Positions 1 to 64,000 of a DNA stretch of 64,000 nt are shown here, piece after piece. The stretch comes from Chromohalobacter moromii (GTDB taxonomy: Bacteria; Pseudomonadota; Gammaproteobacteria; Pseudomonadales; Halomonadaceae). The notes under the pieces are model-generated. The model saw nothing but the letters and a program-made list of their open reading frames with translations. It had not been told where the DNA came from and made no database searches. Made by a program: the position numbers and the translations under genes. The stretch's first letter is position 1, and each line of letters begins with the position of its first letter. The stretch covers positions 62,001 through 126,000 of the forward strand of contig NZ_JAHXDI010000003.1 in assembly GCF_023091865.1 (NCBI RefSeq), in the 5' to 3' direction.

Positions 1-897
<897 letters not shown>

Positions 898-1052
898 TTA
901 TTCGGGTCTGGCAGCACGGCCAGTCATCGAGTTGCATTTTTCACCGATGGAAACCCGCGAATAAGACAAAATCCCCGCATGAATTTATACTTTCCCAAGA
1001 TCCGGCCGTAACTTTGGTCGAAGCCTCGACTTTCGTCGCACAGGAGATTGCC

Positions 1053-1937
1053 ATGTCGGCATCGTCCAACCGCACCATTCCCGTCTTTCAGCTGTATGGC
1101 GAGACGCACCAATGGCCGACCCCCGACCTGCTGCATTGCGAGTCCATCGCCGAGCGCAGCCGACTGCACGATTGGCATATACGGCCGCACCGCCACGCCG
1201 ATCTCGTGCATGTGCTGCATATCGCGCACGGCGACGTGAACCTGACCTTCGAGGAGGGTGCGCAGCGCCTGACGGGGCCGCTTCTCATCGTGGTGCCGGC
1301 CATGACGGTGCACGCCTTTCGCTTCTCGCGCGATGTCGACGGGCATATCGTGACGCTGGCCATGCCGCTGGCGCGACATATCGCCGACACCCTGCATCCC
1401 CAGGGGCAGATCCTGGCACGCGCGGCGTTTTACCCGCTTGCCGACCAGCCGGAACGCGCCCCCATCGCCACCCTCGTCGCCCAGCTCGATGCCGAGTACC
1501 GCCACCCTGCCGAAGGGCGCGATGCCTTGCTCGAAGCTTTGCTCAACAGCTTGCTGGTCCTGGCCTCACGCCGTGCGACCCGACGGCAGTCCCGCCCTTC
1601 GCGCCATCATGAACGTGGCGAAGCGCACCTGGCCCGCTTTCAGCAACTCATTGAAGCCCACTATCATCAGCAACCCAGCATGCCCGAGCTCGCCGAGCGT
1701 CTGGGCATCAGCAGCGCGCATCTTAGCGCGATCTGCCAACGGCTCGCAGGGCGCAGCGCGCAGCAATTACTGCACGAGCGTGTGCTTCTCGAGGCCAAGC
1801 GCCATCTGACCTATACCAACATGACCATCGGCCAGGTCGCCGAACGGCTGGGCTTCAAGGAGCCGGCCTATTTCACGCGTTTCTTCAAACGCCACGTCGC
1901 TTGCTCGCCCAAGGAATTTCGCCAGCGTCAGCCATAG
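1053..1937 (+). CDS. AraC-family regulator of pobA (PobC/PobR type)
   Basis: Probable 4-hydroxybenzoate-responsive activator of the divergent pobA. The 294-residue protein has an N-terminal cupin-like sensing half (HIRPHRHADLVHVLHI near residues 45-60) and a C-terminal double helix-turn-helix of AraC type (about residues 190-290), ending with the typical LGFKEPAYFTRFFKRH signature. An upstream TTG at 1014 is in frame, but ATG 1053 is preceded by CAGGAGATTGCC and is the better start. AraC-family proteins controlling pobA are known in Pseudomonas (PobC) and Azotobacter (PobR); the assignment here rests on that plus position. Confidence 0.85.
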   Translation: MSASSNRTIPVFQLYGETHQWPTPDLLHCESIAERSRLHDWHIRPHRHADLVHVLHIAHGDVNLTFEEGAQRLTGPLLIVVPAMTVHAFRFSRDVDGHIVTLAMPLARHIADTLHPQGQILARAAFYPLADQPERAPIATLVAQLDAEYRHPAEGRDALLEALLNSLLVLASRRATRRQSRPSRHHERGEAHLARFQQLIEAHYHQQPSMPELAERLGISSAHLSAICQRLAGRSAQQLLHERVLLEAKRHLTYTNMTIGQVAERLGFKEPAYFTRFFKRHVACSPKEFRQRQP

Positions 1938-1952
1938 GCCTGTCCATGCGTA

Positions 1953-1962
1953 TTGGATCCAA
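1953..1962. promoter_or_regulatory. VanR-type palindrome downstream of vanR
   Basis: TTGGATCCAA, within ATTGGATCCAAA, in the 30-nt gap between the convergent ends of the AraC gene and vanR. The same decamer occurs twice in the vanR/vanA intergenic region. ATTGGATCCAAT is the known VanR operator core in other proteobacteria. No promoter is expected here, so a role as auxiliary operator is inference. Confidence 0.6.
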
Positions 1963-1967
1963 AAACG

Positions 1968-2684
1968 TCATTTCGCGTCCGTCGCATGTCCCACTTCGCC
2001 CAATCCGAAGAGCGTGCCGTAGCGCAGGCCGATATAGGCATGCTCGCGCATCAGCATCTCCGCCCGGGCGCCCTCGCCGCGCGACAGTGCCTGGAACACG
2101 AGTTGGTGCTGGGCGTGCGCCATGCGCAGCTTGCCGTACTCGCGGTCCAGCGCCGCGTCGTCGATGACGATCGAATCGGCCGAGGCGAAGGGCAGGTGGT
2201 CGTTGCGCGCGATCGCGTCGTGGATCACGCGGCTACCGGTGGCACCGACGATGGCACGGTGAAACTCCTGGTTGAGCGTGGCCCAGACCTCGATATCCGC
2301 CTTGACCAGATGCCCCTTTTCCAGCAACGCCTCGCCCCGCGACAAGCAATCCCGTAGCTGCGCGTCGACCTCCTCGGTCACGCCTTTCTCCGCCAAGCGT
2401 CGCGCCGCCAAGCCCTCGAGCGCACCACGTACTTCCACCGCACAGAGCACGTCTTCTTCCGAGAATTGGCGCACCACATAGCCGCGCGTGCCGGTCTTCT
2501 GCAGCAGCCCCTCTTGCTCGAGCGTACGAAAGGCCAGCCGCACCGGCATGCGAGAGACCTGAAGCCGCTCGGCGACATGCAACTCCTTGAGCCGTTCGCC
2601 GGGAGCATAAACCCCTTCACTGATGAGCTTGCGCAAACTGGCGATGACATTGAGGCGACCATTTTTTTCCGATTTTTCCGGCAT
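1968..2684 (-). CDS. vanR: GntR/FCD-family repressor of vanillate genes
   Basis: Vanillate-responsive repressor. The 238-residue protein has an N-terminal winged helix (about 12-75, with LHVAERLQVSRMPVRLAFRTLEQEG) followed by an all-helical FCD effector domain (about 95-225, with VRGALEGLAARRLAEKG at its start). The ATG at 2684 has a good ribosome-binding site (AGGAGCG). It is divergent from vanA, and a TTGGATCCAA palindrome lies 29 nt before its start, so autoregulation is likely. VanR of this family uses the same operator core in Caulobacter and pseudomonads, which supports the assignment. Confidence 0.92.
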   Translation of the reverse strand: MPEKSEKNGRLNVIASLRKLISEGVYAPGERLKELHVAERLQVSRMPVRLAFRTLEQEGLLQKTGTRGYVVRQFSEEDVLCAVEVRGALEGLAARRLAEKGVTEEVDAQLRDCLSRGEALLEKGHLVKADIEVWATLNQEFHRAIVGATGSRVIHDAIARNDHLPFASADSIVIDDAALDREYGKLRMAHAQHQLVFQALSRGEGARAEMLMREHAYIGLRYGTLFGLGEVGHATDAK

Positions 2685-2712
2685 TTACGCGCTCCTGTCG
2701 ATAACCCGCTTT

Positions 2713-2722
2713 TTGGATCCAA
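2713..2722. promoter_or_regulatory. VanR operator, vanR-proximal
   Basis: Perfect palindrome TTGGATCCAA located 29 nt upstream of the vanR start and about 13 nt upstream of a candidate vanA -35 element. It matches the known VanR operator core. Confidence 0.8.
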
Positions 2723-2734
2723 CTAAAGGATAAC

Positions 2735-2764
2735 TTGACGGTAGACAGGCCAAAAACCTTTACT
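2735..2764 (+). promoter_or_regulatory. Candidate vanA promoter
   Basis: TTGACG (2735-2740) resembles a -35 box; 18 nt later TTTACT (2759-2764) is a 4/6 match to a -10 box. The two VanR palindromes flank this pair, so bound repressor would block polymerase. Predicted from spacing only. Confidence 0.45.
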
Positions 2765-2774
2765 TTGGATCCAA
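2765..2774. promoter_or_regulatory. VanR operator, vanA-proximal
   Basis: Perfect palindrome TTGGATCCAA (extended TTTGGATCCAAA at 2764-2775), 41 nt before the vanA start and directly after the candidate -10 element. It lies 52 nt from the vanR-proximal copy, about five helical turns. Confidence 0.8.
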
Positions 2775-2815
2775 AGAACAATAATTCCCTACTGATAATG
2801 AGGAGAGAGATTACC

Positions 2816-3874
2816 ATGTTCCCCAAGAATACTTGGTACGTGGCCTGCATGCCGGACGAAGTCGAAGACAAACCGCTGGGCCGCACGATCTGCAACGAAC
2901 AAATCGTCTTCTTTCGCGCTGAAGGTGGTCAAATCGCGGCCGTGGAGGACTTCTGCCCCCATCGTGGCGCCCCGTTGTCGCTGGGCTTCGTGCGTGACGG
3001 CCAGCTAGTATGCGGTTACCACGGCCTGGAGATGGGCTGCGAAGGCAAATGCACCAGCATGCCAGGCCAGCGCGTACGCGGTTTCCCCAGCATTCATGCC
3101 TATCCTGTCGTCGAACGGCATGGCTTCATCTGGGTCTGGCCCGGCGATGCCGAGCAGGCCGATCCCGACCAAATCCCCGAGCTACACTGGGCCAACGACC
3201 CCGAGTGGGCCTATGGCGGCGGGCTTTATCACATCAACTGCGATTATCGCCTGATGATCGACAACCTCATGGACCTGACCCATGAGACCTACGTGCATGC
3301 TTCCAGCATCGGTCAACCCGAAATCGAAGAATCCGCGCCGGAAACCAAGGTCAACGGCGACGAAGTGCTGACCATTCGGCACATGGAAAACATCACTGCA
3401 CCGCCGTTCTGGCAATCCGCGCTGCGCGGCAACAACCTTGCCGGCGACGTGCCCGTGGATCGCTGGCAAATCTGCCGGTTTACGCCACCCAGCCACATCC
3501 TGATCGAGGTTGGGGTCGCGCACGCTGGCAAGGGCGGCTACGACGCGCCGGCCGATACCAAGGCGTCGAGCATCGTGGTCGACTTCATCACGCCGGAAAC
3601 CGAGACCTCAATCTGGTACTTCTGGGGCATGGCGCGCAACTTCAATCCGCAGGACGAGGCCCTGACCGAGCAGATCCGCGAAGGCCAGGGGCAGATCTTC
3701 TCCGAGGACCTGGAGATGCTCGAATCCCAGCAACGCAACCTGCTCCGTTATCCGGAACGCCGCTTGCTGATGCTCAACATCGACGGTGGCGGCGTCCAGG
3801 CACGTCGCGTCATCGATCGCATCCTCAAGGCAGAAGCAGAGAACGCGCAGCCGCAGGCCGCCACCGCCAGTTGA
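2816..3874 (+). CDS. vanA: Vanillate O-demethylase, Rieske oxygenase subunit
   Basis: Terminal oxygenase that demethylates vanillate to protocatechuate, releasing formaldehyde, with electrons from VanB. Of 352 residues, the Rieske [2Fe-2S] ligands are C47/H49 and C66/H69 (CPHRG, CGYHG), and the mononuclear iron site is DNLMDLTHETYVH with H156 and H161. An in-frame upstream ATG at 2735 lies inside the promoter region; ATG 2816 follows AGGAGAGA and gives the family N-terminus MFPKNTWYVA. vanB follows 77 nt downstream in the same operon. Regulation by vanillate through VanR is indicated by flanking TTGGATCCAA boxes. Confidence 0.96.
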   Translation: MFPKNTWYVACMPDEVEDKPLGRTICNEQIVFFRAEGGQIAAVEDFCPHRGAPLSLGFVRDGQLVCGYHGLEMGCEGKCTSMPGQRVRGFPSIHAYPVVERHGFIWVWPGDAEQADPDQIPELHWANDPEWAYGGGLYHINCDYRLMIDNLMDLTHETYVHASSIGQPEIEESAPETKVNGDEVLTIRHMENITAPPFWQSALRGNNLAGDVPVDRWQICRFTPPSHILIEVGVAHAGKGGYDAPADTKASSIVVDFITPETETSIWYFWGMARNFNPQDEALTEQIREGQGQIFSEDLEMLESQQRNLLRYPERRLLMLNIDGGGVQARRVIDRILKAEAENAQPQAATAS

Positions 3875-3951
3875 TGGATCTTGCATAACGAAAGGGTCGG
3901 CGCACGTCGATCCTTTCCCGGTTCGCCGTTTACCCGGCAGTAGGTCATCCC

Positions 3952-4920
3952 ATGAACGATAGTACGCTGTCTCTGTTCGTCAGAGTCTCTCAAAAGCACC
4001 AGGAAGCCGAGGACATCGTCAGCTATGAGTTGGCCGATCCTCACGGGCGCCCATTGCCTGCTTTCAGTGCCGGCGCGCATGTCGACGTGCGCGTCAAAGA
4101 AGGCGTGATTCGCCAATATTCGCTGTGCGGGCACCCGGAAGAGCGCGATCGCTATTTCATCGGCGTATTGCGCGAACCCAGCTCTCGCGGCGGCTCCGTC
4201 GCCATGCACGATGAGATCGAGGAAGGCGATCTGCTGCAGATCAGCGCGCCCAAGAACCACTTTCCTCTAGAACCCGCCAAGCGCTCGGTCCTGTTCGCTG
4301 GCGGCATCGGCGTCACGCCGATCCTGTGCATGGCCGAACGTCTGGCGCACACCCAGGCACAGTTCGATATGCATTATTGTTCACGCTCACGCGAACGCAT
4401 GGCCTTCGTCGACCGCCTCGAGCAATCCGCTTACGCTGATCATGTGCATTTTTATTACGACGATGCGCCAGAGGCCGGCAAGCTGGATGTGGCCACCGTC
4501 GCCGGTGAGCCAGACGACGAGACGCATATCTATGTCTGTGGCCCGAGCGGCTTCATCGATCACGTCATGTCGACCTGCAAGGCGCAGGGCTGGCCGTCGT
4601 CTCAACTGCATACCGAGTATTTCAGTGGCGTGGAGACGACCTCCGAGGACGACGAAAGCTTCGACGTGAAGATCGCCAGTAGCGGCGCGACGTTCCCGGT
4701 CCCCAAAGACAAGAGCGTCTACGAGGTGCTGAGCGAAAACGGCGTCGAGATCATGGTCTCCTGCGAGCAGGGCGTCTGTGGCACCTGCCTGACGCGCGTT
4801 CTAGAGGGCGAACCGGACCATCGCGACCTCTACCTCGACGACGATGAACATGCCGCCAACGACCAGTTCACGCCGTGCTGCTCTCGCGCCAAGAGCAAGA
4901 CGCTGGTACTGGACCTGTAA
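3952..4920 (+). CDS. vanB: Vanillate O-demethylase reductase subunit
   Basis: NAD(P)H-dependent flavin/iron-sulfur reductase passing electrons to VanA. The 322-residue protein has the flavin-binding RQYSL motif (about 54-58), the GGIGVTPIL nucleotide-binding segment (about 118-126), the CGPSGF motif (about 196-201) and a C-terminal plant-type [2Fe-2S] domain with ligands C271, C276, C279 and C309. This is the phthalate dioxygenase reductase architecture expected for VanB. It is co-transcribed with vanA and followed by a strong hairpin. A related reductase with the same layout is at 11986. Confidence 0.96.
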   Translation: MNDSTLSLFVRVSQKHQEAEDIVSYELADPHGRPLPAFSAGAHVDVRVKEGVIRQYSLCGHPEERDRYFIGVLREPSSRGGSVAMHDEIEEGDLLQISAPKNHFPLEPAKRSVLFAGGIGVTPILCMAERLAHTQAQFDMHYCSRSRERMAFVDRLEQSAYADHVHFYYDDAPEAGKLDVATVAGEPDDETHIYVCGPSGFIDHVMSTCKAQGWPSSQLHTEYFSGVETTSEDDESFDVKIASSGATFPVPKDKSVYEVLSENGVEIMVSCEQGVCGTCLTRVLEGEPDHRDLYLDDDEHAANDQFTPCCSRAKSKTLVLDL

Positions 4921-4947
4921 GACGCGTCTGCCCGCCCCACCGCTTGC

Positions 4948-4978
4948 GGCGCCCCAACGGCCCGACCATTGGGGCGCC
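4948..4978 (+). terminator. Hairpin after vanB
   Basis: Perfect 10-bp stem GGCGCCCCAA / TTGGGGCGCC with an 11-nt loop, 27 nt after the vanB stop, followed by TTCATCTT. Likely ends the vanAB transcript. Confidence 0.7.
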
Positions 4979-5080
4979 TTCATCTTGAACCGACACCCCA
5001 GATACTTGTGCGATACCCAGGCCCCATGGTGGCCCTCCCCCCGCCCGAATATCACCTTTTCCTGAAAAATTAACTCTTGG

Positions 5081-5117
5081 TCTCATAAACAAATTGTCAA
5101 TGTCTCAAAATATGAGA
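5081..5117. promoter_or_regulatory. TCTCA repeats upstream of the TAXI-TRAP operon
   Basis: TCTCATA at 5081 and TATGAGA at 5111 form an outer inverted repeat; inside it TCTCA-N5-TGAGA (5103-5117) is a tighter inverted repeat. A further AATTGT/ACAATT pair (5092, 5125) interleaves. TTGCAC at 5121 could be a -35 box. The operon's own IclR regulator (8147) is the obvious candidate binder, which is inference. Confidence 0.45.
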
Positions 5118-5178
5118 TTCTTGCACAATTGAAAGTCCTAGCATGGCATAAGCCGTTTGCAAGGTCTCAGGAGGCAAC

Positions 5179-6123
5179 ATGAGTTATTTCAAAACAAAAA
5201 CTGTCGCTTTTGCAGCACTGCTCCTGTTCGCTTCGGCGACCCAGGCGCAGCAACTGGGCATCGGTACGATGGGCCAGGGTACCAGCGGGTATTCCATGGG
5301 AGCCGCGATTGCGCGCGTCCTATCGGACAACGGCATTGACGCACTGGTACAACCGAGTGCGGGTACCAGCTCTTACTTGCCTCTGATCGATATGGGAGAG
5401 CTTGACCTCGGCATTGCCAATGCCATTGAGGTCAGCGATGCGGTCTCTGGTCAGGGCTACTTCGAAGGGCACGCTCTAGAAAATATTGCACCTGCCGCGC
5501 GTCTCTATCCCTTTAGGGTGGGGATCTTCGTGCGCGACGATAGCGATATACAGACGGTTGCGGATCTGGCTGGGCATTCCGTCACCTATGGCTTCACCAG
5601 TCAAGCCACGATGAACCGCGTGTTGGACGCGATACTTGCCGCTGGCGGCCTCGAGCCGTCCGATATCGAGCAAGTCATGGTGCCTAATATCGTGCGAGGG
5701 GTGAACGCTTTCCTAACTGGCCAAGCTGATGGAGCCTTCTTCGCCGCAGGGTCCGGCAAGGTGACGGAAGCTGACGCCTCTGCGGGTGGTATTCACTTCC
5801 TTCCCTTGCCTGAAAGCGACGAGGCGGAAAAGCGCCTTCAGGAAGTCATCCCGCAAGCCTACGTGGATACCCTCGAGCCACGCGAAGGCCTGACGGGTAT
5901 CGATAACCCCATGCCCATGATGGCCTATGACTACATGCTAGTTGTAGGCACCCACGTCCCTGATGAAGAAGTGGCGCGTATCGTCACGATCCTGCGCGAC
6001 AACAAGCAGGCGCTTGTCGACTCCTTCGGCGCGTTCCAGGACATGGATCCCGACGCCATGTATGTCGATATAGGCGTGCCCTATCATCCCGGCGCACTCA
6101 GCGTACTGAATAGCAAAAACTAA
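5179..6123 (+). CDS. TAXI-family TRAP transporter solute-binding protein
   Basis: Periplasmic receptor for a TRAP importer of the TAXI subtype. The 314-residue precursor has a signal peptide (about 1-23, cleavage after ATQA) followed by the TAXI-like QLGIGTMGQGTSGYSMGAAIARVL segment. An AGGAGG ribosome-binding site precedes the ATG. It heads an operon with the fused permease, an IclR regulator and a flavin monooxygenase, so its ligand is probably that enzyme's substrate, likely an aromatic acid. The ligand cannot be read from the sequence. Confidence 0.85.
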   Translation: MSYFKTKTVAFAALLLFASATQAQQLGIGTMGQGTSGYSMGAAIARVLSDNGIDALVQPSAGTSSYLPLIDMGELDLGIANAIEVSDAVSGQGYFEGHALENIAPAARLYPFRVGIFVRDDSDIQTVADLAGHSVTYGFTSQATMNRVLDAILAAGGLEPSDIEQVMVPNIVRGVNAFLTGQADGAFFAAGSGKVTEADASAGGIHFLPLPESDEAEKRLQEVIPQAYVDTLEPREGLTGIDNPMPMMAYDYMLVVGTHVPDEEVARIVTILRDNKQALVDSFGAFQDMDPDAMYVDIGVPYHPGALSVLNSKN

Positions 6124-6131
6124 GGGCACAA

Positions 6132-6163
6132 CTCCCACGGGCGCAGTAACGGGACCGTGGGAG
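6132..6163 (+). terminator. Intercistronic hairpin between binding protein and permease
   Basis: Perfect 9-bp stem CTCCCACGG / CCGTGGGAG with a 14-nt loop, just after the TAXI gene stop and without a T tract. It may stabilise the upstream message or partly terminate, giving more binding protein than permease. Confidence 0.5.
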
Positions 6164-6223
6164 GCTCGCCTATTTCCGCGGCCACAGCACGCCGTCCGGC
6201 TTTCGCCACTATCTGATTGATGG

Positions 6224-8143
6224 ATGACCGCCATGACCCTCTCGTCTCCAGGCACCCCACGACGATCCACGCCCCACGGCCTGCTGACGGCGACGCTGGC
6301 CACGATCATGACCCTTTGTGCCATTCTTCAAGCGCTCGACGTCCCACAAATACTGGGGCTCAGCCTGTATACCGAACAGTACCTGGCCGCGATCCTCGCC
6401 TTCGCGCTCGGCATGACGTTCCTCGTGGCTCCCCGCTTCACCGGACGGCTGCGTTTCCTCGATCCGATCCTGGCGCTGGCGGGTTTTTGTGCCGCGGGCT
6501 ATATCGCTCTGAGCTACCCAACGATCGTCAACGAACTGGTCTACCGGCCCGTGGACGGCCTGGTCGTCAGCCTCCTCATCGGCTTGCTGACGATAGAAGG
6601 CGTGCGCCGGCTGACCGGACCAGGGCTGACCATCATCGTGGCCTTGTTCCTCGCCTACGGCCTCGTCGGTTACCTGCTGCCCTTCGGAATGACGCGTCAG
6701 ATCCTGTGGGATAGGCTCGCAATCTATGTGGTCATGGATACCAACGGCCTGATCGGCTTGCCGTTGATGGTCACGGCCAGCATGGTATTTTCGTTCATCT
6801 TCCTGGGCCAACTCCTCGTCAGTTCCGGTGGCAGCGCATTCTTCAACGACTTGGCTCTGGCCCTGGTGGGTCGCTCCAGAGGTGGGGCCGCGAAGATTGC
6901 CGTAGTCTCGTCGTTTCTCTTCGGTAGCGTCTCAGGCAGTGCCGTCGCCAACGTGGCGGCCTCGGGCGGCGTCACCTTGCCGCTGATGCGACGGGCGGGA
7001 TACAAACCCCATATGGCCGCCGCGATCGAGGCGCTTTCTTCCACTGGGGGGCAGCTTGCGCCGCCAATAATGGGTGCGGCTGCCTTCCTGATGGCAGAGT
7101 TTCTTCAAATCTCTTTCGCCACGGTGATCCTCGCGGCGGTAATCCCCTCACTGCTCTATTACCTGGCGATCTTCTTCTACATTGATGCTCACGCCGCCGC
7201 GAACGGCATGTCTTTGCCCGAGGACGTGGAAATTCGCCCACTCCGTCAAGTATTAGCGGACGGTTGGCAGTTCGTCGCTCCCTTCGTGATTCTTATCTTT
7301 GGCTTATTCGGACTCAATTGGCGCCCGGAACTCGCCGCGCTCGCAGCTGCCCTGGCCTTGGCCCTCCTGGCCTTGTTCCTGCCTTACCGTGGAAAGCGCA
7401 GCCGCCTGGGCGATTTGCTGCGCGCATTTCCCGATGCGGGCAAGGGCATGATCGAGATAGTCATCATCGCGGCAGCCGCCGGGATGGTCATCGGTGTTCT
7501 TAACATCTCGGGCTTGGCGTTTTCACTGACGCTGAACCTGGTGTCGATGGCGGAAGGTAGCCTGATGTTACTTCTGCTCATCGCGGCACTCGTCAGTGTC
7601 GTGCTGGGCATGGGAATGCCCACCGTGGGTGTCTACGTGCTCCTGGCCAGTCTGATCGGCCCCGCACTCGTGCGTGCCGGGATCGAACCCATCGCCGCGC
7701 ACATGTTCCTGCTCTACTTCGGCATGCTGTCGATGATTACGCCGCCTGTCGCCTTGGCGAGTTTTACCGCCGCGACCATGGCCGGTGCCGAAGCGATGAA
7801 GACCGGCTGGCAAGCGTTCCGCATGGGCTGGGTGGCCTACCTGATCCCCTTTGTCATGGTGTTTGAACCAGGGCTGGTCATGCAGGCCGAACCCGCTGAC
7901 GTCATGTGGCAACTCACCGGCGCTCTGATGGGAGTTTGGTTCGCGACCGGCGCCATTTACGGCTACCTCACCCGGCACCTGGGCATCGTGGAGCGCGTCC
8001 TTCTAGGCATGATTGCGTTGGCGGGAATCTTACCGTTTTCGCTGGGTTGGGGTGGACATCTGGTCAACCTGCTCGCCATCTTCGCAGGCGTGGTTCTCAT
8101 ATTTCGTACTCGGTTGATCCCGAGTCTATCTGGAAGGAGTTGA
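6224..8143 (+). CDS. TRAP transporter fused permease (DctQM type)
   Basis: Inner-membrane permease of the TAXI-TRAP system, with the small (4-TM) and large (12-TM) subunits fused in 639 residues. The N-terminal ~190 residues hold hydrophobic helices of the small subunit; the rest resembles DctM, with conserved stretches such as FGSVSGSAVANVAASGGVTLP and GMGMPTVGVYVLLA. The start at 6224 has only a weak ribosome-binding site; ATG 6233 is an alternative. The gene follows the binding protein by 100 nt and abuts the IclR gene. Confidence 0.88.
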   Translation: MTAMTLSSPGTPRRSTPHGLLTATLATIMTLCAILQALDVPQILGLSLYTEQYLAAILAFALGMTFLVAPRFTGRLRFLDPILALAGFCAAGYIALSYPTIVNELVYRPVDGLVVSLLIGLLTIEGVRRLTGPGLTIIVALFLAYGLVGYLLPFGMTRQILWDRLAIYVVMDTNGLIGLPLMVTASMVFSFIFLGQLLVSSGGSAFFNDLALALVGRSRGGAAKIAVVSSFLFGSVSGSAVANVAASGGVTLPLMRRAGYKPHMAAAIEALSSTGGQLAPPIMGAAAFLMAEFLQISFATVILAAVIPSLLYYLAIFFYIDAHAAANGMSLPEDVEIRPLRQVLADGWQFVAPFVILIFGLFGLNWRPELAALAAALALALLALFLPYRGKRSRLGDLLRAFPDAGKGMIEIVIIAAAAGMVIGVLNISGLAFSLTLNLVSMAEGSLMLLLLIAALVSVVLGMGMPTVGVYVLLASLIGPALVRAGIEPIAAHMFLLYFGMLSMITPPVALASFTAATMAGAEAMKTGWQAFRMGWVAYLIPFVMVFEPGLVMQAEPADVMWQLTGALMGVWFATGAIYGYLTRHLGIVERVLLGMIALAGILPFSLGWGGHLVNLLAIFAGVVLIFRTRLIPSLSGRS

Positions 8144-8146
8144 TTG

Positions 8147-8965
8147 GTGGCCGAAGGAAGCGCCTCTTCAAGCCTCACACGGCTGATGTCGATCCTCGAC
8201 ATTTTCACCGAAACACGGCCGGAGTGGTCGTCGGACGACATGATGACCGTGCTCGGTTATCCACGTCCGACGCTCTACCGCTATCTCAAGGTCCTTACCG
8301 ATTCCGGCATGCTTGCCTCCAATGGGCATGGCATCTATACGCTCGGGCCCAAGGTCGTCGAGATGGACCACCTTCTTCGGCTATCCGACCGCCTTGTCGG
8401 TATCGGGCGTCCCGTCGTCGAGCGACTGACCGAGCAGTACGCCTGTACCGCCTTTCTCGTGCGTTGGTATCGCAACCGAGTGCTGTGCATGCACTCGGAA
8501 ACATCGCTTGAAGCTCCCCTCAGCAGCTACCCACGCGGTCGGGTCATGCCCATGAACCGAGGAGCCATTGCACGCACGATCCTCGCCCACCTGCAATCCC
8601 GCAAGGCACGCAAGATCATCGCGTCTTTCGCACCCGAGGGACCCGAAGACGCCCGCAAGGCCTATATCGACGAGCAGATCTCGGCGCTGCGGACGGTGCG
8701 TCGCAACGGCTACGCCATCGCGTTCGGCGAGGTCACGCCCGGCGTCGTCGGCGTCGCTTCGCCGATTTTCGACGAAGCCGCGGAACCCGCCGGTGCGCTG
8801 TGCATGACCATGCGCCAGGAAGACTGCCCCCATGAGTTGCGCACCCTGATCACGCAGGCCGTGCCCGCCGCCGCCAACAGCATCACCGTGACGCTGCGAC
8901 AGTCCCGTCATACCGGCACGGACCACACCCACCTCCCCCCACAAGAGGAAGTTAAGAACCGATGA
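8147..8965 (+). CDS. IclR-family regulator of the TAXI-TRAP/monooxygenase operon
   Basis: The 272-residue protein has an N-terminal IclR winged helix (about 8-70, LTRLMSILDIFTETRPEWSSDDMMTVLGYPRPTLYRYLKVL) and a C-terminal GAF-like effector domain (about 90-255). A TTG at 8144 directly follows the permease stop; GTG 8147 is better spaced from AAGGAG (8134-8139). Translational coupling to the permease is likely, and the stop overlaps the next gene's ATG. A regulator inside the operon suggests autoregulation. The TCTCA repeats at 5081-5117 are candidate binding sites. Confidence 0.85.
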   Translation: MAEGSASSSLTRLMSILDIFTETRPEWSSDDMMTVLGYPRPTLYRYLKVLTDSGMLASNGHGIYTLGPKVVEMDHLLRLSDRLVGIGRPVVERLTEQYACTAFLVRWYRNRVLCMHSETSLEAPLSSYPRGRVMPMNRGAIARTILAHLQSRKARKIIASFAPEGPEDARKAYIDEQISALRTVRRNGYAIAFGEVTPGVVGVASPIFDEAAEPAGALCMTMRQEDCPHELRTLITQAVPAAANSITVTLRQSRHTGTDHTHLPPQEEVKNR

Positions 8966-10566
8966 AAAATCAAAAAGATGCGGATGTCATCATTTCAGGG
9001 GGCGGCCCCGTCGGCATGGGGCTGGCAATCGAGCTGGGCCAGCGCGGCATCGACGTACTGGTGATCGAAAAACATCCGTCGCCGCAGCGCGTTCCCAAGG
9101 GACAGAACCTGACGCAACGCACGATGGAACATTTTCGCGCCTGGGGCGCCGAATCCGAACTGCGCGCGGCCCGCACCGTGCCGGCCGGCTTCGGGATCGG
9201 CGGATTGACCAGCTACGGCACGCTGCTGGGCGATTATCACTACGACTGGATGAAGCGCGAACTCGTCCACTCCTATTACGGCGCCGATAACGAGCGGTTG
9301 CCGCAATACGCCACCGAGGACGTCCTGCGAGCCCGGGCGGCTTCGCTGGACAGCGTGACGCTGCTGACCCGGCGGGAAGTGCGTGATGTTCACGAGGATG
9401 CGGAAGGCGTAAGTGTCACGGTTCACGACCGCACCGACGGTACGGAGGCGACATTCCGCGCCGCCTATGCGGTCGGCGCGGATGGCAGCCGGTCGGTGGT
9501 GCGCGAATCAGCTGGACTGACCCAGACCGTCTTCGACCACGACCGCTTGATGGTCCTACTGGTCTTCCAGTCCGATACGCTGCATCGCGCTCTGCTGGAC
9601 AAGCATCCCGGCAAGAGCTTTTTCAATGTCCTGCACCCGGATCTCCAGGGCTACTGGATGTTCTTCGGGCGCGTCGATTTGGAAGGCGAGTTTTTCTTTC
9701 ATGCGCCGGTTCCCGACGGCGAAGACCCGGAGACCTTCGACTTCCAGGGATACGTCGAACGCGCTGTCGGCCAGACCATTGACATGGAGATCCGCCATCG
9801 CGGGTACTGGGATTGTCGCGTCGCCATCGCCGACCGTTATGGCAGCGGACGAACGTTCATTGCGGGGGACGCCGCGCATAACCACCCTCCCTACGGGGGG
9901 TACGGGATCAATACAGGCTTCGAGGATGCCCGTAACCTTGGCTGGAAGCTCACTGCGCGCCTCAAAGGCTGGGGTGGTCCCGAGCTGCTGGCCTCCTACG
10001 ATACCGAGCGCCGACCTGTCTTCTGGTCCACGGCGAAGGACTTCATCGAGAAATCCATCGAGACCGACCGCGACTTCTTGGCAACCTACGATCCGGCCAC
10101 CGACCTTGCCGAATTCAAGGCCGTCTGGTCCGCCCGGGCGCGTGGCGCGGTTAACGAGGTCGGCGACTTCCAGCCCAACTACCGTGGGTCTCACATCGTG
10201 GCCGGCCCTCGGGACGGTGCCGCCAGCGCGAAGGGAGCGCACAGCTTCACCGCCCGGCCGGGGTATCACCTCGCGCCACGGGCGCTTCCCGAGGGCGGCA
10301 CGACCCACGACCGGCTCGGCTCGGGGTTCTCGCTGATCGCACTCGGACAGGCCAGCGCCGCGGCACGTTTTGCCGAGGACGCGGCCCGGTTGCATATTCC
10401 CTTGACGGTCATCGAAAGCGCTGCCCCGGGAGAGGAGGATGAAACGGCCGACTACGGCGCATCGCTCATCCTCGTGCGTCCCGATCAGTTCGTGGCCTGG
10501 GCCGGCGACACGATACCTAGTGATCTCGATGCAAACGACATACTGAAGTTAGCGATCGGCGCCTGA
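8962..10566 (+). CDS. FAD-dependent aromatic monooxygenase, substrate unknown
   Basis: Class A flavoprotein hydroxylase of the FAD_binding_3 family, 534 residues. The N-terminal Rossmann motif ISGGGPVGMGLAIELGQRG is at about 11-29; the AVGADGSRSVVR motif (near 170) and the second FAD motif TFIAGDAAHNHPPYGGYGINTGFEDARNL (near 300-325) follow, with a thioredoxin-like C-terminal extension typical of phenol/MhpA-type hydroxylases. It overlaps the IclR gene by ATGA. It is clearly not a second PobA. Co-transcription with a transporter and regulator makes a complete uptake-and-hydroxylation module for one unidentified aromatic acid. Confidence 0.85.
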   Translation: MKNQKDADVIISGGGPVGMGLAIELGQRGIDVLVIEKHPSPQRVPKGQNLTQRTMEHFRAWGAESELRAARTVPAGFGIGGLTSYGTLLGDYHYDWMKRELVHSYYGADNERLPQYATEDVLRARAASLDSVTLLTRREVRDVHEDAEGVSVTVHDRTDGTEATFRAAYAVGADGSRSVVRESAGLTQTVFDHDRLMVLLVFQSDTLHRALLDKHPGKSFFNVLHPDLQGYWMFFGRVDLEGEFFFHAPVPDGEDPETFDFQGYVERAVGQTIDMEIRHRGYWDCRVAIADRYGSGRTFIAGDAAHNHPPYGGYGINTGFEDARNLGWKLTARLKGWGGPELLASYDTERRPVFWSTAKDFIEKSIETDRDFLATYDPATDLAEFKAVWSARARGAVNEVGDFQPNYRGSHIVAGPRDGAASAKGAHSFTARPGYHLAPRALPEGGTTHDRLGSGFSLIALGQASAAARFAEDAARLHIPLTVIESAAPGEEDETADYGASLILVRPDQFVAWAGDTIPSDLDANDILKLAIGA

Positions 10567-10581
10567 AAATAGCGAGTAAGC

Positions 10582-10609
10582 GACAGGGAATCCCTTCGGC
10601 TTCCCTGTC
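10582..10609. terminator. Bidirectional hairpin between convergent genes
   Basis: Perfect 9-bp stem GACAGGGAA / TTCCCTGTC with a 10-nt loop, between the convergent monooxygenase and LysR stops. It can serve either strand; T tracts are weak. Confidence 0.6.
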
Positions 10610-10614
10610 ATGCT

Positions 10615-11847
10615 CTAGTTCGCGCCGTCTCCATTAGCGCTATCAACCGCGAACCGCTGTGCCAAGCCGTCGGCGAACTTCTGTTGAGCGAAATTCAACC
10701 CTCCGCTGCGCCGGTAGGTGATACCAATCCGGCGGCGATTGTCCGGCAACGTCACCGGCACACGCACCAATCCCGCCGGCAGCGCCCTGACTTTACGCGG
10801 TGAGTAGAGCAATAACGCCAGGCTCTGACTTTCGCGCACCATGCTTTCGGCCAAATGAAACGTCACGATTTCACATGGCTGAACGGGGGGCGTTTGTCCG
10901 ATGTCCAGGAAAAGAGACTCGAAATAGGTACGTATCGGTGTCCCCGTCGGCGCCACGATCCAAGTCTGAAGTGCCAAGTCTTCCATCGATACGAATTGTC
11001 GGGCACAAGGATGATCCGAGCGCGCCAGCACCGTGATTTCTTCTTCGGAAAGCGGTATTTCGACTAGCTCATCGTCTTCGCCAAACTCGCGTAACAAACC
11101 GACGACTAGATCGATTTCGCCACGGCGAAGCGCATCCGTAAGCATCACATAGCTACCGGTCAACGCCGATAAATGCAGTTGAGGATACGCTACCAGCAAT
11201 TCGCCGAAGACTTGAGTGATTCTTTCCTGTTCACAGAACGGGGTCATCCCTACCGCCACGCGTCCAGTCACCTCGCCGGCCAGCCGATCGAGCCGTTCAT
11301 TGAGCGGTAGCATCAGGGCACGCAGCCGATTGCGTAACGCCGACAATCTTTCCGCCACGGGCTCGGCCCGCAGGCCGCCGCCCGTACGTTGAAACAACGA
11401 AACTCCCAGCCTCACGGACAAGGCACCGAGTGTACGACTGACATGCGACTGAGAGGTACCGAGCACACCGGCCGCCACAGTGGCCTTACCCGTCTGCACC
11501 ACAGCCGATACGCAATCAAGGTCAGCCCACGTCACATCGAAAGGCAGGGGCAAAGTGGTCAGCCCAGCGCCGAGTAATGCCTCACGCTCACGCCTCAGCT
11601 CCGCCACTAGGCGAGCACAATGTTGACGCACGACCTCGCCCTCGGGCGTCGGTTCCGCCCCACTCCAACCGCGTTGAAACAAGCTTATGGACAACGTCGA
11701 TTCGGCACGATGAATAGTTCGCGAAAGGCTGCTTTGGCTGATATTGAGCGCCTGGGCAGCCCGGGAAAAACCCCGTTGCTCGGCAACGGCCAGAATGGCA
11801 CGCACCTCACGGATGGAAAGACGGGGTGACACCTCAGCGTGCGACAT
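10615..11847 (-). CDS. LysR-family regulator with two tandem HTH domains (first copy)
   Basis: The 410-residue protein is about 100 residues longer than a usual LysR regulator because two LysR-type winged helices are present: about 11-70 (VRAILAVAEQRGFSRAAQALNISQSSLSRTI) and about 108-165 (LDCVSAVVQTGKATVAAGVLGTSQSHVSRTL), followed by one substrate-binding domain (about 195-400). ATG 11847 follows AGGAGGTGCGAGA; longer in-frame starts overlap the divergent reductase gene. It is divergent from the reductase/Rieske pair, so it probably controls them. A second tandem-HTH LysR is at 18478. Confidence 0.85.
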   Translation of the reverse strand: MSHAEVSPRLSIREVRAILAVAEQRGFSRAAQALNISQSSLSRTIHRAESTLSISLFQRGWSGAEPTPEGEVVRQHCARLVAELRREREALLGAGLTTLPLPFDVTWADLDCVSAVVQTGKATVAAGVLGTSQSHVSRTLGALSVRLGVSLFQRTGGGLRAEPVAERLSALRNRLRALMLPLNERLDRLAGEVTGRVAVGMTPFCEQERITQVFGELLVAYPQLHLSALTGSYVMLTDALRRGEIDLVVGLLREFGEDDELVEIPLSEEEITVLARSDHPCARQFVSMEDLALQTWIVAPTGTPIRTYFESLFLDIGQTPPVQPCEIVTFHLAESMVRESQSLALLLYSPRKVRALPAGLVRVPVTLPDNRRRIGITYRRSGGLNFAQQKFADGLAQRFAVDSANGDGAN

Positions 11848-11985
11848 TCTCGCACCTCCTGGCGGCTGGTTTTTCACTATATCAAAAACGCAAAGCGCTA
11901 TTTCACCTTCGCATGAGACGGCCATGACGCTTTCACCTAACGTCAGAAAGACCTGACTATCTTGGCAACCGAGTGAGGAGACAAC

Positions 11986-12960
11986 ATGCCTGACAAATAT
12001 AAAACGGCGGTGGTGCTCGAGCGACGCGAGCTGACCGAGCATATAAGTGAAATCACTCTAGGCTTAGCCGACGACTCACCCTTGCCGGCGTCCCGAGCCG
12101 GTGCGCATGTCGAGCTACGTTTCGGTGGGCAAGAAGGTCGATTTTTGCGTCATTACTCACTTATCGGCCCACTCGATCTCACCAGCACCCATGAGCCTTT
12201 CTGGCGCATCGCGGTTCAACGTGAAAACCGCCGTCGAGGCTCCGATTACATTCACCGGCATTTCAGGGCTGGCACTAACGTACTGATATCTCCCGCGCTC
12301 AGCCCCTTTCGGCTGACTTCCGATGATGGCCCCGCTTTGCTTATCGCCGGCGGTATCGGCATTACCGCAATCCTCCCCATGCTGCGCTCCTGCGTGATGC
12401 GCCGACGCGATGTCCACATGCTCTATGTCGGGCGCAGCCGTGAGGCCATGGCCTATGTCGAGGAAGCCGAGGCGCTGGGGGGCGACGCCGTCACCGTGCA
12501 TGACGCCACGACGCTCGGAGGTAGGCCCAATCTCGACGCATTGCTCGCTCAGCAGCCCACCAATACCACCGCCTATGTGTGCGGCCCGCCGGCATTGATC
12601 GACGGCACCCGCCAAGCAGCGCAACGATTGGGATGGGCGCCGGAACGCGTGCGTCACGAGATATTCAATGCCGCCCACAAGGCCGAGGACCGTGCCGTCA
12701 CGGTGCAGACCCGAAGCGGTACGCAGATTCCCGTCTCACCCGGCCATACCTTGTTGGAAGCACTCGAAGCGGCCGGTGCCGAGACCTTTTCGGACTGCCG
12801 CCGCGGAGAGTGTGGCCTGTGCATCACCCCGGTCAGCAGCGTCGATACTGACATCGACCATCGCGACCGTTTTCTCACCCCCGATCAGAAACGGAGCAAT
12901 CGGCAAATCGCCTTGTGCTGCTCTCGTCCGCGTTCGGGATCGATTGCACTCGATATCTGA
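11986..12960 (+). CDS. VanB-like oxygenase reductase
   Basis: Electron-transfer reductase for the Rieske oxygenase encoded directly downstream. The 324 residues show the flavin motif RHYSL (55-59), GGIGITAIL (122-130), CGPPAL (199-204) and a C-terminal plant-type [2Fe-2S] domain with C271, C276, C279 and C311, spacing nearly identical to VanB in this window. The reductase precedes the oxygenase here, opposite to vanAB. Likely part of an O-demethylase for a methoxylated aromatic acid other than vanillate; the substrate is inferred from neighbours only. Confidence 0.88.
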   Translation: MPDKYKTAVVLERRELTEHISEITLGLADDSPLPASRAGAHVELRFGGQEGRFLRHYSLIGPLDLTSTHEPFWRIAVQRENRRRGSDYIHRHFRAGTNVLISPALSPFRLTSDDGPALLIAGGIGITAILPMLRSCVMRRRDVHMLYVGRSREAMAYVEEAEALGGDAVTVHDATTLGGRPNLDALLAQQPTNTTAYVCGPPALIDGTRQAAQRLGWAPERVRHEIFNAAHKAEDRAVTVQTRSGTQIPVSPGHTLLEALEAAGAETFSDCRRGECGLCITPVSSVDTDIDHRDRFLTPDQKRSNRQIALCCSRPRSGSIALDI

Positions 12961-12989
12961 AAGATAAAAAGATAAAGGAGCTAACTGCC

Positions 12990-14102
12990 ATGACCCACGC
13001 TAGCCAAGCGATACCGCTCAACGACGAAGCCATTTTCGACGCCATGCCCATGGAAGAAGGTGGCCAATTCGCCAATCATGCCACGCCCCTGATTCGTAAC
13101 TGCTGGTATGTGTGCGCGCGGCGCGATGAAGTGGGCCGCACGCCTATCTCACGCCGCCTTCTCGACACGGATGTGGTCATGTACCGCACCCAAAGCGGCC
13201 AGCCGGTAGCCATGCATAATCGCTGTCCGCACCGTGCCTTTCCCCTAGTGAAAGGCCGGGTGGAGGGCGACCGGCTGGTGTGCGGTTATCACGGCATGGA
13301 GTTCGAACCCGATGGGCTATGCGCGCACCTGCCCGCGGTTTCTCATGTACCCGCCAACGCCTGTGTCCAGACCTATCCCATCGCCGATCGCGGCCCATTG
13401 ACGTGGATCTGGATGGGAGATCCCAACCTGGCCGACGAAGCCTTGATCCCCGAGCTGCCCTGGCTGGCCTCTTCCGAGTGGGGTACCGTTACCGGCGACT
13501 TTCATATCAAAGCCGACTATGTGTCGATGCACGAAAACCTCATCGACCAGACACATTTCCCTTTCTTGCATCCGGGCACAGTGGGGACACCTGAATACGC
13601 ACGCGCCAGCATGGAAGCTTCCACCGAGGGTAATCAGGTAGCGATCACCCGCCGCCTGGACAACGCGCCACCCCCGGGTATTTACGGTAAACCAGCCGAT
13701 ATCATGCACAAGAATGTCGACCGCACCTCTGAGGCGCGGTTCGCCTCACCTGCTGTACATACGGCTCATGCCAAGATCTTCGATACTCAACCGGACGCCG
13801 GCAAACCATCGGTGTATGGCTATTACATCACGCATTGCTTCACGCCCGAGTCCAATCACTCCATCCACTACTGGTGGTTCAATTCCCGGGACTATCGCAT
13901 TGACGACACAGATACCGATGACTTCCTGAGAGAGGCCAGCACACAAGCGTACTATGAAGATGTCGAGGCACTGGAATGGATCATGGACGTCGTTCTCAGC
14001 GACAAAGAAGCCCAGCAATTCGAGCTGAGTTTCGCGCCCGACAAGCCTGGTTTGATGGCGAGACGGATCATGCATCGTCTGGCAATGGCGGAGCGCGGTT
14101 GA
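12990..14102 (+). CDS. Rieske non-heme iron oxygenase, VanA-like O-demethylase candidate
   Basis: Terminal oxygenase of 370 residues. Rieske ligands are C79/H81 and C98/H101 (RCPHR, CGYHG); the mononuclear iron site is HENLIDQTHFPFLH with H189 and H194. ATG 12990 follows AAAGGAG; the longer frame from 12915 overlaps the reductase gene. The N-terminus is about 30 residues longer than VanA and the two proteins clearly differ. Its reductase precedes it, and a formaldehyde dehydrogenase, TRAP importer and gallate operon lie nearby. This context fits demethylation of syringate or 3-O-methylgallate, but sequence alone does not prove the substrate. Confidence 0.85.
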   Translation: MTHASQAIPLNDEAIFDAMPMEEGGQFANHATPLIRNCWYVCARRDEVGRTPISRRLLDTDVVMYRTQSGQPVAMHNRCPHRAFPLVKGRVEGDRLVCGYHGMEFEPDGLCAHLPAVSHVPANACVQTYPIADRGPLTWIWMGDPNLADEALIPELPWLASSEWGTVTGDFHIKADYVSMHENLIDQTHFPFLHPGTVGTPEYARASMEASTEGNQVAITRRLDNAPPPGIYGKPADIMHKNVDRTSEARFASPAVHTAHAKIFDTQPDAGKPSVYGYYITHCFTPESNHSIHYWWFNSRDYRIDDTDTDDFLREASTQAYYEDVEALEWIMDVVLSDKEAQQFELSFAPDKPGLMARRIMHRLAMAERG

Positions 14103-14151
14103 TACATCATCCCTTCGGCAAAAACCACACTTATTGCCGAGCATTGCCGAA

Positions 14152-14178
14152 AGGACTGGGTAGCCGCTACCCAGTCCT
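14152..14178. terminator. Hairpin between convergent Rieske and fdhA genes
   Basis: Perfect 12-bp stem AGGACTGGGTAG / CTACCCAGTCCT with a 3-nt loop. It sits between convergent ends; no strong T tract follows on either strand, but position and strength suggest a shared terminator. Confidence 0.6.
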
Positions 14179-14215
14179 GTTCATATTCACTCTGGCAATT
14201 TTCACATCAGTATCT

Positions 14216-15403
14216 TCACGCCGCGCCAAGTAGCCCATGTGGGTCCAGCACGAACTTGCTGGCCACGCCGGCATCGAACTGCTGATAGCCCTGCGGTGCG
14301 TCTTCAAGCGAGATGACCTGGGCATTGACAATCTCGGCGATGTTGAGTCGCCCGTGCAGGATCGCCTGCATCAACTGGCGGTTGTACTGCACCACCGGCG
14401 TCTGCCCGGTGTGGAAGGAATGTCCCTTGGCCCAGCCCAGGCCGAAGCGCAGGCTGAGATTGCCGCTCTGGGCCGCCTTCTCGGTGGCGCCGGGGTCCTC
14501 GGTGACATAGAGGCCAGGGATGCCGATCGAGCCGGCTTCGCGTGTCACTTCCATCATCTGATTGAGCACCACCGCCGGTTGCTCCTTGCCGCCATGGCCC
14601 ACGGCCTCGAAGCCGACGGCGTCGATGGCACTGTCGACCTTCGGCTCGCCCACCACGGCGGCGATCATCTCGCCCAGGCGATCGTGGCGGCTCAAGTCGA
14701 TGGGTTCGAAGCCCATCTTGCGGGCGTGTTCCAGGCGCTGCTGGTTGAAGTCCCCGATCATGACCACCGCGGCCCCCAGCAGGTGCGCCGATGCCGCCGC
14801 GGCAAGCCCGACCGGGCCGGCCCCTGCGACATAGACCGTCGAGCCCGCGCCTACCTTGGCATTCAAGGCACCATGGAAGCCGGTCGGCAGGATATCGCTC
14901 AACATCGTCAGGTCGCGGATCCTGTCCATCGCCTGGTCGCGATCCGGAAACTTGAGCAAATTGAAGTCCGCGTACGGCACCATGACATAGTGCGCTTGAC
15001 CGCCGACCCAACCGCCCATGTCGACGTAGCCATACGCCCCGCCGGCACGATCATCATTGACGTGCAGACACAGCCCGGTATGTCCTTCCTTGCAGGTGCG
15101 GCAACGCCCACAAGCGACATTGAACGGCACCGAGACCAGGTCCCCGATGTCGAGGAATTCGACGTCCTTGCCCTTCTCGATGACCTCGCCGGTGATTTCG
15201 TGGCCCAATACCATTCCCGCTGGCGCGGTCGTGCGTCCGCGCACCATATGCTGGTCGGACCCGCAGATGTTGGTGGAAACCACCTTGAGGATCACGCCAT
15301 GCTCAATGGTCTTGCCACTAGGCGCTTCCATCTTGGGATAGGCAATGTCCTGAACTTCGACCTCGCCGGGTCCGGTATAGACGACACCACGATTATTAGC
15401 CAT
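14216..15403 (-). CDS. fdhA: Glutathione-independent formaldehyde dehydrogenase
   Basis: Zinc-dependent NAD+ enzyme oxidising formaldehyde to formate. The 395-residue length matches Pseudomonas putida FdhA (~398). Catalytic zinc residues are C47 (NICGSDQH), H68 (GHE) and D170; structural zinc cysteines are C98, C101, C104 and C112. The nucleotide motif GAGPVGLAAA is near 195-205. ATG 15403 follows AGAGGTCGAAA. It is convergent with the Rieske oxygenase and probably detoxifies the formaldehyde made by both Rieske O-demethylases in this window. Confidence 0.93.
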   Translation of the reverse strand: MANNRGVVYTGPGEVEVQDIAYPKMEAPSGKTIEHGVILKVVSTNICGSDQHMVRGRTTAPAGMVLGHEITGEVIEKGKDVEFLDIGDLVSVPFNVACGRCRTCKEGHTGLCLHVNDDRAGGAYGYVDMGGWVGGQAHYVMVPYADFNLLKFPDRDQAMDRIRDLTMLSDILPTGFHGALNAKVGAGSTVYVAGAGPVGLAAAASAHLLGAAVVMIGDFNQQRLEHARKMGFEPIDLSRHDRLGEMIAAVVGEPKVDSAIDAVGFEAVGHGGKEQPAVVLNQMMEVTREAGSIGIPGLYVTEDPGATEKAAQSGNLSLRFGLGWAKGHSFHTGQTPVVQYNRQLMQAILHGRLNIAEIVNAQVISLEDAPQGYQQFDAGVASKFVLDPHGLLGAA

Positions 15404-15486
15404 TTTCGACCTCTCTCGCTGCGAATGAGCCGATACCGCACCCGGTATCGGCATGCCGGGACCAGCGCCCATTTACCGCGAGGCAT

Positions 15487-16791
15487 CTAGTCCATCATCG
15501 TATCGGGCAGGAAAAGCACGATTTCGGGGAAGACGATCAACAGCCCGATGGCCGCGATCATCATCAACCAAAACGGCATGACACCCTTGAAGATGTCACG
15601 TAATGGCACATTGGGCGCCACGGATTTAACGATGAAAACGTTCACGCCCACGGGCGGACTGATGAGCCCCATCTCCAGCGTCAACACGACAACGACACCG
15701 AACCAAATCGGGTCGAACCCCAGTTGAGTAATCACCGGAAAGAAGATCGGCATGGTCAACACCAGCATCGCGAAGCCTTCCAGGAAGCACCCCAACACCA
15801 GGTAGCAGGCCAAGATTATGAGCAGGATCCCATAAGGCCCAATATCCAAGTGCATCAGGAAATCGCCCAGCGCTTGCGGAATATGACTCAAGGCCAGAAA
15901 GGGATTGAGCATGTGCGCAGCGATCAGAATCAGCATCACGGTGGCCGTGGTGGTGATCGAGCTTTGCGCCGCGCGCCAAAACGCGGCCAGCGTCAACTTG
16001 CGCATGCCCGCACCGAAGGCCACCGTCAAACCAGCGCCTACGGCCGCCGCCTCGACAGGAGAAAAGATCCCGCTATAGATGCCACCGATCGTCAACAGAA
16101 TGATGATCAAAATCGGCGTCGCCCCAAGCAGCCCCTGCTGTTTTTCCCGCCATGAGGTCTTGGGCCCTGAGGGGGCAAGAACCGGCTTGATGGTGGCCAA
16201 TATCATGATCAAGATGACGAACAGAAGGCATAGCATGATGCCGGGCAGTACGCCCGCCAGAAACAGCCGCCCAATGGACTGCTGCGTCAGGATGGCGTAG
16301 ATCACGAAACCGGTTGAGGGTGGGATGAGGATGCCAAGCGTCCCGCCTGCAGCCACCGAGCCCGTCGAGAGCTTGGCACTATAGTTGTATCGTTCCATCT
16401 CGCTGAGCGAGACACGGCCCATGGTCAAGGCCGAGGCCACCGATGAACCGCATAATGCGGCAAAACCCGCGCAGCCCACTACCGTGGCCGACGCCAGCCC
16501 GCCGCGTACGGAACCGATGAGCGCATAAGCGGCGTCATACAACTTACGGCTCATTCCCGCCTCAGTGGCGACATTCCCCATTAGGATGAAGAGTGGAACG
16601 ACGATCAATTCAGCGTTAGAAGCAATGGTGAAGGTTTCGCTGACCAACAAGCTCAGGGCGGAATTGAAACTGTCCAGGAGCGTGACACCGCCGAAGCCCA
16701 CAGCGAAGATGGCAAATGCAACGGGGATCCTCAACACCAGCAGCAACAATAACGCCACGATACCTAGGAAGCCGATCAACTCGGTATTCAT
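15487..16791 (-). CDS. dctM: TRAP transporter large permease
   Basis: Inner-membrane 12-TM TRAP permease, 434 residues, hydrophobic throughout, with the DctM signatures GCAGFAALCGSSVASALTMG and AAGGTLGILIPPSTGFVIYA. Its start overlaps the small-subunit stop by 4 nt, and it is third in the dctP-dctQ-dctM order. Given the adjacent O-demethylase and gallate genes, the substrate is probably a methoxylated or hydroxylated benzoate. Confidence 0.93.
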   Translation of the reverse strand: MNTELIGFLGIVALLLLLVLRIPVAFAIFAVGFGGVTLLDSFNSALSLLVSETFTIASNAELIVVPLFILMGNVATEAGMSRKLYDAAYALIGSVRGGLASATVVGCAGFAALCGSSVASALTMGRVSLSEMERYNYSAKLSTGSVAAGGTLGILIPPSTGFVIYAILTQQSIGRLFLAGVLPGIMLCLLFVILIMILATIKPVLAPSGPKTSWREKQQGLLGATPILIIILLTIGGIYSGIFSPVEAAAVGAGLTVAFGAGMRKLTLAAFWRAAQSSITTTATVMLILIAAHMLNPFLALSHIPQALGDFLMHLDIGPYGILLIILACYLVLGCFLEGFAMLVLTMPIFFPVITQLGFDPIWFGVVVVLTLEMGLISPPVGVNVFIVKSVAPNVPLRDIFKGVMPFWLMMIAAIGLLIVFPEIVLFLPDTMMD

Positions 16792-17315
16792 AAATCTTCT
16801 TCCCCGTGAGGAGCTGGATAGCGATTCCGGGGACTCAACAAAGTAGTCACAATTCGCGCGAACATGGCAAGAGCCGTCAAAAAGGCGAAGAAGGCGACAG
16901 CGTATTGAAAAGGCCCCTTAGGGATACCGATAATATTACTACTCAAATTCAAAAGCTCTGAGATTTCAGCCGCGCCAATCATGGTGTAACCGATGGCGGT
17001 AAAGATGGCGCACCCAATGACCCATCCAGCGATATCCAGAAAGAAATTCATCTTTCTTGGAAACTTGTCTTCGAAAATATCGACGGCAATATTGCCGCCT
17101 TGCTTATCACAGAGAGCCATACCGCCGAACACGACAATCACCATCGTCATTTCCGACAAATCCTGTGCTCCCGTCAAGGGAAAGCCGAAAAGCCGTCCCG
17201 TCACGTCTACCAGTGTCACGAGAACGATAAAGATCAATGCCAGTGTGCCGATGATGCTGGATAGGCTTACGAGCCTATCCAGCATGCGGGTCACATGCGT
17301 GAGTATGTGACTCAT
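16788..17315 (-). CDS. dctQ: TRAP transporter small permease
   Basis: Small 4-TM TRAP subunit of 175 residues. Hydrophobic helices lie near 14-34, 50-70, 88-110 and 130-150, and VTGRLFGFPLTGAQDLSEM is the DctQ motif region. A GTG at 17333 overlaps the dctP stop; ATG 17315 with an upstream GGAGTGAG is preferred. It pairs with the downstream DctM. Confidence 0.9.
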   Translation of the reverse strand: MSHILTHVTRMLDRLVSLSSIIGTLALIFIVLVTLVDVTGRLFGFPLTGAQDLSEMTMVIVVFGGMALCDKQGGNIAVDIFEDKFPRKMNFFLDIAGWVIGCAIFTAIGYTMIGAAEISELLNLSSNIIGIPKGPFQYAVAFFAFLTALAMFARIVTTLLSPRNRYPAPHGEEDL

Positions 17316-17322
17316 ATCAGGC

Positions 17323-18318
17323 TCACTCCCCACGCATGGCGTCTAGCACACTTTCTGTACCTTTTTCCGCCAAACGCTGCTTGCGAAACTCATCGGCGAT
17401 CTTTTCAAACTTCGCTATTTCCTCATCGCTGAGTTCAATCACTTCATTATCAGAATCTTCGCGTATCTTCTTCAACGTTTCATTGGCGCGGGCATTCCAG
17501 CCTTGCTCACCGCTTCGTGACAACTCTTTGCCGCTATTGTCATCGATTGCCTTTTTGAACTCATCGGAGAGACTATCGTATTTATTTTGATTCATGGCCA
17601 AATAGAACATGATATGACCCAATGGCGCGCCCACCGAGTAGACATTGGCGACTTCATCGAGTTTGAAGTCATTGACGGCGCTGGCACCGGTCACCAACCC
17701 ATCTATCAAGCCCGTCTGGAGCGAGTTGTAAACCTCCCCAGCAGGCATTTGCACGGGAGTGCCGCCATAAGCATCGACCAGTGCCGCCGTCATTTCTCCA
17801 GAGACACGAATCTTCAAGCCCTCGAGATCTTCCGGTGTATGAATTTCTTCATCTTTCATGATGAAAATACTTGGCTCGCTCGTCCAAAGCGCGAGCGGTT
17901 TAGTTCCTGGAAACTCACTTTTAAGTTGGTCGTCATAGGCATTCCACAGCATGTCATAGCCATGCATCCCATCGGGAATCGCACCCGGCATTTCGACAAC
18001 CATGGACTTCTTGAACTGTGATGAGGTGTATCCGGGGATCCCCCAAGCAATATCGGCGACACCCTGCAAGACACGCGGATATTGTTCCTTGGGCCCCGAG
18101 CCCAGCTCCCCGCCAGGATATACTTTGACTTCCAGCTCGCCGTCAGTCTGCTCCTCGACGCCTTCTTTGAAGGGATAAACAATGGAACTGTTGACGACAT
18201 GAGCAGGTGAAACGAAGTGAGCAAGTTTCAAGGTTTCTGAGGCATTGGCACCTGCGCTGACAGCCATTGCCACGCCAGCCGTCAGCGTTAGCAGGGTACG
18301 GTTTCTTAACGTTTTCAT
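17323..18318 (-). CDS. dctP: TRAP transporter solute-binding protein (DctP family)
   Basis: Periplasmic receptor, 331 residues, with a signal peptide (about 1-26, cleavage after GANA) and the DctP-fold segments LKLAHFVSPAHVVN and LEGLKIRVSGEM (the conserved ligand-contacting Arg region). It contains no cysteine, unlike the three mandelate/pca-linked DctPs in this window. It is the first gene of a dctPQM operon with 5-TRAP-like order. The ligand is unknown; the neighbourhood points to an aromatic carboxylate. Confidence 0.92.
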   Translation of the reverse strand: MKTLRNRTLLTLTAGVAMAVSAGANASETLKLAHFVSPAHVVNSSIVYPFKEGVEEQTDGELEVKVYPGGELGSGPKEQYPRVLQGVADIAWGIPGYTSSQFKKSMVVEMPGAIPDGMHGYDMLWNAYDDQLKSEFPGTKPLALWTSEPSIFIMKDEEIHTPEDLEGLKIRVSGEMTAALVDAYGGTPVQMPAGEVYNSLQTGLIDGLVTGASAVNDFKLDEVANVYSVGAPLGHIMFYLAMNQNKYDSLSDEFKKAIDDNSGKELSRSGEQGWNARANETLKKIREDSDNEVIELSDEEIAKFEKIADEFRKQRLAEKGTESVLDAMRGE

Positions 18319-18477
18319 TCTGGCGTCTCCCGACTTTTATTAAACTTTAGTCTTGTTTTCCCTCCGTTTTCGCACAAAAACACATAAGGAAACGGAGCCT
18401 TAAAGCACCGTACCCGGCCCTCAGTCACAGCAACAAATTCAAATCACGTGCTTGGGTATACGTTTTTGCTATCCCGG

Positions 18478-19731
18478 TCACGAATGAGACGGCAAGCCTG
18501 GGCTAGCCATGCGTTCGCCGAGTTCCAGCAAAATACGCCGAAGCACTTTCAAGGCATGCGTTGGGGAATCATCGGTACGCGTCGTGATACCGATCGGGCG
18601 TAAGGTGCCCGTCAGCTTGATGGGAAGAAGCGCCAGTTGGCCGCTTTGGACCTCGAAGAAAACCTGATGAGGGGAAACCAGTGTCACACGATCGCTATCC
18701 AACAACAGCGTACGGATGGTGCTGAGGTTGCCGGATTCGACCACCACATCGGGAGGCGCCAAACCGGCACTGCGGAATTCCTGCTCGAAGCTCACGCGCG
18801 CGGGCGTCCCCTGGCGTGGCGCGATCCACCGCGCATCGAGCAGGTCACTCAACGCCAGCGAGGCATGTTGCATCAGAGGATGATCGCGGCGCGCCGCGAC
18901 GGCGAGGCGATCATGAAAAAGTCGCTGCTGGGTGGTGTCTTCGCTTGTGCCAGCCTGGCGCAGTGCGCCGATAAGAATATCGATCTCGCCATGGCGCAAC
19001 GATTCAAATAGCGCATCATAGGTGCCCTCGAGGATCGTGACATGCAACTCCGGCAGCTCGCGCAGCAGCGCGTCCACCGCCTGAGGGACGAGCAGCGAGC
19101 TCGACAACGGCAAGGTCCCGATGACCACGCGCCCGCGCACCTCGCCTTGCCAGGCCGAAAGGTCATCGCTGACCAGGGACAGCTCTCGCAGCGCCACCTT
19201 GACATGACGAATCAACACCGCGCCGCCATCCGTCGCCAGCATGCCGCGTTGCGTGCGTAGGAAAAGGGCGATGCCCAGCAGGCGTTCCAGATCGCGCAGA
19301 TTGCCACTCACCGCTGGCTGGGTCAGCCCCAGCCGCTTGGCCGCCTGGGGCTCGTTATGTAGATCGGCAACGGCCACCAGCACCGTCAATTGACGGTGCG
19401 ACAAGCGTTGCGTGAGCCGCTCGCAATGGCCCGCTGGTTGCATGCGCGCCAGCGCGGCCTCAGCATCGCCGAGTTGCTGCAAGGCGCGCCGGAAACGATG
19501 CAGGACGATCTTGCCCGCAGTGGTACACAACATGCCGCTGCGATGGCGCTCGAACAGTGCCAGCCCGAGCTCTTTCTCCAGATCGCGTACTGCCCGGGTC
19601 ACCGCAGGTTGCGACAAATGCAGCGTCTCGGCCGCACGCATCACACTGCCCGCTTCGGCAACCGCGATGACCGCTCGCAAACGCCGCATATTAGGGACGT
19701 AATCGAACGCCTCACGATACAGTTCGGTCAT
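18478..19731 (-). CDS. LysR-family regulator with two tandem HTH domains (second copy), divergent from gal operon
   Basis: Of 417 residues, two LysR-type winged helices occupy about 15-73 (RLRAVIAVAEAGSVMRAAETLHLSQPAVTRAV) and about 110-170 (LSHRQLTVLVAVADLHNEPQAAKRLGLTQPAVSGNL), followed by one effector-binding domain (about 198-400). It is divergent from galB, with a perfect LysR-type ATGGCGATATGCCAT palindrome between them, so it is a likely activator of gallate/protocatechuate meta-cleavage. Pseudomonas GalR is an ordinary-length LysR protein, so the doubled DNA-binding module is unusual. Confidence 0.87.
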   Translation of the reverse strand: MTELYREAFDYVPNMRRLRAVIAVAEAGSVMRAAETLHLSQPAVTRAVRDLEKELGLALFERHRSGMLCTTAGKIVLHRFRRALQQLGDAEAALARMQPAGHCERLTQRLSHRQLTVLVAVADLHNEPQAAKRLGLTQPAVSGNLRDLERLLGIALFLRTQRGMLATDGGAVLIRHVKVALRELSLVSDDLSAWQGEVRGRVVIGTLPLSSSLLVPQAVDALLRELPELHVTILEGTYDALFESLRHGEIDILIGALRQAGTSEDTTQQRLFHDRLAVAARRDHPLMQHASLALSDLLDARWIAPRQGTPARVSFEQEFRSAGLAPPDVVVESGNLSTIRTLLLDSDRVTLVSPHQVFFEVQSGQLALLPIKLTGTLRPIGITTRTDDSPTHALKVLRRILLELGERMASPGLPSHS

Positions 19732-19783
19732 GAAGGATTCCTTGGCATTGCTTGCTCACGCTCAGCATGCCCCACGATAGAAC

Positions 19784-19798
19784 ATGGCGATATGCCAT
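19784..19798. promoter_or_regulatory. LysR-type box upstream of galB
   Basis: Perfect palindrome ATGGC-GATAT-GCCAT, which also satisfies the LysR T-N11-A rule. It lies 53 nt before the LysR start and about 134 nt before galB, in the divergent intergenic region. Predicted binding by the tandem-HTH LysR is inference. Confidence 0.6.
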
Positions 19799-19932
19799 AA
19801 AGGGAGCATGCCAAGCATCTAACGCACCTGCCGCATAAGCAAAACGCATGTTGACGCCGGCGAAAAACATTATTCGCGTTTCAGACGAGGTGACAGGATA
19901 AAACCATCGTCTTCAACGGTAGGTTTCAATAA

Positions 19933-20670
19933 ATGACTGGCGCTTCTTCTCCTGCTGGCCTGGTGGTCAGCGCACATTCTGCGGACTTCGTATGGCGGGC
20001 GGGCGGCGCCATCGCCCTGCATGCCCGGCAAGGCTATGCCATGCATATCGTCTGCCTGTCGTTCGGCGAGCGCGGTGAATCCGCCAAGCTTTGGCGACAG
20101 GGCAACATGAGCGAGGAAAAGGTCAAGGCGGCTCGCCGCGAAGAAGCCGAAGCGGCCGCCGCCGCGTTGGGCGCCAGCGTCGAGTTCTTCGACATCGGCG
20201 ACTACCCCATGCGCGCCGACAAGGAGACGCTATTCCGGCTCGTCGAGGTCTACCGCCGCATACAGCCCGAGTTCGTGCTCACGCACTCGCTCAAGGATCC
20301 CTACAACTACGATCACCCGCTCGCCACCGACCTCGCCCAGGAAGCCCGCATCATCGCCCAGGCGGAAGGCCACAATCCCGGCGAGACCATCGTCGGCGCT
20401 CCGCCCGTCTATTGCTTCGAGCCGCACCAGCCGGAGCAATGCCAGTGGCGCCCCGATGTGCTGCTCGACATCACCGAGGTGTGGGACGACAAGTACCGCG
20501 CGATTCAGTGCATGGCCGGGCAGGAACACCTGTGGGAATACTACACCCGCGTCGCCCTGCAGCGTGGCGTGCAGGCCAAGCGCAACATCGGCATCACCGC
20601 GAAGAAGAACATCAAGTATGCCGAGGGTTATCAAAGCATCTTCCCCCGCGTCACGGAGAATCTAGCATGA
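19933..20670 (+). CDS. galB: 4-oxalomesaconate hydratase (PIG-L/LmbE family)
   Basis: Hydrates 4-oxalomesaconate to 4-carboxy-4-hydroxy-2-oxoadipate in gallate and protocatechuate 4,5-cleavage. The 245-residue protein belongs to the PIG-L deacetylase fold that Pseudomonas putida GalB uses, unlike the amidohydrolase-type LigJ. The metal-binding [12 protein letters not shown] motif is at 14-25 and the HxxH-type [14 protein letters not shown] segment near 130. It overlaps galC by 4 nt (ATGA), starting a tightly packed operon that runs to ligB/galA. Confidence 0.92.
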
Positions 20671-21401
20671 CGACCTCCCTGGAAACCCCCGGAATCGTCG
20701 TACGCGACGTTCCCCGGGCTGCACGCGAACACATCGACGCACTCGGCGAGGAGGGCGTCGCCACCGTACACGAAGCCCAAGGACGCAAGGGGCTACTCGA
20801 CCCCGCGATTCGCCCCATCCAGCAGGATCATGGCATCAGCGGCTCGGCGGTGACGGTCCTGGTCTCTCCCGGTGACAACTGGATGTTCCATGTCGCCGTG
20901 GAACAGTGCCAGCCCGGCGATATCCTCGTGGTGGCCACGCGCTCTCCCTGTGTCGACGGCTATTTCGGCGACTTGCTGGCCACGTCTCTGCAAGCCCGCG
21001 GCGTGCGCGGCCTGGTGCTCGACGGGGGCGTGCGCGACACGCGTATCCTGCGCGAAATGGGCTTCGCCGTCTGGTCGCGCGCCGTGCATGCCCAAGGCAC
21101 CGTCAAGGAGACTCTGGGCTCGGTGAACATTCCCGTCGTCTGCGCCGGCCAGTGGATCAATCCCGGCGATATCGTCGTCGCCGACGACGACGGCGTGGTC
21201 GTGGTGCGTCGTGACGAGGCCGACAGCGTGGTCACCGCCAGCCGCAAACGCGCCGCCGCCGAGGAAGACAAGCGCGTGCGCCTGGCCAATGGCGAACTGG
21301 GCCTCGACATCTACGACATGCGCCAGCGCCTCGCCGACAAGGGGCTGACCTATTACGACGACCCGCAGGCGCTGGCGCGTGCCATGGGGTCCTCGTCATG
21401 A
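20667..21401 (+). CDS. galC: 4-carboxy-4-hydroxy-2-oxoadipate aldolase (RraA-like)
   Basis: Cleaves 4-carboxy-4-hydroxy-2-oxoadipate to pyruvate and oxaloacetate (LigK/GalC reaction). The 244-residue protein has the RraA/HMG-aldolase fold, with [27 protein letters not shown] and the catalytic Arg-Asp pair in GGVRDTRIL. The start overlaps galB, and the stop overlaps galD by 4 nt. It completes the shared lower part of gallate and protocatechuate meta-cleavage. Confidence 0.93.
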
Positions 21402-22510
21402 GCCAGACGCGCATTCCGTGTCTGCAGATGCGCGGCGGCACCTCGAAGGGGCTGTACTTCCTCGCCGAAGACCTTCCTCGCGATACCGTGCAGCGCGATG
21501 CGGTATTGCTCGCCGCGATGGGCTCGCCCGATGCGCGTCAGATCGATGGCCTGGGCGGGGCGACATCGCTGACCAGCAAGGTCGCGATCGTCGACCGCCC
21601 GACTCGCGACGACGTGGATGTGGACTATCTCTTCGCCCAGGTCGTCGTCGATGCCCCACGCGTCGACTATGGCCAGAACTGCGGCAACATCCTCGCCGGC
21701 GTCGGCCCCTTCGCCATCGAGCGCGGTTGGGTGACGGCATGCGACGGTACGACACCGGTACGCGTGCACATGGTCAATACCGGTCAGGTAGCGATCATCC
21801 ATGTCCCAACGCCCGGCGGGAGCGTCGAATACGCCGGCGACGCCGAAATTTCCGGCGTGCCAGGCAGTGCTGCCCCCTTGATCGTCGAATTCCAGGATAC
21901 CGCCGGCTCGAGCTGTGGCGCCCTGCTGCCCACCGGCCAGCGCCGCGATAATGTCGAAGGTATCGAGGTGACCTGTCTCGATAACGGCATGCCGGTGGTC
22001 CTGTTACGTGCCGAGGATCTCGGCGTCAGCGGCCACGAAAGCTGCGCCGACCTGGAGGCCAATACCGCGCTGCGGGAACGCCTCGAACGCATCCGCCTGG
22101 CGGTGGGGCCGCGCATGAACCTGGGCGACGTCAGCGAACGCACCGTGCCCAAGATGACCCTCATCGCCGCGCCTCGGCATGGAGGCAGCCTCGCCACGCG
22201 CTCGTTCATTCCGCATCGCTGCCACGAGGCCATCGGCGTACTCGGTGCGGTCAGCGTGGCCAGCGGCTGCCTGGTGCCGGGCACCGTGGCCGACGGGCTG
22301 GCGGTGCTGAACGAGGGACCGACACAGCGCCTGTCGATCGAGCACCCGACCGGCGAGTTTACCGTCGAGCTGACCCGTGACGCGGACGGCGAGATCGTCC
22401 GCGCGGGACTACTGCGCACCGCCCGACTGCTCTTCGAAGGCCACTTGCATGTGCCGCGTGCCGTCTGGAATGGCGACACCGCGGCCCACTCCAACGGAGC
22501 CGCTTCATGA
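21398..22510 (+). CDS. galD: 4-oxalomesaconate tautomerase (PrpF family)
   Basis: Converts the keto form of 4-oxalomesaconate to the enol form used by the hydratase. The 370-residue protein shows the PrpF/diaminopimelate-epimerase fold: the N-terminal [20 protein letters not shown] and the [15 protein letters not shown] segment that includes the active-site cysteine region. Length matches P. putida GalD (~361). It overlaps both neighbours by 4 nt, so translation is coupled. Confidence 0.93.
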
Positions 22511-23220
22511 CATCCGTACCGCTATTGCCGCTGCCGGGCCTGCTGTGCGACGACGCCGTCTGGGTTGAAGTACGCGAACATCTCGTCGCCCCTACGCTGC
22601 CCACGCCCGACTACGGCATGGCCGATTCCATCGGTGCCATGGCCGACATTACCTTGCAAGACGCGCCCGAGCGATTCATCGCGGTGGGCCATTCCATGGG
22701 CGGCCGCGTCGCCCTCGAGATCCAGCGACGCGCACCGCAGCGTGTCGCGGGCCTGGCGCTGCTGGATACCGGCTTCCGCGGCCGGGCAGCGGGAGAAGCG
22801 GGCCAACGCGAAAGTGACAACCGTCACGCACTGCTGGCCAAGGCCCGCCAGGACGGGATGCGCGCGATGGGCAACACTTGGCTGCAAGGCATGGTGCACC
22901 CAGAGCGGCTCAACGACGAGGCGCTCATCGAAGCGATTGTGGCGATGATCGCGCGCAAGGACCCCGAGACCTTCGCCGCCCAGATCGACGCCCTACTGGC
23001 CCGCCCGGACGCCACCGCGCAACTAGCCGACATCGCCTGCCCGACCCTGCTGTTGTGCGGCCGCCAGGACGGCTGGAGTCCGCTGGAACGCCATGAAGAA
23101 ATGGCAGGGCTCATTCCCGGCAGCCGCCTCGAGGTCATCGAGGAAGCCGGCCACATGAGCCCCATGGAACGTCCCGCCGCCGTCGCCCGAGCGCTCGACC
23201 ATTGGAGAAACAGCCTATGA
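22507..23220 (+). CDS. Alpha/beta hydrolase in gal operon, substrate unknown
   Basis: A 237-residue alpha/beta hydrolase. The nucleophile elbow GHSMGG places Ser63, with Asp188 (CGRQDGW) and His216 (AGHMSP) completing a catalytic triad. It overlaps galD and the next gene by 4 nt each, so it is a true operon member. No LigI-type (amidohydrolase) 2-pyrone-4,6-dicarboxylate hydrolase is seen in the window. This enzyme could supply that lactone-opening step or hydrolyse an aromatic ester that releases gallate or protocatechuate. Both ideas are inference. Confidence 0.8.
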   Translation: MTSVPLLPLPGLLCDDAVWVEVREHLVAPTLPTPDYGMADSIGAMADITLQDAPERFIAVGHSMGGRVALEIQRRAPQRVAGLALLDTGFRGRAAGEAGQRESDNRHALLAKARQDGMRAMGNTWLQGMVHPERLNDEALIEAIVAMIARKDPETFAAQIDALLARPDATAQLADIACPTLLLCGRQDGWSPLERHEEMAGLIPGSRLEVIEEAGHMSPMERPAAVARALDHWRNSL

Positions 23221-23672
23221 GCCCTTTGTCCCACGAAACCCGAGCGGCCATCGAGCAGGCCTGCACCCGCCTGGTCCTCGATGCCGCCGCCGCCACCGAC
23301 CGTCAGGACTATGCCGGCCTCGTGGCGCTTTTCACACCGGACGGCCAACTGTTTCGGCCTACCGCTCCCGAGGAACCGCTCGCCGGGCGCGAGGCGATCC
23401 TGGCAAGCTACCAAGCAAGGCCACCGCAGCGCATCACACGGCATTTCTGCAGCAACATCCGTGTCCAGGTGGAAAGCGCCGAGCGGGCGCGGGTCAGTAC
23501 CTATGTGCAAGTTTTCGCCGCCGACACCCAACACGCGCCAGACGGCCACTTCGGCTGGCCGCTGGCAGGCCGCACCATGATCGGTGAATTCGACGACCTA
23601 TGCGTGCTCGAGCAAGGCGCATGGCACTTCGTCGAACGCCACGCCCGCTTCGTCATGCATCGCGATGGCTGA
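23217..23672 (+). CDS. SnoaL/NTF2-like protein in gal operon
   Basis: A 151-residue protein with the NTF2-like/SnoaL_4 pattern: N-terminal helices (LVLDAAAATDRQDYAGLVALFTPDGQLFRP), GREAILASYQARP, ITRHFCSNIRVQVESAERARVSTYVQVF and a C-terminal beta strand WHFVERHARFVMH. ATG 23217 overlaps the hydrolase stop. Such small cone-fold proteins often act as isomerases, dehydratases or ring-hydroxylase beta-like subunits, but no specific function can be assigned. Its position between the lower-pathway genes and ligAB suggests a role in meta-cleavage. Confidence 0.75.
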   Translation: MSPLSHETRAAIEQACTRLVLDAAAATDRQDYAGLVALFTPDGQLFRPTAPEEPLAGREAILASYQARPPQRITRHFCSNIRVQVESAERARVSTYVQVFAADTQHAPDGHFGWPLAGRTMIGEFDDLCVLEQGAWHFVERHARFVMHRDG

Positions 23673-23732
23673 CGCCATGGCACGCTATGCGTCATGTCAT
23701 TTAGCAACCCACACAAAAAGGGAGTACACGCC

Positions 23733-24089
23733 ATGTCGGATACACAAGAGCGCTGGGGCATTCCCGGCACCTATGTCTTCGACCTTGCGCTCTCGCGGCA
23801 AGGGTATGCCATCAACAAGATGTGCAACTCGCTCAAGTTCGACGAGAACCGCGAGGCCTTCAAGGCCGACGAAGAAGCCTATATGGAACGCTACGGTTTG
23901 TCGGAAGAACAGAAACAGGCCGTTCGCGAGCGTGACTGGCTGCGTCTGACCCAGCTCGGCGGCAATCTGTTCTTCTTCCTCAAGCTTGGCGCCACCCTGG
24001 GCTACGGGCTTTACACCATCGGCGCACAGATGCGTGGCGAGAGCTACGAACAGTTCATGTCCACCCGCAACGTGCCAGGAGCAACCTAA
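23733..24089 (+). CDS. ligA: Protocatechuate 4,5-dioxygenase alpha subunit
   Basis: Small subunit of the extradiol dioxygenase that opens protocatechuate between C4 and C5. The 118 residues match LigA: IPGTYVFDLALSRQGYAINKMCNSLKFDENREAF, then LSEEQKQAVRERDWLRLTQLGGNLFFFLKLGATLG. ATG 23733 follows GGGAG; the longer frame from 23694 is unsupported. It overlaps ligB by one base (TAATG). Confidence 0.94.
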   Translation: MSDTQERWGIPGTYVFDLALSRQGYAINKMCNSLKFDENREAFKADEEAYMERYGLSEEQKQAVRERDWLRLTQLGGNLFFFLKLGATLGYGLYTIGAQMRGESYEQFMSTRNVPGAT

Positions 24090-24934
24090 TGGGCAAGATC
24101 GTCGCCGGCATCGGCTCCTCCCATGTGCCCTCGATCGGGCGCGCCTACGATCAGCAGAAACAAACCGACCCGGCTTGGCAGCCCCTCTTCGACGGTTACG
24201 AACCCGTCAAGCGCTGGCTGGCCGAGGAGGTCAAGGCCGATGTCGTCATCCTCGTCTATAACGATCATGGCACCGAGTTCTTTCTCGATTGCTACCCCAC
24301 CTTCGCGCTGGGCGTCGCCGACAGCTACGCCGTAGCAGACGAAGGCTACGGCAAGCGCCCCTTGCCGGACTTCCCCGGGGATGCGGCCTTCTCCGAGCAT
24401 CTCGCCAATCACCTGGTCGCCGACGAGTTCGACCTGACCCTGTGCCAAGAAATGGCGCTGGACCACGGCTTTCTCACCGCCATGCCGCTGCTCTGGGATC
24501 ACGACGACACGGCCTGGCCGGTCAAGGTCGTGCCGCTGCTGGTCAACGTCATCCAGCATCCGCTGCCCACGGGCCAGCGCTGCTACAAGCTGGGCGAGGC
24601 CATTCGGCGCGCTGTCGAGGCCTATCCCGAGGACACCCGCGTTGCCGTCGTCGGCACCGGTGGCCTCTCGCACCAGCTCAATGGCGAGCGTTTCGGCCAC
24701 ATCAATGAAGAATGGGACAAGCAGTGGCTACAGCGCATCCAGGACGAACCCCGCGAGCTCGCCGCACTGTCGCACAAGGAGGTCATGACGGAGGCCGGCG
24801 CCGAGGGCGGTGAAGTCATCATGTGGTTCGTGATGCGCGGCGCCATGACCGAACGCGTCGAGGAGGTGCATCGCTTCTACTACGCCCCGATGACCACGGG
24901 TATGGCGCTGCTCGCGCTCAATAATAGCGACTGA
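24089..24934 (+). CDS. ligB: Protocatechuate 4,5-dioxygenase beta subunit
   Basis: Catalytic subunit of the type II extradiol dioxygenase, 281 residues. Iron ligands H12, H60 and E242 and the catalytic H195 (GGLSHQ) are in place, agreeing with the Sphingobium LigB pattern. Together with LigA it produces 4-carboxy-2-hydroxymuconate-6-semialdehyde, the substrate of the LigC-like dehydrogenase encoded at 57262-58200. It is co-operonic with galBCD and directly precedes the fused paralogue galA. Confidence 0.95.
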   Translation: MGKIVAGIGSSHVPSIGRAYDQQKQTDPAWQPLFDGYEPVKRWLAEEVKADVVILVYNDHGTEFFLDCYPTFALGVADSYAVADEGYGKRPLPDFPGDAAFSEHLANHLVADEFDLTLCQEMALDHGFLTAMPLLWDHDDTAWPVKVVPLLVNVIQHPLPTGQRCYKLGEAIRRAVEAYPEDTRVAVVGTGGLSHQLNGERFGHINEEWDKQWLQRIQDEPRELAALSHKEVMTEAGAEGGEVIMWFVMRGAMTERVEEVHRFYYAPMTTGMALLALNNSD

Positions 24935-24961
24935 CTTCCGCTCTCGAACGAGGTATCGAAA

Positions 24962-26248
24962 ATGGCACGCATCGTCGGCGGACTCGCCGTTTCCCACACG
25001 CCCACCATCGGCTTCGCCGTCGATCACGAGAAGCAGGAAGAAGACGCCTGGGCACCGATCTTCGAGAGCTTCGCGCCGATGACGCAGTGGCTGCAGGACA
25101 AGCGCCCTGACGTACTCTTTTACATCTTCAACGATCATGTGACGTCGTTTTTCTTCGACCACTACTCTGCCTTCGTACTCGGCATCGACGACCATTACGA
25201 GGTCGCCGACGAAGGCGGCGGGCCACGCGACCTGCCCGGCATCGGCGGGCACGCAGCGCTGTCTCGTCATATCGGCGAGAGCCTGATGGCGGATGAGTTC
25301 GACATGTCGTTTTTCCAGGACAAGCCGCTCGACCACGGCCTTTTCTCGCCCATGTCGGCGCTTTTGCCCTTCGAAGATGGCTGGCCGGTCGATGTGGTGC
25401 CCCTGCAGGTGGGCGTCTTGCAGTTTCCCATTCCCAGCGCGGCGCGTTGTTACAAGCTGGGGCAGGCGCTACGCCGTGCCATCGAGAGCTATCCGGACGA
25501 TCTCGACGTGGCCATCGTCGCCACCGGCGGCGTCTCACACCAAGTGCACGGCGAGCGCGCCGGCTTCAACAACCCAGAGTGGGATGCGCAGTTCCTCGAC
25601 CTGCTGGTCAATGACCCACAACAGCTCACCCAGATGACGCTGGCGGAATTCGCCACACTGGGGGGCCTGGAAGGTTCGGAGGTGGTCACCTACCTGATCA
25701 TGCGTGGCGCGCTGTCCCAAACCGTGACCGAACGCCATCAGGATTATTACCTACCGTCGATGACCGGGATCGCCACCCTGATCCTCGAAAATCAGGCGCA
25801 GCCCAACCCTATCGATCTAAGCGAGCGCTATCGTCAACACAGCCGCCATCAACTGGCCGGCATCGAGGCACTGGAAGGCACCTACCCGTTCACGCTCGAA
25901 CGCAGCCGCAAGGGCTATCGCATCAATCGCTTCCTGCATCGGCTGATCGAGCCCGAATGGCGCGAGCGCTTTCTCGCCGATCCCGAAGCGCTCTTCGAGG
26001 AGGCGGCACTCAGCGATGAGGAGCGCCGCCTGATTCGCGAGCGCGACTGGCGGGGCATGATCCATTATGGCGTCATCTTCTTCCTGCTGGAGAAACTCGG
26101 CGCCGTCATCGGCACCTCCAATCTCCATATCTATGCCGCCATGCGCGGCGAGAGCCTGGAAGAATTCCAGAAGACCCGCAATCAGCAGGTCACCTACTCC
26201 GTGGCTCGACGTCGAGATACCGACGACGCATCCTCGGCAGAGACTTGA
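24962..26248 (+). CDS. galA: Gallate dioxygenase (LigB-LigA fusion)
   Basis: Opens gallate to 4-oxalomesaconate. The 428-residue protein has an N-terminal LigB-like catalytic domain (about 1-280) with H12, H59, H193 and E240, and a C-terminal LigA-like domain (about 305-415; YPFTLERSRKGYRINRFL, LIRERDWRGMIHYGVIFFLLEKLG). Size and domain order match GalA of P. putida and DesB of Sphingobium. The fused order (B then A) is the reverse of the separate ligA-ligB pair immediately upstream. 27-nt spacing places it in the same operon. Confidence 0.95.
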   Translation: MARIVGGLAVSHTPTIGFAVDHEKQEEDAWAPIFESFAPMTQWLQDKRPDVLFYIFNDHVTSFFFDHYSAFVLGIDDHYEVADEGGGPRDLPGIGGHAALSRHIGESLMADEFDMSFFQDKPLDHGLFSPMSALLPFEDGWPVDVVPLQVGVLQFPIPSAARCYKLGQALRRAIESYPDDLDVAIVATGGVSHQVHGERAGFNNPEWDAQFLDLLVNDPQQLTQMTLAEFATLGGLEGSEVVTYLIMRGALSQTVTERHQDYYLPSMTGIATLILENQAQPNPIDLSERYRQHSRHQLAGIEALEGTYPFTLERSRKGYRINRFLHRLIEPEWRERFLADPEALFEEAALSDEERRLIRERDWRGMIHYGVIFFLLEKLGAVIGTSNLHIYAAMRGESLEEFQKTRNQQVTYSVARRRDTDDASSAET

Positions 26249-26288
26249 TAAGCTAACGCTTTATTTCACCACCACCCGGGAACGTTCG

Positions 26289-27455
26289 ATGGTTCATAAA
26301 AAGGCAATTGCGTATTCAGTGTCATTCGCCGCTTTTCTGGGCCCTTTTACGCAAACCGTCTACGTTCCCATCCTTCCCGAGTTGCAAGACACGCTGGCCA
26401 CCAGCCAACTACTGATCAACACCAGCATCTCGGTGTTTACCTTCATTATTGCCTTCATGCAGATCCTCTACGGTCCGCTGACCGATAGCCTGGGACGTAA
26501 GAAGGTGCTACTCCCCGGGATCGCACTTTACGTCGCGGCGTCGATCGGTTGCTTTTATGCCGATCACATCACCTCGCTGCTCTTCTTCCGCGTATTTCAA
26601 GCAGTCGGGATCGCAACGGGATCGGTGGTCGCTGTCACCGTCATCGGCGATCTTTTCCAGGGCGAGGAGCGCCTCAAGGCGATGGGCACCTTTCAGATGA
26701 TGGTCGCGCTCGGCCCCGTCATCGGACCGGTCGCGGGCGGCTTCATCGCCGGCCGGTTCGACTATCACTTCGTCTTCCTGGCGCTGGCCATCGCCGGTGC
26801 GTTGGTGGGGATAGTCAACTGGCTATTGTTGCGGGAAACGAAACCTTCTGGCCCTGCCCGCAAGATCGATCTCGCCGAATACGCCCGCATCGCACGTGAC
26901 CGACAGGGGCTGACCATCGGCATTCTGGGCTTTGTACAGTTCTATATTTACTACAATTTCCTGGTCTATCTGCCGGTCATCCTCGACCAGGGATACACGC
27001 TCTCCGTGGCTCAGAAAGGACTGATGTTCCTGCCGCTTTCCGTCGCCTTGGTGCTGGGAAGCTTCCTGAGTAGTCGTGTGCAGAAACGTCTCTCGACGGA
27101 AAGTCTGCTGGTGATCACCGCCTTGTTGTGCGCCATCGATGTCGTGGCCTTTCTGGTCACGGCAGCGCACTCGCTGACACTACTCATCGCGACGACATTC
27201 CTGTTCGGTTTGCTGCTGGGCCTGTCGCTTCCCGCGCAGACCGCACTGCTGACGCGAATCTTCGTTACCCACCGCGCCACCGCCGTAGGTCTCTACAACT
27301 TCTTTCGCTTCATGGGCATGGCCAGCGGGCCGTTTCTCGGCGCCCTGTTGTTCGGCCTCGGCGGTCTCCCCCTGTTGTTCAGCATCGCCGCGCTGTTGTT
27401 CCTGCTCATCGCACTGCTCGCTTGGCGTAACCTCATGTCCTCCCAACGCGCCTAG
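26289..27455 (+). CDS. MFS transporter, Bcr/CflA-like
   Basis: A 388-residue, 12-TM major facilitator protein. The Bcr/CflA-like features are the N-terminal TVYVPILPELQDTLATS, motif A GPLTDSLGRKKVLLPG between TM2 and TM3, and the motif-C region MVALGPVIGPVAGGFIAGRF. ATG 26289 is 40 nt after galA; an ORF starting at 26067 overlaps galA and is ignored. It could move gallate, protocatechuate or a toxic intermediate; drug efflux is the default family annotation. Direction of transport is not evident. Confidence 0.8.
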   Translation: MVHKKAIAYSVSFAAFLGPFTQTVYVPILPELQDTLATSQLLINTSISVFTFIIAFMQILYGPLTDSLGRKKVLLPGIALYVAASIGCFYADHITSLLFFRVFQAVGIATGSVVAVTVIGDLFQGEERLKAMGTFQMMVALGPVIGPVAGGFIAGRFDYHFVFLALAIAGALVGIVNWLLLRETKPSGPARKIDLAEYARIARDRQGLTIGILGFVQFYIYYNFLVYLPVILDQGYTLSVAQKGLMFLPLSVALVLGSFLSSRVQKRLSTESLLVITALLCAIDVVAFLVTAAHSLTLLIATTFLFGLLLGLSLPAQTALLTRIFVTHRATAVGLYNFFRFMGMASGPFLGALLFGLGGLPLLFSIAALLFLLIALLAWRNLMSSQRA

Positions 27456-27460
27456 ACAAT

Positions 27461-27494
27461 GCCCCTCTCAGAGGCACCCTTGCCCTTGAGGGGC
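27461..27494 (+). terminator. Weak hairpin after MFS gene
   Basis: GCCCCTC (27461) pairs with GAGGGGC (27488), 20-nt loop, no T tract. A possible end of the gal transcript, weakly supported. Confidence 0.3.
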
Positions 27495-27572
27495 CAATCG
27501 CGCCTAGAATGAAGGCAGGCTTCTCGCCCGTCATAAGGCGTGAGTGATATTCAGCGCGCATCGGAGGTCCCC

Positions 27573-28121
27573 ATGTCATTGACACCTTCCACCATGATCG
27601 AACTGGGCTCCCCACTGCCGGCATTTCAGCTTCCCGATGCCGACGGCAAGGAAGTCGACAGCGCCGATTTCGCCGGGCGGCCGATCCTCGTCGCGTTCAT
27701 CTGCAACCACTGCCCCTTCGTCAAGCACATCGCGGATGCCTTCGCCGATTTCGCCCGCGAGTATCAGGCCAAGGGCCTGGCGGTGATCGCCATCAACAGC
27801 AACGACTTTCACGCCCATCCGGACGACAATCCCGAGAACATGCGTGCAGAAATCGACGCACGCGGCTACACCTTCGATTATCTGGTGGATGAAAGCCAGG
27901 ACGTGGCACGTGCCTTCGAGGCAGCCTGTACTCCGGACTTCTTCCTCTTCGACCATGAGCATCGCTTGGCCTACCGAGGGCAGTTCGACGCCAGCCGACC
28001 CAGCAAGGAGACGCCGGTCACCGGGGAGGATTTACGGGCCGCCGCCAACGCCGTGCTCGCGGACCGCGCACCGTCAGCGCAGCAGACGCCTTCAATGGGC
28101 TGCAATATCAAATGGAAGTAA
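27573..28121 (+). CDS. Thioredoxin-fold (AhpC/TSA-type) protein
   Basis: A 182-residue peroxiredoxin/TlpA-like protein: LGSPLPAFQLPDADGKEVDSADFAGRPILVAFICNHCPFVKHI has the thioredoxin strand with CxxC in the form CNHC, and the conserved cis-Pro region is in CTPDFFLFD. ATG 27573 follows CGGAGG. No signal peptide, so cytoplasmic. It overlaps the downstream dehydratase by 10 nt. It is probably a thioredoxin-like reductase or peroxidase unrelated to the aromatic pathways. Confidence 0.8.
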   Translation: MSLTPSTMIELGSPLPAFQLPDADGKEVDSADFAGRPILVAFICNHCPFVKHIADAFADFAREYQAKGLAVIAINSNDFHAHPDDNPENMRAEIDARGYTFDYLVDESQDVARAFEAACTPDFFLFDHEHRLAYRGQFDASRPSKETPVTGEDLRAAANAVLADRAPSAQQTPSMGCNIKWK

Positions 28122-29056
28122 GCGATGTCCAACGCGCGCGGGAACGGATCGCCGAGGCCCTCGCGCCGACACCGCTGTTGCTCGACCAGACGCTGTCCGA
28201 GCGTCTGGGACGACGTGTGTGGCTCAAGGCAGAGTCATTTCAGCACACCGGCTCCTTCAAGGCACGCGGTTCGCTGAACTGGCTACGCACGGCCCGCGAC
28301 GCGGAACTTGTCGGTGGGCTAGGCGCCGTTTCCGCCGGCAACCACGCCTTGGGCCTAGCCTGGGCGGCACGGCAAAGGAGCGTGCCCGTAACCATCGTGA
28401 TGCCCGAGAATGCGAGTCCCTTCAAGGTCAAAGGAAGCCGCGCGCTGGGTGCGGAGGTCATCCTGCACGGCGATATCAACGCGGCCTGGGCATTGATGCA
28501 TGAAAGGGTCGGGGAACGCGGCCTGACGCTGGTGCATCCTTATGACGACGAACGCATCATCGCCGGCCAGGGCACGCTGGGGCTCGAGGTGCTCGAGCAG
28601 GCACCGGACGCCCAGGCGATTCTGTGCCCGGTCGGTGGCGGCGGCCTGATCGGGGGCATCGGCGTGGCGACGTCGGCGCTGCGCCCCTCGCTCTCGCTGA
28701 TCGGCGTGGAACCCAGCGGGGCGGCGAGCATGGCGCATGCCTGGGCCCAGGGTGGCCCCGCTAGGCTCAGTGAAGTGCAAAGCTGCGCCAAGAGTCTCGC
28801 CGCCGCTATCGTCGGCGAGCACACCTATCCGCTGAGTCGCCGACACGTCGCCGAGCTCGTCGACGTGGATGAAGATGCCATCCACCGTGCCATGCGCCAC
28901 TTGCTTTACCAGACCAAGCTAGTCGCGGAGCCTGGCGCCGCCGTGGGGGTGGCCGCCCTGCTCGAAAGCGCGGCGACACTACCACCGCAAGGCGATGTCG
29001 TGGTCATCGTCACCGGCGCCAACCTGGGGCGCGAGGAACTGGCCGGCTTGTTGTAA
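28112..29056 (+). CDS. Threonine/serine dehydratase-like PLP enzyme
   Basis: Fold-type II PLP enzyme, 314 residues. The PLP lysine is K50 in HTGSFKARGS, and the phosphate-binding loop is GGGGLIGG near 177. No C-terminal ACT regulatory domain is present, so it resembles catabolic threonine dehydratases or serine/hydroxyaspartate dehydratases more than biosynthetic IlvA. The start overlaps the previous gene by 10 nt, suggesting coupling. Its link to the aromatic genes is unclear. Confidence 0.82.
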   Translation: MEVSDVQRARERIAEALAPTPLLLDQTLSERLGRRVWLKAESFQHTGSFKARGSLNWLRTARDAELVGGLGAVSAGNHALGLAWAARQRSVPVTIVMPENASPFKVKGSRALGAEVILHGDINAAWALMHERVGERGLTLVHPYDDERIIAGQGTLGLEVLEQAPDAQAILCPVGGGGLIGGIGVATSALRPSLSLIGVEPSGAASMAHAWAQGGPARLSEVQSCAKSLAAAIVGEHTYPLSRRHVAELVDVDEDAIHRAMRHLLYQTKLVAEPGAAVGVAALLESAATLPPQGDVVVIVTGANLGREELAGLL

Positions 29057-29119
29057 GCGATGTCTTGGCAGTACGTGCTGGAGCGACATGCTGATATCAC
29101 GTGCTCTCTCGTCACGCGC

Positions 29120-29752
29120 TTAGAAGTCGAAGAACACCGTCTCGCCCTCGCCCTGCAGCCGAATGTCGAAACGATAGCGGGGCTTGCCTTCACCCTCTTC
29201 ACGCGTGGCGATCAGCGTCTGACGCCGCGTGGGCGACTCAACCGCATTGAGCACCGGGCAGGCCGCGTTGGCCTCGGCCTCGTCTTCGAAGTACAACCGC
29301 GTATGCAGCTGAATATTGATGCCGCGGGCGAACACGGCGAGCGTGACGTGCGGTGCCATCAGGCGGCCATCGCGGCGCGCGACCTGGCCCGGTTTGATGG
29401 TGTGAAAGCACCACTCGCCGTCGTTTTCCACCGTGGTCGCGGTGCGTCCGAAGCTGTTGAACGGCGCTTGCAGATCGAATTCGCACTGGTAGTTGCCATG
29501 AGCGTCCGCCTGCCAGGCTTCCAGCAAGGCATCGCGCACCAGGTCGCCGTTGCCGTCGATGACGCGGCCCACGAGTTCGATGGCCTCGCCGTCGGCCTCC
29601 GGCGAAGCGAGCCGATTCCAGATTTCTTCCTCACGCGGCGGCAAGCCGGCGATATCCAAGGCCAGGCCGATGTGCACGTAGGGGCCGGCCGTCTGTGACG
29701 CGGTTTCACGCAGCATGGTTGCAGCGCAGGGCTGTGAGTTCGGCTGTTGCAT
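29120..29752 (-). CDS. pcaG: Protocatechuate 3,4-dioxygenase alpha subunit
   Basis: Structural subunit of the intradiol dioxygenase that makes 3-carboxy-cis,cis-muconate. The 210-residue protein shows TASQTAGPYVHIGLAL, the VIDGNGDLVRDALLEAWQADAHGNY intradiol fold strand and a C-terminal YRFDIRLQGEGETVFFDF. It lacks the Tyr/His iron ligands found in the beta subunit, as expected. It lies 3 nt after pcaH on the same transcript. Confidence 0.95.
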   Translation of the reverse strand: MQQPNSQPCAATMLRETASQTAGPYVHIGLALDIAGLPPREEEIWNRLASPEADGEAIELVGRVIDGNGDLVRDALLEAWQADAHGNYQCEFDLQAPFNSFGRTATTVENDGEWCFHTIKPGQVARRDGRLMAPHVTLAVFARGINIQLHTRLYFEDEAEANAACPVLNAVESPTRRQTLIATREEGEGKPRYRFDIRLQGEGETVFFDF

Positions 29753-29755
29753 GAT

Positions 29756-30496
29756 TTACCCCTGGTTCTCGAAATAGGTTTGCACTTCACCGCGGATCAC
29801 CAGATCGAAACGGTAGGCCAGACAATCCATCGAGCGGCTACGCGCCATGTCGAGACGACCGGTCATGGTTTCCACCGCTTCGGGGTCACGCAGGGTATGC
29901 ACGATGGGACACAGCGGAATCAGCGGGTCGCCCTCGAAGTACATCTGGGTGATCAAGCGCGTGGAGATCGACGGTCCCATCACCGAGACGTGGATGTGCG
30001 CCGGGCGCCAGCTATTGATGTCGTTGGGCCAGGGATACGGGCCGGGCTTGACGGTGCGGAAACGGTACCAGCCCTCGTCATCGCTCAGGCAGCGCCCCAC
30101 ACCACCGAAGTTAGGATCTAGCGGCGCCAGGTAACCGTCTTTCTTGTGGCGATAACGCCCACCGGCGTTGGCTTGCCACATTTCCACCAGGGTGTTGGGC
30201 ACCGGCTTGCCGAACTGATCGATGACACGTCCGAACACGATGACCCGCTCGCCGATGGGCAATCCGGATTGGGCCTCGTTGTCGGCACGGAAGTTGAGCA
30301 GCAGGTCGTTGTCGTGGGGCCCCATGCGTAGGCGCGTAAAATCCGGGCCGCCGAGCTCCGAAACGCTGGGCGCCTGCATGCTGACATAGGCTTGGCTAGG
30401 GGAGCGCGCCACCGTCGTCTTGTAGCCCGGCGCATAGGCCGGGGGGTGCCAGTTACGGTCGCGCTCGACGAAGCGTTTATTATCGTTGCGAGGCAT
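29756..30496 (-). CDS. pcaH: Protocatechuate 3,4-dioxygenase beta subunit
   Basis: Catalytic Fe(III) subunit, 246 residues. The iron ligands Y115, Y154, H167 and H169 correspond, with an offset of seven, to those known from the P. putida enzyme; the motif RPAHIHV carries the two histidines. Together with PcaG it starts the ortho branch. Unlike many pca clusters, pcaHG is separated from pcaBDCIJF by the mdlC/TRAP region and has its own regulator pcaQ divergently nearby. A PcaQ-type box lies about 110 nt upstream. Confidence 0.96.
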
Positions 30497-30602
30497 GCGA
30501 ATCTCCTGATCGAAAGGACCGCGGCGCGAGCGAACGCCACGATGTCATGCCTCATTGTCCGTGCCTGGCGCGGGTTGCCAATTGAAATGGCCGACCACCG
30601 CT

Positions 30603-30618
30603 ATAACCCCAGGGCTAT
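30603..30618. promoter_or_regulatory. PcaQ-type operator upstream of pcaHG
   Basis: ATAACC-CCAG-GGCTAT is a near match to the ATAACC-N4-GGTTA(A/T) PcaQ motif described in Sinorhizobium. It lies about 107 nt upstream of the pcaH start and 51 nt from the pcaQ stop. Confidence 0.6.
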
Positions 30619-30668
30619 GTCGGCCAAAGGTCTATGCTACCAAAGATCAAGTATCCGCCTGTGATCTG

Positions 30669-31595
30669 TCACCCCGAAGGTGATGCCATCTCGGCGACGA
30701 TATCGCGCAGACACGCGCTCAAGGCGTCGACGCCGGGATTGCGCGGCAGGGCGATATTGGTGCACACCCCCACGGAGCCGCCCCGCGATTCCAGACGCAC
30801 GGGCAAGCGCGCCAGGCGGCCATCGCGGAGATCCTCGCGTACCGCATCGAGAGGCGCGACCCACAGCGCGTCGCTAGCCAAGGCATAGCGACGGCTCAAC
30901 GAGAGCGACAGGGTTTCCAGTGCGATACGCGGCGGCTCGGCTCCCTGCTCGACCCAGAAACGCTCGACCTGATCGCGCAGGGTGGTCGACGTCGGTGGGA
31001 CGATCCACGCATTGGCGGTCAACGCTTCAGCATCCAGTACATCCTGCCCCAACAGCGGGTGCTCGGCGCGCACCACCAACACCAACGGCTCGTAATACAG
31101 GTGCTCGAACTGCAGGCCGCGGATTTCGCGAGCCTCGCTCATGCGTCCGGCCACCGCGTCCAGCTCCCCCATCCGAAGGCGGGAGAGCAGATACGCACTG
31201 GGCCCCGTCACCACCTGAACGCGCCATTGCGGTGCCTGGGCATGCAGGCGATGCAACGCCCGGGGAAGCAGGCCCTCTTCGACGGTCGAAAGCGCGCCCA
31301 GACGCACCACCGCCTCCTGCTGGGCGGCGTCCTGCACCGCCTGGAATCCCTCGCCTAGACTGCGCAGCGCGGGGCCGGCGTGACGCAGTAGCGTCAAGCC
31401 AGCGGTGGTCAAGGTAGCGCCTTGCGGACTGCGCTCGAAAAGCGTCGTCTCGAGGATCTCTTCCAGCTCGCGAATCGTCTTGGACATCGCCGGCTGGGTA
31501 ATGGAAAGTGCCTGCGCGGCCTTGGCCAGACTTTGCAACCGCGCGACTTCCTGAAACGCCATGAGATGGCGCAGCTTGACGCGAGCGCTCAGCAT
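30669..31595 (-). CDS. pcaQ: LysR-family activator of pcaHG
   Basis: The 308-residue LysR protein has the HTH at about 5-65 (LRHLMAFQEVARLQSLAKAAQALSITQPAMSKTI) and an effector domain (about 95-300). Starting at ATG 31595 gives the PcaQ-like N-terminus MLSARVKLRHLMAFQEV; an upstream in-frame GTG/ATG adds 17 residues without support. The gene lies upstream of pcaHG on the same strand, with a PcaQ-type box in the gap. PcaQ activates pcaHG in rhizobia in response to 3-carboxymuconate or its lactone. Confidence 0.88.
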   Translation of the reverse strand: MLSARVKLRHLMAFQEVARLQSLAKAAQALSITQPAMSKTIRELEEILETTLFERSPQGATLTTAGLTLLRHAGPALRSLGEGFQAVQDAAQQEAVVRLGALSTVEEGLLPRALHRLHAQAPQWRVQVVTGPSAYLLSRLRMGELDAVAGRMSEAREIRGLQFEHLYYEPLVLVVRAEHPLLGQDVLDAEALTANAWIVPPTSTTLRDQVERFWVEQGAEPPRIALETLSLSLSRRYALASDALWVAPLDAVREDLRDGRLARLPVRLESRGGSVGVCTNIALPRNPGVDALSACLRDIVAEMASPSG

Positions 31596-31770
31596 CGCGG
31601 TGTCCTCACGAATCACGGGCAGGGGCGCGACGCATGTACGAGCCACGATCGTTCGCCCTCGCCAAGGTCACATCAGTGAGAGGAGGATACCAGCAGGCGC
31701 TGGGTACCGACCATGGCGATGAGGTAGCGGCATGCCATGCTGTGTCATGAACTCCCATGGATGAAATACA

Positions 31771-31798
31771 ACGGCGCCACCTCGCAAGGCGGCGCCGT
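31771..31798 (-). terminator. Terminator after mdlC-linked dctP
   Basis: 8-bp stem ACGGCGCC / GGCGCCGT with a 12-nt loop, followed on the minus strand by TTGTATTT. It lies 21 nt beyond the dctP stop. Confidence 0.65.
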
Positions 31799-31818
31799 AT
31801 CACGCGAGAGTGTTCTCA

Positions 31819-32841
31819 TCACAACGCGCACTTGCCATCACGCAAGGACAAAGCCTTCTCGTAGACCGCTGGCGCGTTGTCGATACCCCGCTCTTCCAAG
31901 CGCTCGAGGTAACGCTCGGTACCGCGCTTCAAGGGGCCCGACCATTGCGGATCGTTCAGGGGATCCTCGACACTATGGATCGTATCGCCCTGCTCGCGCG
32001 CCTGCTCCTTGCCTTGAGTATCGAGCCCGTAGAATACCTCGCCTGCTTTCTCGGCCCAGCGCATGCCACTGTTGGCGTCGATCGCCTTACGCGCTGCGGG
32101 CGATAACGCCTCGTAAGCATCACGATTCATGACAGCCATCAGGGCGCCCGTGTAGTAGGGAATATCCAAGTGGTAGTTGGCCAACTCATTGACTTGGAAT
32201 ACTTTCATGGCTTCCCAGGGCAAGCTCAATCCATCGATCACGCCACGCTGCATCGAGGTATAGATGTCCGGTGCCGGCATGCCTACCGGATCGGCGCCCA
32301 TGCTTTCCAGCATATCGCTGGACACTTCACTGGGCGTGCGTATACGCAGCCCTTCGAGATCTTCCGGCGTTTGAACCTCAGTGTCTCGCGTATGCAAAGG
32401 TGCCGGCCCGGTGGTGAACAAGAACAGCGGATGCGAATCAGCGTACTCGTCGCCCAGCTCGCCGTCATCGTAAAGCGACTGCAGGATGCAGGCCCCTTGA
32501 GGTGCGCTGGCTGACACGCCGGGCAGCTGCACGATTTCGGAGAGCGGGAAGCGCCCCGCCGTATAGCCCTGAAGCGTAACAGTGATATCGGCGACGCCGT
32601 TGACCACGCCTTCGTAGGCACTGTTTGCCTTGCTCAGCGTCTGCGAGGGATAGATCTCTACTTCGAGCGCTCCATCGGAATCCTCCTTGACCTGCTTCGC
32701 CCAGGCCTCGATGAGATCTTGATTGACGGCGGATTGCGCAGGCCACAGGTGGCCCAGGCGCAGTGTGGTATCGGCGTAGGCGGCGCTCGCTGCAGCGGTA
32801 AGCCCGAGCCCTAGAAGGCAGCATGAGATGGCGTGTTTCAT
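31819..32841 (-). CDS. Orphan TRAP solute-binding protein next to mdlC
   Basis: DctP-family receptor, 340 residues, with a signal peptide (about 1-23, cleavage near AYA). It has the DctP segments LRLGHLWPAQSAVNQDLIEAW and LEGLRIRTPSEV. The mature protein has exactly two cysteines, one in QGACIL and one three residues from the C-terminus, as in the DctPs at 35558 and 38467. It has no permease of its own; it lies 85 nt downstream of mdlC on the same strand. It probably delivers benzoylformate or mandelate to the DctQM encoded at 36646-38449, which is inference. Confidence 0.9.
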   Translation of the reverse strand: MKHAISCCLLGLGLTAAASAAYADTTLRLGHLWPAQSAVNQDLIEAWAKQVKEDSDGALEVEIYPSQTLSKANSAYEGVVNGVADITVTLQGYTAGRFPLSEIVQLPGVSASAPQGACILQSLYDDGELGDEYADSHPLFLFTTGPAPLHTRDTEVQTPEDLEGLRIRTPSEVSSDMLESMGADPVGMPAPDIYTSMQRGVIDGLSLPWEAMKVFQVNELANYHLDIPYYTGALMAVMNRDAYEALSPAARKAIDANSGMRWAEKAGEVFYGLDTQGKEQAREQGDTIHSVEDPLNDPQWSGPLKRGTERYLERLEERGIDNAPAVYEKALSLRDGKCAL

Positions 32842-32926
32842 TGTATGACCTCGTTATCGTTGTGTGATGTATTCGGTCGTGTGGCGCTCAGAATCTGGCA
32901 CCGTGCTTGTTATGTCAGACGCATCC

Positions 32927-34570
<1,644 letters not shown>

Positions 34571-34610
34571 TCATTATTCTTTCTATACGAAATAAATAGG
34601 ACTTATCCGA

Positions 34611-35537
34611 ATGCGCCCTATAGACCTTAATCTCATACGGACATTCGTGACACTGTATGAATCGCGTAGCGTTACCCTCGCCGCGCACCGGCTAAATGTC
34701 ACTCAGCCCTCCGTCAGCTACTCTCTTTCAAGGCTTCGCGAGATTTTCAACGATCCGCTTTTCTCCAGAACGCGCGATGGCATGGAACCCACCTTCCTTT
34801 CCTCACAGGTCTACGCGTCCTTTCGTCATGCCTTGACACAAATAGAGCACACGATCAGCGACAATCAGCATTTCGATCCTTGCCACTCACAGCGGCGTTT
34901 TCGACTGGCCTTGACCGACCTAGGGGAAACGACTCTGCTGCCTGCCATTCTTCAGCGCATGCAGACATTAGCACCACACGTGGAGCTTGAGGTCGTGCCG
35001 TTGGAAATAGAAAAGATCAATTCATGGTTCGACAACAAAAGTGTCGATGCCGTCGTTTGTAGCCGGGATATAATGGCGCCCAGCATGGGAAGAAAAGCCA
35101 TCATTGAGGAGCGTTATGTATGCTTGTTAAGCAAACAGCATCCACGCATTCAGAAGAGACTCGACATGGAGACCTTCACTCAGGAGCATCACGTCGTCGT
35201 CTCTCCTTCATCGGGACACAGCCTCGCTGAAGATATATTGAAAACACACGACATCAGCCGCAAAGTCAGCGCCGTCGTGCCCCACTTCTCGGCGTTGCCT
35301 CGCATCCTGGAGAATTCAGAGTTACTGGCGATACTCCCCCAGCAGATCGCACATATCTTTGCGCGAGAAGCGGCTCTACAGATATGTGAGCTACCTTTCG
35401 ACGTGCCAAATGTCGAGGTAACGCTCTACTGGCCACGCCATGCCGATGACTCATCGGCGCAAGAGTGGTTTCGTCAAACGCTCATCGAGGCGATCGCCCC
35501 GGGGCATGAAAAGAACGGTCCGTCAGGCGCACGCTGA
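34611..35537 (+). CDS. LysR-family regulator divergent from mdlC
   Basis: The 308-residue LysR protein has its HTH at about 4-62 (DLNLIRTFVTLYESRSVTLAAHRLNVTQPSVSYSLSRLREIFNDPLFSRTRDG), a form typical of the NodD/LinR/BenM-adjacent subgroup, and an effector domain from about 90 to 290. It is divergent from mdlC, with a 97-nt intergenic region holding GTTCTTGAAC (34533-34542) and TCTTGCCAAGA (34551-34561) short palindromes. It probably activates mdlC and the linked binding-protein gene. Its stop codon lies within a terminator stem. Confidence 0.85.
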   Translation: MRPIDLNLIRTFVTLYESRSVTLAAHRLNVTQPSVSYSLSRLREIFNDPLFSRTRDGMEPTFLSSQVYASFRHALTQIEHTISDNQHFDPCHSQRRFRLALTDLGETTLLPAILQRMQTLAPHVELEVVPLEIEKINSWFDNKSVDAVVCSRDIMAPSMGRKAIIEERYVCLLSKQHPRIQKRLDMETFTQEHHVVVSPSSGHSLAEDILKTHDISRKVSAVVPHFSALPRILENSELLAILPQQIAHIFAREAALQICELPFDVPNVEVTLYWPRHADDSSAQEWFRQTLIEAIAPGHEKNGPSGAR

Positions 35538-35543
35538 CGGACC
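35517..35543 (-). terminator. Terminator of the pca/TRAP minus-strand operon
   Basis: 10-bp stem GGTCCGTCAG / CTGACGGACC with a 7-nt loop, followed on the minus strand by GTTCTTTT. The LysR stop codon lies inside the stem. Confidence 0.7.
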
Positions 35544-35557
35544 ATGCAGTACCATAC

Positions 35558-36571
35558 TTAAGCGTCGCAGGATTCCTTTAGGGTCATGACGGTGTCGTAC
35601 GTCTGGGCCCCTGGCAAGCCTTCTTCCTGCAAGTCGTTTACATAACGATTGATCGTATCCTTGAGTACCGGTCCCCAATCGTCGTCTTGCAACGGGTTAT
35701 CGATGGTGATGATTTCATCGCCCGCATCGAGTGCTTCCTGACGACCTTCCTTGATCAGTTCATCGTACACACTGGCCGCCTTCATCGACCACTCCATACC
35801 GCTATGCTCGTCGACGACTTTCTTGAGGTCATCCGGCAAGTTCTCGTAATCATCCTTGTTCATCGTCGCGATCAGTGCCAGATCGTACAGCGGCACTTCG
35901 GTATGATAATTAACGAGCTCGTTGACCCGGAAGGTCTTGGCGCCTTCCCAGTTGATGCTCAAGCCATCCATTACGCCACGCTGGAGCGACGTGTAGATAT
36001 CCGGCGCCGGCATCCCGACAGGTTGCGCGCCGAGATCTTCCATCATGTCTCCCACCAGCGAGGTCGGACGACGTAAGCGCATGCCCTCCAGGTCACTGGG
36101 CTTCTCGAGCAATTTCTCCTTGGCGTGCAGGTAACCCGGCCCGGTCGTGAACATGAAAAGCACGTGTGAATCCGAGTACTCCTGATCGAGGTTGCCTTGA
36201 TCGTAGAGCTTCTGCAACACGCAGGAGCCTTGACGACTGCTATTGGAAACCCCGGGAACTTCGACGACTTGCGTCAAGGGAAAGCGTCCCGACGTATAAC
36301 CTTGGGCCGTCGCACCGATATCGGCGATACCATCGACCACCGCCTCATAGGTGGCATCGGACTTGGCGAGCGTCTGGCCCGGGAACACCTGTACTTCCAG
36401 GCGACCGTCCGATGCCTCCTCCACGCTATCGGCCCACGCCTGGAAGATTTCCGTGTCGATCTTGGATCCCCCCGGCCATACGTGAGCCAGGCGTAGCGTT
36501 TCCGCCTGTGCCAGGCCAGGCAAAACGGCTAATCCAAAGGTCAAGCCGGCGGCGTAGTAGATTGTTTTCAT
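35558..36571 (-). CDS. dctP: TRAP solute-binding protein (second of three paralogues)
   Basis: DctP-family receptor, 337 residues, signal peptide about 1-23 (cleavage after LAQA). It is closely similar to the proteins at 31819 and 38467: LRLAHVWPGGSKIDTEIFQAWADSVEEASDGRLEVQVFPGQTLAKSDATYEAVVDGIADIG. The mature form has two cysteines, in RQGSCVLQ and at the C-terminal ESCDA. It lies downstream of dctM on the same strand, so the operon order is dctP-dctQ-dctM-dctP. Its ligand is likely an aromatic acid related to the pca pathway. Confidence 0.9.
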   Translation of the reverse strand: MKTIYYAAGLTFGLAVLPGLAQAETLRLAHVWPGGSKIDTEIFQAWADSVEEASDGRLEVQVFPGQTLAKSDATYEAVVDGIADIGATAQGYTSGRFPLTQVVEVPGVSNSSRQGSCVLQKLYDQGNLDQEYSDSHVLFMFTTGPGYLHAKEKLLEKPSDLEGMRLRRPTSLVGDMMEDLGAQPVGMPAPDIYTSLQRGVMDGLSINWEGAKTFRVNELVNYHTEVPLYDLALIATMNKDDYENLPDDLKKVVDEHSGMEWSMKAASVYDELIKEGRQEALDAGDEIITIDNPLQDDDWGPVLKDTINRYVNDLQEEGLPGAQTYDTVMTLKESCDA

Positions 36572-36645
36572 TGTTGGTACCTCATTGTGTCTTGATGGCT
36601 AGCGTTTGCGTCCTTCCATACCACTCGCGCGTTCCACTCCTGGAA

Positions 36646-37932
36646 TCAAATGAGAAACAGACTGAGCACGGGAAATGCGATCAATAGTGCCAAGCGTATA
36701 AAGTCGGCGGCGATGAAGGGCGCCACACCCTTGAAGATTTCACCCAATCCCACATGGGGTGCCATGGCTTTGATAACGAAGACATTCATCCCCACTGGGG
36801 GCGTTATCAAGCCTAATTCGACGGTCAATACGGTCACGATGCCGAACCATACCGGATCGATACCCACGCTCTGAATGATCGGGAACACTACCGGCACGGT
36901 GATCACCAGCATGGCGATCGAATCCATGAACATCCCGAGGATGAAATACAGCAACAAGATGCATAGCAGCACGACAAGCGGCGTAAGATCCATGCTTAAA
37001 AGGAACTCACTGATGGTAAAGGAAATCCGCGAGACCGAAATGAAGTAGCCTAGCGTCTCGGCCCCCACCAGCATGAAAAACACCACCGAGGAAAGTGCCA
37101 ACGTTTCCTGCACGGACTGCCACAACCCTCTTGCACGCATCCCTTTGGCCAAGGCATACAGCAATGTCGCAAAGGCCCCCACACTCGCCCCTTCTGTGGG
37201 CGTGAAAGCACCAAAATAAATGCCCAATATGAGGAGTAGAAAGACGCCGAAGAAAGGTGACAATCCCGCCAAGGATTTAACCTTATCGCCCCAGGAAGTG
37301 GACTCTCCCGCGACGGCAAGCGAAGGCTTTAGCCGCATCACGACGGTGATCGCCAACGAGTAGAAAAGGAGTCCCATCAGCCCGGGTATGAGACCCGCCA
37401 TGAACATATCGCCTACCGACTGCTCGGTAAGAATGGCGTAGATCAACAACGCGATGCTCGGCGGAATCATGATTCCCAGCGTTCCACCTGCAGCCAGCGC
37501 ACCGGTGGCCAAGCCCCGGTTGTAACCGTAGCGCTCCATTTCGGGCAGTGCGACGCGGGTCATGGTGCTCGCCGTGGCCAATGACGATCCGGAAATCGCC
37601 GAGAAAATACCGCAGGAGCCAATCGCCGAGATCGCCAGCCCGCCTTTCCAGCCACCGCAGATGACGCGAGTGGAATTGAACAATTTACCTGCCATGCCGG
37701 AGTGCGCCGCCAATACCCCCATGAAAATGAACATGGGAACCGCACTGAAGCTGTAATTGGATAACACTTCCACGGGCACGGATTTGACCATCGACAAGGC
37801 GGCGCCCATGTTGATGATCTGCGAGAACCCTACGACACCGACGATCAACATCGATAGTGCCACCGGCACGCGCAGCATCATCAACACCAGCAATGACGCC
37901 AGGCCTAGGCCACCAATCATTTCACTACCCAT
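36646..37932 (-). CDS. dctM: TRAP large permease shared by several binding proteins
   Basis: 12-TM permease, 428 residues, with GSCGIFSAISGSSLATASTMTRVALPEMERYGYNRGLATGALAAGGTLGIMIPPSIALLIYA as the conserved DctM core. The start overlaps dctQ by 8 nt. It lies between two dctP genes, and a third related dctP lies near mdlC. This large subunit and the preceding small subunit are the only complete permease nearby. Confidence 0.93.
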   Translation of the reverse strand: MGSEMIGGLGLASLLVLMMLRVPVALSMLIVGVVGFSQIINMGAALSMVKSVPVEVLSNYSFSAVPMFIFMGVLAAHSGMAGKLFNSTRVICGGWKGGLAISAIGSCGIFSAISGSSLATASTMTRVALPEMERYGYNRGLATGALAAGGTLGIMIPPSIALLIYAILTEQSVGDMFMAGLIPGLMGLLFYSLAITVVMRLKPSLAVAGESTSWGDKVKSLAGLSPFFGVFLLLILGIYFGAFTPTEGASVGAFATLLYALAKGMRARGLWQSVQETLALSSVVFFMLVGAETLGYFISVSRISFTISEFLLSMDLTPLVVLLCILLLYFILGMFMDSIAMLVITVPVVFPIIQSVGIDPVWFGIVTVLTVELGLITPPVGMNVFVIKAMAPHVGLGEIFKGVAPFIAADFIRLALLIAFPVLSLFLI

Positions 37933-38449
37933 TGGCGCTTTCCTCCTGTTGGCCGAAGACGCCGCTCAGCAAGACATGCATCAAGCTGCGCAGGCTGAGT
38001 AGTGCACTCAGAAAGGCGGCAAACAAATAAATAGGTCCCATGGAAATCCGCAAGTCTTGCGTGACTTCACCATGAGATATCGCGCCGAGCGCCGAATTGA
38101 TCAGCCCCACGCACAAGATAATCCCCAGCACCATGAAACCCAGCAGGTAAAAACCGTGCAGGCGCGCCTTGAGGGCATCGTTCATACGGTGCGTCAGTGC
38201 CTCGACGACTACCTGGCTTTTCTCGACGCTCGCAGCCATGGCCGCGAGCAGAGAGAACAGCAGCAGGTAGCTGACCAACTCCACGCTTCCCGACACGCTG
38301 AGGGATATCGCTCCACCGGTCAGATCACTCAAGTAACGCAGCCCCACGTCGAGAATGGTGACCGACAACAGCGCCAGAAGCGCTATGCCAGCTATGATTC
38401 TGCACAGGGAGCCCAGCCAATGACTGAGCCGAGTGAGCCCTTGCTGCAT
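37925..38449 (-). CDS. dctQ: TRAP small permease
   Basis: 174-residue DctQ with four predicted hydrophobic helices (about 14-34, 50-72, 93-115, 135-157) and the conserved ILDVGLRYLSDLTGGAISLSVSGSVELVSYLLLF region. It overlaps dctM and starts 17 nt after the upstream dctP stop. Confidence 0.9.
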   Translation of the reverse strand: MQQGLTRLSHWLGSLCRIIAGIALLALLSVTILDVGLRYLSDLTGGAISLSVSGSVELVSYLLLFSLLAAMAASVEKSQVVVEALTHRMNDALKARLHGFYLLGFMVLGIILCVGLINSALGAISHGEVTQDLRISMGPIYLFAAFLSALLSLRSLMHVLLSGVFGQQEESANG

Positions 38450-38466
38450 ACCGTTCTCTCCTAGCC

Positions 38467-39489
38467 TTATTCGGCAGAGCAGGATTTGCGCGCTTCGAGC
38501 GCTGCGTAATAGACATCTCGCGCCTGATCGAGACCACGCGACTCGAGATTACCGAGGTACTGGTCGATGCCTGCCTTGAGCGGCTTTGACCATTCCGAAT
38601 TTTCGAGCGGATTGTCGATGACACGAATGGTGTGTCCGGCTTCTTCGGCCTCTTTTTTGCCGGCCTTATCATCGGCGGCAAAGACCTTTCCGGCTTTTTC
38701 CGCCCACTTCATGCCGGAGTTCTCGTCGATGGCCTTTTGTTGCTCGGGGGACAGGCTGTCATATGTGTCCTGGCTCATCGTGGCGACGAAGATCAGCGTG
38801 TAGAACGGTACCTGCGTGTGGTACTCGGTCAGCTCGTTGAGGCGGAAGGTCTTCATCCCTTCCCAAGGAAAGCTCAAGCCATCGAGCACACCGCGTTGCA
38901 TGGAGGTATAGATTTCCGGGGCCGGCATGCCCACCGGTTCAGCGCCCATGTTCTTGAGGATATTGCCCGCCACGGACGTGGGGCGACGCATGCGCAGTCC
39001 TTCGAGGTCCGACGGTGTCTGCACGTCCGTCTCGCGCGTGTGGATATACCCTGGCCCGGTGGTGAACATGAATAGCACATGGGTATCGTCATATTCGCTG
39101 GCGATCTGGCCATCGTCATAGAGCGTCTGGAGCACGCAGGCCCCTTCCGGCGCCGACGACGCCACACCCGGCAATTCCACGATCTGACTCAGCGGAAAGC
39201 GGCCATTGGTATAGCCCTGTGCCGTGATCCCGATGTCGGCGATACCATTGACGGCCGCTTCATAGGTTTCGTCCGCCTGGCTCAAGGTCTGCGAGGGATA
39301 GTTCTCGACCTGTAGGGAGCCATTGGAGTCTTTTTCCACTGCGTCGGCCCAGGCTTCGAACACATCTTTATTGATGGACGAAGCCCCCGGCCAAAAATGC
39401 GACATGCGCAGTGTCGTTTCCGCATGGGCGGTCGACACGGCAGCCGCGGTCAAGGAGAGGGTAAGCATGCAAGTGAGCGTACGTTTCAT
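38467..39489 (-). CDS. dctP: TRAP solute-binding protein (third paralogue), pca-linked
   Basis: DctP-family receptor of 340 residues with a signal peptide (about 1-23, cleavage after AHA). LRMSHFWPGASSINKDVFEAWADAVEKDSNGSLQVENYPSQTLSQADETYEAAVNGIADIGITAQGYTNGRFPLSQIVELPGV shows its close kinship to the two other paralogues. The mature protein has two cysteines (EGACVLQ and KSCSAE). It follows pcaL by 95 nt, separated by a hairpin. The location suggests uptake of protocatechuate, 4-hydroxybenzoate or a related acid, which is inference. Confidence 0.91.
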   Translation of the reverse strand: MKRTLTCMLTLSLTAAAVSTAHAETTLRMSHFWPGASSINKDVFEAWADAVEKDSNGSLQVENYPSQTLSQADETYEAAVNGIADIGITAQGYTNGRFPLSQIVELPGVASSAPEGACVLQTLYDDGQIASEYDDTHVLFMFTTGPGYIHTRETDVQTPSDLEGLRMRRPTSVAGNILKNMGAEPVGMPAPEIYTSMQRGVLDGLSFPWEGMKTFRLNELTEYHTQVPFYTLIFVATMSQDTYDSLSPEQQKAIDENSGMKWAEKAGKVFAADDKAGKKEAEEAGHTIRVIDNPLENSEWSKPLKAGIDQYLGNLESRGLDQARDVYYAALEARKSCSAE

Positions 39490-39516
39490 GGCGTTGATTC
39501 CTCTTATTATCTCGAA

Positions 39517-39536
39517 AGAGGCCCAATAAGGCCTCT
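39517..39536 (-). terminator. Hairpin between pcaL and dctP
   Basis: 7-bp stem AGAGGCC / GGCCTCT with loop CAATAA, between pcaL and the TRAP operon on the minus strand. It is short and followed by TTCGAGAT, so it may be a partial terminator. Confidence 0.45.
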
Positions 39537-39584
39537 CGGTTCCACCACCTTCCGAAGAAGGCCAGTTCCAGGCAGAGATTCTCG

Positions 39585-40754
39585 TTATAGGGTTTTGCCC
39601 CAGCCCAGTTTCTTGGCCATCGAAAAGGCATGGTTAGCAGCCGGCACGCCGGCATAGATCGCCACATGCATCAGTGCCTGGCGCAGTTGTGCTTCGCTAA
39701 GGCCGATACGCTGGGCGGTTTTCAGGTGGAGTTCCAGCTCTCCGTCGCGCCCCAGCGCTGCTAGCACCGCCAGGGTGATCATGCTGCGCTCGGTGCGGCT
39801 CAAATCATCGTTGCCCCACAGCTCGCCCCAGGCCATGCGCGTAATCATGTTCTGGAACGGCGCGTCGAGGGTGGTGGCATTTTCGCTGGCACGCGCCACG
39901 TGCTCGTCACCCAGCACCTGCTTCCGCGTTTCCAGACCGGCGGCATAGCTCACACCGTTCGCGTCGCCGTGCTCATCACCCAACCAGGCACGCAGACGCT
40001 TGGCGATGGCCTCGGGCACTTCCACGCTGGGGACATGGGCGATGTCTTCAAGCACTTCGAGACGCGCATCGCCGAACTGTGCGGCCAGCGTCTTCAAGGT
40101 GTCAGGCGGCGTGGAGAGATCCTCGCGCCCGCCGAGCAAGCGCACCGGTCCCACGACCCCGCGCAGTTGCCCGCTGAAGTCGGTATCGGCCAGCATCTCG
40201 CAAAGTCGCGCGTAGGACTCACCATCGGTACGCGCAAGCTGGATCTTCCAGCCCGTATAGGTCGCCGCATCGCCTTGCGCGAACGCCTCGGAAAACCAGC
40301 GCGGCACGATCTCGTCGGCCATGGCGGCCAAGCCTTCCTGGCGCACGCGCGAGGCCCGCGTATGCCAGTTGTCCGGCGACCCGATCACCGCGCCGGTGTT
40401 GGTCAGCACGACATCGGCGAAACGCTCGGGGCACTGGATCAGCAACTGCTGGCCGACCACGCCGCCGATCGAGGTACCCACGAAATGAAAGCGCGCCACG
40501 CCCAGCGCATCGGCCAAAGTCAGGGCGTCTTCGGCCAGCGCGCGAGGCGTGACCGCCTCGGTCAGGCCACTGCTGGCGCCATGACCGGGCAGGTCCCAGG
40601 TCACGCAGCGGAAACGGCCACGCAAGGCGGCGACCACGCCTTCCCACACGTCCTGGCTCATGCCCAGCGGGTGTGCCAACAGCACCGCCGGCAGCGCGGC
40701 TTCACCGCTATCGCGATAGGCGATCGTGCGCTCCGCCACCGTCAAGAAAGCCAT
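39585..40754 (-). CDS. pcaL: 3-oxoadipate enol-lactonase / 4-carboxymuconolactone decarboxylase fusion
   Basis: Bifunctional enzyme of 389 residues joining PcaD and PcaC. The N-terminal alpha/beta hydrolase (about 1-260) has the nucleophile Ser95 in GTSIGG and His in the late IAHVPSVE segment. The C-terminal ~120 residues (from about 268: GLETRKQVLGDEHVARA...) form a carboxymuconolactone decarboxylase domain with AWGELWGNDDLSRTERSMITLAVLAALGRDGELELH. Such PcaL fusions are known in actinobacteria and some proteobacteria; pseudomonads usually keep separate genes. It follows pcaF by 10 nt. Confidence 0.95.
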   Translation of the reverse strand: MAFLTVAERTIAYRDSGEAALPAVLLAHPLGMSQDVWEGVVAALRGRFRCVTWDLPGHGASSGLTEAVTPRALAEDALTLADALGVARFHFVGTSIGGVVGQQLLIQCPERFADVVLTNTGAVIGSPDNWHTRASRVRQEGLAAMADEIVPRWFSEAFAQGDAATYTGWKIQLARTDGESYARLCEMLADTDFSGQLRGVVGPVRLLGGREDLSTPPDTLKTLAAQFGDARLEVLEDIAHVPSVEVPEAIAKRLRAWLGDEHGDANGVSYAAGLETRKQVLGDEHVARASENATTLDAPFQNMITRMAWGELWGNDDLSRTERSMITLAVLAALGRDGELELHLKTAQRIGLSEAQLRQALMHVAIYAGVPAANHAFSMAKKLGWGKTL

Positions 40755-40764
40755 GCCGTTCTCC

Positions 40765-41970
40765 TCAAACGCGTTCGATCAAAGTGGCCACGCCCTGGCC
40801 CACGCCGACACACATGGTGCAAAGGGCGTAACGCTTGTTCTGTACATGCAGCTCGTGCGCCGCGGTCAGCAGCAGCCGCGCCCCGGACATGCCCAGCGGA
40901 TGTCCCAGCGCGATCGCACCGCCATTGGGATTGACGCGCGGATCGTCATCGGCCACGCCCAGTTCACGCAGGCATGCCAGCCCCTGGGCGGCAAAGGCTT
41001 CGTTGAGCTCGATGATGTCGACCTCATCGATGCCGATACCCAGACGCTCGAGCAGCTTGCGCGTCGCCGGTACCGGGCCCATGCCCATGATGCGCGGTTC
41101 GACGCCGGCGGTGGCCATGCCCAGGATCCGCGCCATCGGAGTGAGACCATGGCGCGCGACGGCGGCATCGCTAGCGACCAGCATCGCCGCCGCCCCGTCG
41201 TTGACGCCCGAGGCATTGCCCGCGGTCACGCTGCCGCCGTCGCGAAACGGCGTGGGCAACTTGGCCAGCTTTTCCAGCGTGGTGCCTGCGCGCGGATGCT
41301 CGTCCTGATCGACGACCAGGGGGTCCTGCTTGCGACGCGGCACCTCGACCGGCGTGATCTCCTGCGCCAGGCGCCCGGACTGCTGGGCGCGCTCGGTCTT
41401 CTGCTGCGAGCGCACGGCGAAGGCATCCTGATCCTCGCGGGACACCTGGAACTGCTCGGCGACGTTCTCGGCGGTCTCGGGCATCGACTCGACGCCGTAG
41501 TGGTTCTTCATCAGCGGGTTGACGAAACGCCAGCCGATAGTCGTGTCCTCGATCGCCTGGCTGCGCGAGAAAGCCGTCTCGGCCTTGCCCATCACGAACG
41601 GTGCGCGCGACATGGATTCCACGCCGCCGGCCAGGGCCAACTCGAACTCGCCCGCCTTGATGGCGCGAAATGCGGTGCCCACGGCGTCCATGCCCGACCC
41701 GCATAGGCGGTTCATCGTGGTACCGGGCACGGAGGTGGGCAGTCCGGCCAGCAACGCCGACATGCGCGCCACGTTACGGTTGTCCTCGCCGGCTTGATTG
41801 GCGCAGCCCATGATCACTTCATCGATGGCCGCCGGGTCGAGATCCGGCGCCTGGGCCAGCACGGCCCGGAAAATCGTGGCCGCCAGGTCGTCGGGACGGA
41901 CGCTGGCCAGCGAGCCGCCGAAACGTCCCACGGCGGAACGCGTGGGATGACACAACCAAACATCGCTCAT
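40765..41970 (-). CDS. pcaF: Beta-ketoadipyl-CoA thiolase
   Basis: Cleaves 3-oxoadipyl-CoA to succinyl-CoA and acetyl-CoA. The 401-residue thiolase has the active-site Cys90 ([10 protein letters not shown]), the NEAFAAQ motif, [16 protein letters not shown] and the second active cysteine in [13 protein letters not shown] 41970 is chosen over an ORF start at 42045 that overlaps pcaJ; the downstream N-terminus [31 protein letters not shown] is typical. It is in the pcaIJFL operon. Confidence 0.95.
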
Positions 41971-41980
41971 CGAATTCTCC

Positions 41981-42757
41981 TCACGCCTCACCGGCATGTT
42001 TGCGTTCGGTACGCGCCTTGAGATCCCGCAACACGTCGAGCTCATTCGCGGAAGGCATCGGCGTGGTGTCGAGCTGCTCGGCGAAACGGATCTCCCAGCC
42101 GGTCGCGTCCTGCACCTGCTCGGCGGTCACGCCCGGATGCAGCGATACCACTACCAGCTCGCGAGTCTCGGGATCGGGCTTCATCACGCACAGGTCGGTG
42201 ATCACCCGGGTCGGGCCACGGCCGATATTGGGCACCCCGTCACGCGCCTTGCCGTCGCGACCGAAGCCGAGGGTGGTGATGAAATCCACCTGGTCGACGA
42301 AGGTCCGCTTGGAATGCTTGAGCGTGATGAACACCTCACCGGCGCAGGTGGCGATCTCCGGTGCCCCGCCGCCGCCGGGCAAGCGCACCTTGGGCGCCTG
42401 ATAATCGCCGATCAGCGTGGTGTTGAGGTTGCAGTAGCGATCGATCTGCGCGGTGCCCAGAAAGCCCACATCGATCTTGCCGCCCTGCAGCCAGTAGCGG
42501 AACATTTCCGGCACCGACACGGTGGTCAGCGCCGACTCGCAAAGCTCGCCATCGCCAATGGAAAGCGGCAGCACGTCCGGCTTGGTCTGCAGCGTGCCAG
42601 ACTCATAGATCAGCACCACGTCCGGTGCGTGCGTCAGGCGCGCCAGGTTGGCGGCCTCGGACGGCAAGCCGATGCCCACGAAGCAGGTCATGCCGTTCTC
42701 CAACGCCTTCGCCGCCGTCACGGTCATCATTTCCGAGGAGGTATATTCGTTACTCAT
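41981..42757 (-). CDS. pcaJ: 3-oxoadipate CoA-transferase subunit B
   Basis: 258-residue beta subunit of succinyl-CoA:3-oxoadipate CoA-transferase. GLPSEAANLARLTHAPDVVLIYESGTL has the catalytic glutamate segment (YESG), and LPGGGGAPEIATCAGEVFI is a conserved glycine-rich loop. It is larger than classical PcaJ (~213-231 residues), resembling the longer CatJ/GctB-type subunits. It overlaps pcaI by 4 nt. Confidence 0.93.
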   Translation of the reverse strand: MSNEYTSSEMMTVTAAKALENGMTCFVGIGLPSEAANLARLTHAPDVVLIYESGTLQTKPDVLPLSIGDGELCESALTTVSVPEMFRYWLQGGKIDVGFLGTAQIDRYCNLNTTLIGDYQAPKVRLPGGGGAPEIATCAGEVFITLKHSKRTFVDQVDFITTLGFGRDGKARDGVPNIGRGPTRVITDLCVMKPDPETRELVVVSLHPGVTAEQVQDATGWEIRFAEQLDTTPMPSANELDVLRDLKARTERKHAGEA

Positions 42758-43575
42758 TGGGCCTGACCTCCTGCGTTGTAGATATTCTCATCGAGCCATG
42801 CCTGAAAGGGGTCGCGATCGCGCGCGATGGTATCCCACTCCTTGTAGAAGCGGTTGTCGCGCGGGTAGTAACCGTGAGCGTAGGAGGGATAAGCGCCCTT
42901 CTCGGCGACGGCGATCGCGTCGATGGCCCAGCCGGGGATCACGCAGGCATTGGGACCGGCCTCGAGATCGTCGACGATTTCCTCGACGGTGACGATGCTC
43001 TTGCCCGCCGCCAGGATCGCCTCCTTCTGCACGCCGATGATGCCTTCCACCAGCACGTTGCCCTTGCGATCCGCCTTCTGCGCATGCACCAGAGATACGT
43101 CCGGGCGCACCGAAGGCACCGCCGCGAGGCGCTCGCCTGTGAATGGACATTCGATGTACTTGATCTGATCGTTGACGCTGGGCAACTCGCTGCCCACGTA
43201 ACCGCGCAATACCGCCAATGGCAGGCCCGCCGCGCCGGCCTCGAACGCGCACGCCATGGCCGCATGACTGTGCTCGAAGATCTCCACCTTGTGCGGCCAG
43301 CCTTTCTCCACCGCATCGCGCAAGCGATGTAGCGACCCCACGCCGGGGTTACCGCCCCACGAGAAGATCAACTTCTTGGCACACCCGGCGCCGATCAATT
43401 GGTCGTAGACCAAGTCCGGCGTCATGCGGATCAGCGTCAGGTCATGCTTGCGCTGGCGAATGACCTCGTGTCCGGCGGCGAAGGGAATCAGGTGGGTGAA
43501 GCCTTCCATGGCCACGGTGGCGCCATCTTCGACATAGCGCGCCACGGCGTCATGGAGGCTAAGAAATTCGGCCAT
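42754..43575 (-). CDS. pcaI: 3-oxoadipate CoA-transferase subunit A
   Basis: 273-residue alpha subunit. Conserved SWGGNPGVGSLHRLRDAVEKGWP and SYAHGYYPRDNRFYKEWDTIARDRDPFQAWLDENIY support the long CatI/PcaI type. ATG 43575 gives MAEFLSLHDAVARYVEDGATVAMEGF; an ORF start at 43611 reaches into an operator and is rejected. A three-half-site GTTCG/CGAAC element starts 20 nt upstream of the start, so this gene probably has its own PcaR-controlled promoter rather than depending on pcaB. Confidence 0.93.
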   Translation of the reverse strand: MAEFLSLHDAVARYVEDGATVAMEGFTHLIPFAAGHEVIRQRKHDLTLIRMTPDLVYDQLIGAGCAKKLIFSWGGNPGVGSLHRLRDAVEKGWPHKVEIFEHSHAAMACAFEAGAAGLPLAVLRGYVGSELPSVNDQIKYIECPFTGERLAAVPSVRPDVSLVHAQKADRKGNVLVEGIIGVQKEAILAAGKSIVTVEEIVDDLEAGPNACVIPGWAIDAIAVAEKGAYPSYAHGYYPRDNRFYKEWDTIARDRDPFQAWLDENIYNAGGQAQ

Positions 43576-43594
43576 GCGGATTGCCTCGCAACTT

Positions 43595-43628
43595 GTTCGC
43601 TTGGTGAACACTGGTTTGTGATACGAAC
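43595..43628. promoter_or_regulatory. Three-half-site PcaR-type operator before pcaI
   Basis: GTTCG (43595) - N5 - TGAAC (43605), then CGAAC (43624). The palindrome half-sites start 10 nt apart and the same-orientation pair 19 nt apart. The same geometry recurs at four other promoters in this window. Acinetobacter PcaU/PobR (IclR family) bind three half-sites in a comparable inverted-plus-direct layout. Confidence 0.65.
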
Positions 43629-43734
43629 AAAATAATCGCGCAAGCCTACCGCGTCAAACCGCATGGCGTTTCAGAGCTTAGCTGACAAACCATCTAAAAA
43701 TTTATAAAAAATCTTTTAAAACAATAAATTAATT

Positions 43735-45069
43735 TCATTTCAGGCGTTCAATCACACGCTCAACCAGACAACGGCTGCTACCAATGTATGATTCAGGACG
43801 CACCGCCTGGCGAAGGACGTCAGCGTCAATGGCACTCCCCGCGACGTCCTCGTGGGCCAGCAGTGCCTCGGCATAGTCCACGCCATCGCGACGCGCGTTT
43901 TCCGAGGCCTCGCGGGCGACGCGACGGGCTTCGTCGCTGGAAAGAACACTCTGCAGAACACGCGCGGCGGGCTCAGCCATGATGGCACCGCCTGTCACGC
44001 CCAGATTGCGCGCCATCACTTGATCGTGAACCTCAAGACCGCTCAATAGATGGTGCAAGGTCTCGAGAGCCCCCTCGAGCAGCAATGTCGCATCCAGCAT
44101 CGGCGCCCACTCGGCATGCCACTCTCCCAGTCCACGTTCGAGTGGCTGAGCGCCGGCATTGGTCAACACGCTCAGCGCGGCATGAATCTGGCGCGCCGCC
44201 GCACGGATACGGGCGCAGCCCACCGGGTTGCGCTTGTGCGGCATCGACGACGATTCACCGACGCCTGCCTCGGCAGGCTCAGCCAGCTCACCGATCTCCG
44301 TCTGGGTGAGAAGCGCGACGTCGAGGGCAATCTTCTCAGTGGCCACGGCCACGGCATCGATGGCGCACCCCAGCGAATGAATCGGTTGACGATCGGTATG
44401 CCACGGCAGCCAAGGCTCGGCCAACGCCAGGCGGCTCGCCATACCGGTCATGATCGATACCCCGGCCTCGTCGAGCCCCGAATGAACCCCCACGGCTCCC
44501 CCGAACTGCACGTAAAGCCCCTCGGCGAGCACCTCGTCCAGGCGTTTTCCGGCCTGATGAAGTCCCCATAGCCATTGTCCAACCTTGGCCCCAAACGTGA
44601 TGGGTAGCGCCTGTTGCATCAACGTACGTCCCACCATCGGCGTCTCGCGATGCGTCGACATCAACGTGAGGCCACTCTCGATGGACGCCGTCAGCAGATG
44701 CCGGCAACGCGTCAGTCGCGGCTTGAGCAATAGCATCAGGGCACTGTCGATGACATCCTGGCTGGTTGCCCCACGATGAAAATGGGGCTTCAATGTATCG
44801 GGAAGCGCCGCCTTGGCCTGTTTGACGAAAGGAATCGCCGCATTGCCGCCCTTGGCGGTGTCATCCGCTAACGCTTCGATGTCGAAAGATTCGAGTGTCA
44901 GATGCCGGCCGAGCGCCTCGGTAGTGCCCTTGGGAAGCATGTCTAGACGCTCTTGCTCGGCGGCTAGCGCCAGTTCCACGTCGAGCATTGCCACGACGAG
45001 ATCCTGAGCCCGGCACTGTTCCCGGCCGGTGGCGCTGGTAAACGGGTGGCGTAAAAGTTTCTCGTACAT
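43735..45069 (-). CDS. pcaB: 3-carboxy-cis,cis-muconate cycloisomerase
   Basis: 444-residue member of the fumarase/aspartase superfamily converting 3-carboxymuconate to 4-carboxymuconolactone. The superfamily signature GESSSMPHKRNPVGC is present, as are TSQDVIDSA and the N-terminal HPFTSATGREQCRAQD. It is divergent from pcaR and separated from pcaI by 159 nt that hold a separate operator. It uses the product of PcaGH, encoded 14 kb away. Confidence 0.94.
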   Translation of the reverse strand: MYEKLLRHPFTSATGREQCRAQDLVVAMLDVELALAAEQERLDMLPKGTTEALGRHLTLESFDIEALADDTAKGGNAAIPFVKQAKAALPDTLKPHFHRGATSQDVIDSALMLLLKPRLTRCRHLLTASIESGLTLMSTHRETPMVGRTLMQQALPITFGAKVGQWLWGLHQAGKRLDEVLAEGLYVQFGGAVGVHSGLDEAGVSIMTGMASRLALAEPWLPWHTDRQPIHSLGCAIDAVAVATEKIALDVALLTQTEIGELAEPAEAGVGESSSMPHKRNPVGCARIRAAARQIHAALSVLTNAGAQPLERGLGEWHAEWAPMLDATLLLEGALETLHHLLSGLEVHDQVMARNLGVTGGAIMAEPAARVLQSVLSSDEARRVAREASENARRDGVDYAEALLAHEDVAGSAIDADVLRQAVRPESYIGSSRCLVERVIERLK

Positions 45070-45108
45070 GGGTCATCTCCCTCGTCTTTTTCCCCAATGA
45101 CGCATTAG

Positions 45109-45132
45109 CGGACATATGTTCGCAGTTCGAAC
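45109..45132. promoter_or_regulatory. Three-half-site PcaR-type operator between pcaB and pcaR
   Basis: CGGAC (45109), GTTCG (45118) and CGAAC (45128): palindrome GTTCG-CAGTT-CGAAC plus a third half-site 19 nt from its same-orientation partner. It lies 40-63 nt from the pcaB start and 65-88 nt from the pcaR start, suiting control of both genes. Confidence 0.7.
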
Positions 45133-45196
45133 TCTATGCTAGAGTCAGCCAAGTGACCGAGCAATACAACGATCAAAGATACGGTGGCGCCAACCG

Positions 45197-45988
45197 ATGA
45201 CCGCACAGACCAACGACGAACCTCTCAAACCGGACGATCGCGATTTCGTGACTGCGCTGGCCAGCGGTCTGGACGTCATACTCGCCTTCGACCATGCCAA
45301 CCCGCGCATGACGCTCAGTGAAGTCGCCACCAAGACCGGCATGAACCGTGCCCGTGCCCGCCGCTTTTTACTGACGCTCAACGCCTTGGGATATGTACGC
45401 AAACAGCATCGGCATTTCGAGCTGGCGCCCAAGACACTGCAGCTTGGGTATGCGTTTCTCTCGGCAAACAATTACCGCTCAGTGATCCAACAGCATCTAG
45501 AGGACATCACCCAACAGACCGGAGAATCCTCATCGCTGGGTGTACTCGACGGCAGCGACGTCACCTATGTATGCCGCTCTGCGGCACCGCACCGGCTGAT
45601 GGTAATCACTCTGGCGATCGGCACCCGCCTACCGGCGGTAGCAACCTCGATGGGACGCGTACTGCTTGCACAATTGCCCGAGGCCGAACTCGATGCCTTG
45701 CTGGAGACGGTCAGCCTTGAGCAGCACACCGAACGCACCATCACTGACAAGGCCGAACTCCGCGCCTGCCTGCGCCAGGTACGCGAGCAAGGTTATTGCA
45801 TCGTCGACCAGGAACTCGATTCTGGCCTGCGTTCGCTTGCCTTGCCGGCCTTCGATGCTCACGGCAGGTTGCTAGGCGCCATCAACGTGAGCACCAACGC
45901 CGCACGCATCGACATGACGATGCTGACCGAGCGGTTCCTGCCACTGCTTCGTGAGAAGGCACAGCAAATCGCCAATCAGGTCAACTAA
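45197..45988 (+). CDS. pcaR: IclR-family regulator, PcaR/PcaU/PobR subfamily
   Basis: 263-residue regulator of the beta-ketoadipate pathway. The N-terminal DRDFVTALASGLDVILAFDHANPRMTLSEVATKTGMNRARARRFLLTLNALGYV is the subfamily hallmark; the C-terminal IclR effector domain (about 80-260) includes MGRVLLAQL and the EGYCIVDQELDSGLRSLALP-like segment. It is divergent from pcaB with a three-half-site operator between. The same operator pattern before pcaI, quiC, tctC and dcaP suggests it controls a wider hydroaromatic regulon. Inducer probably beta-ketoadipate or protocatechuate. Confidence 0.9.
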   Translation: MTAQTNDEPLKPDDRDFVTALASGLDVILAFDHANPRMTLSEVATKTGMNRARARRFLLTLNALGYVRKQHRHFELAPKTLQLGYAFLSANNYRSVIQQHLEDITQQTGESSSLGVLDGSDVTYVCRSAAPHRLMVITLAIGTRLPAVATSMGRVLLAQLPEAELDALLETVSLEQHTERTITDKAELRACLRQVREQGYCIVDQELDSGLRSLALPAFDAHGRLLGAINVSTNAARIDMTMLTERFLPLLREKAQQIANQVN

Positions 45989-46028
45989 CCTCCTACCGCA
46001 TTTCAACCTTCGACGTAAGGAAGGAAAA

Positions 46029-46811
46029 ATGGCTGGCAGCCTGATCGAACGCACGCTACGCGTGCTCGAGACGCTCTCGAGCGAGCCCGATGGCATCCCA
46101 CTGCAGCGATTGGCCGAGCGGCTGGACATTCCCAAGAGTGCGGCTCATCGCATTTGCAATGAGCTGGGCCGGCAAGGATACGTTCGACAAGAAACGCGCA
46201 CCGGCCATTACCGGCTATCGACCCGCCTGATTGCGCTGGGATTTCGTTATTTGGGCAGCACCGGTGCCAGCGACGTGCTGCAACCGATTCTTGATCGGCT
46301 GGCGGACGAGACTGGGGAGCTGGTGCGTTTAGGCGTCATCGAAGGCGATCGTCAGACTTGGATCGCCAAAGCCCAGGGCACGCGTACTGGGCTACGCTAC
46401 GACCCCGACATGGGACGCGAGGCCCCCTTGCGATACACCGCCTCGGGCCAGGCTTGGCTAGCCAGCCTCGATGATCAAGCTGCCTTGGCACTGCTTGAGC
46501 GGCAGGGTCACCACAATCCAGAGCACTTCGGCCCCAACGCACCGCGTACCGACAATGAACTGCTCGACCGCCTGGCATTGGCTAGAGAACGCGGTTATAC
46601 CTGCTGCGTCGACAGCTCGGCATTGGGCACCTCAGCCTTCGGCGCAGTCATTCGCCACCCCATGCAAGGCCACACCATCGGTGTGATCAGCGTCGCGGGC
46701 CCCAGCGTTCGGCTAACGGAGGACCGCATGCACGAACTGGCGCCCAAGCTATTGCAAGCCGTCGAGGAACTCTCGCAATGCAGCCAGGCATCGCAACTGT
46801 TCTCGGAGTGA
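46029..46811 (+). CDS. Second IclR-family regulator
   Basis: 260-residue IclR protein with the winged helix at about 5-65 (LIERTLRVLETLSSEPDGIPLQRLAERLDIPKSAAHRICNELGRQGYV) and an effector domain from about 80 to 250. ATG 46029 follows AAGGAA; an ORF start at 45951 overlaps pcaR. It differs clearly from PcaR and resembles KdgR-like IclR proteins. It lies 40 nt after pcaR and 36 nt before an AEC transporter, so it may control that transporter. Confidence 0.83.
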   Translation: MAGSLIERTLRVLETLSSEPDGIPLQRLAERLDIPKSAAHRICNELGRQGYVRQETRTGHYRLSTRLIALGFRYLGSTGASDVLQPILDRLADETGELVRLGVIEGDRQTWIAKAQGTRTGLRYDPDMGREAPLRYTASGQAWLASLDDQAALALLERQGHHNPEHFGPNAPRTDNELLDRLALARERGYTCCVDSSALGTSAFGAVIRHPMQGHTIGVISVAGPSVRLTEDRMHELAPKLLQAVEELSQCSQASQLFSE

Positions 46812-46847
46812 GCCACCCATGACCGATACCCCGAGTCGTTAACCGAC

Positions 46848-47795
46848 ATGCTCGATATCCTGGCCATTACCACGCCTATCTTCCTGATCATTGGTCTCGG
46901 CTATCTGGCTGTGATGCTGCGCCTGTTCAGCAAGGAGCAAGTCAAGGGGCTGGGCGGATTCGTGATCAACTTTGCGCTACCGGCCCTCATTTTTCGAGCG
47001 CTGGTCCAGCGACCGCTGGACGAGATCTTCAACCCTGTTTATCTCATCGCCTATGGTGGGGGGTCTGCATTGCTGTTCCTCGGCGCCTGGTTGTTCGCTC
47101 GCCAGCGTGGCAAACCCATCGGCGAAAGCAGTATTCTGGCGCTGGGCCTGTCGACCTCGAACAGTGGCTTCATCGGCTACCCCATCGCCGTCATGGTGGT
47201 AGGCTCAAGCGCCGCGATTGCCCTGGCACTGAGCATGGTGGTCGAAAACCTGCTGATGATTCCGGCCGCACTGGCAATCGCCGAGGCAGGGCGTCAACAA
47301 GGCGCTTCTTTCCTGACCGCACTTCGCAAGACGGTGTCACGACTGGCCCGCAACCCGATTCTGATCGGCATTTCCTGCGGTATCCTCGTTGCATTCAGCG
47401 GTATCAAGATTCCGGCGCCCTTGTTCAAGGCCGTCGACATGCTGGCCTCGGCTTCCGCGCCGGCCGCCCTCTTCGTGATCGGTGGCACCTTATATGGGCT
47501 GCGCATTGGCGGCATGCTGCATGACGTTGCTCCGGTCGTGCTCGGTAAACTGGTCTTGCATCCGCTGCTGATACTCGTGATGCTCTGGTGGCTTCCCCCC
47601 ATCGACGCAGCTCTTGCCACTGCAGCCGTAGTGCTCGCCAGTGCGCCAATGCTCAGCGTCTATCCCATTCTCGGTCAGCGCTATGGTCACGGCGAGTCGT
47701 GTACCGCATCACTGATGCTCGCCACCCTGCTGTCTTTCGTCACCATCAGCGGTCTTCTATGGGTACTCGAGGCCTATCCAGCAGCACTTTCATGA
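46848..47795 (+). CDS. AEC-family (auxin efflux carrier-like) transporter
   Basis: 315-residue membrane protein with about ten hydrophobic segments, typical of the Mem_trans/AEC family: N-terminal LDILAITTPIFLIIGLGYLAVML, GLSTSNSGFIGYPIAVMVVG in the first half, and ASAPMLSVYPILGQRYG in the second half (the inverted-repeat fold). Bacterial members move dicarboxylates such as malate or malonate. It follows the second IclR gene by 36 nt, probably co-regulated. Substrate unknown. Confidence 0.85.
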   Translation: MLDILAITTPIFLIIGLGYLAVMLRLFSKEQVKGLGGFVINFALPALIFRALVQRPLDEIFNPVYLIAYGGGSALLFLGAWLFARQRGKPIGESSILALGLSTSNSGFIGYPIAVMVVGSSAAIALALSMVVENLLMIPAALAIAEAGRQQGASFLTALRKTVSRLARNPILIGISCGILVAFSGIKIPAPLFKAVDMLASASAPAALFVIGGTLYGLRIGGMLHDVAPVVLGKLVLHPLLILVMLWWLPPIDAALATAAVVLASAPMLSVYPILGQRYGHGESCTASLMLATLLSFVTISGLLWVLEAYPAALS

Positions 47796-47970
47796 ACGCC
47801 TCTTCCCGGCCTGAACGCCTCACTCGGGCATCGCAGCAAACATCTAGAGAAAAGTGCGCCAAGTACCGGTATCACGCTACCTGCTCAAGTGGCGCTACTG
47901 CATGGCACCAACATGGCGAACGTCGCGTCCTCGTGGGTCATGGTGGAAGCGACCATGCACGCGAGAAGGT

Positions 47971-48402
47971 TCAGGACAGGGTATCGAGCGCCAGCAGGTA
48001 GCCACGGCTGCCCAGCCCGGCGATCACGCCATCGGCGCGCCGCGAGACGTAGGAGTGATGACGGAACGCCTCGCGCTTATGGATGTTGGAGAGGTGCACC
48101 TCAATGACTCGGCCATCGTAGGCGTTGAGGGCGTCGAGGATCGCCACCGAGGTATGCGTGTAGGCGGCCGGGTTGATGACGATCAGATCGGTGCCGTCGG
48201 TCCGCGCGGCGTGGATGGCATCGATCAATTCACCCTCGTGATTGCTCTGCCGACAGGCGATGTCCCAGCCGTTGACAGCGGCCTTCTCGAAGAGGCGACT
48301 CTTGATGTCGTCGAGCGTCTCGTGGCCGTAGGTGTCCGGCTCGCGGGTGCCCAGCAGGTTGAGGTTGGGACCATGCAGTACCAGGATCTTATGCGCGCTC
48401 AT
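47971..48402 (-). CDS. aroQ: 3-dehydroquinate dehydratase, type II
   Basis: 143-residue type II enzyme interconverting 3-dehydroquinate and 3-dehydroshikimate. Motifs: [18 protein letters not shown], the [13 protein letters not shown] segment, [12 protein letters not shown] and [20 protein letters not shown] 48402 overlaps the aroE-like stop by ATGA; the longer frame from 48660 overlaps that gene. Its place next to quiC and a transporter argues for catabolic quinate use rather than aromatic biosynthesis. Confidence 0.93.
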
Positions 48403-49265
48403 GCATTCTCCTCCTGCAGCAAGGTCTGCTTGTAATGATCGAACAGGGTCGCGGCCTGAGCGTCGGCCAGCAACCGCTTGTCGGCATCCTCGCAGAAAAA
48501 TTTGAAGGCATCCACGCCCTGGAAGACGAACAGACTGACACCGCTGACGACTTGAGCCCCTACCGCCCGGGCGGCGGCGATGAACTCGGTGACCGCCGGC
48601 ACGTAGACGGCATCGAAGATCCACTGGTCGGCGCGAATGAGCGTTGGAGGCAATGGGCAACCCGGGCTCTTCTCATGGCCGATCGGCGTGCAGTTGACCA
48701 GCCCGTCGCAGCGCGCAGCCGTCGACTCCAGTGCCTCGGGTGCGACCGCTGCAGCCGGGAAGCCGGCGTGGTCGAGTTCTCGGGCGAGATGCTCGGCCTT
48801 TTCAGTGTCGAGATCCATCAGCAACACTTCTTCGGCGCCCAGCTTGCCCAAGCCGAAGGCGACCGCCTTGCCCACGCCGCCAGTGCCGATCAGCAGTACG
48901 CGGCCAGGGTGGCGCTCGCCGACGGTGGCCCGATAACCGCTGATGAAGCCGGTGAAGTCGGTGTTCTCGGCCTGGATCTCGTCGTCTTGGAAGACCAGGG
49001 TGTTGGCGGCGCCAACCAAGCGCGCGCCCTCGCCGACGCGCGTTGCCAGGCGCACCGCCTCCTCCTTGTAGGGAAAGGTGACGTTGACGCCGCGATAACC
49101 GTCTGCCATGACCTCGCGAACCTGGCTCTCCAACGTGTCGATCGGCGTCACCAGGGTGTCGAAGAGATCGTAGCTGGCGGGGATGCCGGTCAGCTTGCCC
49201 AGCCGCACGTGCAGGTCGGGCGAACTGGAATTCATGATGCCCTTGCCGATCAACCCAAGGCGCAT
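48399..49265 (-). CDS. Shikimate/quinate dehydrogenase (AroE family), probably catabolic
   Basis: 288-residue AroE-fold enzyme. The catalytic lysine is K67 (NVTFPYKEE) with D103 in ENTDFTG; the Rossmann motif is GTGGVGKA (127-134). At the end of the second beta strand it has MDLDTEKA, acidic residues where biosynthetic AroE has an NRT-type NADP+-binding motif, which suggests NAD+ preference as in catabolic quinate/shikimate dehydrogenases such as QsuD. It forms an operon with aroQ downstream and quiC upstream. Confidence 0.88.
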
Positions 49266-49294
49266 GGCTCACTCCTTCAATGTCAGGTCAAGCC

Positions 49295-49311
49295 GGCGCC
49301 CGGCGGGCGCC
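49295..49311 (-). terminator. Short intercistronic hairpin, quiC-aroE
   Basis: GGCGCC - CGGCG - GGCGCC stem-loop in the 52-nt gap between quiC and the aroE-like gene, without a T tract. It may modulate the downstream genes. Confidence 0.35.
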
Positions 49312-49317
49312 GTGAAA

Positions 49318-51165
49318 TCAACGTTGCTGGCCGGCCTGGGCCGCCAGGCGAATCGGCGCATTGACGGCACCGAACTGCGAATAGCTACCACGCCGCTCGA
49401 CCACCTCGAAGAAGAAGCGGCCCATGAATGTTTCGGTGTAGGCGTGGAAGAAGTCACCGTCGTCGTTGCGATCGAAGAGAATATTGCGGCTGCGCATCGC
49501 CTCGAGCAGTTCATCGTCGAGGTCGAAGCGGGCCGCCAGGTCGTCGTAGTAGTTGGCGGGAATGCGCAGCATTGGCAATCCTCTCGCAAGCATCGCATCA
49601 ATGGTGGCGAAGATGTCGCCACTGGCGAAGGCGATCTGCTGCACCCCGCCCTGGTGCTCCGAAAGGAAGCGACCCGGCAAGGTCTCACGCGCCGAAGACA
49701 CGGTCAGCGGAATGCGAACCGAGTTGTCGGGGCTGGTCACGGTCTGACTGACCACCATACCGTGCGGATCGGCGATCTCGTGTTCGGTGCCGGCGTCGAA
49801 GCCGAACACCGTGCGGTGGAACAGCAGCCAGCTCAGCAGTTGGGTCGGTGGCAATACGTAGGAGATGTGGTCGATGTTGATCAATCCCGCATCATCGTCC
49901 TGACCATCCTCGAAGAGGTGAAAATCGGTCTTCCACTGCATCTCGCGCGCCTGGGCGTCGTCGACCAGGTAGACCAAGCTGCCCTCGATGCCACGCAGCG
50001 CCGGAATCTCCATCTCTCCTTCGCCTACTGGTCCCCGAAACCATTGCGCCTTGTAGTGCGCCGCTCGCGTGACCGCCGAATCGAGATCGTTGACCCTGAC
50101 TCCCACCGCGCACACCGACGTACCGTGCAGCAGCCTAAAGGTATGCGCGAAGCTATCGGTCTCGAAGTTGAGTACCAGGTGGATGTCGCCCTGATGCCAG
50201 AGTTCGACGTTCTTCGAGCGATGGCGGCCGATATGACGAAAGCCCAGCGCCGAGAAGAACTCGCCGAGCGGCGCGGCACTCTCCTCGTCGAGCGTAAATT
50301 CGATGAAATGGACACCGTCGTAGCCCACCGCGGGCGGCGACGCCTCGGACCAGGCCGCGCCCTCGGCGAGTTCCTCGATCCAGATCAGCGAACGCAGTCC
50401 ATCGATTGCAGTAGCTTCGGTGGGCGCCGCGCGAAAGGCATCGTTGAAGATCTCCAACGACAGCGGTCCCGCATAGCCGGTGCGCGCCAGCGCCTGCATG
50501 AAGGACGCCAGCGGTAACCGCCCCTGGCCGGGGAAACAGCGGAAATGGCGGCTCCACTGCAGCACGTCCATGTCGAGCAGCGGCGCATCGGCGATCTGCA
50601 CGAAAGCGATCTTCTCGGCGGGAATATCGGCCATGGTCTCCAATTCGTGGCCACGCGCAAGAATATGAAAACTGTCCAGCACGATGCCCAGTGCCGGGTG
50701 GTCAGCGCGCTTCACGACATCCCAGGCGACCCGGTAATCACTGATATGGCGCCCCCAGGCGAGGGCTTCGAAGCCAATGCGGAGTCCGCGGCGGGCGGCA
50801 CGCTCGGCCAACTCGCGTAGATCCTCGGCAGCGCGACCAAGGTCGTCGAACGACTGCGGCGAGACGTTGCTGCAGACCAGCAGGAAGTCGGTGCCCAGCT
50901 CCTCCATCAGGTCGAACTTGCGTTCGGCACGCTCGAAATTGCGCCGGCGCTGAGGCTCGGGCATCGACTCGAAGTCACGGAACGGCTGAAACGCGAGGAT
51001 AGCCAACCCCAACGACTCGCAAAGGCTGCGAACATCGCTCGGCGAGCCGTCGAAGGTCAGGAGATCGTTCTCGAATATCTCCACACCGCTATAACCTGCC
51101 CGGGCGATGGCTTCTAGCTTGCTACGCAGATCGCCGCTCAAGCATACGGTTGCAATGGCTCGCAT
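49318..51165 (-). CDS. quiC: 3-dehydroshikimate dehydratase, bifunctional sugar isomerase/VOC type
   Basis: Converts 3-dehydroshikimate to protocatechuate. The 615-residue protein matches the pseudomonad QuiC1 architecture: N-terminal xylose-isomerase-like TIM barrel (about 1-265; GYSGVEIFENDLLTF, GIVLDSFHILARG, FVQIADAPLLDMDVLQWSRHFRCFPGQG) fused to a C-terminal HPPD/VOC region (about 280-600; HFIEFTLDEESAAPLGEFFSALGF, NIDHISYVLP, FMGRFFFEVVERRG). ATG 51165 is chosen over 51210. A GTTCG repeat element lies 86-109 nt upstream. It links quinate/shikimate to both protocatechuate routes. Confidence 0.94.
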   Translation of the reverse strand: MRAIATVCLSGDLRSKLEAIARAGYSGVEIFENDLLTFDGSPSDVRSLCESLGLAILAFQPFRDFESMPEPQRRRNFERAERKFDLMEELGTDFLLVCSNVSPQSFDDLGRAAEDLRELAERAARRGLRIGFEALAWGRHISDYRVAWDVVKRADHPALGIVLDSFHILARGHELETMADIPAEKIAFVQIADAPLLDMDVLQWSRHFRCFPGQGRLPLASFMQALARTGYAGPLSLEIFNDAFRAAPTEATAIDGLRSLIWIEELAEGAAWSEASPPAVGYDGVHFIEFTLDEESAAPLGEFFSALGFRHIGRHRSKNVELWHQGDIHLVLNFETDSFAHTFRLLHGTSVCAVGVRVNDLDSAVTRAAHYKAQWFRGPVGEGEMEIPALRGIEGSLVYLVDDAQAREMQWKTDFHLFEDGQDDDAGLINIDHISYVLPPTQLLSWLLFHRTVFGFDAGTEHEIADPHGMVVSQTVTSPDNSVRIPLTVSSARETLPGRFLSEHQGGVQQIAFASGDIFATIDAMLARGLPMLRIPANYYDDLAARFDLDDELLEAMRSRNILFDRNDDGDFFHAYTETFMGRFFFEVVERRGSYSQFGAVNAPIRLAAQAGQQR

Positions 51166-51250
51166 GACAGCCTCCTGGTGGTCGGACAAGGGCCGTCGTC
51201 GACATAACATTATCTACGGTAGAATAATGGTCGCCGAACGGCTCGCTTTT

Positions 51251-51274
51251 GTTCGCATAGCGTTCTTTAGTTCG
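51251..51274. promoter_or_regulatory. PcaR-type half-sites upstream of quiC
   Basis: GTTCG at 51251 and again at 51270 (19-nt register, as at the other sites), with a degenerate middle half-site CGTTC at 51261. Both GTTCG copies continue as GTTCGCAT. It is the weakest of the five copies. Confidence 0.5.
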
Positions 51275-51358
51275 CATTATGGACTTTTTCCGCGCAATAT
51301 TGTCAAGCGCGACGGCCCCGAAGACCGCCTTGTAATGGGGGTCAGAGCGCCGAAAAGT

Positions 51359-51385
51359 CAATTCTGGTACGGAGTTCCAGAATTG
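51359..51385. repeat. Perfect 9-bp inverted repeat in quiC-tctC gap
   Basis: CAATTCTGG - N9 - CCAGAATTG. It lies midway between the two PcaR-type elements. It could be a distinct operator or an RNA hairpin; no recognised family match. Confidence 0.6.
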
Positions 51386-51447
51386 CTTCGACATTGGTCG
51401 TAGTCGGACGTTTGGCGATTGACAGCACCGCATGCCAACCCTAGTTT

Positions 51448-51481
51448 GTTCGCAGATAGGACGATAATTCGCTTATCGAAC
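51448..51481. promoter_or_regulatory. Three-half-site PcaR-type operator before tctC
   Basis: GTTCG (51448), then the palindrome ATTCG-CTTAT-CGAAC (51467-51481). The 19-nt direct and 10-nt inverted spacing equal those at pcaI. It lies 71 nt before the tctC start; TTTGTTCG and CGAACAAA also form an outer repeat. Confidence 0.68.
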
Positions 51482-51551
51482 AAACACCCATAAACCATGC
51501 TGACTGGGTCAGCCGCCGCTACAACAATTCGATCACCTGGAGGACCACGCC

Positions 51552-52553
51552 ATGATCAAGCAGATTCTGGCAACCTTGGCCCTGTCGGCCGGGGCTCTGA
51601 CAGTCGCTTCGCCGGCTTTGGCCGACTACCCGGAGCGCAATATTCAGGGCATCATCCAATGGGGGGCCGGTGGCGCCACCGATAACGTGGCGCGAAGCCT
51701 GACACCCCACGTCGAAAAGGCACTCGGCACCAGCATCATCCTCAATAATCGCCCTGGCGGTACCGGCGTCATCGGCATGAATCAGGTCATGCAACAACCC
51801 GCTAACGGGTACACCGTTCTCTACGGTGCCGAGAATCCGCAACTCTATCCGGTCATGGACCTCGCCGATTTCGATTATAGTGCCATGACACCCATCAACG
51901 TGATCGGTCAGGGCCTTGTGGTCATCGCCGCGCCCGCCGATAGCCAATTCGACAACCTCGCCGAGCTACTCGACTACGCCCACGAGCATCCCGGCGAGCT
52001 GCGCATGGGCGGCACCGGTGCCGGCGGCCTGCCCAGCACGGTGCTGGCCATGATCAACTCTGTCGATAGCCTGGATGTCCGCAACGTGACCTTTGGCGGT
52101 GACGGCCCCGGTATCACCGCTCTTCTCGGCGATCATATCGACTTCATGCCATTGAGCCTCGCCGGCGCCCAGGATCAGATCGCCGCCGGCCGGCTCAAGG
52201 GCCTGGCAGTCGTCACCAAAGAAAAGATCGAGGAACTGCCGGATACACCGCCCATCACGCAAGCGCTACCCGACATCGACTCTTACCTGCCATGGGGGCC
52301 GTTCTGGACGGTAGCGGTACACGAAGACACGCCGGATGACATCGTCACCGCCCTTAGTGATGCCTATCAAAAAGGGGTCGCCAACGAGGAGTTTCAAAAC
52401 TTCCTCTCCGAGAACGGCGGCAAATCGCTCAACCTTCAGGGTGAAGAAGCCAGGCAGTTCCTCGAGCGCTGGCAATCGGTGACCGCTTGGGCCCTGCAGA
52501 AAGCCGGTAGCGCCAAGGTATCCCCGGAAGACGTCGGCATTCCCAAGCCGTAA
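51552..52553 (+). CDS. tctC: TTT transporter solute-binding protein (TctC family)
   Basis: Periplasmic receptor of a tripartite tricarboxylate-type importer, 333 residues, signal peptide about 1-24 (cleavage after ALA). The Bug/TctC pattern is YPERNIQGIIQWGAGGATDNVARSLTPHVEKALGTSIILNNRPGGTGVIGMNQV. The ATG follows TGGAGG. It begins the tctCBA operon, divergent from quiC and behind a PcaR-type element, so quinate, shikimate or protocatechuate is a likely ligand, by inference. Confidence 0.9.
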   Translation: MIKQILATLALSAGALTVASPALADYPERNIQGIIQWGAGGATDNVARSLTPHVEKALGTSIILNNRPGGTGVIGMNQVMQQPANGYTVLYGAENPQLYPVMDLADFDYSAMTPINVIGQGLVVIAAPADSQFDNLAELLDYAHEHPGELRMGGTGAGGLPSTVLAMINSVDSLDVRNVTFGGDGPGITALLGDHIDFMPLSLAGAQDQIAAGRLKGLAVVTKEKIEELPDTPPITQALPDIDSYLPWGPFWTVAVHEDTPDDIVTALSDAYQKGVANEEFQNFLSENGGKSLNLQGEEARQFLERWQSVTAWALQKAGSAKVSPEDVGIPKP

Positions 52554-52566
52554 TCCCGATCCGACG

Positions 52567-52597
52567 AAGCGCGGCGGAGCACGACTCCGCCGCGCTT
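52567..52597 (+). terminator. Strong intercistronic hairpin between tctC and tctB
   Basis: Perfect 12-bp stem AAGCGCGGCGGA / TCCGCCGCGCTT with a 7-nt loop, no T tract, ending 14 nt before the tctB start. It could protect tctC mRNA or attenuate, giving excess binding protein. Confidence 0.55.
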
Positions 52598-52611
52598 GCA
52601 TGGAGACTGCC

Positions 52612-53082
52612 ATGTCCAATCATCCATCGCTCAAGGCCGGTGAACGCGCCTTCAACGTGCTGTTGCTGTTGCTCAGCCTAGGCGTACTCTACGAAGCTTA
52701 CCGGATCACCGGCTTCGATCTACCCAACTCCGCCGGGGCCTTTCCTCTCATGCTCGGCGCGATCATGATCGCCTCAATGGTCGCCATTCTATGGGGCCAG
52801 CGCCGACACACGGGGCCCGGGACACAAGGCGCACTGGACGAAGCTCGCCATTTCTTCAGCGAGCACTTCCCGCTGGCCATCATCGTCTTCTCAGCCATGG
52901 CGATCGGCTACTTGTTTTTGTTGACGTTCCTGGGCTTCATTTCCGCCACAGCGATCTTCCTTTTCGTTTCGCAGGTCTACTTGCGCCGCGGTCACTTGCT
53001 GACGTCGTCGATCGTCACCGCTGTTGCTACCGGCATCATCTACGCCCTCTTCAAGCTGCTTTTCCAGGTCTATCTGCCCTGA
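52612..53082 (+). CDS. tctB: TTT transporter small permease (TctB family)
   Basis: 156-residue membrane protein with four hydrophobic segments: FNVLLLLLSLGVLYEAY, AFPLMLGAIMIASMVAIL, LAIIVFSAMAIGYLFLLTFLGFISATAIFLFV, and SSIVTAVATGIIYALFKLLFQVYLP. ATG 52612 is preferred over 52600. It lies between tctC and tctA. Confidence 0.88.
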   Translation: MSNHPSLKAGERAFNVLLLLLSLGVLYEAYRITGFDLPNSAGAFPLMLGAIMIASMVAILWGQRRHTGPGTQGALDEARHFFSEHFPLAIIVFSAMAIGYLFLLTFLGFISATAIFLFVSQVYLRRGHLLTSSIVTAVATGIIYALFKLLFQVYLP

Positions 53083-53100
53083 TGGAGCGAGGTTACTTAT

Positions 53101-54600
53101 ATGGCTGACTCAGTGTCTTATTTCCTGATGGCTTGGCTCGACCCATCACTCTTAATGCTGACCGCTATCGGGACCTTGGCCGGCATCTACGTGGGCGCGA
53201 TTCCCGGTCTCTCAGTGACCATGGCCACATCGATTCTCATTTCCTTCACCTTCTCATGGGACGTGAACGATGCACTGGCCCTCATTGTGGGCATCTATAC
53301 TGGTGGCGTTTACGGGGGATCACGTACCGCTATATTGCTGAACATTCCGGGCGCGCCCTCATCGGTCGCGACATCGTTCGATGGTTATCCCCTCGCACAG
53401 AAAGGCGAAGCGGGGCAAGCCATTGGCCTCAGTACCGTCATGTCGGTGATCGGCGGCCTCATCGGTGTTGCGGTGCTGGCGAGCGTGGCTCCCTACCTCT
53501 CCGATATGGCCCTGCAATTCGCGCCACGCGATTATTTCCTGATTGCCGTTCTCGGCCTTTTGCTGGTCGGTAGCCTAGCCACCGAATCGTTATCCCGCGG
53601 CATCTTCGCCGCTGCCTTGGGTGCCGTCATCGGCCTGGTGGGACTCGACCAAGTGACCGCCACCCCCCGCTTCACCATGGGCAGCATGCAATTGATGGGC
53701 GGTATCCACTATGTGGTAGTCATGATCGGCATGTTCGGGGTAGCCGAAGCCTTTTTCCAACTCCACCAGCTCAATGCCAAACCGGTACGCCAGAAAGTCG
53801 ACAAGATCGTTCCTTCGCTGCATCTGGTACTCAAGTTTCTTCCACTGTCGATTCGTACTTCTGTTATCGGCGTGATCGTCGGCGCTTTGCCCGGCACTGG
53901 TGGAGACATTGCCTCTCTATTCGCCTACGACCATGCCAAGCGCTCGATCAAGAAGCCCAGCCGGCCTTTCGGCACAGGTGCCTACGAGGGATTGGTAGCA
54001 CCGGAAACTGCCAACAATGCCGCGGTGGGTGGAGCCTATGTGCCGATGCTGACACTCGGCATGCCCGGTGACGCGGTAACGGCTATCATCATCGGCGCGC
54101 TTGTCATTCACGGCCTAAACCCTGGGCCTATGCTGATGATTGAAGCTCCCCATATTTTTTGGTTCACAGTAGGTAACCTAGTACTTGCTAACATCTTCTT
54201 GCTCATTTTCGGCCTCACCGGCATCAAGGTGTTTGCAAAAGTCGTCGAACTTCCCAAAGCCATTCTGATTCCTCTCATTCTGGTGCTGTGCGTGGTAGGC
54301 AGCTATTCGCTCAACAGCAGCATGACGGAGGTTTACTGGATGCTGGGCTTCGGACTACTCGGGTATTTCATGAAAATATTCCGCTTTCAGATGGGCCCGG
54401 TGATTCTAGGAGTCATTCTTGGTCCATTGATGGACAAGACATACCGGCAGGCGATGTCTTCGGTGGGCGACGACACTGGCAGTTTCCTGCTATCACTGGT
54501 CACCAACCCGCTGTCGCTGGTGCTCACCATAGCTGTGGTCCTGCTCTTGTTGAGCAATACGCCCTTGAAGCGCGTGCTTTTACGCCATCGTCAGACATAA
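53101..54600 (+). CDS. tctA: TTT transporter large permease (TctA family)
   Basis: 499-residue polytopic permease with about 10-12 membrane segments. TctA signatures: GIYVGAIPGLSVTMATSILISFTFSWD near the start, GGSRTAILLNIPGAPSSVATSFDGYPLAQKGEAGQAIG, and the second repeat GALPGTGGDIASLFAYDHAKR with LTLGMPGDAVTAIIIGALVIHGLNPGPM. It lies 18 nt after tctB and is followed by a terminator. Confidence 0.93.
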   Translation: MADSVSYFLMAWLDPSLLMLTAIGTLAGIYVGAIPGLSVTMATSILISFTFSWDVNDALALIVGIYTGGVYGGSRTAILLNIPGAPSSVATSFDGYPLAQKGEAGQAIGLSTVMSVIGGLIGVAVLASVAPYLSDMALQFAPRDYFLIAVLGLLLVGSLATESLSRGIFAAALGAVIGLVGLDQVTATPRFTMGSMQLMGGIHYVVVMIGMFGVAEAFFQLHQLNAKPVRQKVDKIVPSLHLVLKFLPLSIRTSVIGVIVGALPGTGGDIASLFAYDHAKRSIKKPSRPFGTGAYEGLVAPETANNAAVGGAYVPMLTLGMPGDAVTAIIIGALVIHGLNPGPMLMIEAPHIFWFTVGNLVLANIFLLIFGLTGIKVFAKVVELPKAILIPLILVLCVVGSYSLNSSMTEVYWMLGFGLLGYFMKIFRFQMGPVILGVILGPLMDKTYRQAMSSVGDDTGSFLLSLVTNPLSLVLTIAVVLLLLSNTPLKRVLLRHRQT

Positions 54601-54605
54601 AGATC

Positions 54606-54634
54606 GAGGCCCGCATGGCCCGGGCCTCCTTTTC
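54606..54634 (+). terminator. Terminator of tctCBA
   Basis: 8-bp stem GAGGCCCG / CGGGCCTC with a 7-nt loop followed by CTTTTC, starting 6 nt after the tctA stop. Confidence 0.75.
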
Positions 54635-54657
54635 AAGAACCTGCCCGCGAGTTTTTC

Positions 54658-55335
54658 ATGTCCAATGCCATCGAGTCCCGCTTAGACGCCGTGGTTTTTG
54701 ACTGCGACGGCGTGATTCTCGATTCGGCCGGTCTCAAGCGCACCGTCTTCGCCGATTTCTATCGTGATCAACCACCGGCCTTATATCGTGCCATTCTCGC
54801 CTACCTGTCACGGGGAGGCGGCCAGCCACGCGACGTCAAGTTCCATCATATCGAGGCACACATCCTGGGGCGCCCGATATCGGAGGCACGCATCCGGGCA
54901 CTATCCAATCAATTTGCGGAGCGAGCCGAGGCCCAAGTGGCACAAGCACCAACCATCGCGGGTGCCATTGATTTTCTCGATCGTTGGCGTGGCAAAATCC
55001 CTCTTTATCTACTGTCAGCCACTCCACAGAAAGAACTTCGTCGTGTCATCAGAAGGCGAAACCTGACAGACTATTTCGATGATGTCCTTGGCGCTCCACC
55101 CGATAAGACCAATGGCCTCTCCACGCTAATGGCCACGCACCATCACGATCCCGCCCGTACCGTGATGGTCGGAGATTCCTACAATGACTACCGTGCCGCC
55201 CGCTCAAACAACACCCATTTTGTGGGCATCACATCGAGCAAGGCGAAGCCCTCTCCCTTTCCGGAAGACGTCATTACTCAATCCGACCTAAGCCATTTGG
55301 AAGAGACATTAGCGTCAATGGAAATTTCTTCTTAG
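54658..55335 (+). CDS. HAD-superfamily hydrolase
   Basis: 225-residue phosphatase-like protein with the nucleophile motif VFDCDGVILDSAG (D15, D17), the motif II serine in YLLSATP, a lysine in KTNG and the acidic motif VMVGDSYNDYRAA. The cap is helical (about 25-90), as in phosphoglycolate-phosphatase-like HADs. It lies beyond the tct terminator, so it may have its own transcript, although its start is only 24 nt after the stem. No substrate can be assigned. Confidence 0.82.
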   Translation: MSNAIESRLDAVVFDCDGVILDSAGLKRTVFADFYRDQPPALYRAILAYLSRGGGQPRDVKFHHIEAHILGRPISEARIRALSNQFAERAEAQVAQAPTIAGAIDFLDRWRGKIPLYLLSATPQKELRRVIRRRNLTDYFDDVLGAPPDKTNGLSTLMATHHHDPARTVMVGDSYNDYRAARSNNTHFVGITSSKAKPSPFPEDVITQSDLSHLEETLASMEISS

Positions 55336-55690
55336 AGTGTTTCAAGACCGCATTTTTGCCCTCCCGCCTCTTATCAGCGAGCTTCTCCAAGGGCGCGATA
55401 TTCCTTCCTTTGGATTCCCTTCCTGGATGCCACATAGGCCATCCTAATCGAACGATTCTTGCTTCCCTTCCCACCTTCGGCATCCTCGGCGTGTCGTGAC
55501 ATCCCGCCTCCACCATCAGCCTCACTCTCTCGCAAGAACTAGTTGTAACGATTCACTATTTTACGCCACAACCAAAGTATAACGACCAGAAAAACTTTTA
55601 AATACAAAAAGTTAATGAAACACCTCTTTCCCAAAATGCATTCTACGTTGACAAGGATAGCTTTTTTTTTCAGGTTTAACGTACGCAAGA

Positions 55691-55714
55691 CGAATCAAGG
55701 TTCGTATTGCGAAC
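55691..55714. promoter_or_regulatory. Three-half-site PcaR-type operator upstream of dcaP
   Basis: CGAAT (55691) and the perfect palindrome GTTCG-TATTG-CGAAC (55700-55714). The spacing (9/10 and 19 nt) is the same as between pcaB and pcaR. Confidence 0.65.
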
Positions 55715-55749
55715 TTAACAAGCCAATAAAAAATTAGCCGGGGAACTAA

Positions 55750-55848
55750 ATGCGCCTCAGATCATTCGCTCCACAAATGGGCCTTCCTCCTGAGTTCATG
55801 GGGATAGACGAAAGAGATATGACCTTGCTTCATCAGAAAAAAGCATAG
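55750..55848 (+). CDS. Possible 32-residue leader ORF before dcaP
   Basis: ATG 55750 follows CCGGGGAACTAA, a fair ribosome-binding site, and the frame stops at TAG 55848 (peptide begins MRLRSFAPQMGLPPEF). It lies between the PcaR-type element and the porin. It has no recognised homologue and could be spurious or a translated leader. Confidence 0.25.
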   Translation: MRLRSFAPQMGLPPEFMGIDERDMTLLHQKKA

Positions 55849-55943
55849 GGAGACGGTGAAAAATTAATTTTCCCGTCGACTCAGAAACGCATACTCGTTC
55901 ATGCGCACCAAGCTCATAACTTCCTACAAAGGGCAGCTCACCA

Positions 55944-57170
55944 ATGCGATCCGATATAACAACATTCAAGATGACAAAACTCGCGCTCTGCGTGTCACTC
56001 GTTTCAGGTATGGCAGGCATGACAGCGGCTCCCGCTCACGCTTTCGACGTCGTCGAAGCGGGACAACCCGTCGTCACCGGCGAACCCAGCCGTGTGGGGC
56101 CGCCATGGAATCATCGCTCGACTATCAACATACCGGGCACCGAGACCGACATCGCCTTCGGCGGTTACGTCAAGCTCGATATGCTCTATGACTTCGATTA
56201 TAACCTCGGCAAGGCCACCGATCCCTATGCGATCATGGATGCGGGAAATCGCACCGATGGACGCACCGACTTCACCGCCTATGAGTCGCGGCTCAACTTC
56301 CGCACGCACACCATGACCGATTACGGTCGCCTGACGACGTATTTCGAAGGCCACTTCATTCCCGACGGCTCCTTCAACCTGCGTCATGCCTACGGCGAGC
56401 TCAACGGATTCCTCGCCGGCCGCACCTGGACGAACTTCATGAGTTTCGTCGGGGGAACGCGCACCCTGGCACTGGGTGATCCCAAGGGCTATGCCTTCGA
56501 ACGTCAGGCGCAGTTGCGCTACACCCAGCCGGTGGGCGCGGGCAACCTGTCGTTTTCCGTGGAGGATCCGGATACGGTCATCGCGCGTGATGATGCAGGC
56601 GTTGCCGATGGTGAGAGCCAGTTCCCCGACTTGACGGTGCGCTACGAATACAAGCGTCTGTTCGCGCTTTCAGGCGTCGCACGCAAGCTCTCAACCAACA
56701 ACATCACCAATACCGTGGATGACGAAACCACCGGTTACGGGGTGCAAGCACAGTTCAACTTGCCCTTTACGCCCATGACGAGCCTGCATGGTAGCGCGAC
56801 CTATGGTGAAGGTATCGGTAACTACATGGGGAATCCCGGCAATACTGGGCACCGCAACGCGCCCGATGTCTACGTCAACGACAATAACGAGCTCGAGGCT
56901 GTCGAGACGCGTGCCTTCGGTGTGTCACTCAACCATAATTGGACCGACGACTGGTTCAGCTCTGTTGGCTTTTCACGCCTAGACCAGGACATGCCCGATA
57001 GTTATGGCGATCAGTTCAAGACTATCGATTACGCCTTCGCTAACGTGATCTGGGATGTTACCCAACGCCTGGCAGTGGGCCTTGAGTATCAGAACGCCGA
57101 TGTCGAGCAGATCAACGGCAACTCCGACGACGCAAGCCGCCTCCAGGCGAGCGCCATCTTCCAGTTCTAA
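55944..57170 (+). CDS. dcaP: DcaP-like outer-membrane porin
   Basis: 408-residue outer-membrane protein with a signal peptide (cleavage after APAHA), then DVVEAGQPVVTGEPSRVGPPW and IAFGGYVKLDMLYDFDYNLG, the beginning of a trimeric DcaP-type barrel, and a C-terminal aromatic residue (ASAIFQF). The start may be 55944 (weak AAAGGG upstream) or ATG 55971 (MTKLALCVSLVSG, no ribosome-binding site). DcaP of Acinetobacter was first linked to dicarboxylate uptake genes near the pca-qui region. It is probably the entry pore for quinate/aromatic acids here. Confidence 0.88.
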   Translation: MRSDITTFKMTKLALCVSLVSGMAGMTAAPAHAFDVVEAGQPVVTGEPSRVGPPWNHRSTINIPGTETDIAFGGYVKLDMLYDFDYNLGKATDPYAIMDAGNRTDGRTDFTAYESRLNFRTHTMTDYGRLTTYFEGHFIPDGSFNLRHAYGELNGFLAGRTWTNFMSFVGGTRTLALGDPKGYAFERQAQLRYTQPVGAGNLSFSVEDPDTVIARDDAGVADGESQFPDLTVRYEYKRLFALSGVARKLSTNNITNTVDDETTGYGVQAQFNLPFTPMTSLHGSATYGEGIGNYMGNPGNTGHRNAPDVYVNDNNELEAVETRAFGVSLNHNWTDDWFSSVGFSRLDQDMPDSYGDQFKTIDYAFANVIWDVTQRLAVGLEYQNADVEQINGNSDDASRLQASAIFQF

Positions 57171-57199
57171 CATCGTGGACATTGATCGATCGTGATTTT

Positions 57200-57223
57200 G
57201 GCTGGCGTTTCGCCAGCCTTTTT
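57200..57223 (+). terminator. Rho-independent terminator of dcaP
   Basis: Perfect 8-bp stem GGCTGGCG / CGCCAGCC with a TTT loop, followed by five T, 29 nt after the dcaP stop. Confidence 0.9.
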
Positions 57224-57261
57224 CATGGAGAGACAAAAAAGATCATGCTGTTTCGTGCATG

Positions 57262-58200
57262 TCAGCCCATGAGTTTTTCCAATGTTTCGAGAAGACGCAT
57301 GGTAGGAAGGCAATGCGAAAAGGCTGCTTCCGGAGTGCGGCATTCGCGAATGGCGGCGATGAATTCAGCATCCTGTTCCTGAAAGCCGGCTCCCTCTAGA
57401 GCAAGCACCTCTCCCTGATAATCCTTCAGCTCATCGCGATAGGCCATTAGCGTGTTTTCTTCGCCTATATAGCGATAAAACCCACCAAACGGCCCATGGT
57501 TGTTAAAAGAAAGCGTCAAGGTGGCCAGGGTCTCATTGCGTGATTTCAAGCCAATATTCATATCCATGGCAATCCCCAGCTCGGGATGAACCGGCCCTCT
57601 TCCACCCCAGACTTTCAAATCGAAATCGTCCAGCAACCACGCAAACAAGTCCACGCTATGGCAAGCATGATGCCACAGCAAATGGTCCGTCCAGCCGCGT
57701 GGCTCGCCTTGCATATTGAGGTTTTCGCGACGCAGGAAATAGGTCTCGCTCACCAGATGTTGCAGGTGGAACTCTCCCGTTCGTATACGGCGCTTCATTT
57801 CGCGATGCGGCGCATTGAAGCGACGCGTATGGGCCACCATAGCAACGGTATTTGCCTCACGGGCTCGCGCTGTCATGCGCTCGGCATCCGCCAGGTTCAG
57901 GCTCATGGGAATTTCGCAGAGGACGTGTTTACCGGCATCGATCGCTTGCTCGGCCTGGTCGGCATGTAACGGGCTCGGTGTCGCCAGGATCACGGCATCG
58001 ACTCCAGATGCCGACAGTGCATGCGCGTAATCAGTGAAGACGCGCTCGATGCCCCACGTATCGGCAAAGCGCCGCGTATTCTGCTCATCACCGCCGGCCA
58101 CGGCCACGACGTGGACCTCGGGAATGGACGCCAGGGCGTGCATATGAATCCCGGCGATGGCGCCTTCGCCGACCATCAGGATGCGTACGGGTGAAGTCAT
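57262..58200 (-). CDS. ligC: 4-carboxy-2-hydroxymuconate-6-semialdehyde dehydrogenase (LigC/PmdC-like)
   Basis: Gfo/Idh/MocA-family dehydrogenase, 312 residues. Residues resemble Sphingobium LigC as I recall it: HTRRFN, the TYFLRRENLNMQGEPRGWTDHLLWHHACHSVDLFAW stretch, PELGIAMDMNIGLKS and LSFNNHGPFGGFYRYI. LigC oxidises the LigAB product to 2-pyrone-4,6-dicarboxylate. ATG 58200 is spaced five nt from AGGAG; ATG 58203 is only two nt away. It is far from ligAB (33 kb) and lies downstream of fcs on the same strand. Confidence 0.82.
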   Translation of the reverse strand: MTSPVRILMVGEGAIAGIHMHALASIPEVHVVAVAGGDEQNTRRFADTWGIERVFTDYAHALSASGVDAVILATPSPLHADQAEQAIDAGKHVLCEIPMSLNLADAERMTARAREANTVAMVAHTRRFNAPHREMKRRIRTGEFHLQHLVSETYFLRRENLNMQGEPRGWTDHLLWHHACHSVDLFAWLLDDFDLKVWGGRGPVHPELGIAMDMNIGLKSRNETLATLTLSFNNHGPFGGFYRYIGEENTLMAYRDELKDYQGEVLALEGAGFQEQDAEFIAAIRECRTPEAAFSHCLPTMRLLETLEKLMG

Positions 58201-58396
58201 CATGGCTCCTCGACTGCTTTGATTATGCCCATCTCGTTGCCGGACATTGCCGCAGGATCGCCATGCTTTGTCTACCGTCGATAAGCACCGCAGCCACGAT
58301 CCAAGTGCCGGAAAGCAATACGCTATGGCTGCGTGTCATCAGGTTTATTCTCGGGGTGCGGGTGGCGCCTTGAGCAGCCCGCGTAGTACGCATTTA

Positions 58397-60223
58397 TCAG
58401 GCATGGTAAGCCGGCAGCACCACGCGCGCATCGCGAGGTATCTCGGCATAGAGTGTTCCGACGAGATCGGCGTAGCGTTCGCGCACCAAGCGCTGATTGA
58501 CCGACCCTTTATCGGTCAACTCGCCGCGATCGACCGAAAGCGGCGTATCCAGAATCAGTAGACGTTCCAGACACGTAGAGCTCGACTGCCCTTGACGGCA
58601 GGTTGCCAGACGTTGCGCGAACCATTGATGCAAGGTGGCATCGTGCGCCAAGTCATGCACTGATGACGTCGCAACACCTATATGCTGCGCGCATGCGGGG
58701 ACGTTCAGTACCACCAACCCGGTGAGATAGTCACGGCTTTCACCGGCGATCACCACGTCCTGCACCAGCGGGGCGAAGTGTTCGATGAGCTGCAATCGCA
58801 AGATACCTACATTGACCCAGGTACCGGTCACCAGCTTGAAATTCTCGCTCAAGCGACCGTCAAAGATTAGTCCGCGTTCGGGCTGGTCGGGGTCGGCGAG
58901 TCTCATCGCGTCCCCGGTACAATAATAGCCTTCGTCATCGAATGCTTCGGCGGTGCGTTCGGCGTCGCGCCAGTAGCCCGGCGTGACATTGAGCCCCTTG
59001 AGGCGTGCTTCCCATTTGTCGTCCGTCGCCACCAGCTTGAGCGACATCCCCGGCACGGGCCGACCGATCAGGCCCGGCGTACCACTGGCCTCCTCAGTAC
59101 AGAACGCCAGGCACGCCTCAGTGGACCCAAGCCCCGTCAGCATGGGCACGGGACGTCCACGTGTCTGCTCACCGAAGGTATCCAGCGCCTCGCGCACATG
59201 CACCGGCAACACGGCGCCACCGAAGTGCATCATCTCGAGGTCGCGGAATAAGGTCGTACGTAAATCCTCGTCATCACGCAAATACTCGACCAGGGCCTCG
59301 AAGCCCTTGGGTACGTTGCAATAGAACGTCGGCGAGACCTCACGCAGGTTATCCACCGTGCGGCGCACGCCATCCGCCGTCGGATTGCCGTCATCGATGT
59401 ACAGCGTGCCCCCGTTATGGATCGTCATGCCAAGGATCGTGTTGCCACCGAAGGTGTGATGCCAAGGTAGCCAGTCCACCAACACCGGCTTGTGCCGGCT
59501 CAGGAAATCCAGACGTTTCTCGAGCATGACCTGGTTGCTGCACAGCATACGTTGCGTGTTGATCACCGCTTTGGGCATGCCCGTCGAACCCGAGGTGAAC
59601 AGCAACTTGGCGACGCTATCCGGCGTCACGCGGGCATGGGCATCGTCGACCTCGGCCCGTGCCGGCGTCGCCGCCAGCGTCTCGAACGTCAACGCTCGCT
59701 GGCTCGGTAGCGTCGCCACACACGTCACCCGCTCATCGCAAACGGCCGTCAGCGCGGCGCCAAAGCGTGCTTCATCGTCGACAAAAATCATCCCCGGGGT
59801 CACGAGCTCGACGATATGGCGAAGCTTGACGAAGTCCTCCGACAGCAGCGCATACGAGGGCGATACCGGCACGTAGGGAATGCCCACATGCATGGCGGCA
59901 CAGGCCATCAGAGCATGCTCGATGCCGTTGCCCGACAGCACTACCAACGGCCGCTCTACCGATAAGCCATGATCCAGCAGCGCTTGTGCCAGGCGGGCCA
60001 CGCGCGGCATCGCTTCACCGAAGGTCAATCTCCGCCAGACACGTTGCACCCCCTCGCGTTCGGCCAGAAACGTTGTCGACGGCATCTCGCGTGCCCAGTG
60101 CGCAAGGCGCTCGGTCATGCAACGGGGATAATCCGGTACCTCACCACCGTACACGCGATACGACCGTGCGGACGCATCGCTCTCGGAACGGGGCATAGAC
60201 CGGTTGCCGGAAGGGGACGACAT
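58397..60223 (-). CDS. fcs: Feruloyl-CoA synthase
   Basis: AMP-forming acyl-CoA ligase, 608 residues, matching feruloyl-CoA synthases in length and in the form of the motifs LLFTSGSTGMPKAVINTQRM (P-loop), WLPWHHTFGGN, LTGLGSTEACLAFC, YYCTGDAMRLADPDQPERGLIFDGRLSENFKL and the C-terminal ELTDKGSVNQRLV lysine region. It activates ferulate, p-coumarate or caffeate. The partner enoyl-CoA hydratase/aldolase and vanillin dehydrogenase are not in the window. It is divergent from a MarR regulator with an operator-like repeat 73-93 nt upstream of its start. Confidence 0.9.
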   Translation of the reverse strand: MSSPSGNRSMPRSESDASARSYRVYGGEVPDYPRCMTERLAHWAREMPSTTFLAEREGVQRVWRRLTFGEAMPRVARLAQALLDHGLSVERPLVVLSGNGIEHALMACAAMHVGIPYVPVSPSYALLSEDFVKLRHIVELVTPGMIFVDDEARFGAALTAVCDERVTCVATLPSQRALTFETLAATPARAEVDDAHARVTPDSVAKLLFTSGSTGMPKAVINTQRMLCSNQVMLEKRLDFLSRHKPVLVDWLPWHHTFGGNTILGMTIHNGGTLYIDDGNPTADGVRRTVDNLREVSPTFYCNVPKGFEALVEYLRDDEDLRTTLFRDLEMMHFGGAVLPVHVREALDTFGEQTRGRPVPMLTGLGSTEACLAFCTEEASGTPGLIGRPVPGMSLKLVATDDKWEARLKGLNVTPGYWRDAERTAEAFDDEGYYCTGDAMRLADPDQPERGLIFDGRLSENFKLVTGTWVNVGILRLQLIEHFAPLVQDVVIAGESRDYLTGLVVLNVPACAQHIGVATSSVHDLAHDATLHQWFAQRLATCRQGQSSSTCLERLLILDTPLSVDRGELTDKGSVNQRLVRERYADLVGTLYAEIPRDARVVLPAYHA

Positions 60224-60295
60224 GAAAGGCGCTCCATTAGTCTGTGATGAACCTTGTTATTCAGCGGTACGTTCTGCGCCAACAACGTGGTAGAT

Positions 60296-60316
60296 ATAGT
60301 TATAATAGGTAACTAT
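60296..60316. promoter_or_regulatory. MarR-type operator in fcs-marR intergenic region
   Basis: Perfect inverted repeat ATAGTTA - N7 - TAACTAT in an AT-rich promoter stretch. Another TAACTAT half-site lies at 60434-60440, just before the marR ribosome-binding site. A near copy occurs at 61029-61049. Confidence 0.65.
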
Positions 60317-60462
60317 TTTTTTGACTAGACACAGCGCATGAGACTTTAGCTGCACGATAAGCCGCAAATGATGCTGGTGTTGCCTATGCTTGCCGATATC
60401 GGAAACAATGCTCCGATCATATAATTCTCATATTAACTATATCTCCGAATAAAGGAGCCCTC

Positions 60463-60966
60463 ATGACGACATCCAAGAAAACGTCCTCCCCGGAGCAGAC
60501 GCCCCTTGAGGAAGCCTATCCGACCACCGTCGAGGGGCTGGTGCTCGAGGAGCGTCTCGGTTACGCCCTGAGGCGGGCCCAGCTCAAGGTTTTCAAGCAC
60601 TTCGACGAGGCCATGCGCGAGCATGACATTCGCCCGGCACAGTTCTCTTCGCTGGTGGTCATCGAGGGCTATCCGGGCGTGACGCAATCCAATCTAGCCC
60701 AGACACTGAGCATTGATCCGCCGCGTGTCGTTAGCTTGATCAACAGTCTGGAGGAGCGCGGTCTGGCGTTGCGGGTGCGCTGCAAACGCGACCGGCGCTC
60801 GCACGGGATCTTCCTCACCAAGACCGGCGAGGCGCTCGTCGATCGCTTGAAAGGCTTGGCGGAACAAAGTGATTTGGAAGCAACTCAATCGCTTAGCGAA
60901 ATAGAAAGACGCCAATTATTGACCTTGCTACGGAAGGTATATGCGTCAGAGGAAAGTGACGACTAA
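60463..60966 (+). CDS. MarR-family regulator of hydroxycinnamate genes (FerR/HcaR-like)
   Basis: 167-residue MarR protein with a winged helix at about 55-125 (IRPAQFSSLVVIEGYPGVTQSNLAQTLSIDPPRVVSLINSLEERGLALRVRCKRDRRSHGIFLTKTGEAL). The ATG follows AAAGGAG. It is divergent from fcs. Related regulators (FerR, HcaR, CouR) repress hydroxycinnamate catabolism and release DNA on binding the acyl-CoA thioester. Operator-like repeats occur on the fcs side and before the downstream TRAP operon. Confidence 0.87.
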   Translation: MTTSKKTSSPEQTPLEEAYPTTVEGLVLEERLGYALRRAQLKVFKHFDEAMREHDIRPAQFSSLVVIEGYPGVTQSNLAQTLSIDPPRVVSLINSLEERGLALRVRCKRDRRSHGIFLTKTGEALVDRLKGLAEQSDLEATQSLSEIERRQLLTLLRKVYASEESDD

Positions 60967-61028
60967 TCCTTTAGCCGCAATTTTAGGCAAATCGAAGCGG
61001 CATGGCTTGCACACCCGCTCAGGGACAA

Positions 61029-61049
61029 TTAATTATACAAAGTAACTAA
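61029..61049. promoter_or_regulatory. Second MarR-type operator, before TRAP operon
   Basis: TTAATTA - N7 - TAACTAA, a one-mismatch inverted repeat with the same 7-7-7 layout as the element at 60296-60316. It lies 53 nt before the dctQ start, suggesting shared control by the MarR protein. Confidence 0.55.
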
Positions 61050-61101
61050 AAAACGACTCTTCGCGCCTTGGCCGATCCACGCAACCTATAAAGATACAAT
61101 C

Positions 61102-61683
61102 ATGAGCAGCCTAGCGACGACATCCAACGCCAGTATCATCTGCCTACGCCGGGGCCTCGCAACGACTTGCCGGCTCGCCGCGATCATCGGGGGCTTGATC
61201 GTCGCAGCGCTCTCCCTGATGACGGTGGCCAGCATTCTCGGACGCTGGATCTCCAGCCTGCCGTTTATCCGCGACATGGCGGCCCTGAGCTGGGTCGGGC
61301 CCGTCACAGGGGATTATGAAATGGTCGAGATGGGCACGGCCATCGCGGTGTTCCTATTTCTGCCTTACTGCCATCTGCGCGGAGGCCACGTCACGGTGGA
61401 TCTGCTGGTCATGCGTGCACCGCTGGGTGTGCAGCGCTTTCTCGCCGTACTTTCGGAAGCCTTGTTCCTGCTCGTTTCATGCCTGATGACATGGCGGCTG
61501 TATCACGGCTTGCTCGACAAGCACCGCTACATGGAAACCAGCATGCTGCTGGGTATCCCGCTGTGGTGGGGCTATGTCGCCGGCATCGTCGGCTTCGCTC
61601 TGCTCTCGCTCGTCTGTCTATATCGACTCTTGTCGTCGTTCTCGAGCAATACCGCCCCCTCGGCACAAGGAGATGCCTCATGA
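61102..61683 (+). CDS. dctQ: TRAP small permease
   Basis: 193-residue DctQ protein with four hydrophobic segments (about 25-50, 75-95, 115-135, 150-175) and the conserved MVEMGTAIAVFLFLPYCHLRGGHVTVDLLV. Its stop overlaps the dctM start by ATGA. It lies 135 nt after the MarR gene, behind the second MarR-type element, and is probably part of hydroxycinnamate uptake. Confidence 0.87.
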   Translation: MSSLATTSNASIICLRRGLATTCRLAAIIGGLIVAALSLMTVASILGRWISSLPFIRDMAALSWVGPVTGDYEMVEMGTAIAVFLFLPYCHLRGGHVTVDLLVMRAPLGVQRFLAVLSEALFLLVSCLMTWRLYHGLLDKHRYMETSMLLGIPLWWGYVAGIVGFALLSLVCLYRLLSSFSSNTAPSAQGDAS

Positions 61684-62999
61684 CGCCTCTTACGCTGGGC
61701 GCAGGCGGCTTCGTATTGTTGCTGGCCATGATGGGCGCCCGCATCCCCATCGGTCTCGCCATGCTGGTTATCGGCGCGCTAGGGTCGATGCTCATCACGG
61801 GGCCGATGGGTATCCTCAATGCCCTGAAGACGTTGCCCTACGAGCACTTTTCCAGCCACACGCTATCAATCATTCCCCTCTTTCTGTTGATGGGACAATT
61901 CGCAGCACGCGCCGGGCTATCACGCGCCATGTTTCAGGCCGCCAATGACTGGTTGGGTCACCGTCGCGGTGGCCTGGCCATGTCGACGGTGGGCGCCTGC
62001 GGTGCCTTCGGCGCCATTTGCGGATCCTCGCTGGCGACTGCCGCCACCATGACGCAAGTCGCGCTGCCGGAAATGGAGCGTCAAGGCTATCGCGGTAGTC
62101 TGGCCACCGGCGCGTTGGCCGCGGGCGGCACGCTGGGCATTCTGATCCCACCTTCCGTGGTATTGGTCATCTACGCCATCCTCGCCGAACAGAACATCAA
62201 CGAGATGTTCGCCGCTGCCTTGATCCCCGGCATCCTTGCCGCACTCAGTTACATGGTGGCGATCTCACTGTTCGTGCGCTTTTTTCCGGATAGCGCTCCG
62301 AGCAAGGCCAAGGCATCGGCCGGCGAGCGCTGGCGTTCGCTGCTCGAGGTATGGCCCGGTGCAGCGATCTTCATCATCGTGATCGGCGGCATCTACACAG
62401 GGATTTTCACACCCACCGAAGCCGCCGCCGTCGGTGCCGCCGCCACCGGGTTGCTAGCCGTCATCCGTGGCGGACTTCGCTGGGAGGGACTACGAGATAG
62501 CCTCCTCGACACGGCCGTCACCTCGGCGATGATCTTCTTCATCGTCCTCGGGGCCAGCGTGTTCAACAGCTTTCTCGCCCTGACGCAATTGCCGCAAATC
62601 ACGGCGGGCTGGATCGTGGGCCTGGAAATCAGCCCCTGGATCGTCCTGGCGGGGATCCTGCTGTGCTACCTGATCCTGGGTTGCTTCATGGACAGCCTGT
62701 CGATGATTCTGCTCACCGTGCCCATCTTCCTCCCCATCGTGACGGGCATGGATTTCGGCATGTCTCCCGGCGACGTGGCGATCTGGTTCGGCATCCTGGC
62801 CTTGGTCGTCGTTGAAGTGGGGATGATCACGCCACCGGTGGGGCTGAATATCTTCATCATTCACTCCATGGCACCGCACGTACCGCTGACCGAGACCTTC
62901 AAAGGCATTCTGCCGTTCCTGGCAGCAGACGTGCTGCGCATCATCATGCTGGTGGTTTTCCCGTCCATCACATTGGGGTTCGTCTACTGGCTTTATTGA
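61680..62999 (+). CDS. dctM: TRAP large permease
   Basis: 439-residue, 12-TM permease with GACGAFGAICGSSLATAATMTQVALPEMERQGYRGSLATGALAAGGTLGILIPPSVVLVIYA, the DctM core. ATG 61680 overlaps the dctQ stop; the longer frame from 61479 overlaps dctQ. It is followed by a DUF3237 gene and then a dctP, an unusual order with the binding protein last. Confidence 0.93.
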   Translation: MTPLTLGAGGFVLLLAMMGARIPIGLAMLVIGALGSMLITGPMGILNALKTLPYEHFSSHTLSIIPLFLLMGQFAARAGLSRAMFQAANDWLGHRRGGLAMSTVGACGAFGAICGSSLATAATMTQVALPEMERQGYRGSLATGALAAGGTLGILIPPSVVLVIYAILAEQNINEMFAAALIPGILAALSYMVAISLFVRFFPDSAPSKAKASAGERWRSLLEVWPGAAIFIIVIGGIYTGIFTPTEAAAVGAAATGLLAVIRGGLRWEGLRDSLLDTAVTSAMIFFIVLGASVFNSFLALTQLPQITAGWIVGLEISPWIVLAGILLCYLILGCFMDSLSMILLTVPIFLPIVTGMDFGMSPGDVAIWFGILALVVVEVGMITPPVGLNIFIIHSMAPHVPLTETFKGILPFLAADVLRIIMLVVFPSITLGFVYWLY

Positions 63000-63026
63000 C
63001 GTCACCGCATCGCCCGAGGAGAGCTC

Positions 63027-63506
63027 ATGATGTCGTCCACTAATCCGCTTCGCACACCCACGCTGGATTTCATCGCCCGCCTTACGGTGGACGTCGCCTC
63101 TCCGTGGGAGTTGGGCGAGAGCGCAGACGGCCAGCGTCGCTTCATCGCGATCACCGGCGGCGACGTGACCGGCGAACGGCTCAATGGCCGTATTCTCGCC
63201 GCGGGCGGTGATTGGCAAACGATACGTGCGGATGGCGTAGCTGAACTGTACGCACGCTATTTCCTGGAAACCGACGAAGGAGAGCGCATCGAGGTAGAAA
63301 ACACGGGCTTTCGACACGGCCCACCAGCCGTCATGAAGCGGCTACGAGACGGCGAAGCCGTGCCGCCCGAGGACTACTACTTCCATACCGCGCCGCGCTT
63401 TTTTACCACCAGCACGCGGCTGGACTGGCTCAACCGGACGTTGTTTCTGGGCAGCGCGGCACGCACCCAAGACAACGTGCTCATCGACCTTTTCGCCATA
63501 GGCTGA
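63027..63506 (+). CDS. DUF3237-family protein
   Basis: 159-residue protein with the DUF3237 pattern: LDFIARLTVDVASPWELGES at the start, GRRRFIAITGGDVTGERLNGRILAAGGDWQ-like core (here with QRRF) and TAPRFFTTSTRLDWLNRTLFLGSAAR at the end. AGGAGAGCTC precedes the ATG. The family has no proven function but is often found with aromatic or sugar catabolism. Here it lies between the permease and binding-protein genes of a TRAP operon, so a link to the imported compound is likely. Confidence 0.82.
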   Translation: MMSSTNPLRTPTLDFIARLTVDVASPWELGESADGQRRFIAITGGDVTGERLNGRILAAGGDWQTIRADGVAELYARYFLETDEGERIEVENTGFRHGPPAVMKRLRDGEAVPPEDYYFHTAPRFFTTSTRLDWLNRTLFLGSAARTQDNVLIDLFAIG

Positions 63507-63554
63507 TCGCTTGCCACCCGGCGTCATACAACAACCACAATGAGGCACTTCGCC

Positions 63555-64000
63555 ATGACCCAACACGCCACTTCGCACCTGCGTCGCTTCGTCTTGACCG
63601 CTGCGGCGACACTCTCGATCGCTGCCGCCGGTCAGACGCAGGCCCAAGAAACCGAGTATACCCTGCGGCTACATCATTTCTTCCCCGCCTCGGCGCCCGT
63701 TCATCAGGAGTACTTCATCCCCTGGAAAGAGGCCATCGAACAAGAATCCGATGGGCGCATAGAGGTCCAGCTCTATCCCTCCATGCAGCTCGGCGGCACA
63801 CCGCCATCACTCTACGATCAAGCCAAGGACGGCCAGGTGGACATCATCTGGACCGTGCTGGGTTACAACTCGGGGCGTTTCCCCAAGGCAGAAGTCTTCG
63901 ACCTGCCCTTCCTGCCAACCTCGGGTGCCGCGACCAGCCAGGCCGCCCACGACTACGCCATGGCCCACATGCAGGGCGAACTCGAGGGCGTTTACCCCAT
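63555..64000 (+). CDS. dctP: TRAP solute-binding protein, 3' end beyond window
   Basis: Starts at ATG 63555 and stays open to the window end (148 codons). A signal peptide (about 1-30, cleavage after QTQA) is followed by the DctP start YTLRLHHFFPASAPVHQEYFIPWKEAIEQESDGRIEVQLYPSMQLGGTPPSLYDQAKDGQVDIIWTVLGYNSGRFPKAEVFDLPFLP. It is not close to the three cysteine-paired DctPs. It supplies the receptor for the dctQM just upstream. Confidence 0.9.
   Translation, partial: MTQHATSHLRRFVLTAAATLSIAAAGQTQAQETEYTLRLHHFFPASAPVHQEYFIPWKEAIEQESDGRIEVQLYPSMQLGGTPPSLYDQAKDGQVDIIWTVLGYNSGRFPKAEVFDLPFLPTSGAATSQAAHDYAMAHMQGELEGVYP

Follow-up and report, generated by a model that had tools for sequence, protein, structure and literature searches.

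A hydrolase and SnoaL-like gene pair coupled to galD in Chromohalobacter moromii: probable mgaC-mgaD genes of the syringate/3-O-methylgallate pathway

Introduction

The closest described system is that of Pseudomonas sp. NGC7, in which VanA1B1 makes 3-O-methylgallate and MgaAB opens its ring to CHMOD (PMC12314914). The methyl ester of CHMOD is then stripped by MgaC, a MenH-type alpha/beta hydrolase. The CHMA tautomerase is predicted to be MgaD, a SnoaL-like protein of pfam13577, after which GalD, GalB and GalC act (PMC12314914). MgaC and MgaD (PSN_2689 and PSN_2687) were defined by mutants. Deletion of mgaC abolished growth on syringate and 2-pyrone-4,6-dicarboxylate (PDC) accumulated, and deletion of mgaD lowered the growth yield on syringate (PMC12314914). 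The NGC7 cluster includes a formaldehyde dehydrogenase gene (fdhA2) and a GntR repressor gene, and the genome is described as being without LigI (PMC12314914). The half-life of CHMOD before its conversion to PDC is about 70 min (PMC12314914). Homologues of the NGC7 pathway genes, for which the criterion was more than 50% identity, have already been described in other genera (PMC12314914).

Two other systems lead to the same intermediate. DesC-DesD of Novosphingobium aromaticivorans DSM 12444 (Saro_2864/2865) are assigned the same two steps, from CHMOD to 4-oxalomesaconate; NGC7 MgaC is only 13% identical to DesC (PMC12314914). The PDC hydrolase LigI/PmdD would likewise feed 4-oxalomesaconate, but belongs to the amidohydrolase superfamily, whereas the protein studied here is an alpha/beta hydrolase.

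Here we compare these systems with a gene pair in a 64-kb stretch of Chromohalobacter moromii DNA (the window). An earlier note had placed the pair in a gallate/protocatechuate meta-cleavage operon and suggested that the hydrolase might be a PDC lactonase unrelated to LigI, or a feeder esterase; CHMOD was not among the substrates it considered. We consider it likely that the pair is mgaC-mgaD of the syringate/3-O-methylgallate pathway, on the strength of the NGC7 genetics, the same set of functions in the window, co-occurrence with LigB and esterase-like profile and fold matches. The pair and its role are already in print for Pseudomonas sp. NGC7 (2025, PMC12314914); the layout in the window differs. 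A search of the open-access literature turned up no paper that connects Chromohalobacter with syringate.

Results and Discussion

The gene pair is part of a meta-cleavage operon

The alpha/beta hydrolase gene (22507-23220, + strand) encodes 237 amino acids and the SnoaL_4/NTF2-fold gene (23217-23672, +) encodes 151; we propose them as an MgaC-type CHMOD methylesterase and an MgaD-type CHMA tautomerase/isomerase. Both reading frames were confirmed at these positions, and orthologues of the hydrolase at 83-94% identity occur in five other genomes, which argues for a conserved coding sequence rather than a chance frame. The start of the hydrolase gene overlaps the end of galD (22510) by 4 nt (ATGA), and the start of the SnoaL-like gene overlaps the end of the hydrolase gene in the same way. 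The galC/galD junction at 21398-21401 is likewise ATGA, and the gene run from galB to the fused dioxygenase gene holds three ATGA overlaps and one TAATG junction in all. The earlier placement of the pair in the meta-cleavage operon holds. A 4-nt overlap had also been claimed between the SnoaL-like gene and ligA; here the claim fails, as the LigA-type gene most likely starts at 23733, preceded by the ribosome-binding-like sequence AAGGGAG, leaving a gap of 60 nt. An alternative in-frame ATG at 23694 would shrink the gap to 21 nt.

The hydrolase resembles esterases

The hydrolase matched Abhydrolase_6 at 63.7 bits, and its matches were limited to families of the alpha/beta hydrolase type; it did not fall in PF04909, the family of LigI. 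Like MgaC, it has a MenH-type alpha/beta fold with catalytic Ser-Asp-His, although the MenH model itself scored 61.4 bits, below its cut-off of 208.55. The triad Ser63-Asp188-His216 is intact, as had been noted, and was kept in all 80 loci examined (the best 80 of 353), where only the conservation of Asp188 is independent of selection because the locus scan demanded one of two motifs containing Ser63 or His216. Arg106, Trp125, Arg166, Trp190 and His196 were also kept in 80/80 of these best 80 of 353 loci and may bind the carboxylates of CHMOD.

The AlphaFold2 model of the hydrolase had a pLDDT of 97.1, and its nearest solved folds were esterases; by profile as well as by fold, carboxylesterases matched best. 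The best solved match was the Thermogutta terrifontis esterase 4uhc (profile 127 bits; TM 0.86 by query length), whose Ser, Asp and His align with the triad columns; 4uhc is titled merely a thermophilic esterase, with no pathway link. A PcaD-type 3-oxoadipate enol-lactonase was rejected, as the PcaD model TIGR02427 gave 92.5 bits against a cut-off of 255.85 and a bifunctional PcaDC exists separately at 39585-40754.

C-C bond hydrolases of the MhpC/BphD type, which act on meta-cleavage products, share the fold, and by profile the hydrolase matched MhpC at 53 bits and BphD at 43-44 bits. The BphD-type model TIGR03343 scored only 33.1 bits, far below its curated cut-off of 462.15, and these matches are weaker than the esterase match. 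C-C hydrolases prefer ketones, whereas the products of LigAB-type dioxygenases are acids, aldehydes or esters. We regard this activity as highly improbable for the hydrolase.

The SnoaL-like protein is a probable isomerase

The SnoaL-like protein matched PF13577, the family of NGC7 MgaD, at 61.5 bits, above the cut-off of 24. Asp28, His76 and Arg141 were invariant and Arg47 near-invariant across 32 rows of SnoaL-like proteins. The model had a pLDDT of 96.2; its best fold match was the putative scytalone dehydratase 3ef8, and LinA was also among the matches. In a profile alignment, Asp28 and His76 align with the Asp and His of the scytalone-dehydratase-like 3ef8, pointing to an Asp-His pair as the agent of proton transfer; LinA presumably uses such a pair as well. 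Proton transfer in the SnoaL-like protein is thus probably carried by Asp28/His76, and Arg47 and Arg141 may bind carboxylates. Catalysis of the ketosteroid-isomerase type was rejected, because the position of that enzyme's catalytic Asp, which we take to be Asp40, is Arg47 here in the profile alignment. We judge it probable, as had been suggested, that the protein isomerises a product of ring cleavage.

Other genes of the window are counterparts of the NGC7 set

Downstream of the pair lie a LigA-type dioxygenase alpha subunit gene (mgaA-like, 23733-24089, +; PF07746, 110 bits, below all listed NCBIfam cut-offs) and a LigB-type beta subunit gene (mgaB-like, 24089-24934, +; PF02900, 228 bits), together a proposed 3-O-methylgallate dioxygenase. 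Three class III extradiol subfamily models, of which NF009902 was best, exceeded their cut-offs on the mgaB-like protein, and the gallate dioxygenase model stayed under its own (364 against 412). Since the similarity of MgaA and MgaB to GalA is about the same (42-52%) as that to the dioxygenases of LigI-containing pmd-type operons, their sequences do not reveal a specificity for 3-O-methylgallate, which counts against the assignment. The fused LigB-LigA gallate dioxygenase gene galA follows at 24962-26248 (+; NF009904, 827.5 bits, cut-off 412).

Upstream are a galB-like gene for a proposed KCH hydratase of the PIG-L family (19933-20670, +; PF02585), named by its position in the galBCD order, galC for the CHA aldolase (20676-21401, +; TIGR02798, 345 bits, cut-off 304.5) and galD for 4-oxalomesaconate tautomerase (21398-22510, +; NF033377, 537.6 bits, cut-off 440). 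A LysR-type gene with HTH_1 and LysR_substrate domains is divergent from galB (18478-19731, -) and is called galR-like by position; it gave 238 bits with the PcaQ model, under the cut-off of 303.8. Its 417-aa product has two LysR-type HTH stretches before one substrate-binding domain.

Between galR and galB lies ATAAGCAAAACGCAT (19835-19849, +), the sole match with at most one mismatch in the 64 kb to the GalR site of strain KT2440, whose consensus was taken from PMC12314914. With up to three mismatches, the 52 matches in the window were about as many as in shuffled DNA (mean 44). A second GalR-site-like sequence, with two mismatches, lies at 18458-18472 (-), between galR and TRAP-type genes at 15487-18318, and hints that this transporter may import a pathway substrate.

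Candidate genes for O-demethylation are also present. A vanA1-like Rieske oxygenase gene (2810-3874, +) exceeded the cut-offs for VanA_C (175.5 bits) and Rieske (78.4 bits); the best solved match of its product was dicamba O-demethylase DdmC (216 bits), and its substrate is putative. It is paired with a vanB1-like reductase gene (3952-4920, +), which matched reductase/ferredoxin models. The reductases of the window are provisionally called VanB, the first by its pairing with vanA1; all NCBIfam models stayed under cut-off. A GntR-family regulator gene, VanR-like by position (1968-2684, -; GntR models all under cut-off), is divergent from vanA1B1, and its homologues adjoin vanA1B1 in relatives. 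A second VanB/VanA-like pair with a weak Rieske-type match lies at 11986-14102 (+), and fdhA for glutathione-independent formaldehyde dehydrogenase at 14216-15403 (-; TIGR02819, 719.8 bits, cut-off 636.95, scored on a longer ORF ending at 15472).

The hydrolase is thus clustered, as MgaC is, with LigAB-type genes, a VanAB-type O-demethylase, galBCD and a SnoaL-like partner. The set shared with NGC7, as far as its account describes it, comprises a MenH-type hydrolase and a PF13577 protein, a LigAB-type pair, VanAB, GntR, galBCD, galR, formaldehyde dehydrogenase and no LigI; the likeness to NGC7 MgaC and MgaD is one of family and gene set. The arrangement differs. In NGC7, mgaC and mgaD are in a van-type Up operon under VanR2 and are split by the porin-like PSN_2688 (PMC12314914), whereas in the window translational coupling joins the two genes directly to one another and to galD, and mgaAB and the fused gallate dioxygenase gene come after them. 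Here the pair is probably under the GalR-like regulator rather than in a van operon.

A LigC-like enzyme had also been listed for the window. Its gene is there (57262-58203, -; best solved match PmdC 9azo, E 1.7e-79), but about 34 kb off and outside the operon. Genes resembling a tripartite tricarboxylate transporter (51552-54600, by eye) lie about 2.7 kb from it. The genome has neither LigI nor a LigB beyond the mgaCD operon.

The pathway may bypass PDC

The assembly (3.47 Mb, 6 contigs, completeness given as 100) yielded no LigI, so that its reported absence from the window holds for the genome. The single PF04909 gene matched 4mup at 243 bits but LigI at no more than 115 bits; a genuine LigI query (346 bits to 4d8l) retrieved the same gene at 34% identity. 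On either side of it lie genes of the enolase superfamily and of the NAD-dependent epimerase family.

The lack of LigI favors a serine hydrolase, unrelated to LigI, that opens PDC or acts on both CHMOD and PDC. PcaD enol-lactonase is among the nearest named profiles (see above), and by fold the hydrolase also matched an enol-lactonase and a homoserine-lactone hydrolase. The accumulation of PDC in the NGC7 mgaC mutant (PMC12314914) would also be expected if MgaC opened PDC, and an experiment on whether wild-type cells consume PDC was not found in the available part of the NGC7 account. Set against this, the authors of that account argue from the CHMOD half-life and from the lack of PDC in wild-type cells (PMC12314914). 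We judge conversion with a half-life of about 70 min too slow for a main route.

At E 1e-30, the only LigB-type genes in the C. moromii genome were mgaB and the fused gallate dioxygenase gene, and for protocatechuate pcaG and pcaH exceeded their curated cut-offs. On these grounds the pathway need not pass through PDC. The window also has beta-ketoadipate genes at 39585-45069 and 49318-51210 (PcaDC over cut-off; pcaF, J, I, B and quiC by eye), which indicate an ortho route for protocatechuate alongside.

LigI occurred at 66-73% identity in 4 of 58 relatives (G010, G027, G041 and G046), three of which carry the hydrolase too; in G027 the hydrolase is 88% and LigI 66% identical. LigI thus stands alongside the hydrolase in three of the eight carriers described below. 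A further 42 hydrolase-bearing genomes, chosen from the best 80 of 353, included 28 with LigI at 62-76% identity to the query. In the Pseudomonas-like genome G534, hydrolase and LigI (346 bits) lie in one gene run. The hydrolase is therefore not simply a stand-in for LigI, and on this coexistence we rejected it as a non-homologous LigI. Whether MgaC is a CHMOD esterase or a PDC lactonase, its mutant would be expected to build up PDC; the coexistence with LigI in relatives adds evidence for the esterase. The lactonase of the earlier note, whether for PDC alone or for CHMOD as well, is accordingly very unlikely. We leave a small chance that in genomes without LigI the hydrolase is dual-purpose or a true PDC-opening serine lactonase, which would make MgaC a PDC hydrolase of a second, non-homologous kind.

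Among relatives the pair accompanies mgaAB

A strong orthologue of the hydrolase (42-100% identity) was present in 8 of 58 relatives, six of them Halomonadaceae (G000, G004, G005, G007, G008 and G027). LigB-type dioxygenases were found in nine relatives, namely all eight carriers and G010 (Fisher p 4.7e-9, a value overstated by the relatedness of the genomes). G010 has LigAB, PmdC and LigI, and a strong hydrolase match is absent. Two genomes with matches of 30-34% identity beside HpcH/HpaI aldolases (G045 and G049) were excluded as a separate group. The SnoaL partner occurred in 7/8 carriers, and weak matches to it alone in four further genomes. The exception, G041, counts against the mgaCD assignment: its hydrolase gene has no SnoaL partner and adjoins pmdC, with LigAB about 15 kb away.

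In four relatives (G004, G005, G007 and G027), mgaCD-mgaAB is retained and no LigB match other than mgaB was seen at E 1e-30. An intact fused gallate dioxygenase is therefore missing from them, and the pair accompanies mgaAB rather than gallate cleavage. All that G004, the C. canadensis relative, retains of the fused gene is a stretch of 33 residues (L025:2323-2421). A feeder esterase of the tannase/feruloyl-esterase kind, for gallate or protocatechuate esters, has in its favor the feruloyl esterase 7dq9 and aryl esterases among the fold and profile neighbors. It fits badly with these four relatives, in which the pair persists where gallate dioxygenase is missing; moreover, no export signal was seen on the hydrolase by eye, and the coupling to an isomerase and to O-demethylases would be left unexplained. 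We hold such a role to be very unlikely.

In G046, a gene for a LigM-type demethylase (552 bits to LigM, the vanillate/3-O-methylgallate O-demethylase) precedes mgaA-mgaB-mgaC-mgaD. As LigM can also yield gallate or protocatechuate, a demethylase of this type does not single out CHMOD.

Named loci, plasmids and tree

The named loci comprise the best 80 of 353 with the hydrolase, 14 of the 80 stretches being shorter than 12 kb. Within these best 80 of 353, the SnoaL partner was found in 31, LigB in 33, a VanA- or folate-type O-demethylase in 22 and a LigI/4mup-type amidohydrolase in 9. No neighbor of the 12 types scored was found in 28 of the 80 (best 80 of 353), which counts against the mgaCD assignment. 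Whole genomes were checked for these 28 and for 14 chosen others, and LigB was present in 41/42 (27/28 and 14/14), a figure that shows consistency and not enrichment.

The Halomonas sp. McH1-25 locus (L037) reads galBCD-mgaCD-mgaAB-vanA1B1 in one direction. On plasmid pLA3 of Novosphingobium US6-1, the same functions lie on both strands, and a folate-type O-demethylase accompanies the pair; identity to the window proteins is 44% for the hydrolase and 38% for the SnoaL_4 protein. That the same pair is found with demethylases of two non-homologous types speaks for a methoxylated ring as substrate, subject to the caveat on LigM above. Among the 20 plasmid rows listed, the hydrolase was annotated as 'alpha/beta hydrolase' in 14, and 6 had no annotation at that place.

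In a tree of 79 rows, including 76 of the 80 named loci (four were left out), the window hydrolase fell in a clade of seven with support 95/85. Six of the seven had the SnoaL partner, LigB and an O-demethylase in the locus (the window was labelled by hand), and L039 had none of these in its locus.

Two hydrolase homologues adjoin other extradiol dioxygenases, which counts against the mgaCD assignment. On a Bosea plasmid (L164:7805-11849), a 46% identical hydrolase is encoded beside hpaD, a 132-aa ORF, a FAH-family gene and hpaH, which suggests that the family also serves other extradiol routes. On a Roseomonas gilardii plasmid (L163:8109-10661), the hydrolase gene lies between genes for a class III extradiol dioxygenase and an annotated catechol 2,3-dioxygenase; an amidohydrolase gene and genes of the VanB family are close by.

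A hydrolase search of 398 genomes of a Pseudomonas-like genus, located through PrrF and taken from a larger group, gave 21 matches, of which G534 was best. Its run galD-LigI-ligA-ligB-pmdC-MFS-hydrolase has one direction and lies near a Mutator-family transposase gene (L154:14143-20000 and the start of L155). The NGC7 arrangement was not recognised there, the run being of the LigI-containing pmd type; G531, G611 and G486, three of the other 20, were likewise negative by gene map.

Proposed pathway

From the observed gene order, families, conservation, co-occurrence and LigI absence, we infer every catalytic step of the following scheme for C. moromii. A VanAB-type Rieske enzyme would convert syringate to 3-O-methylgallate, and MgaAB would open the ring to give CHMOD, which bears the methyl ester. 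The Ser63-Asp188-His216 hydrolase would demethylesterify CHMOD, with release of methanol, before it cyclises to PDC, which in the absence of LigI is likely to be a dead end. The SnoaL_4 protein would shift a proton in CHMA to form 4-oxalomesaconate, and GalD, GalB and GalC would carry this to pyruvate and oxaloacetate.

The mgaC-mgaD assignment replaces a speculative lactonase with a testable function for a generically named gene family. If it is true, Chromohalobacter and Halomonas strains would hold a complete syringate route in one cluster, and strains that lost the hydrolase gene would be predicted to accumulate PDC, which serves as a building block for polymers, when given syringyl lignin under salt.
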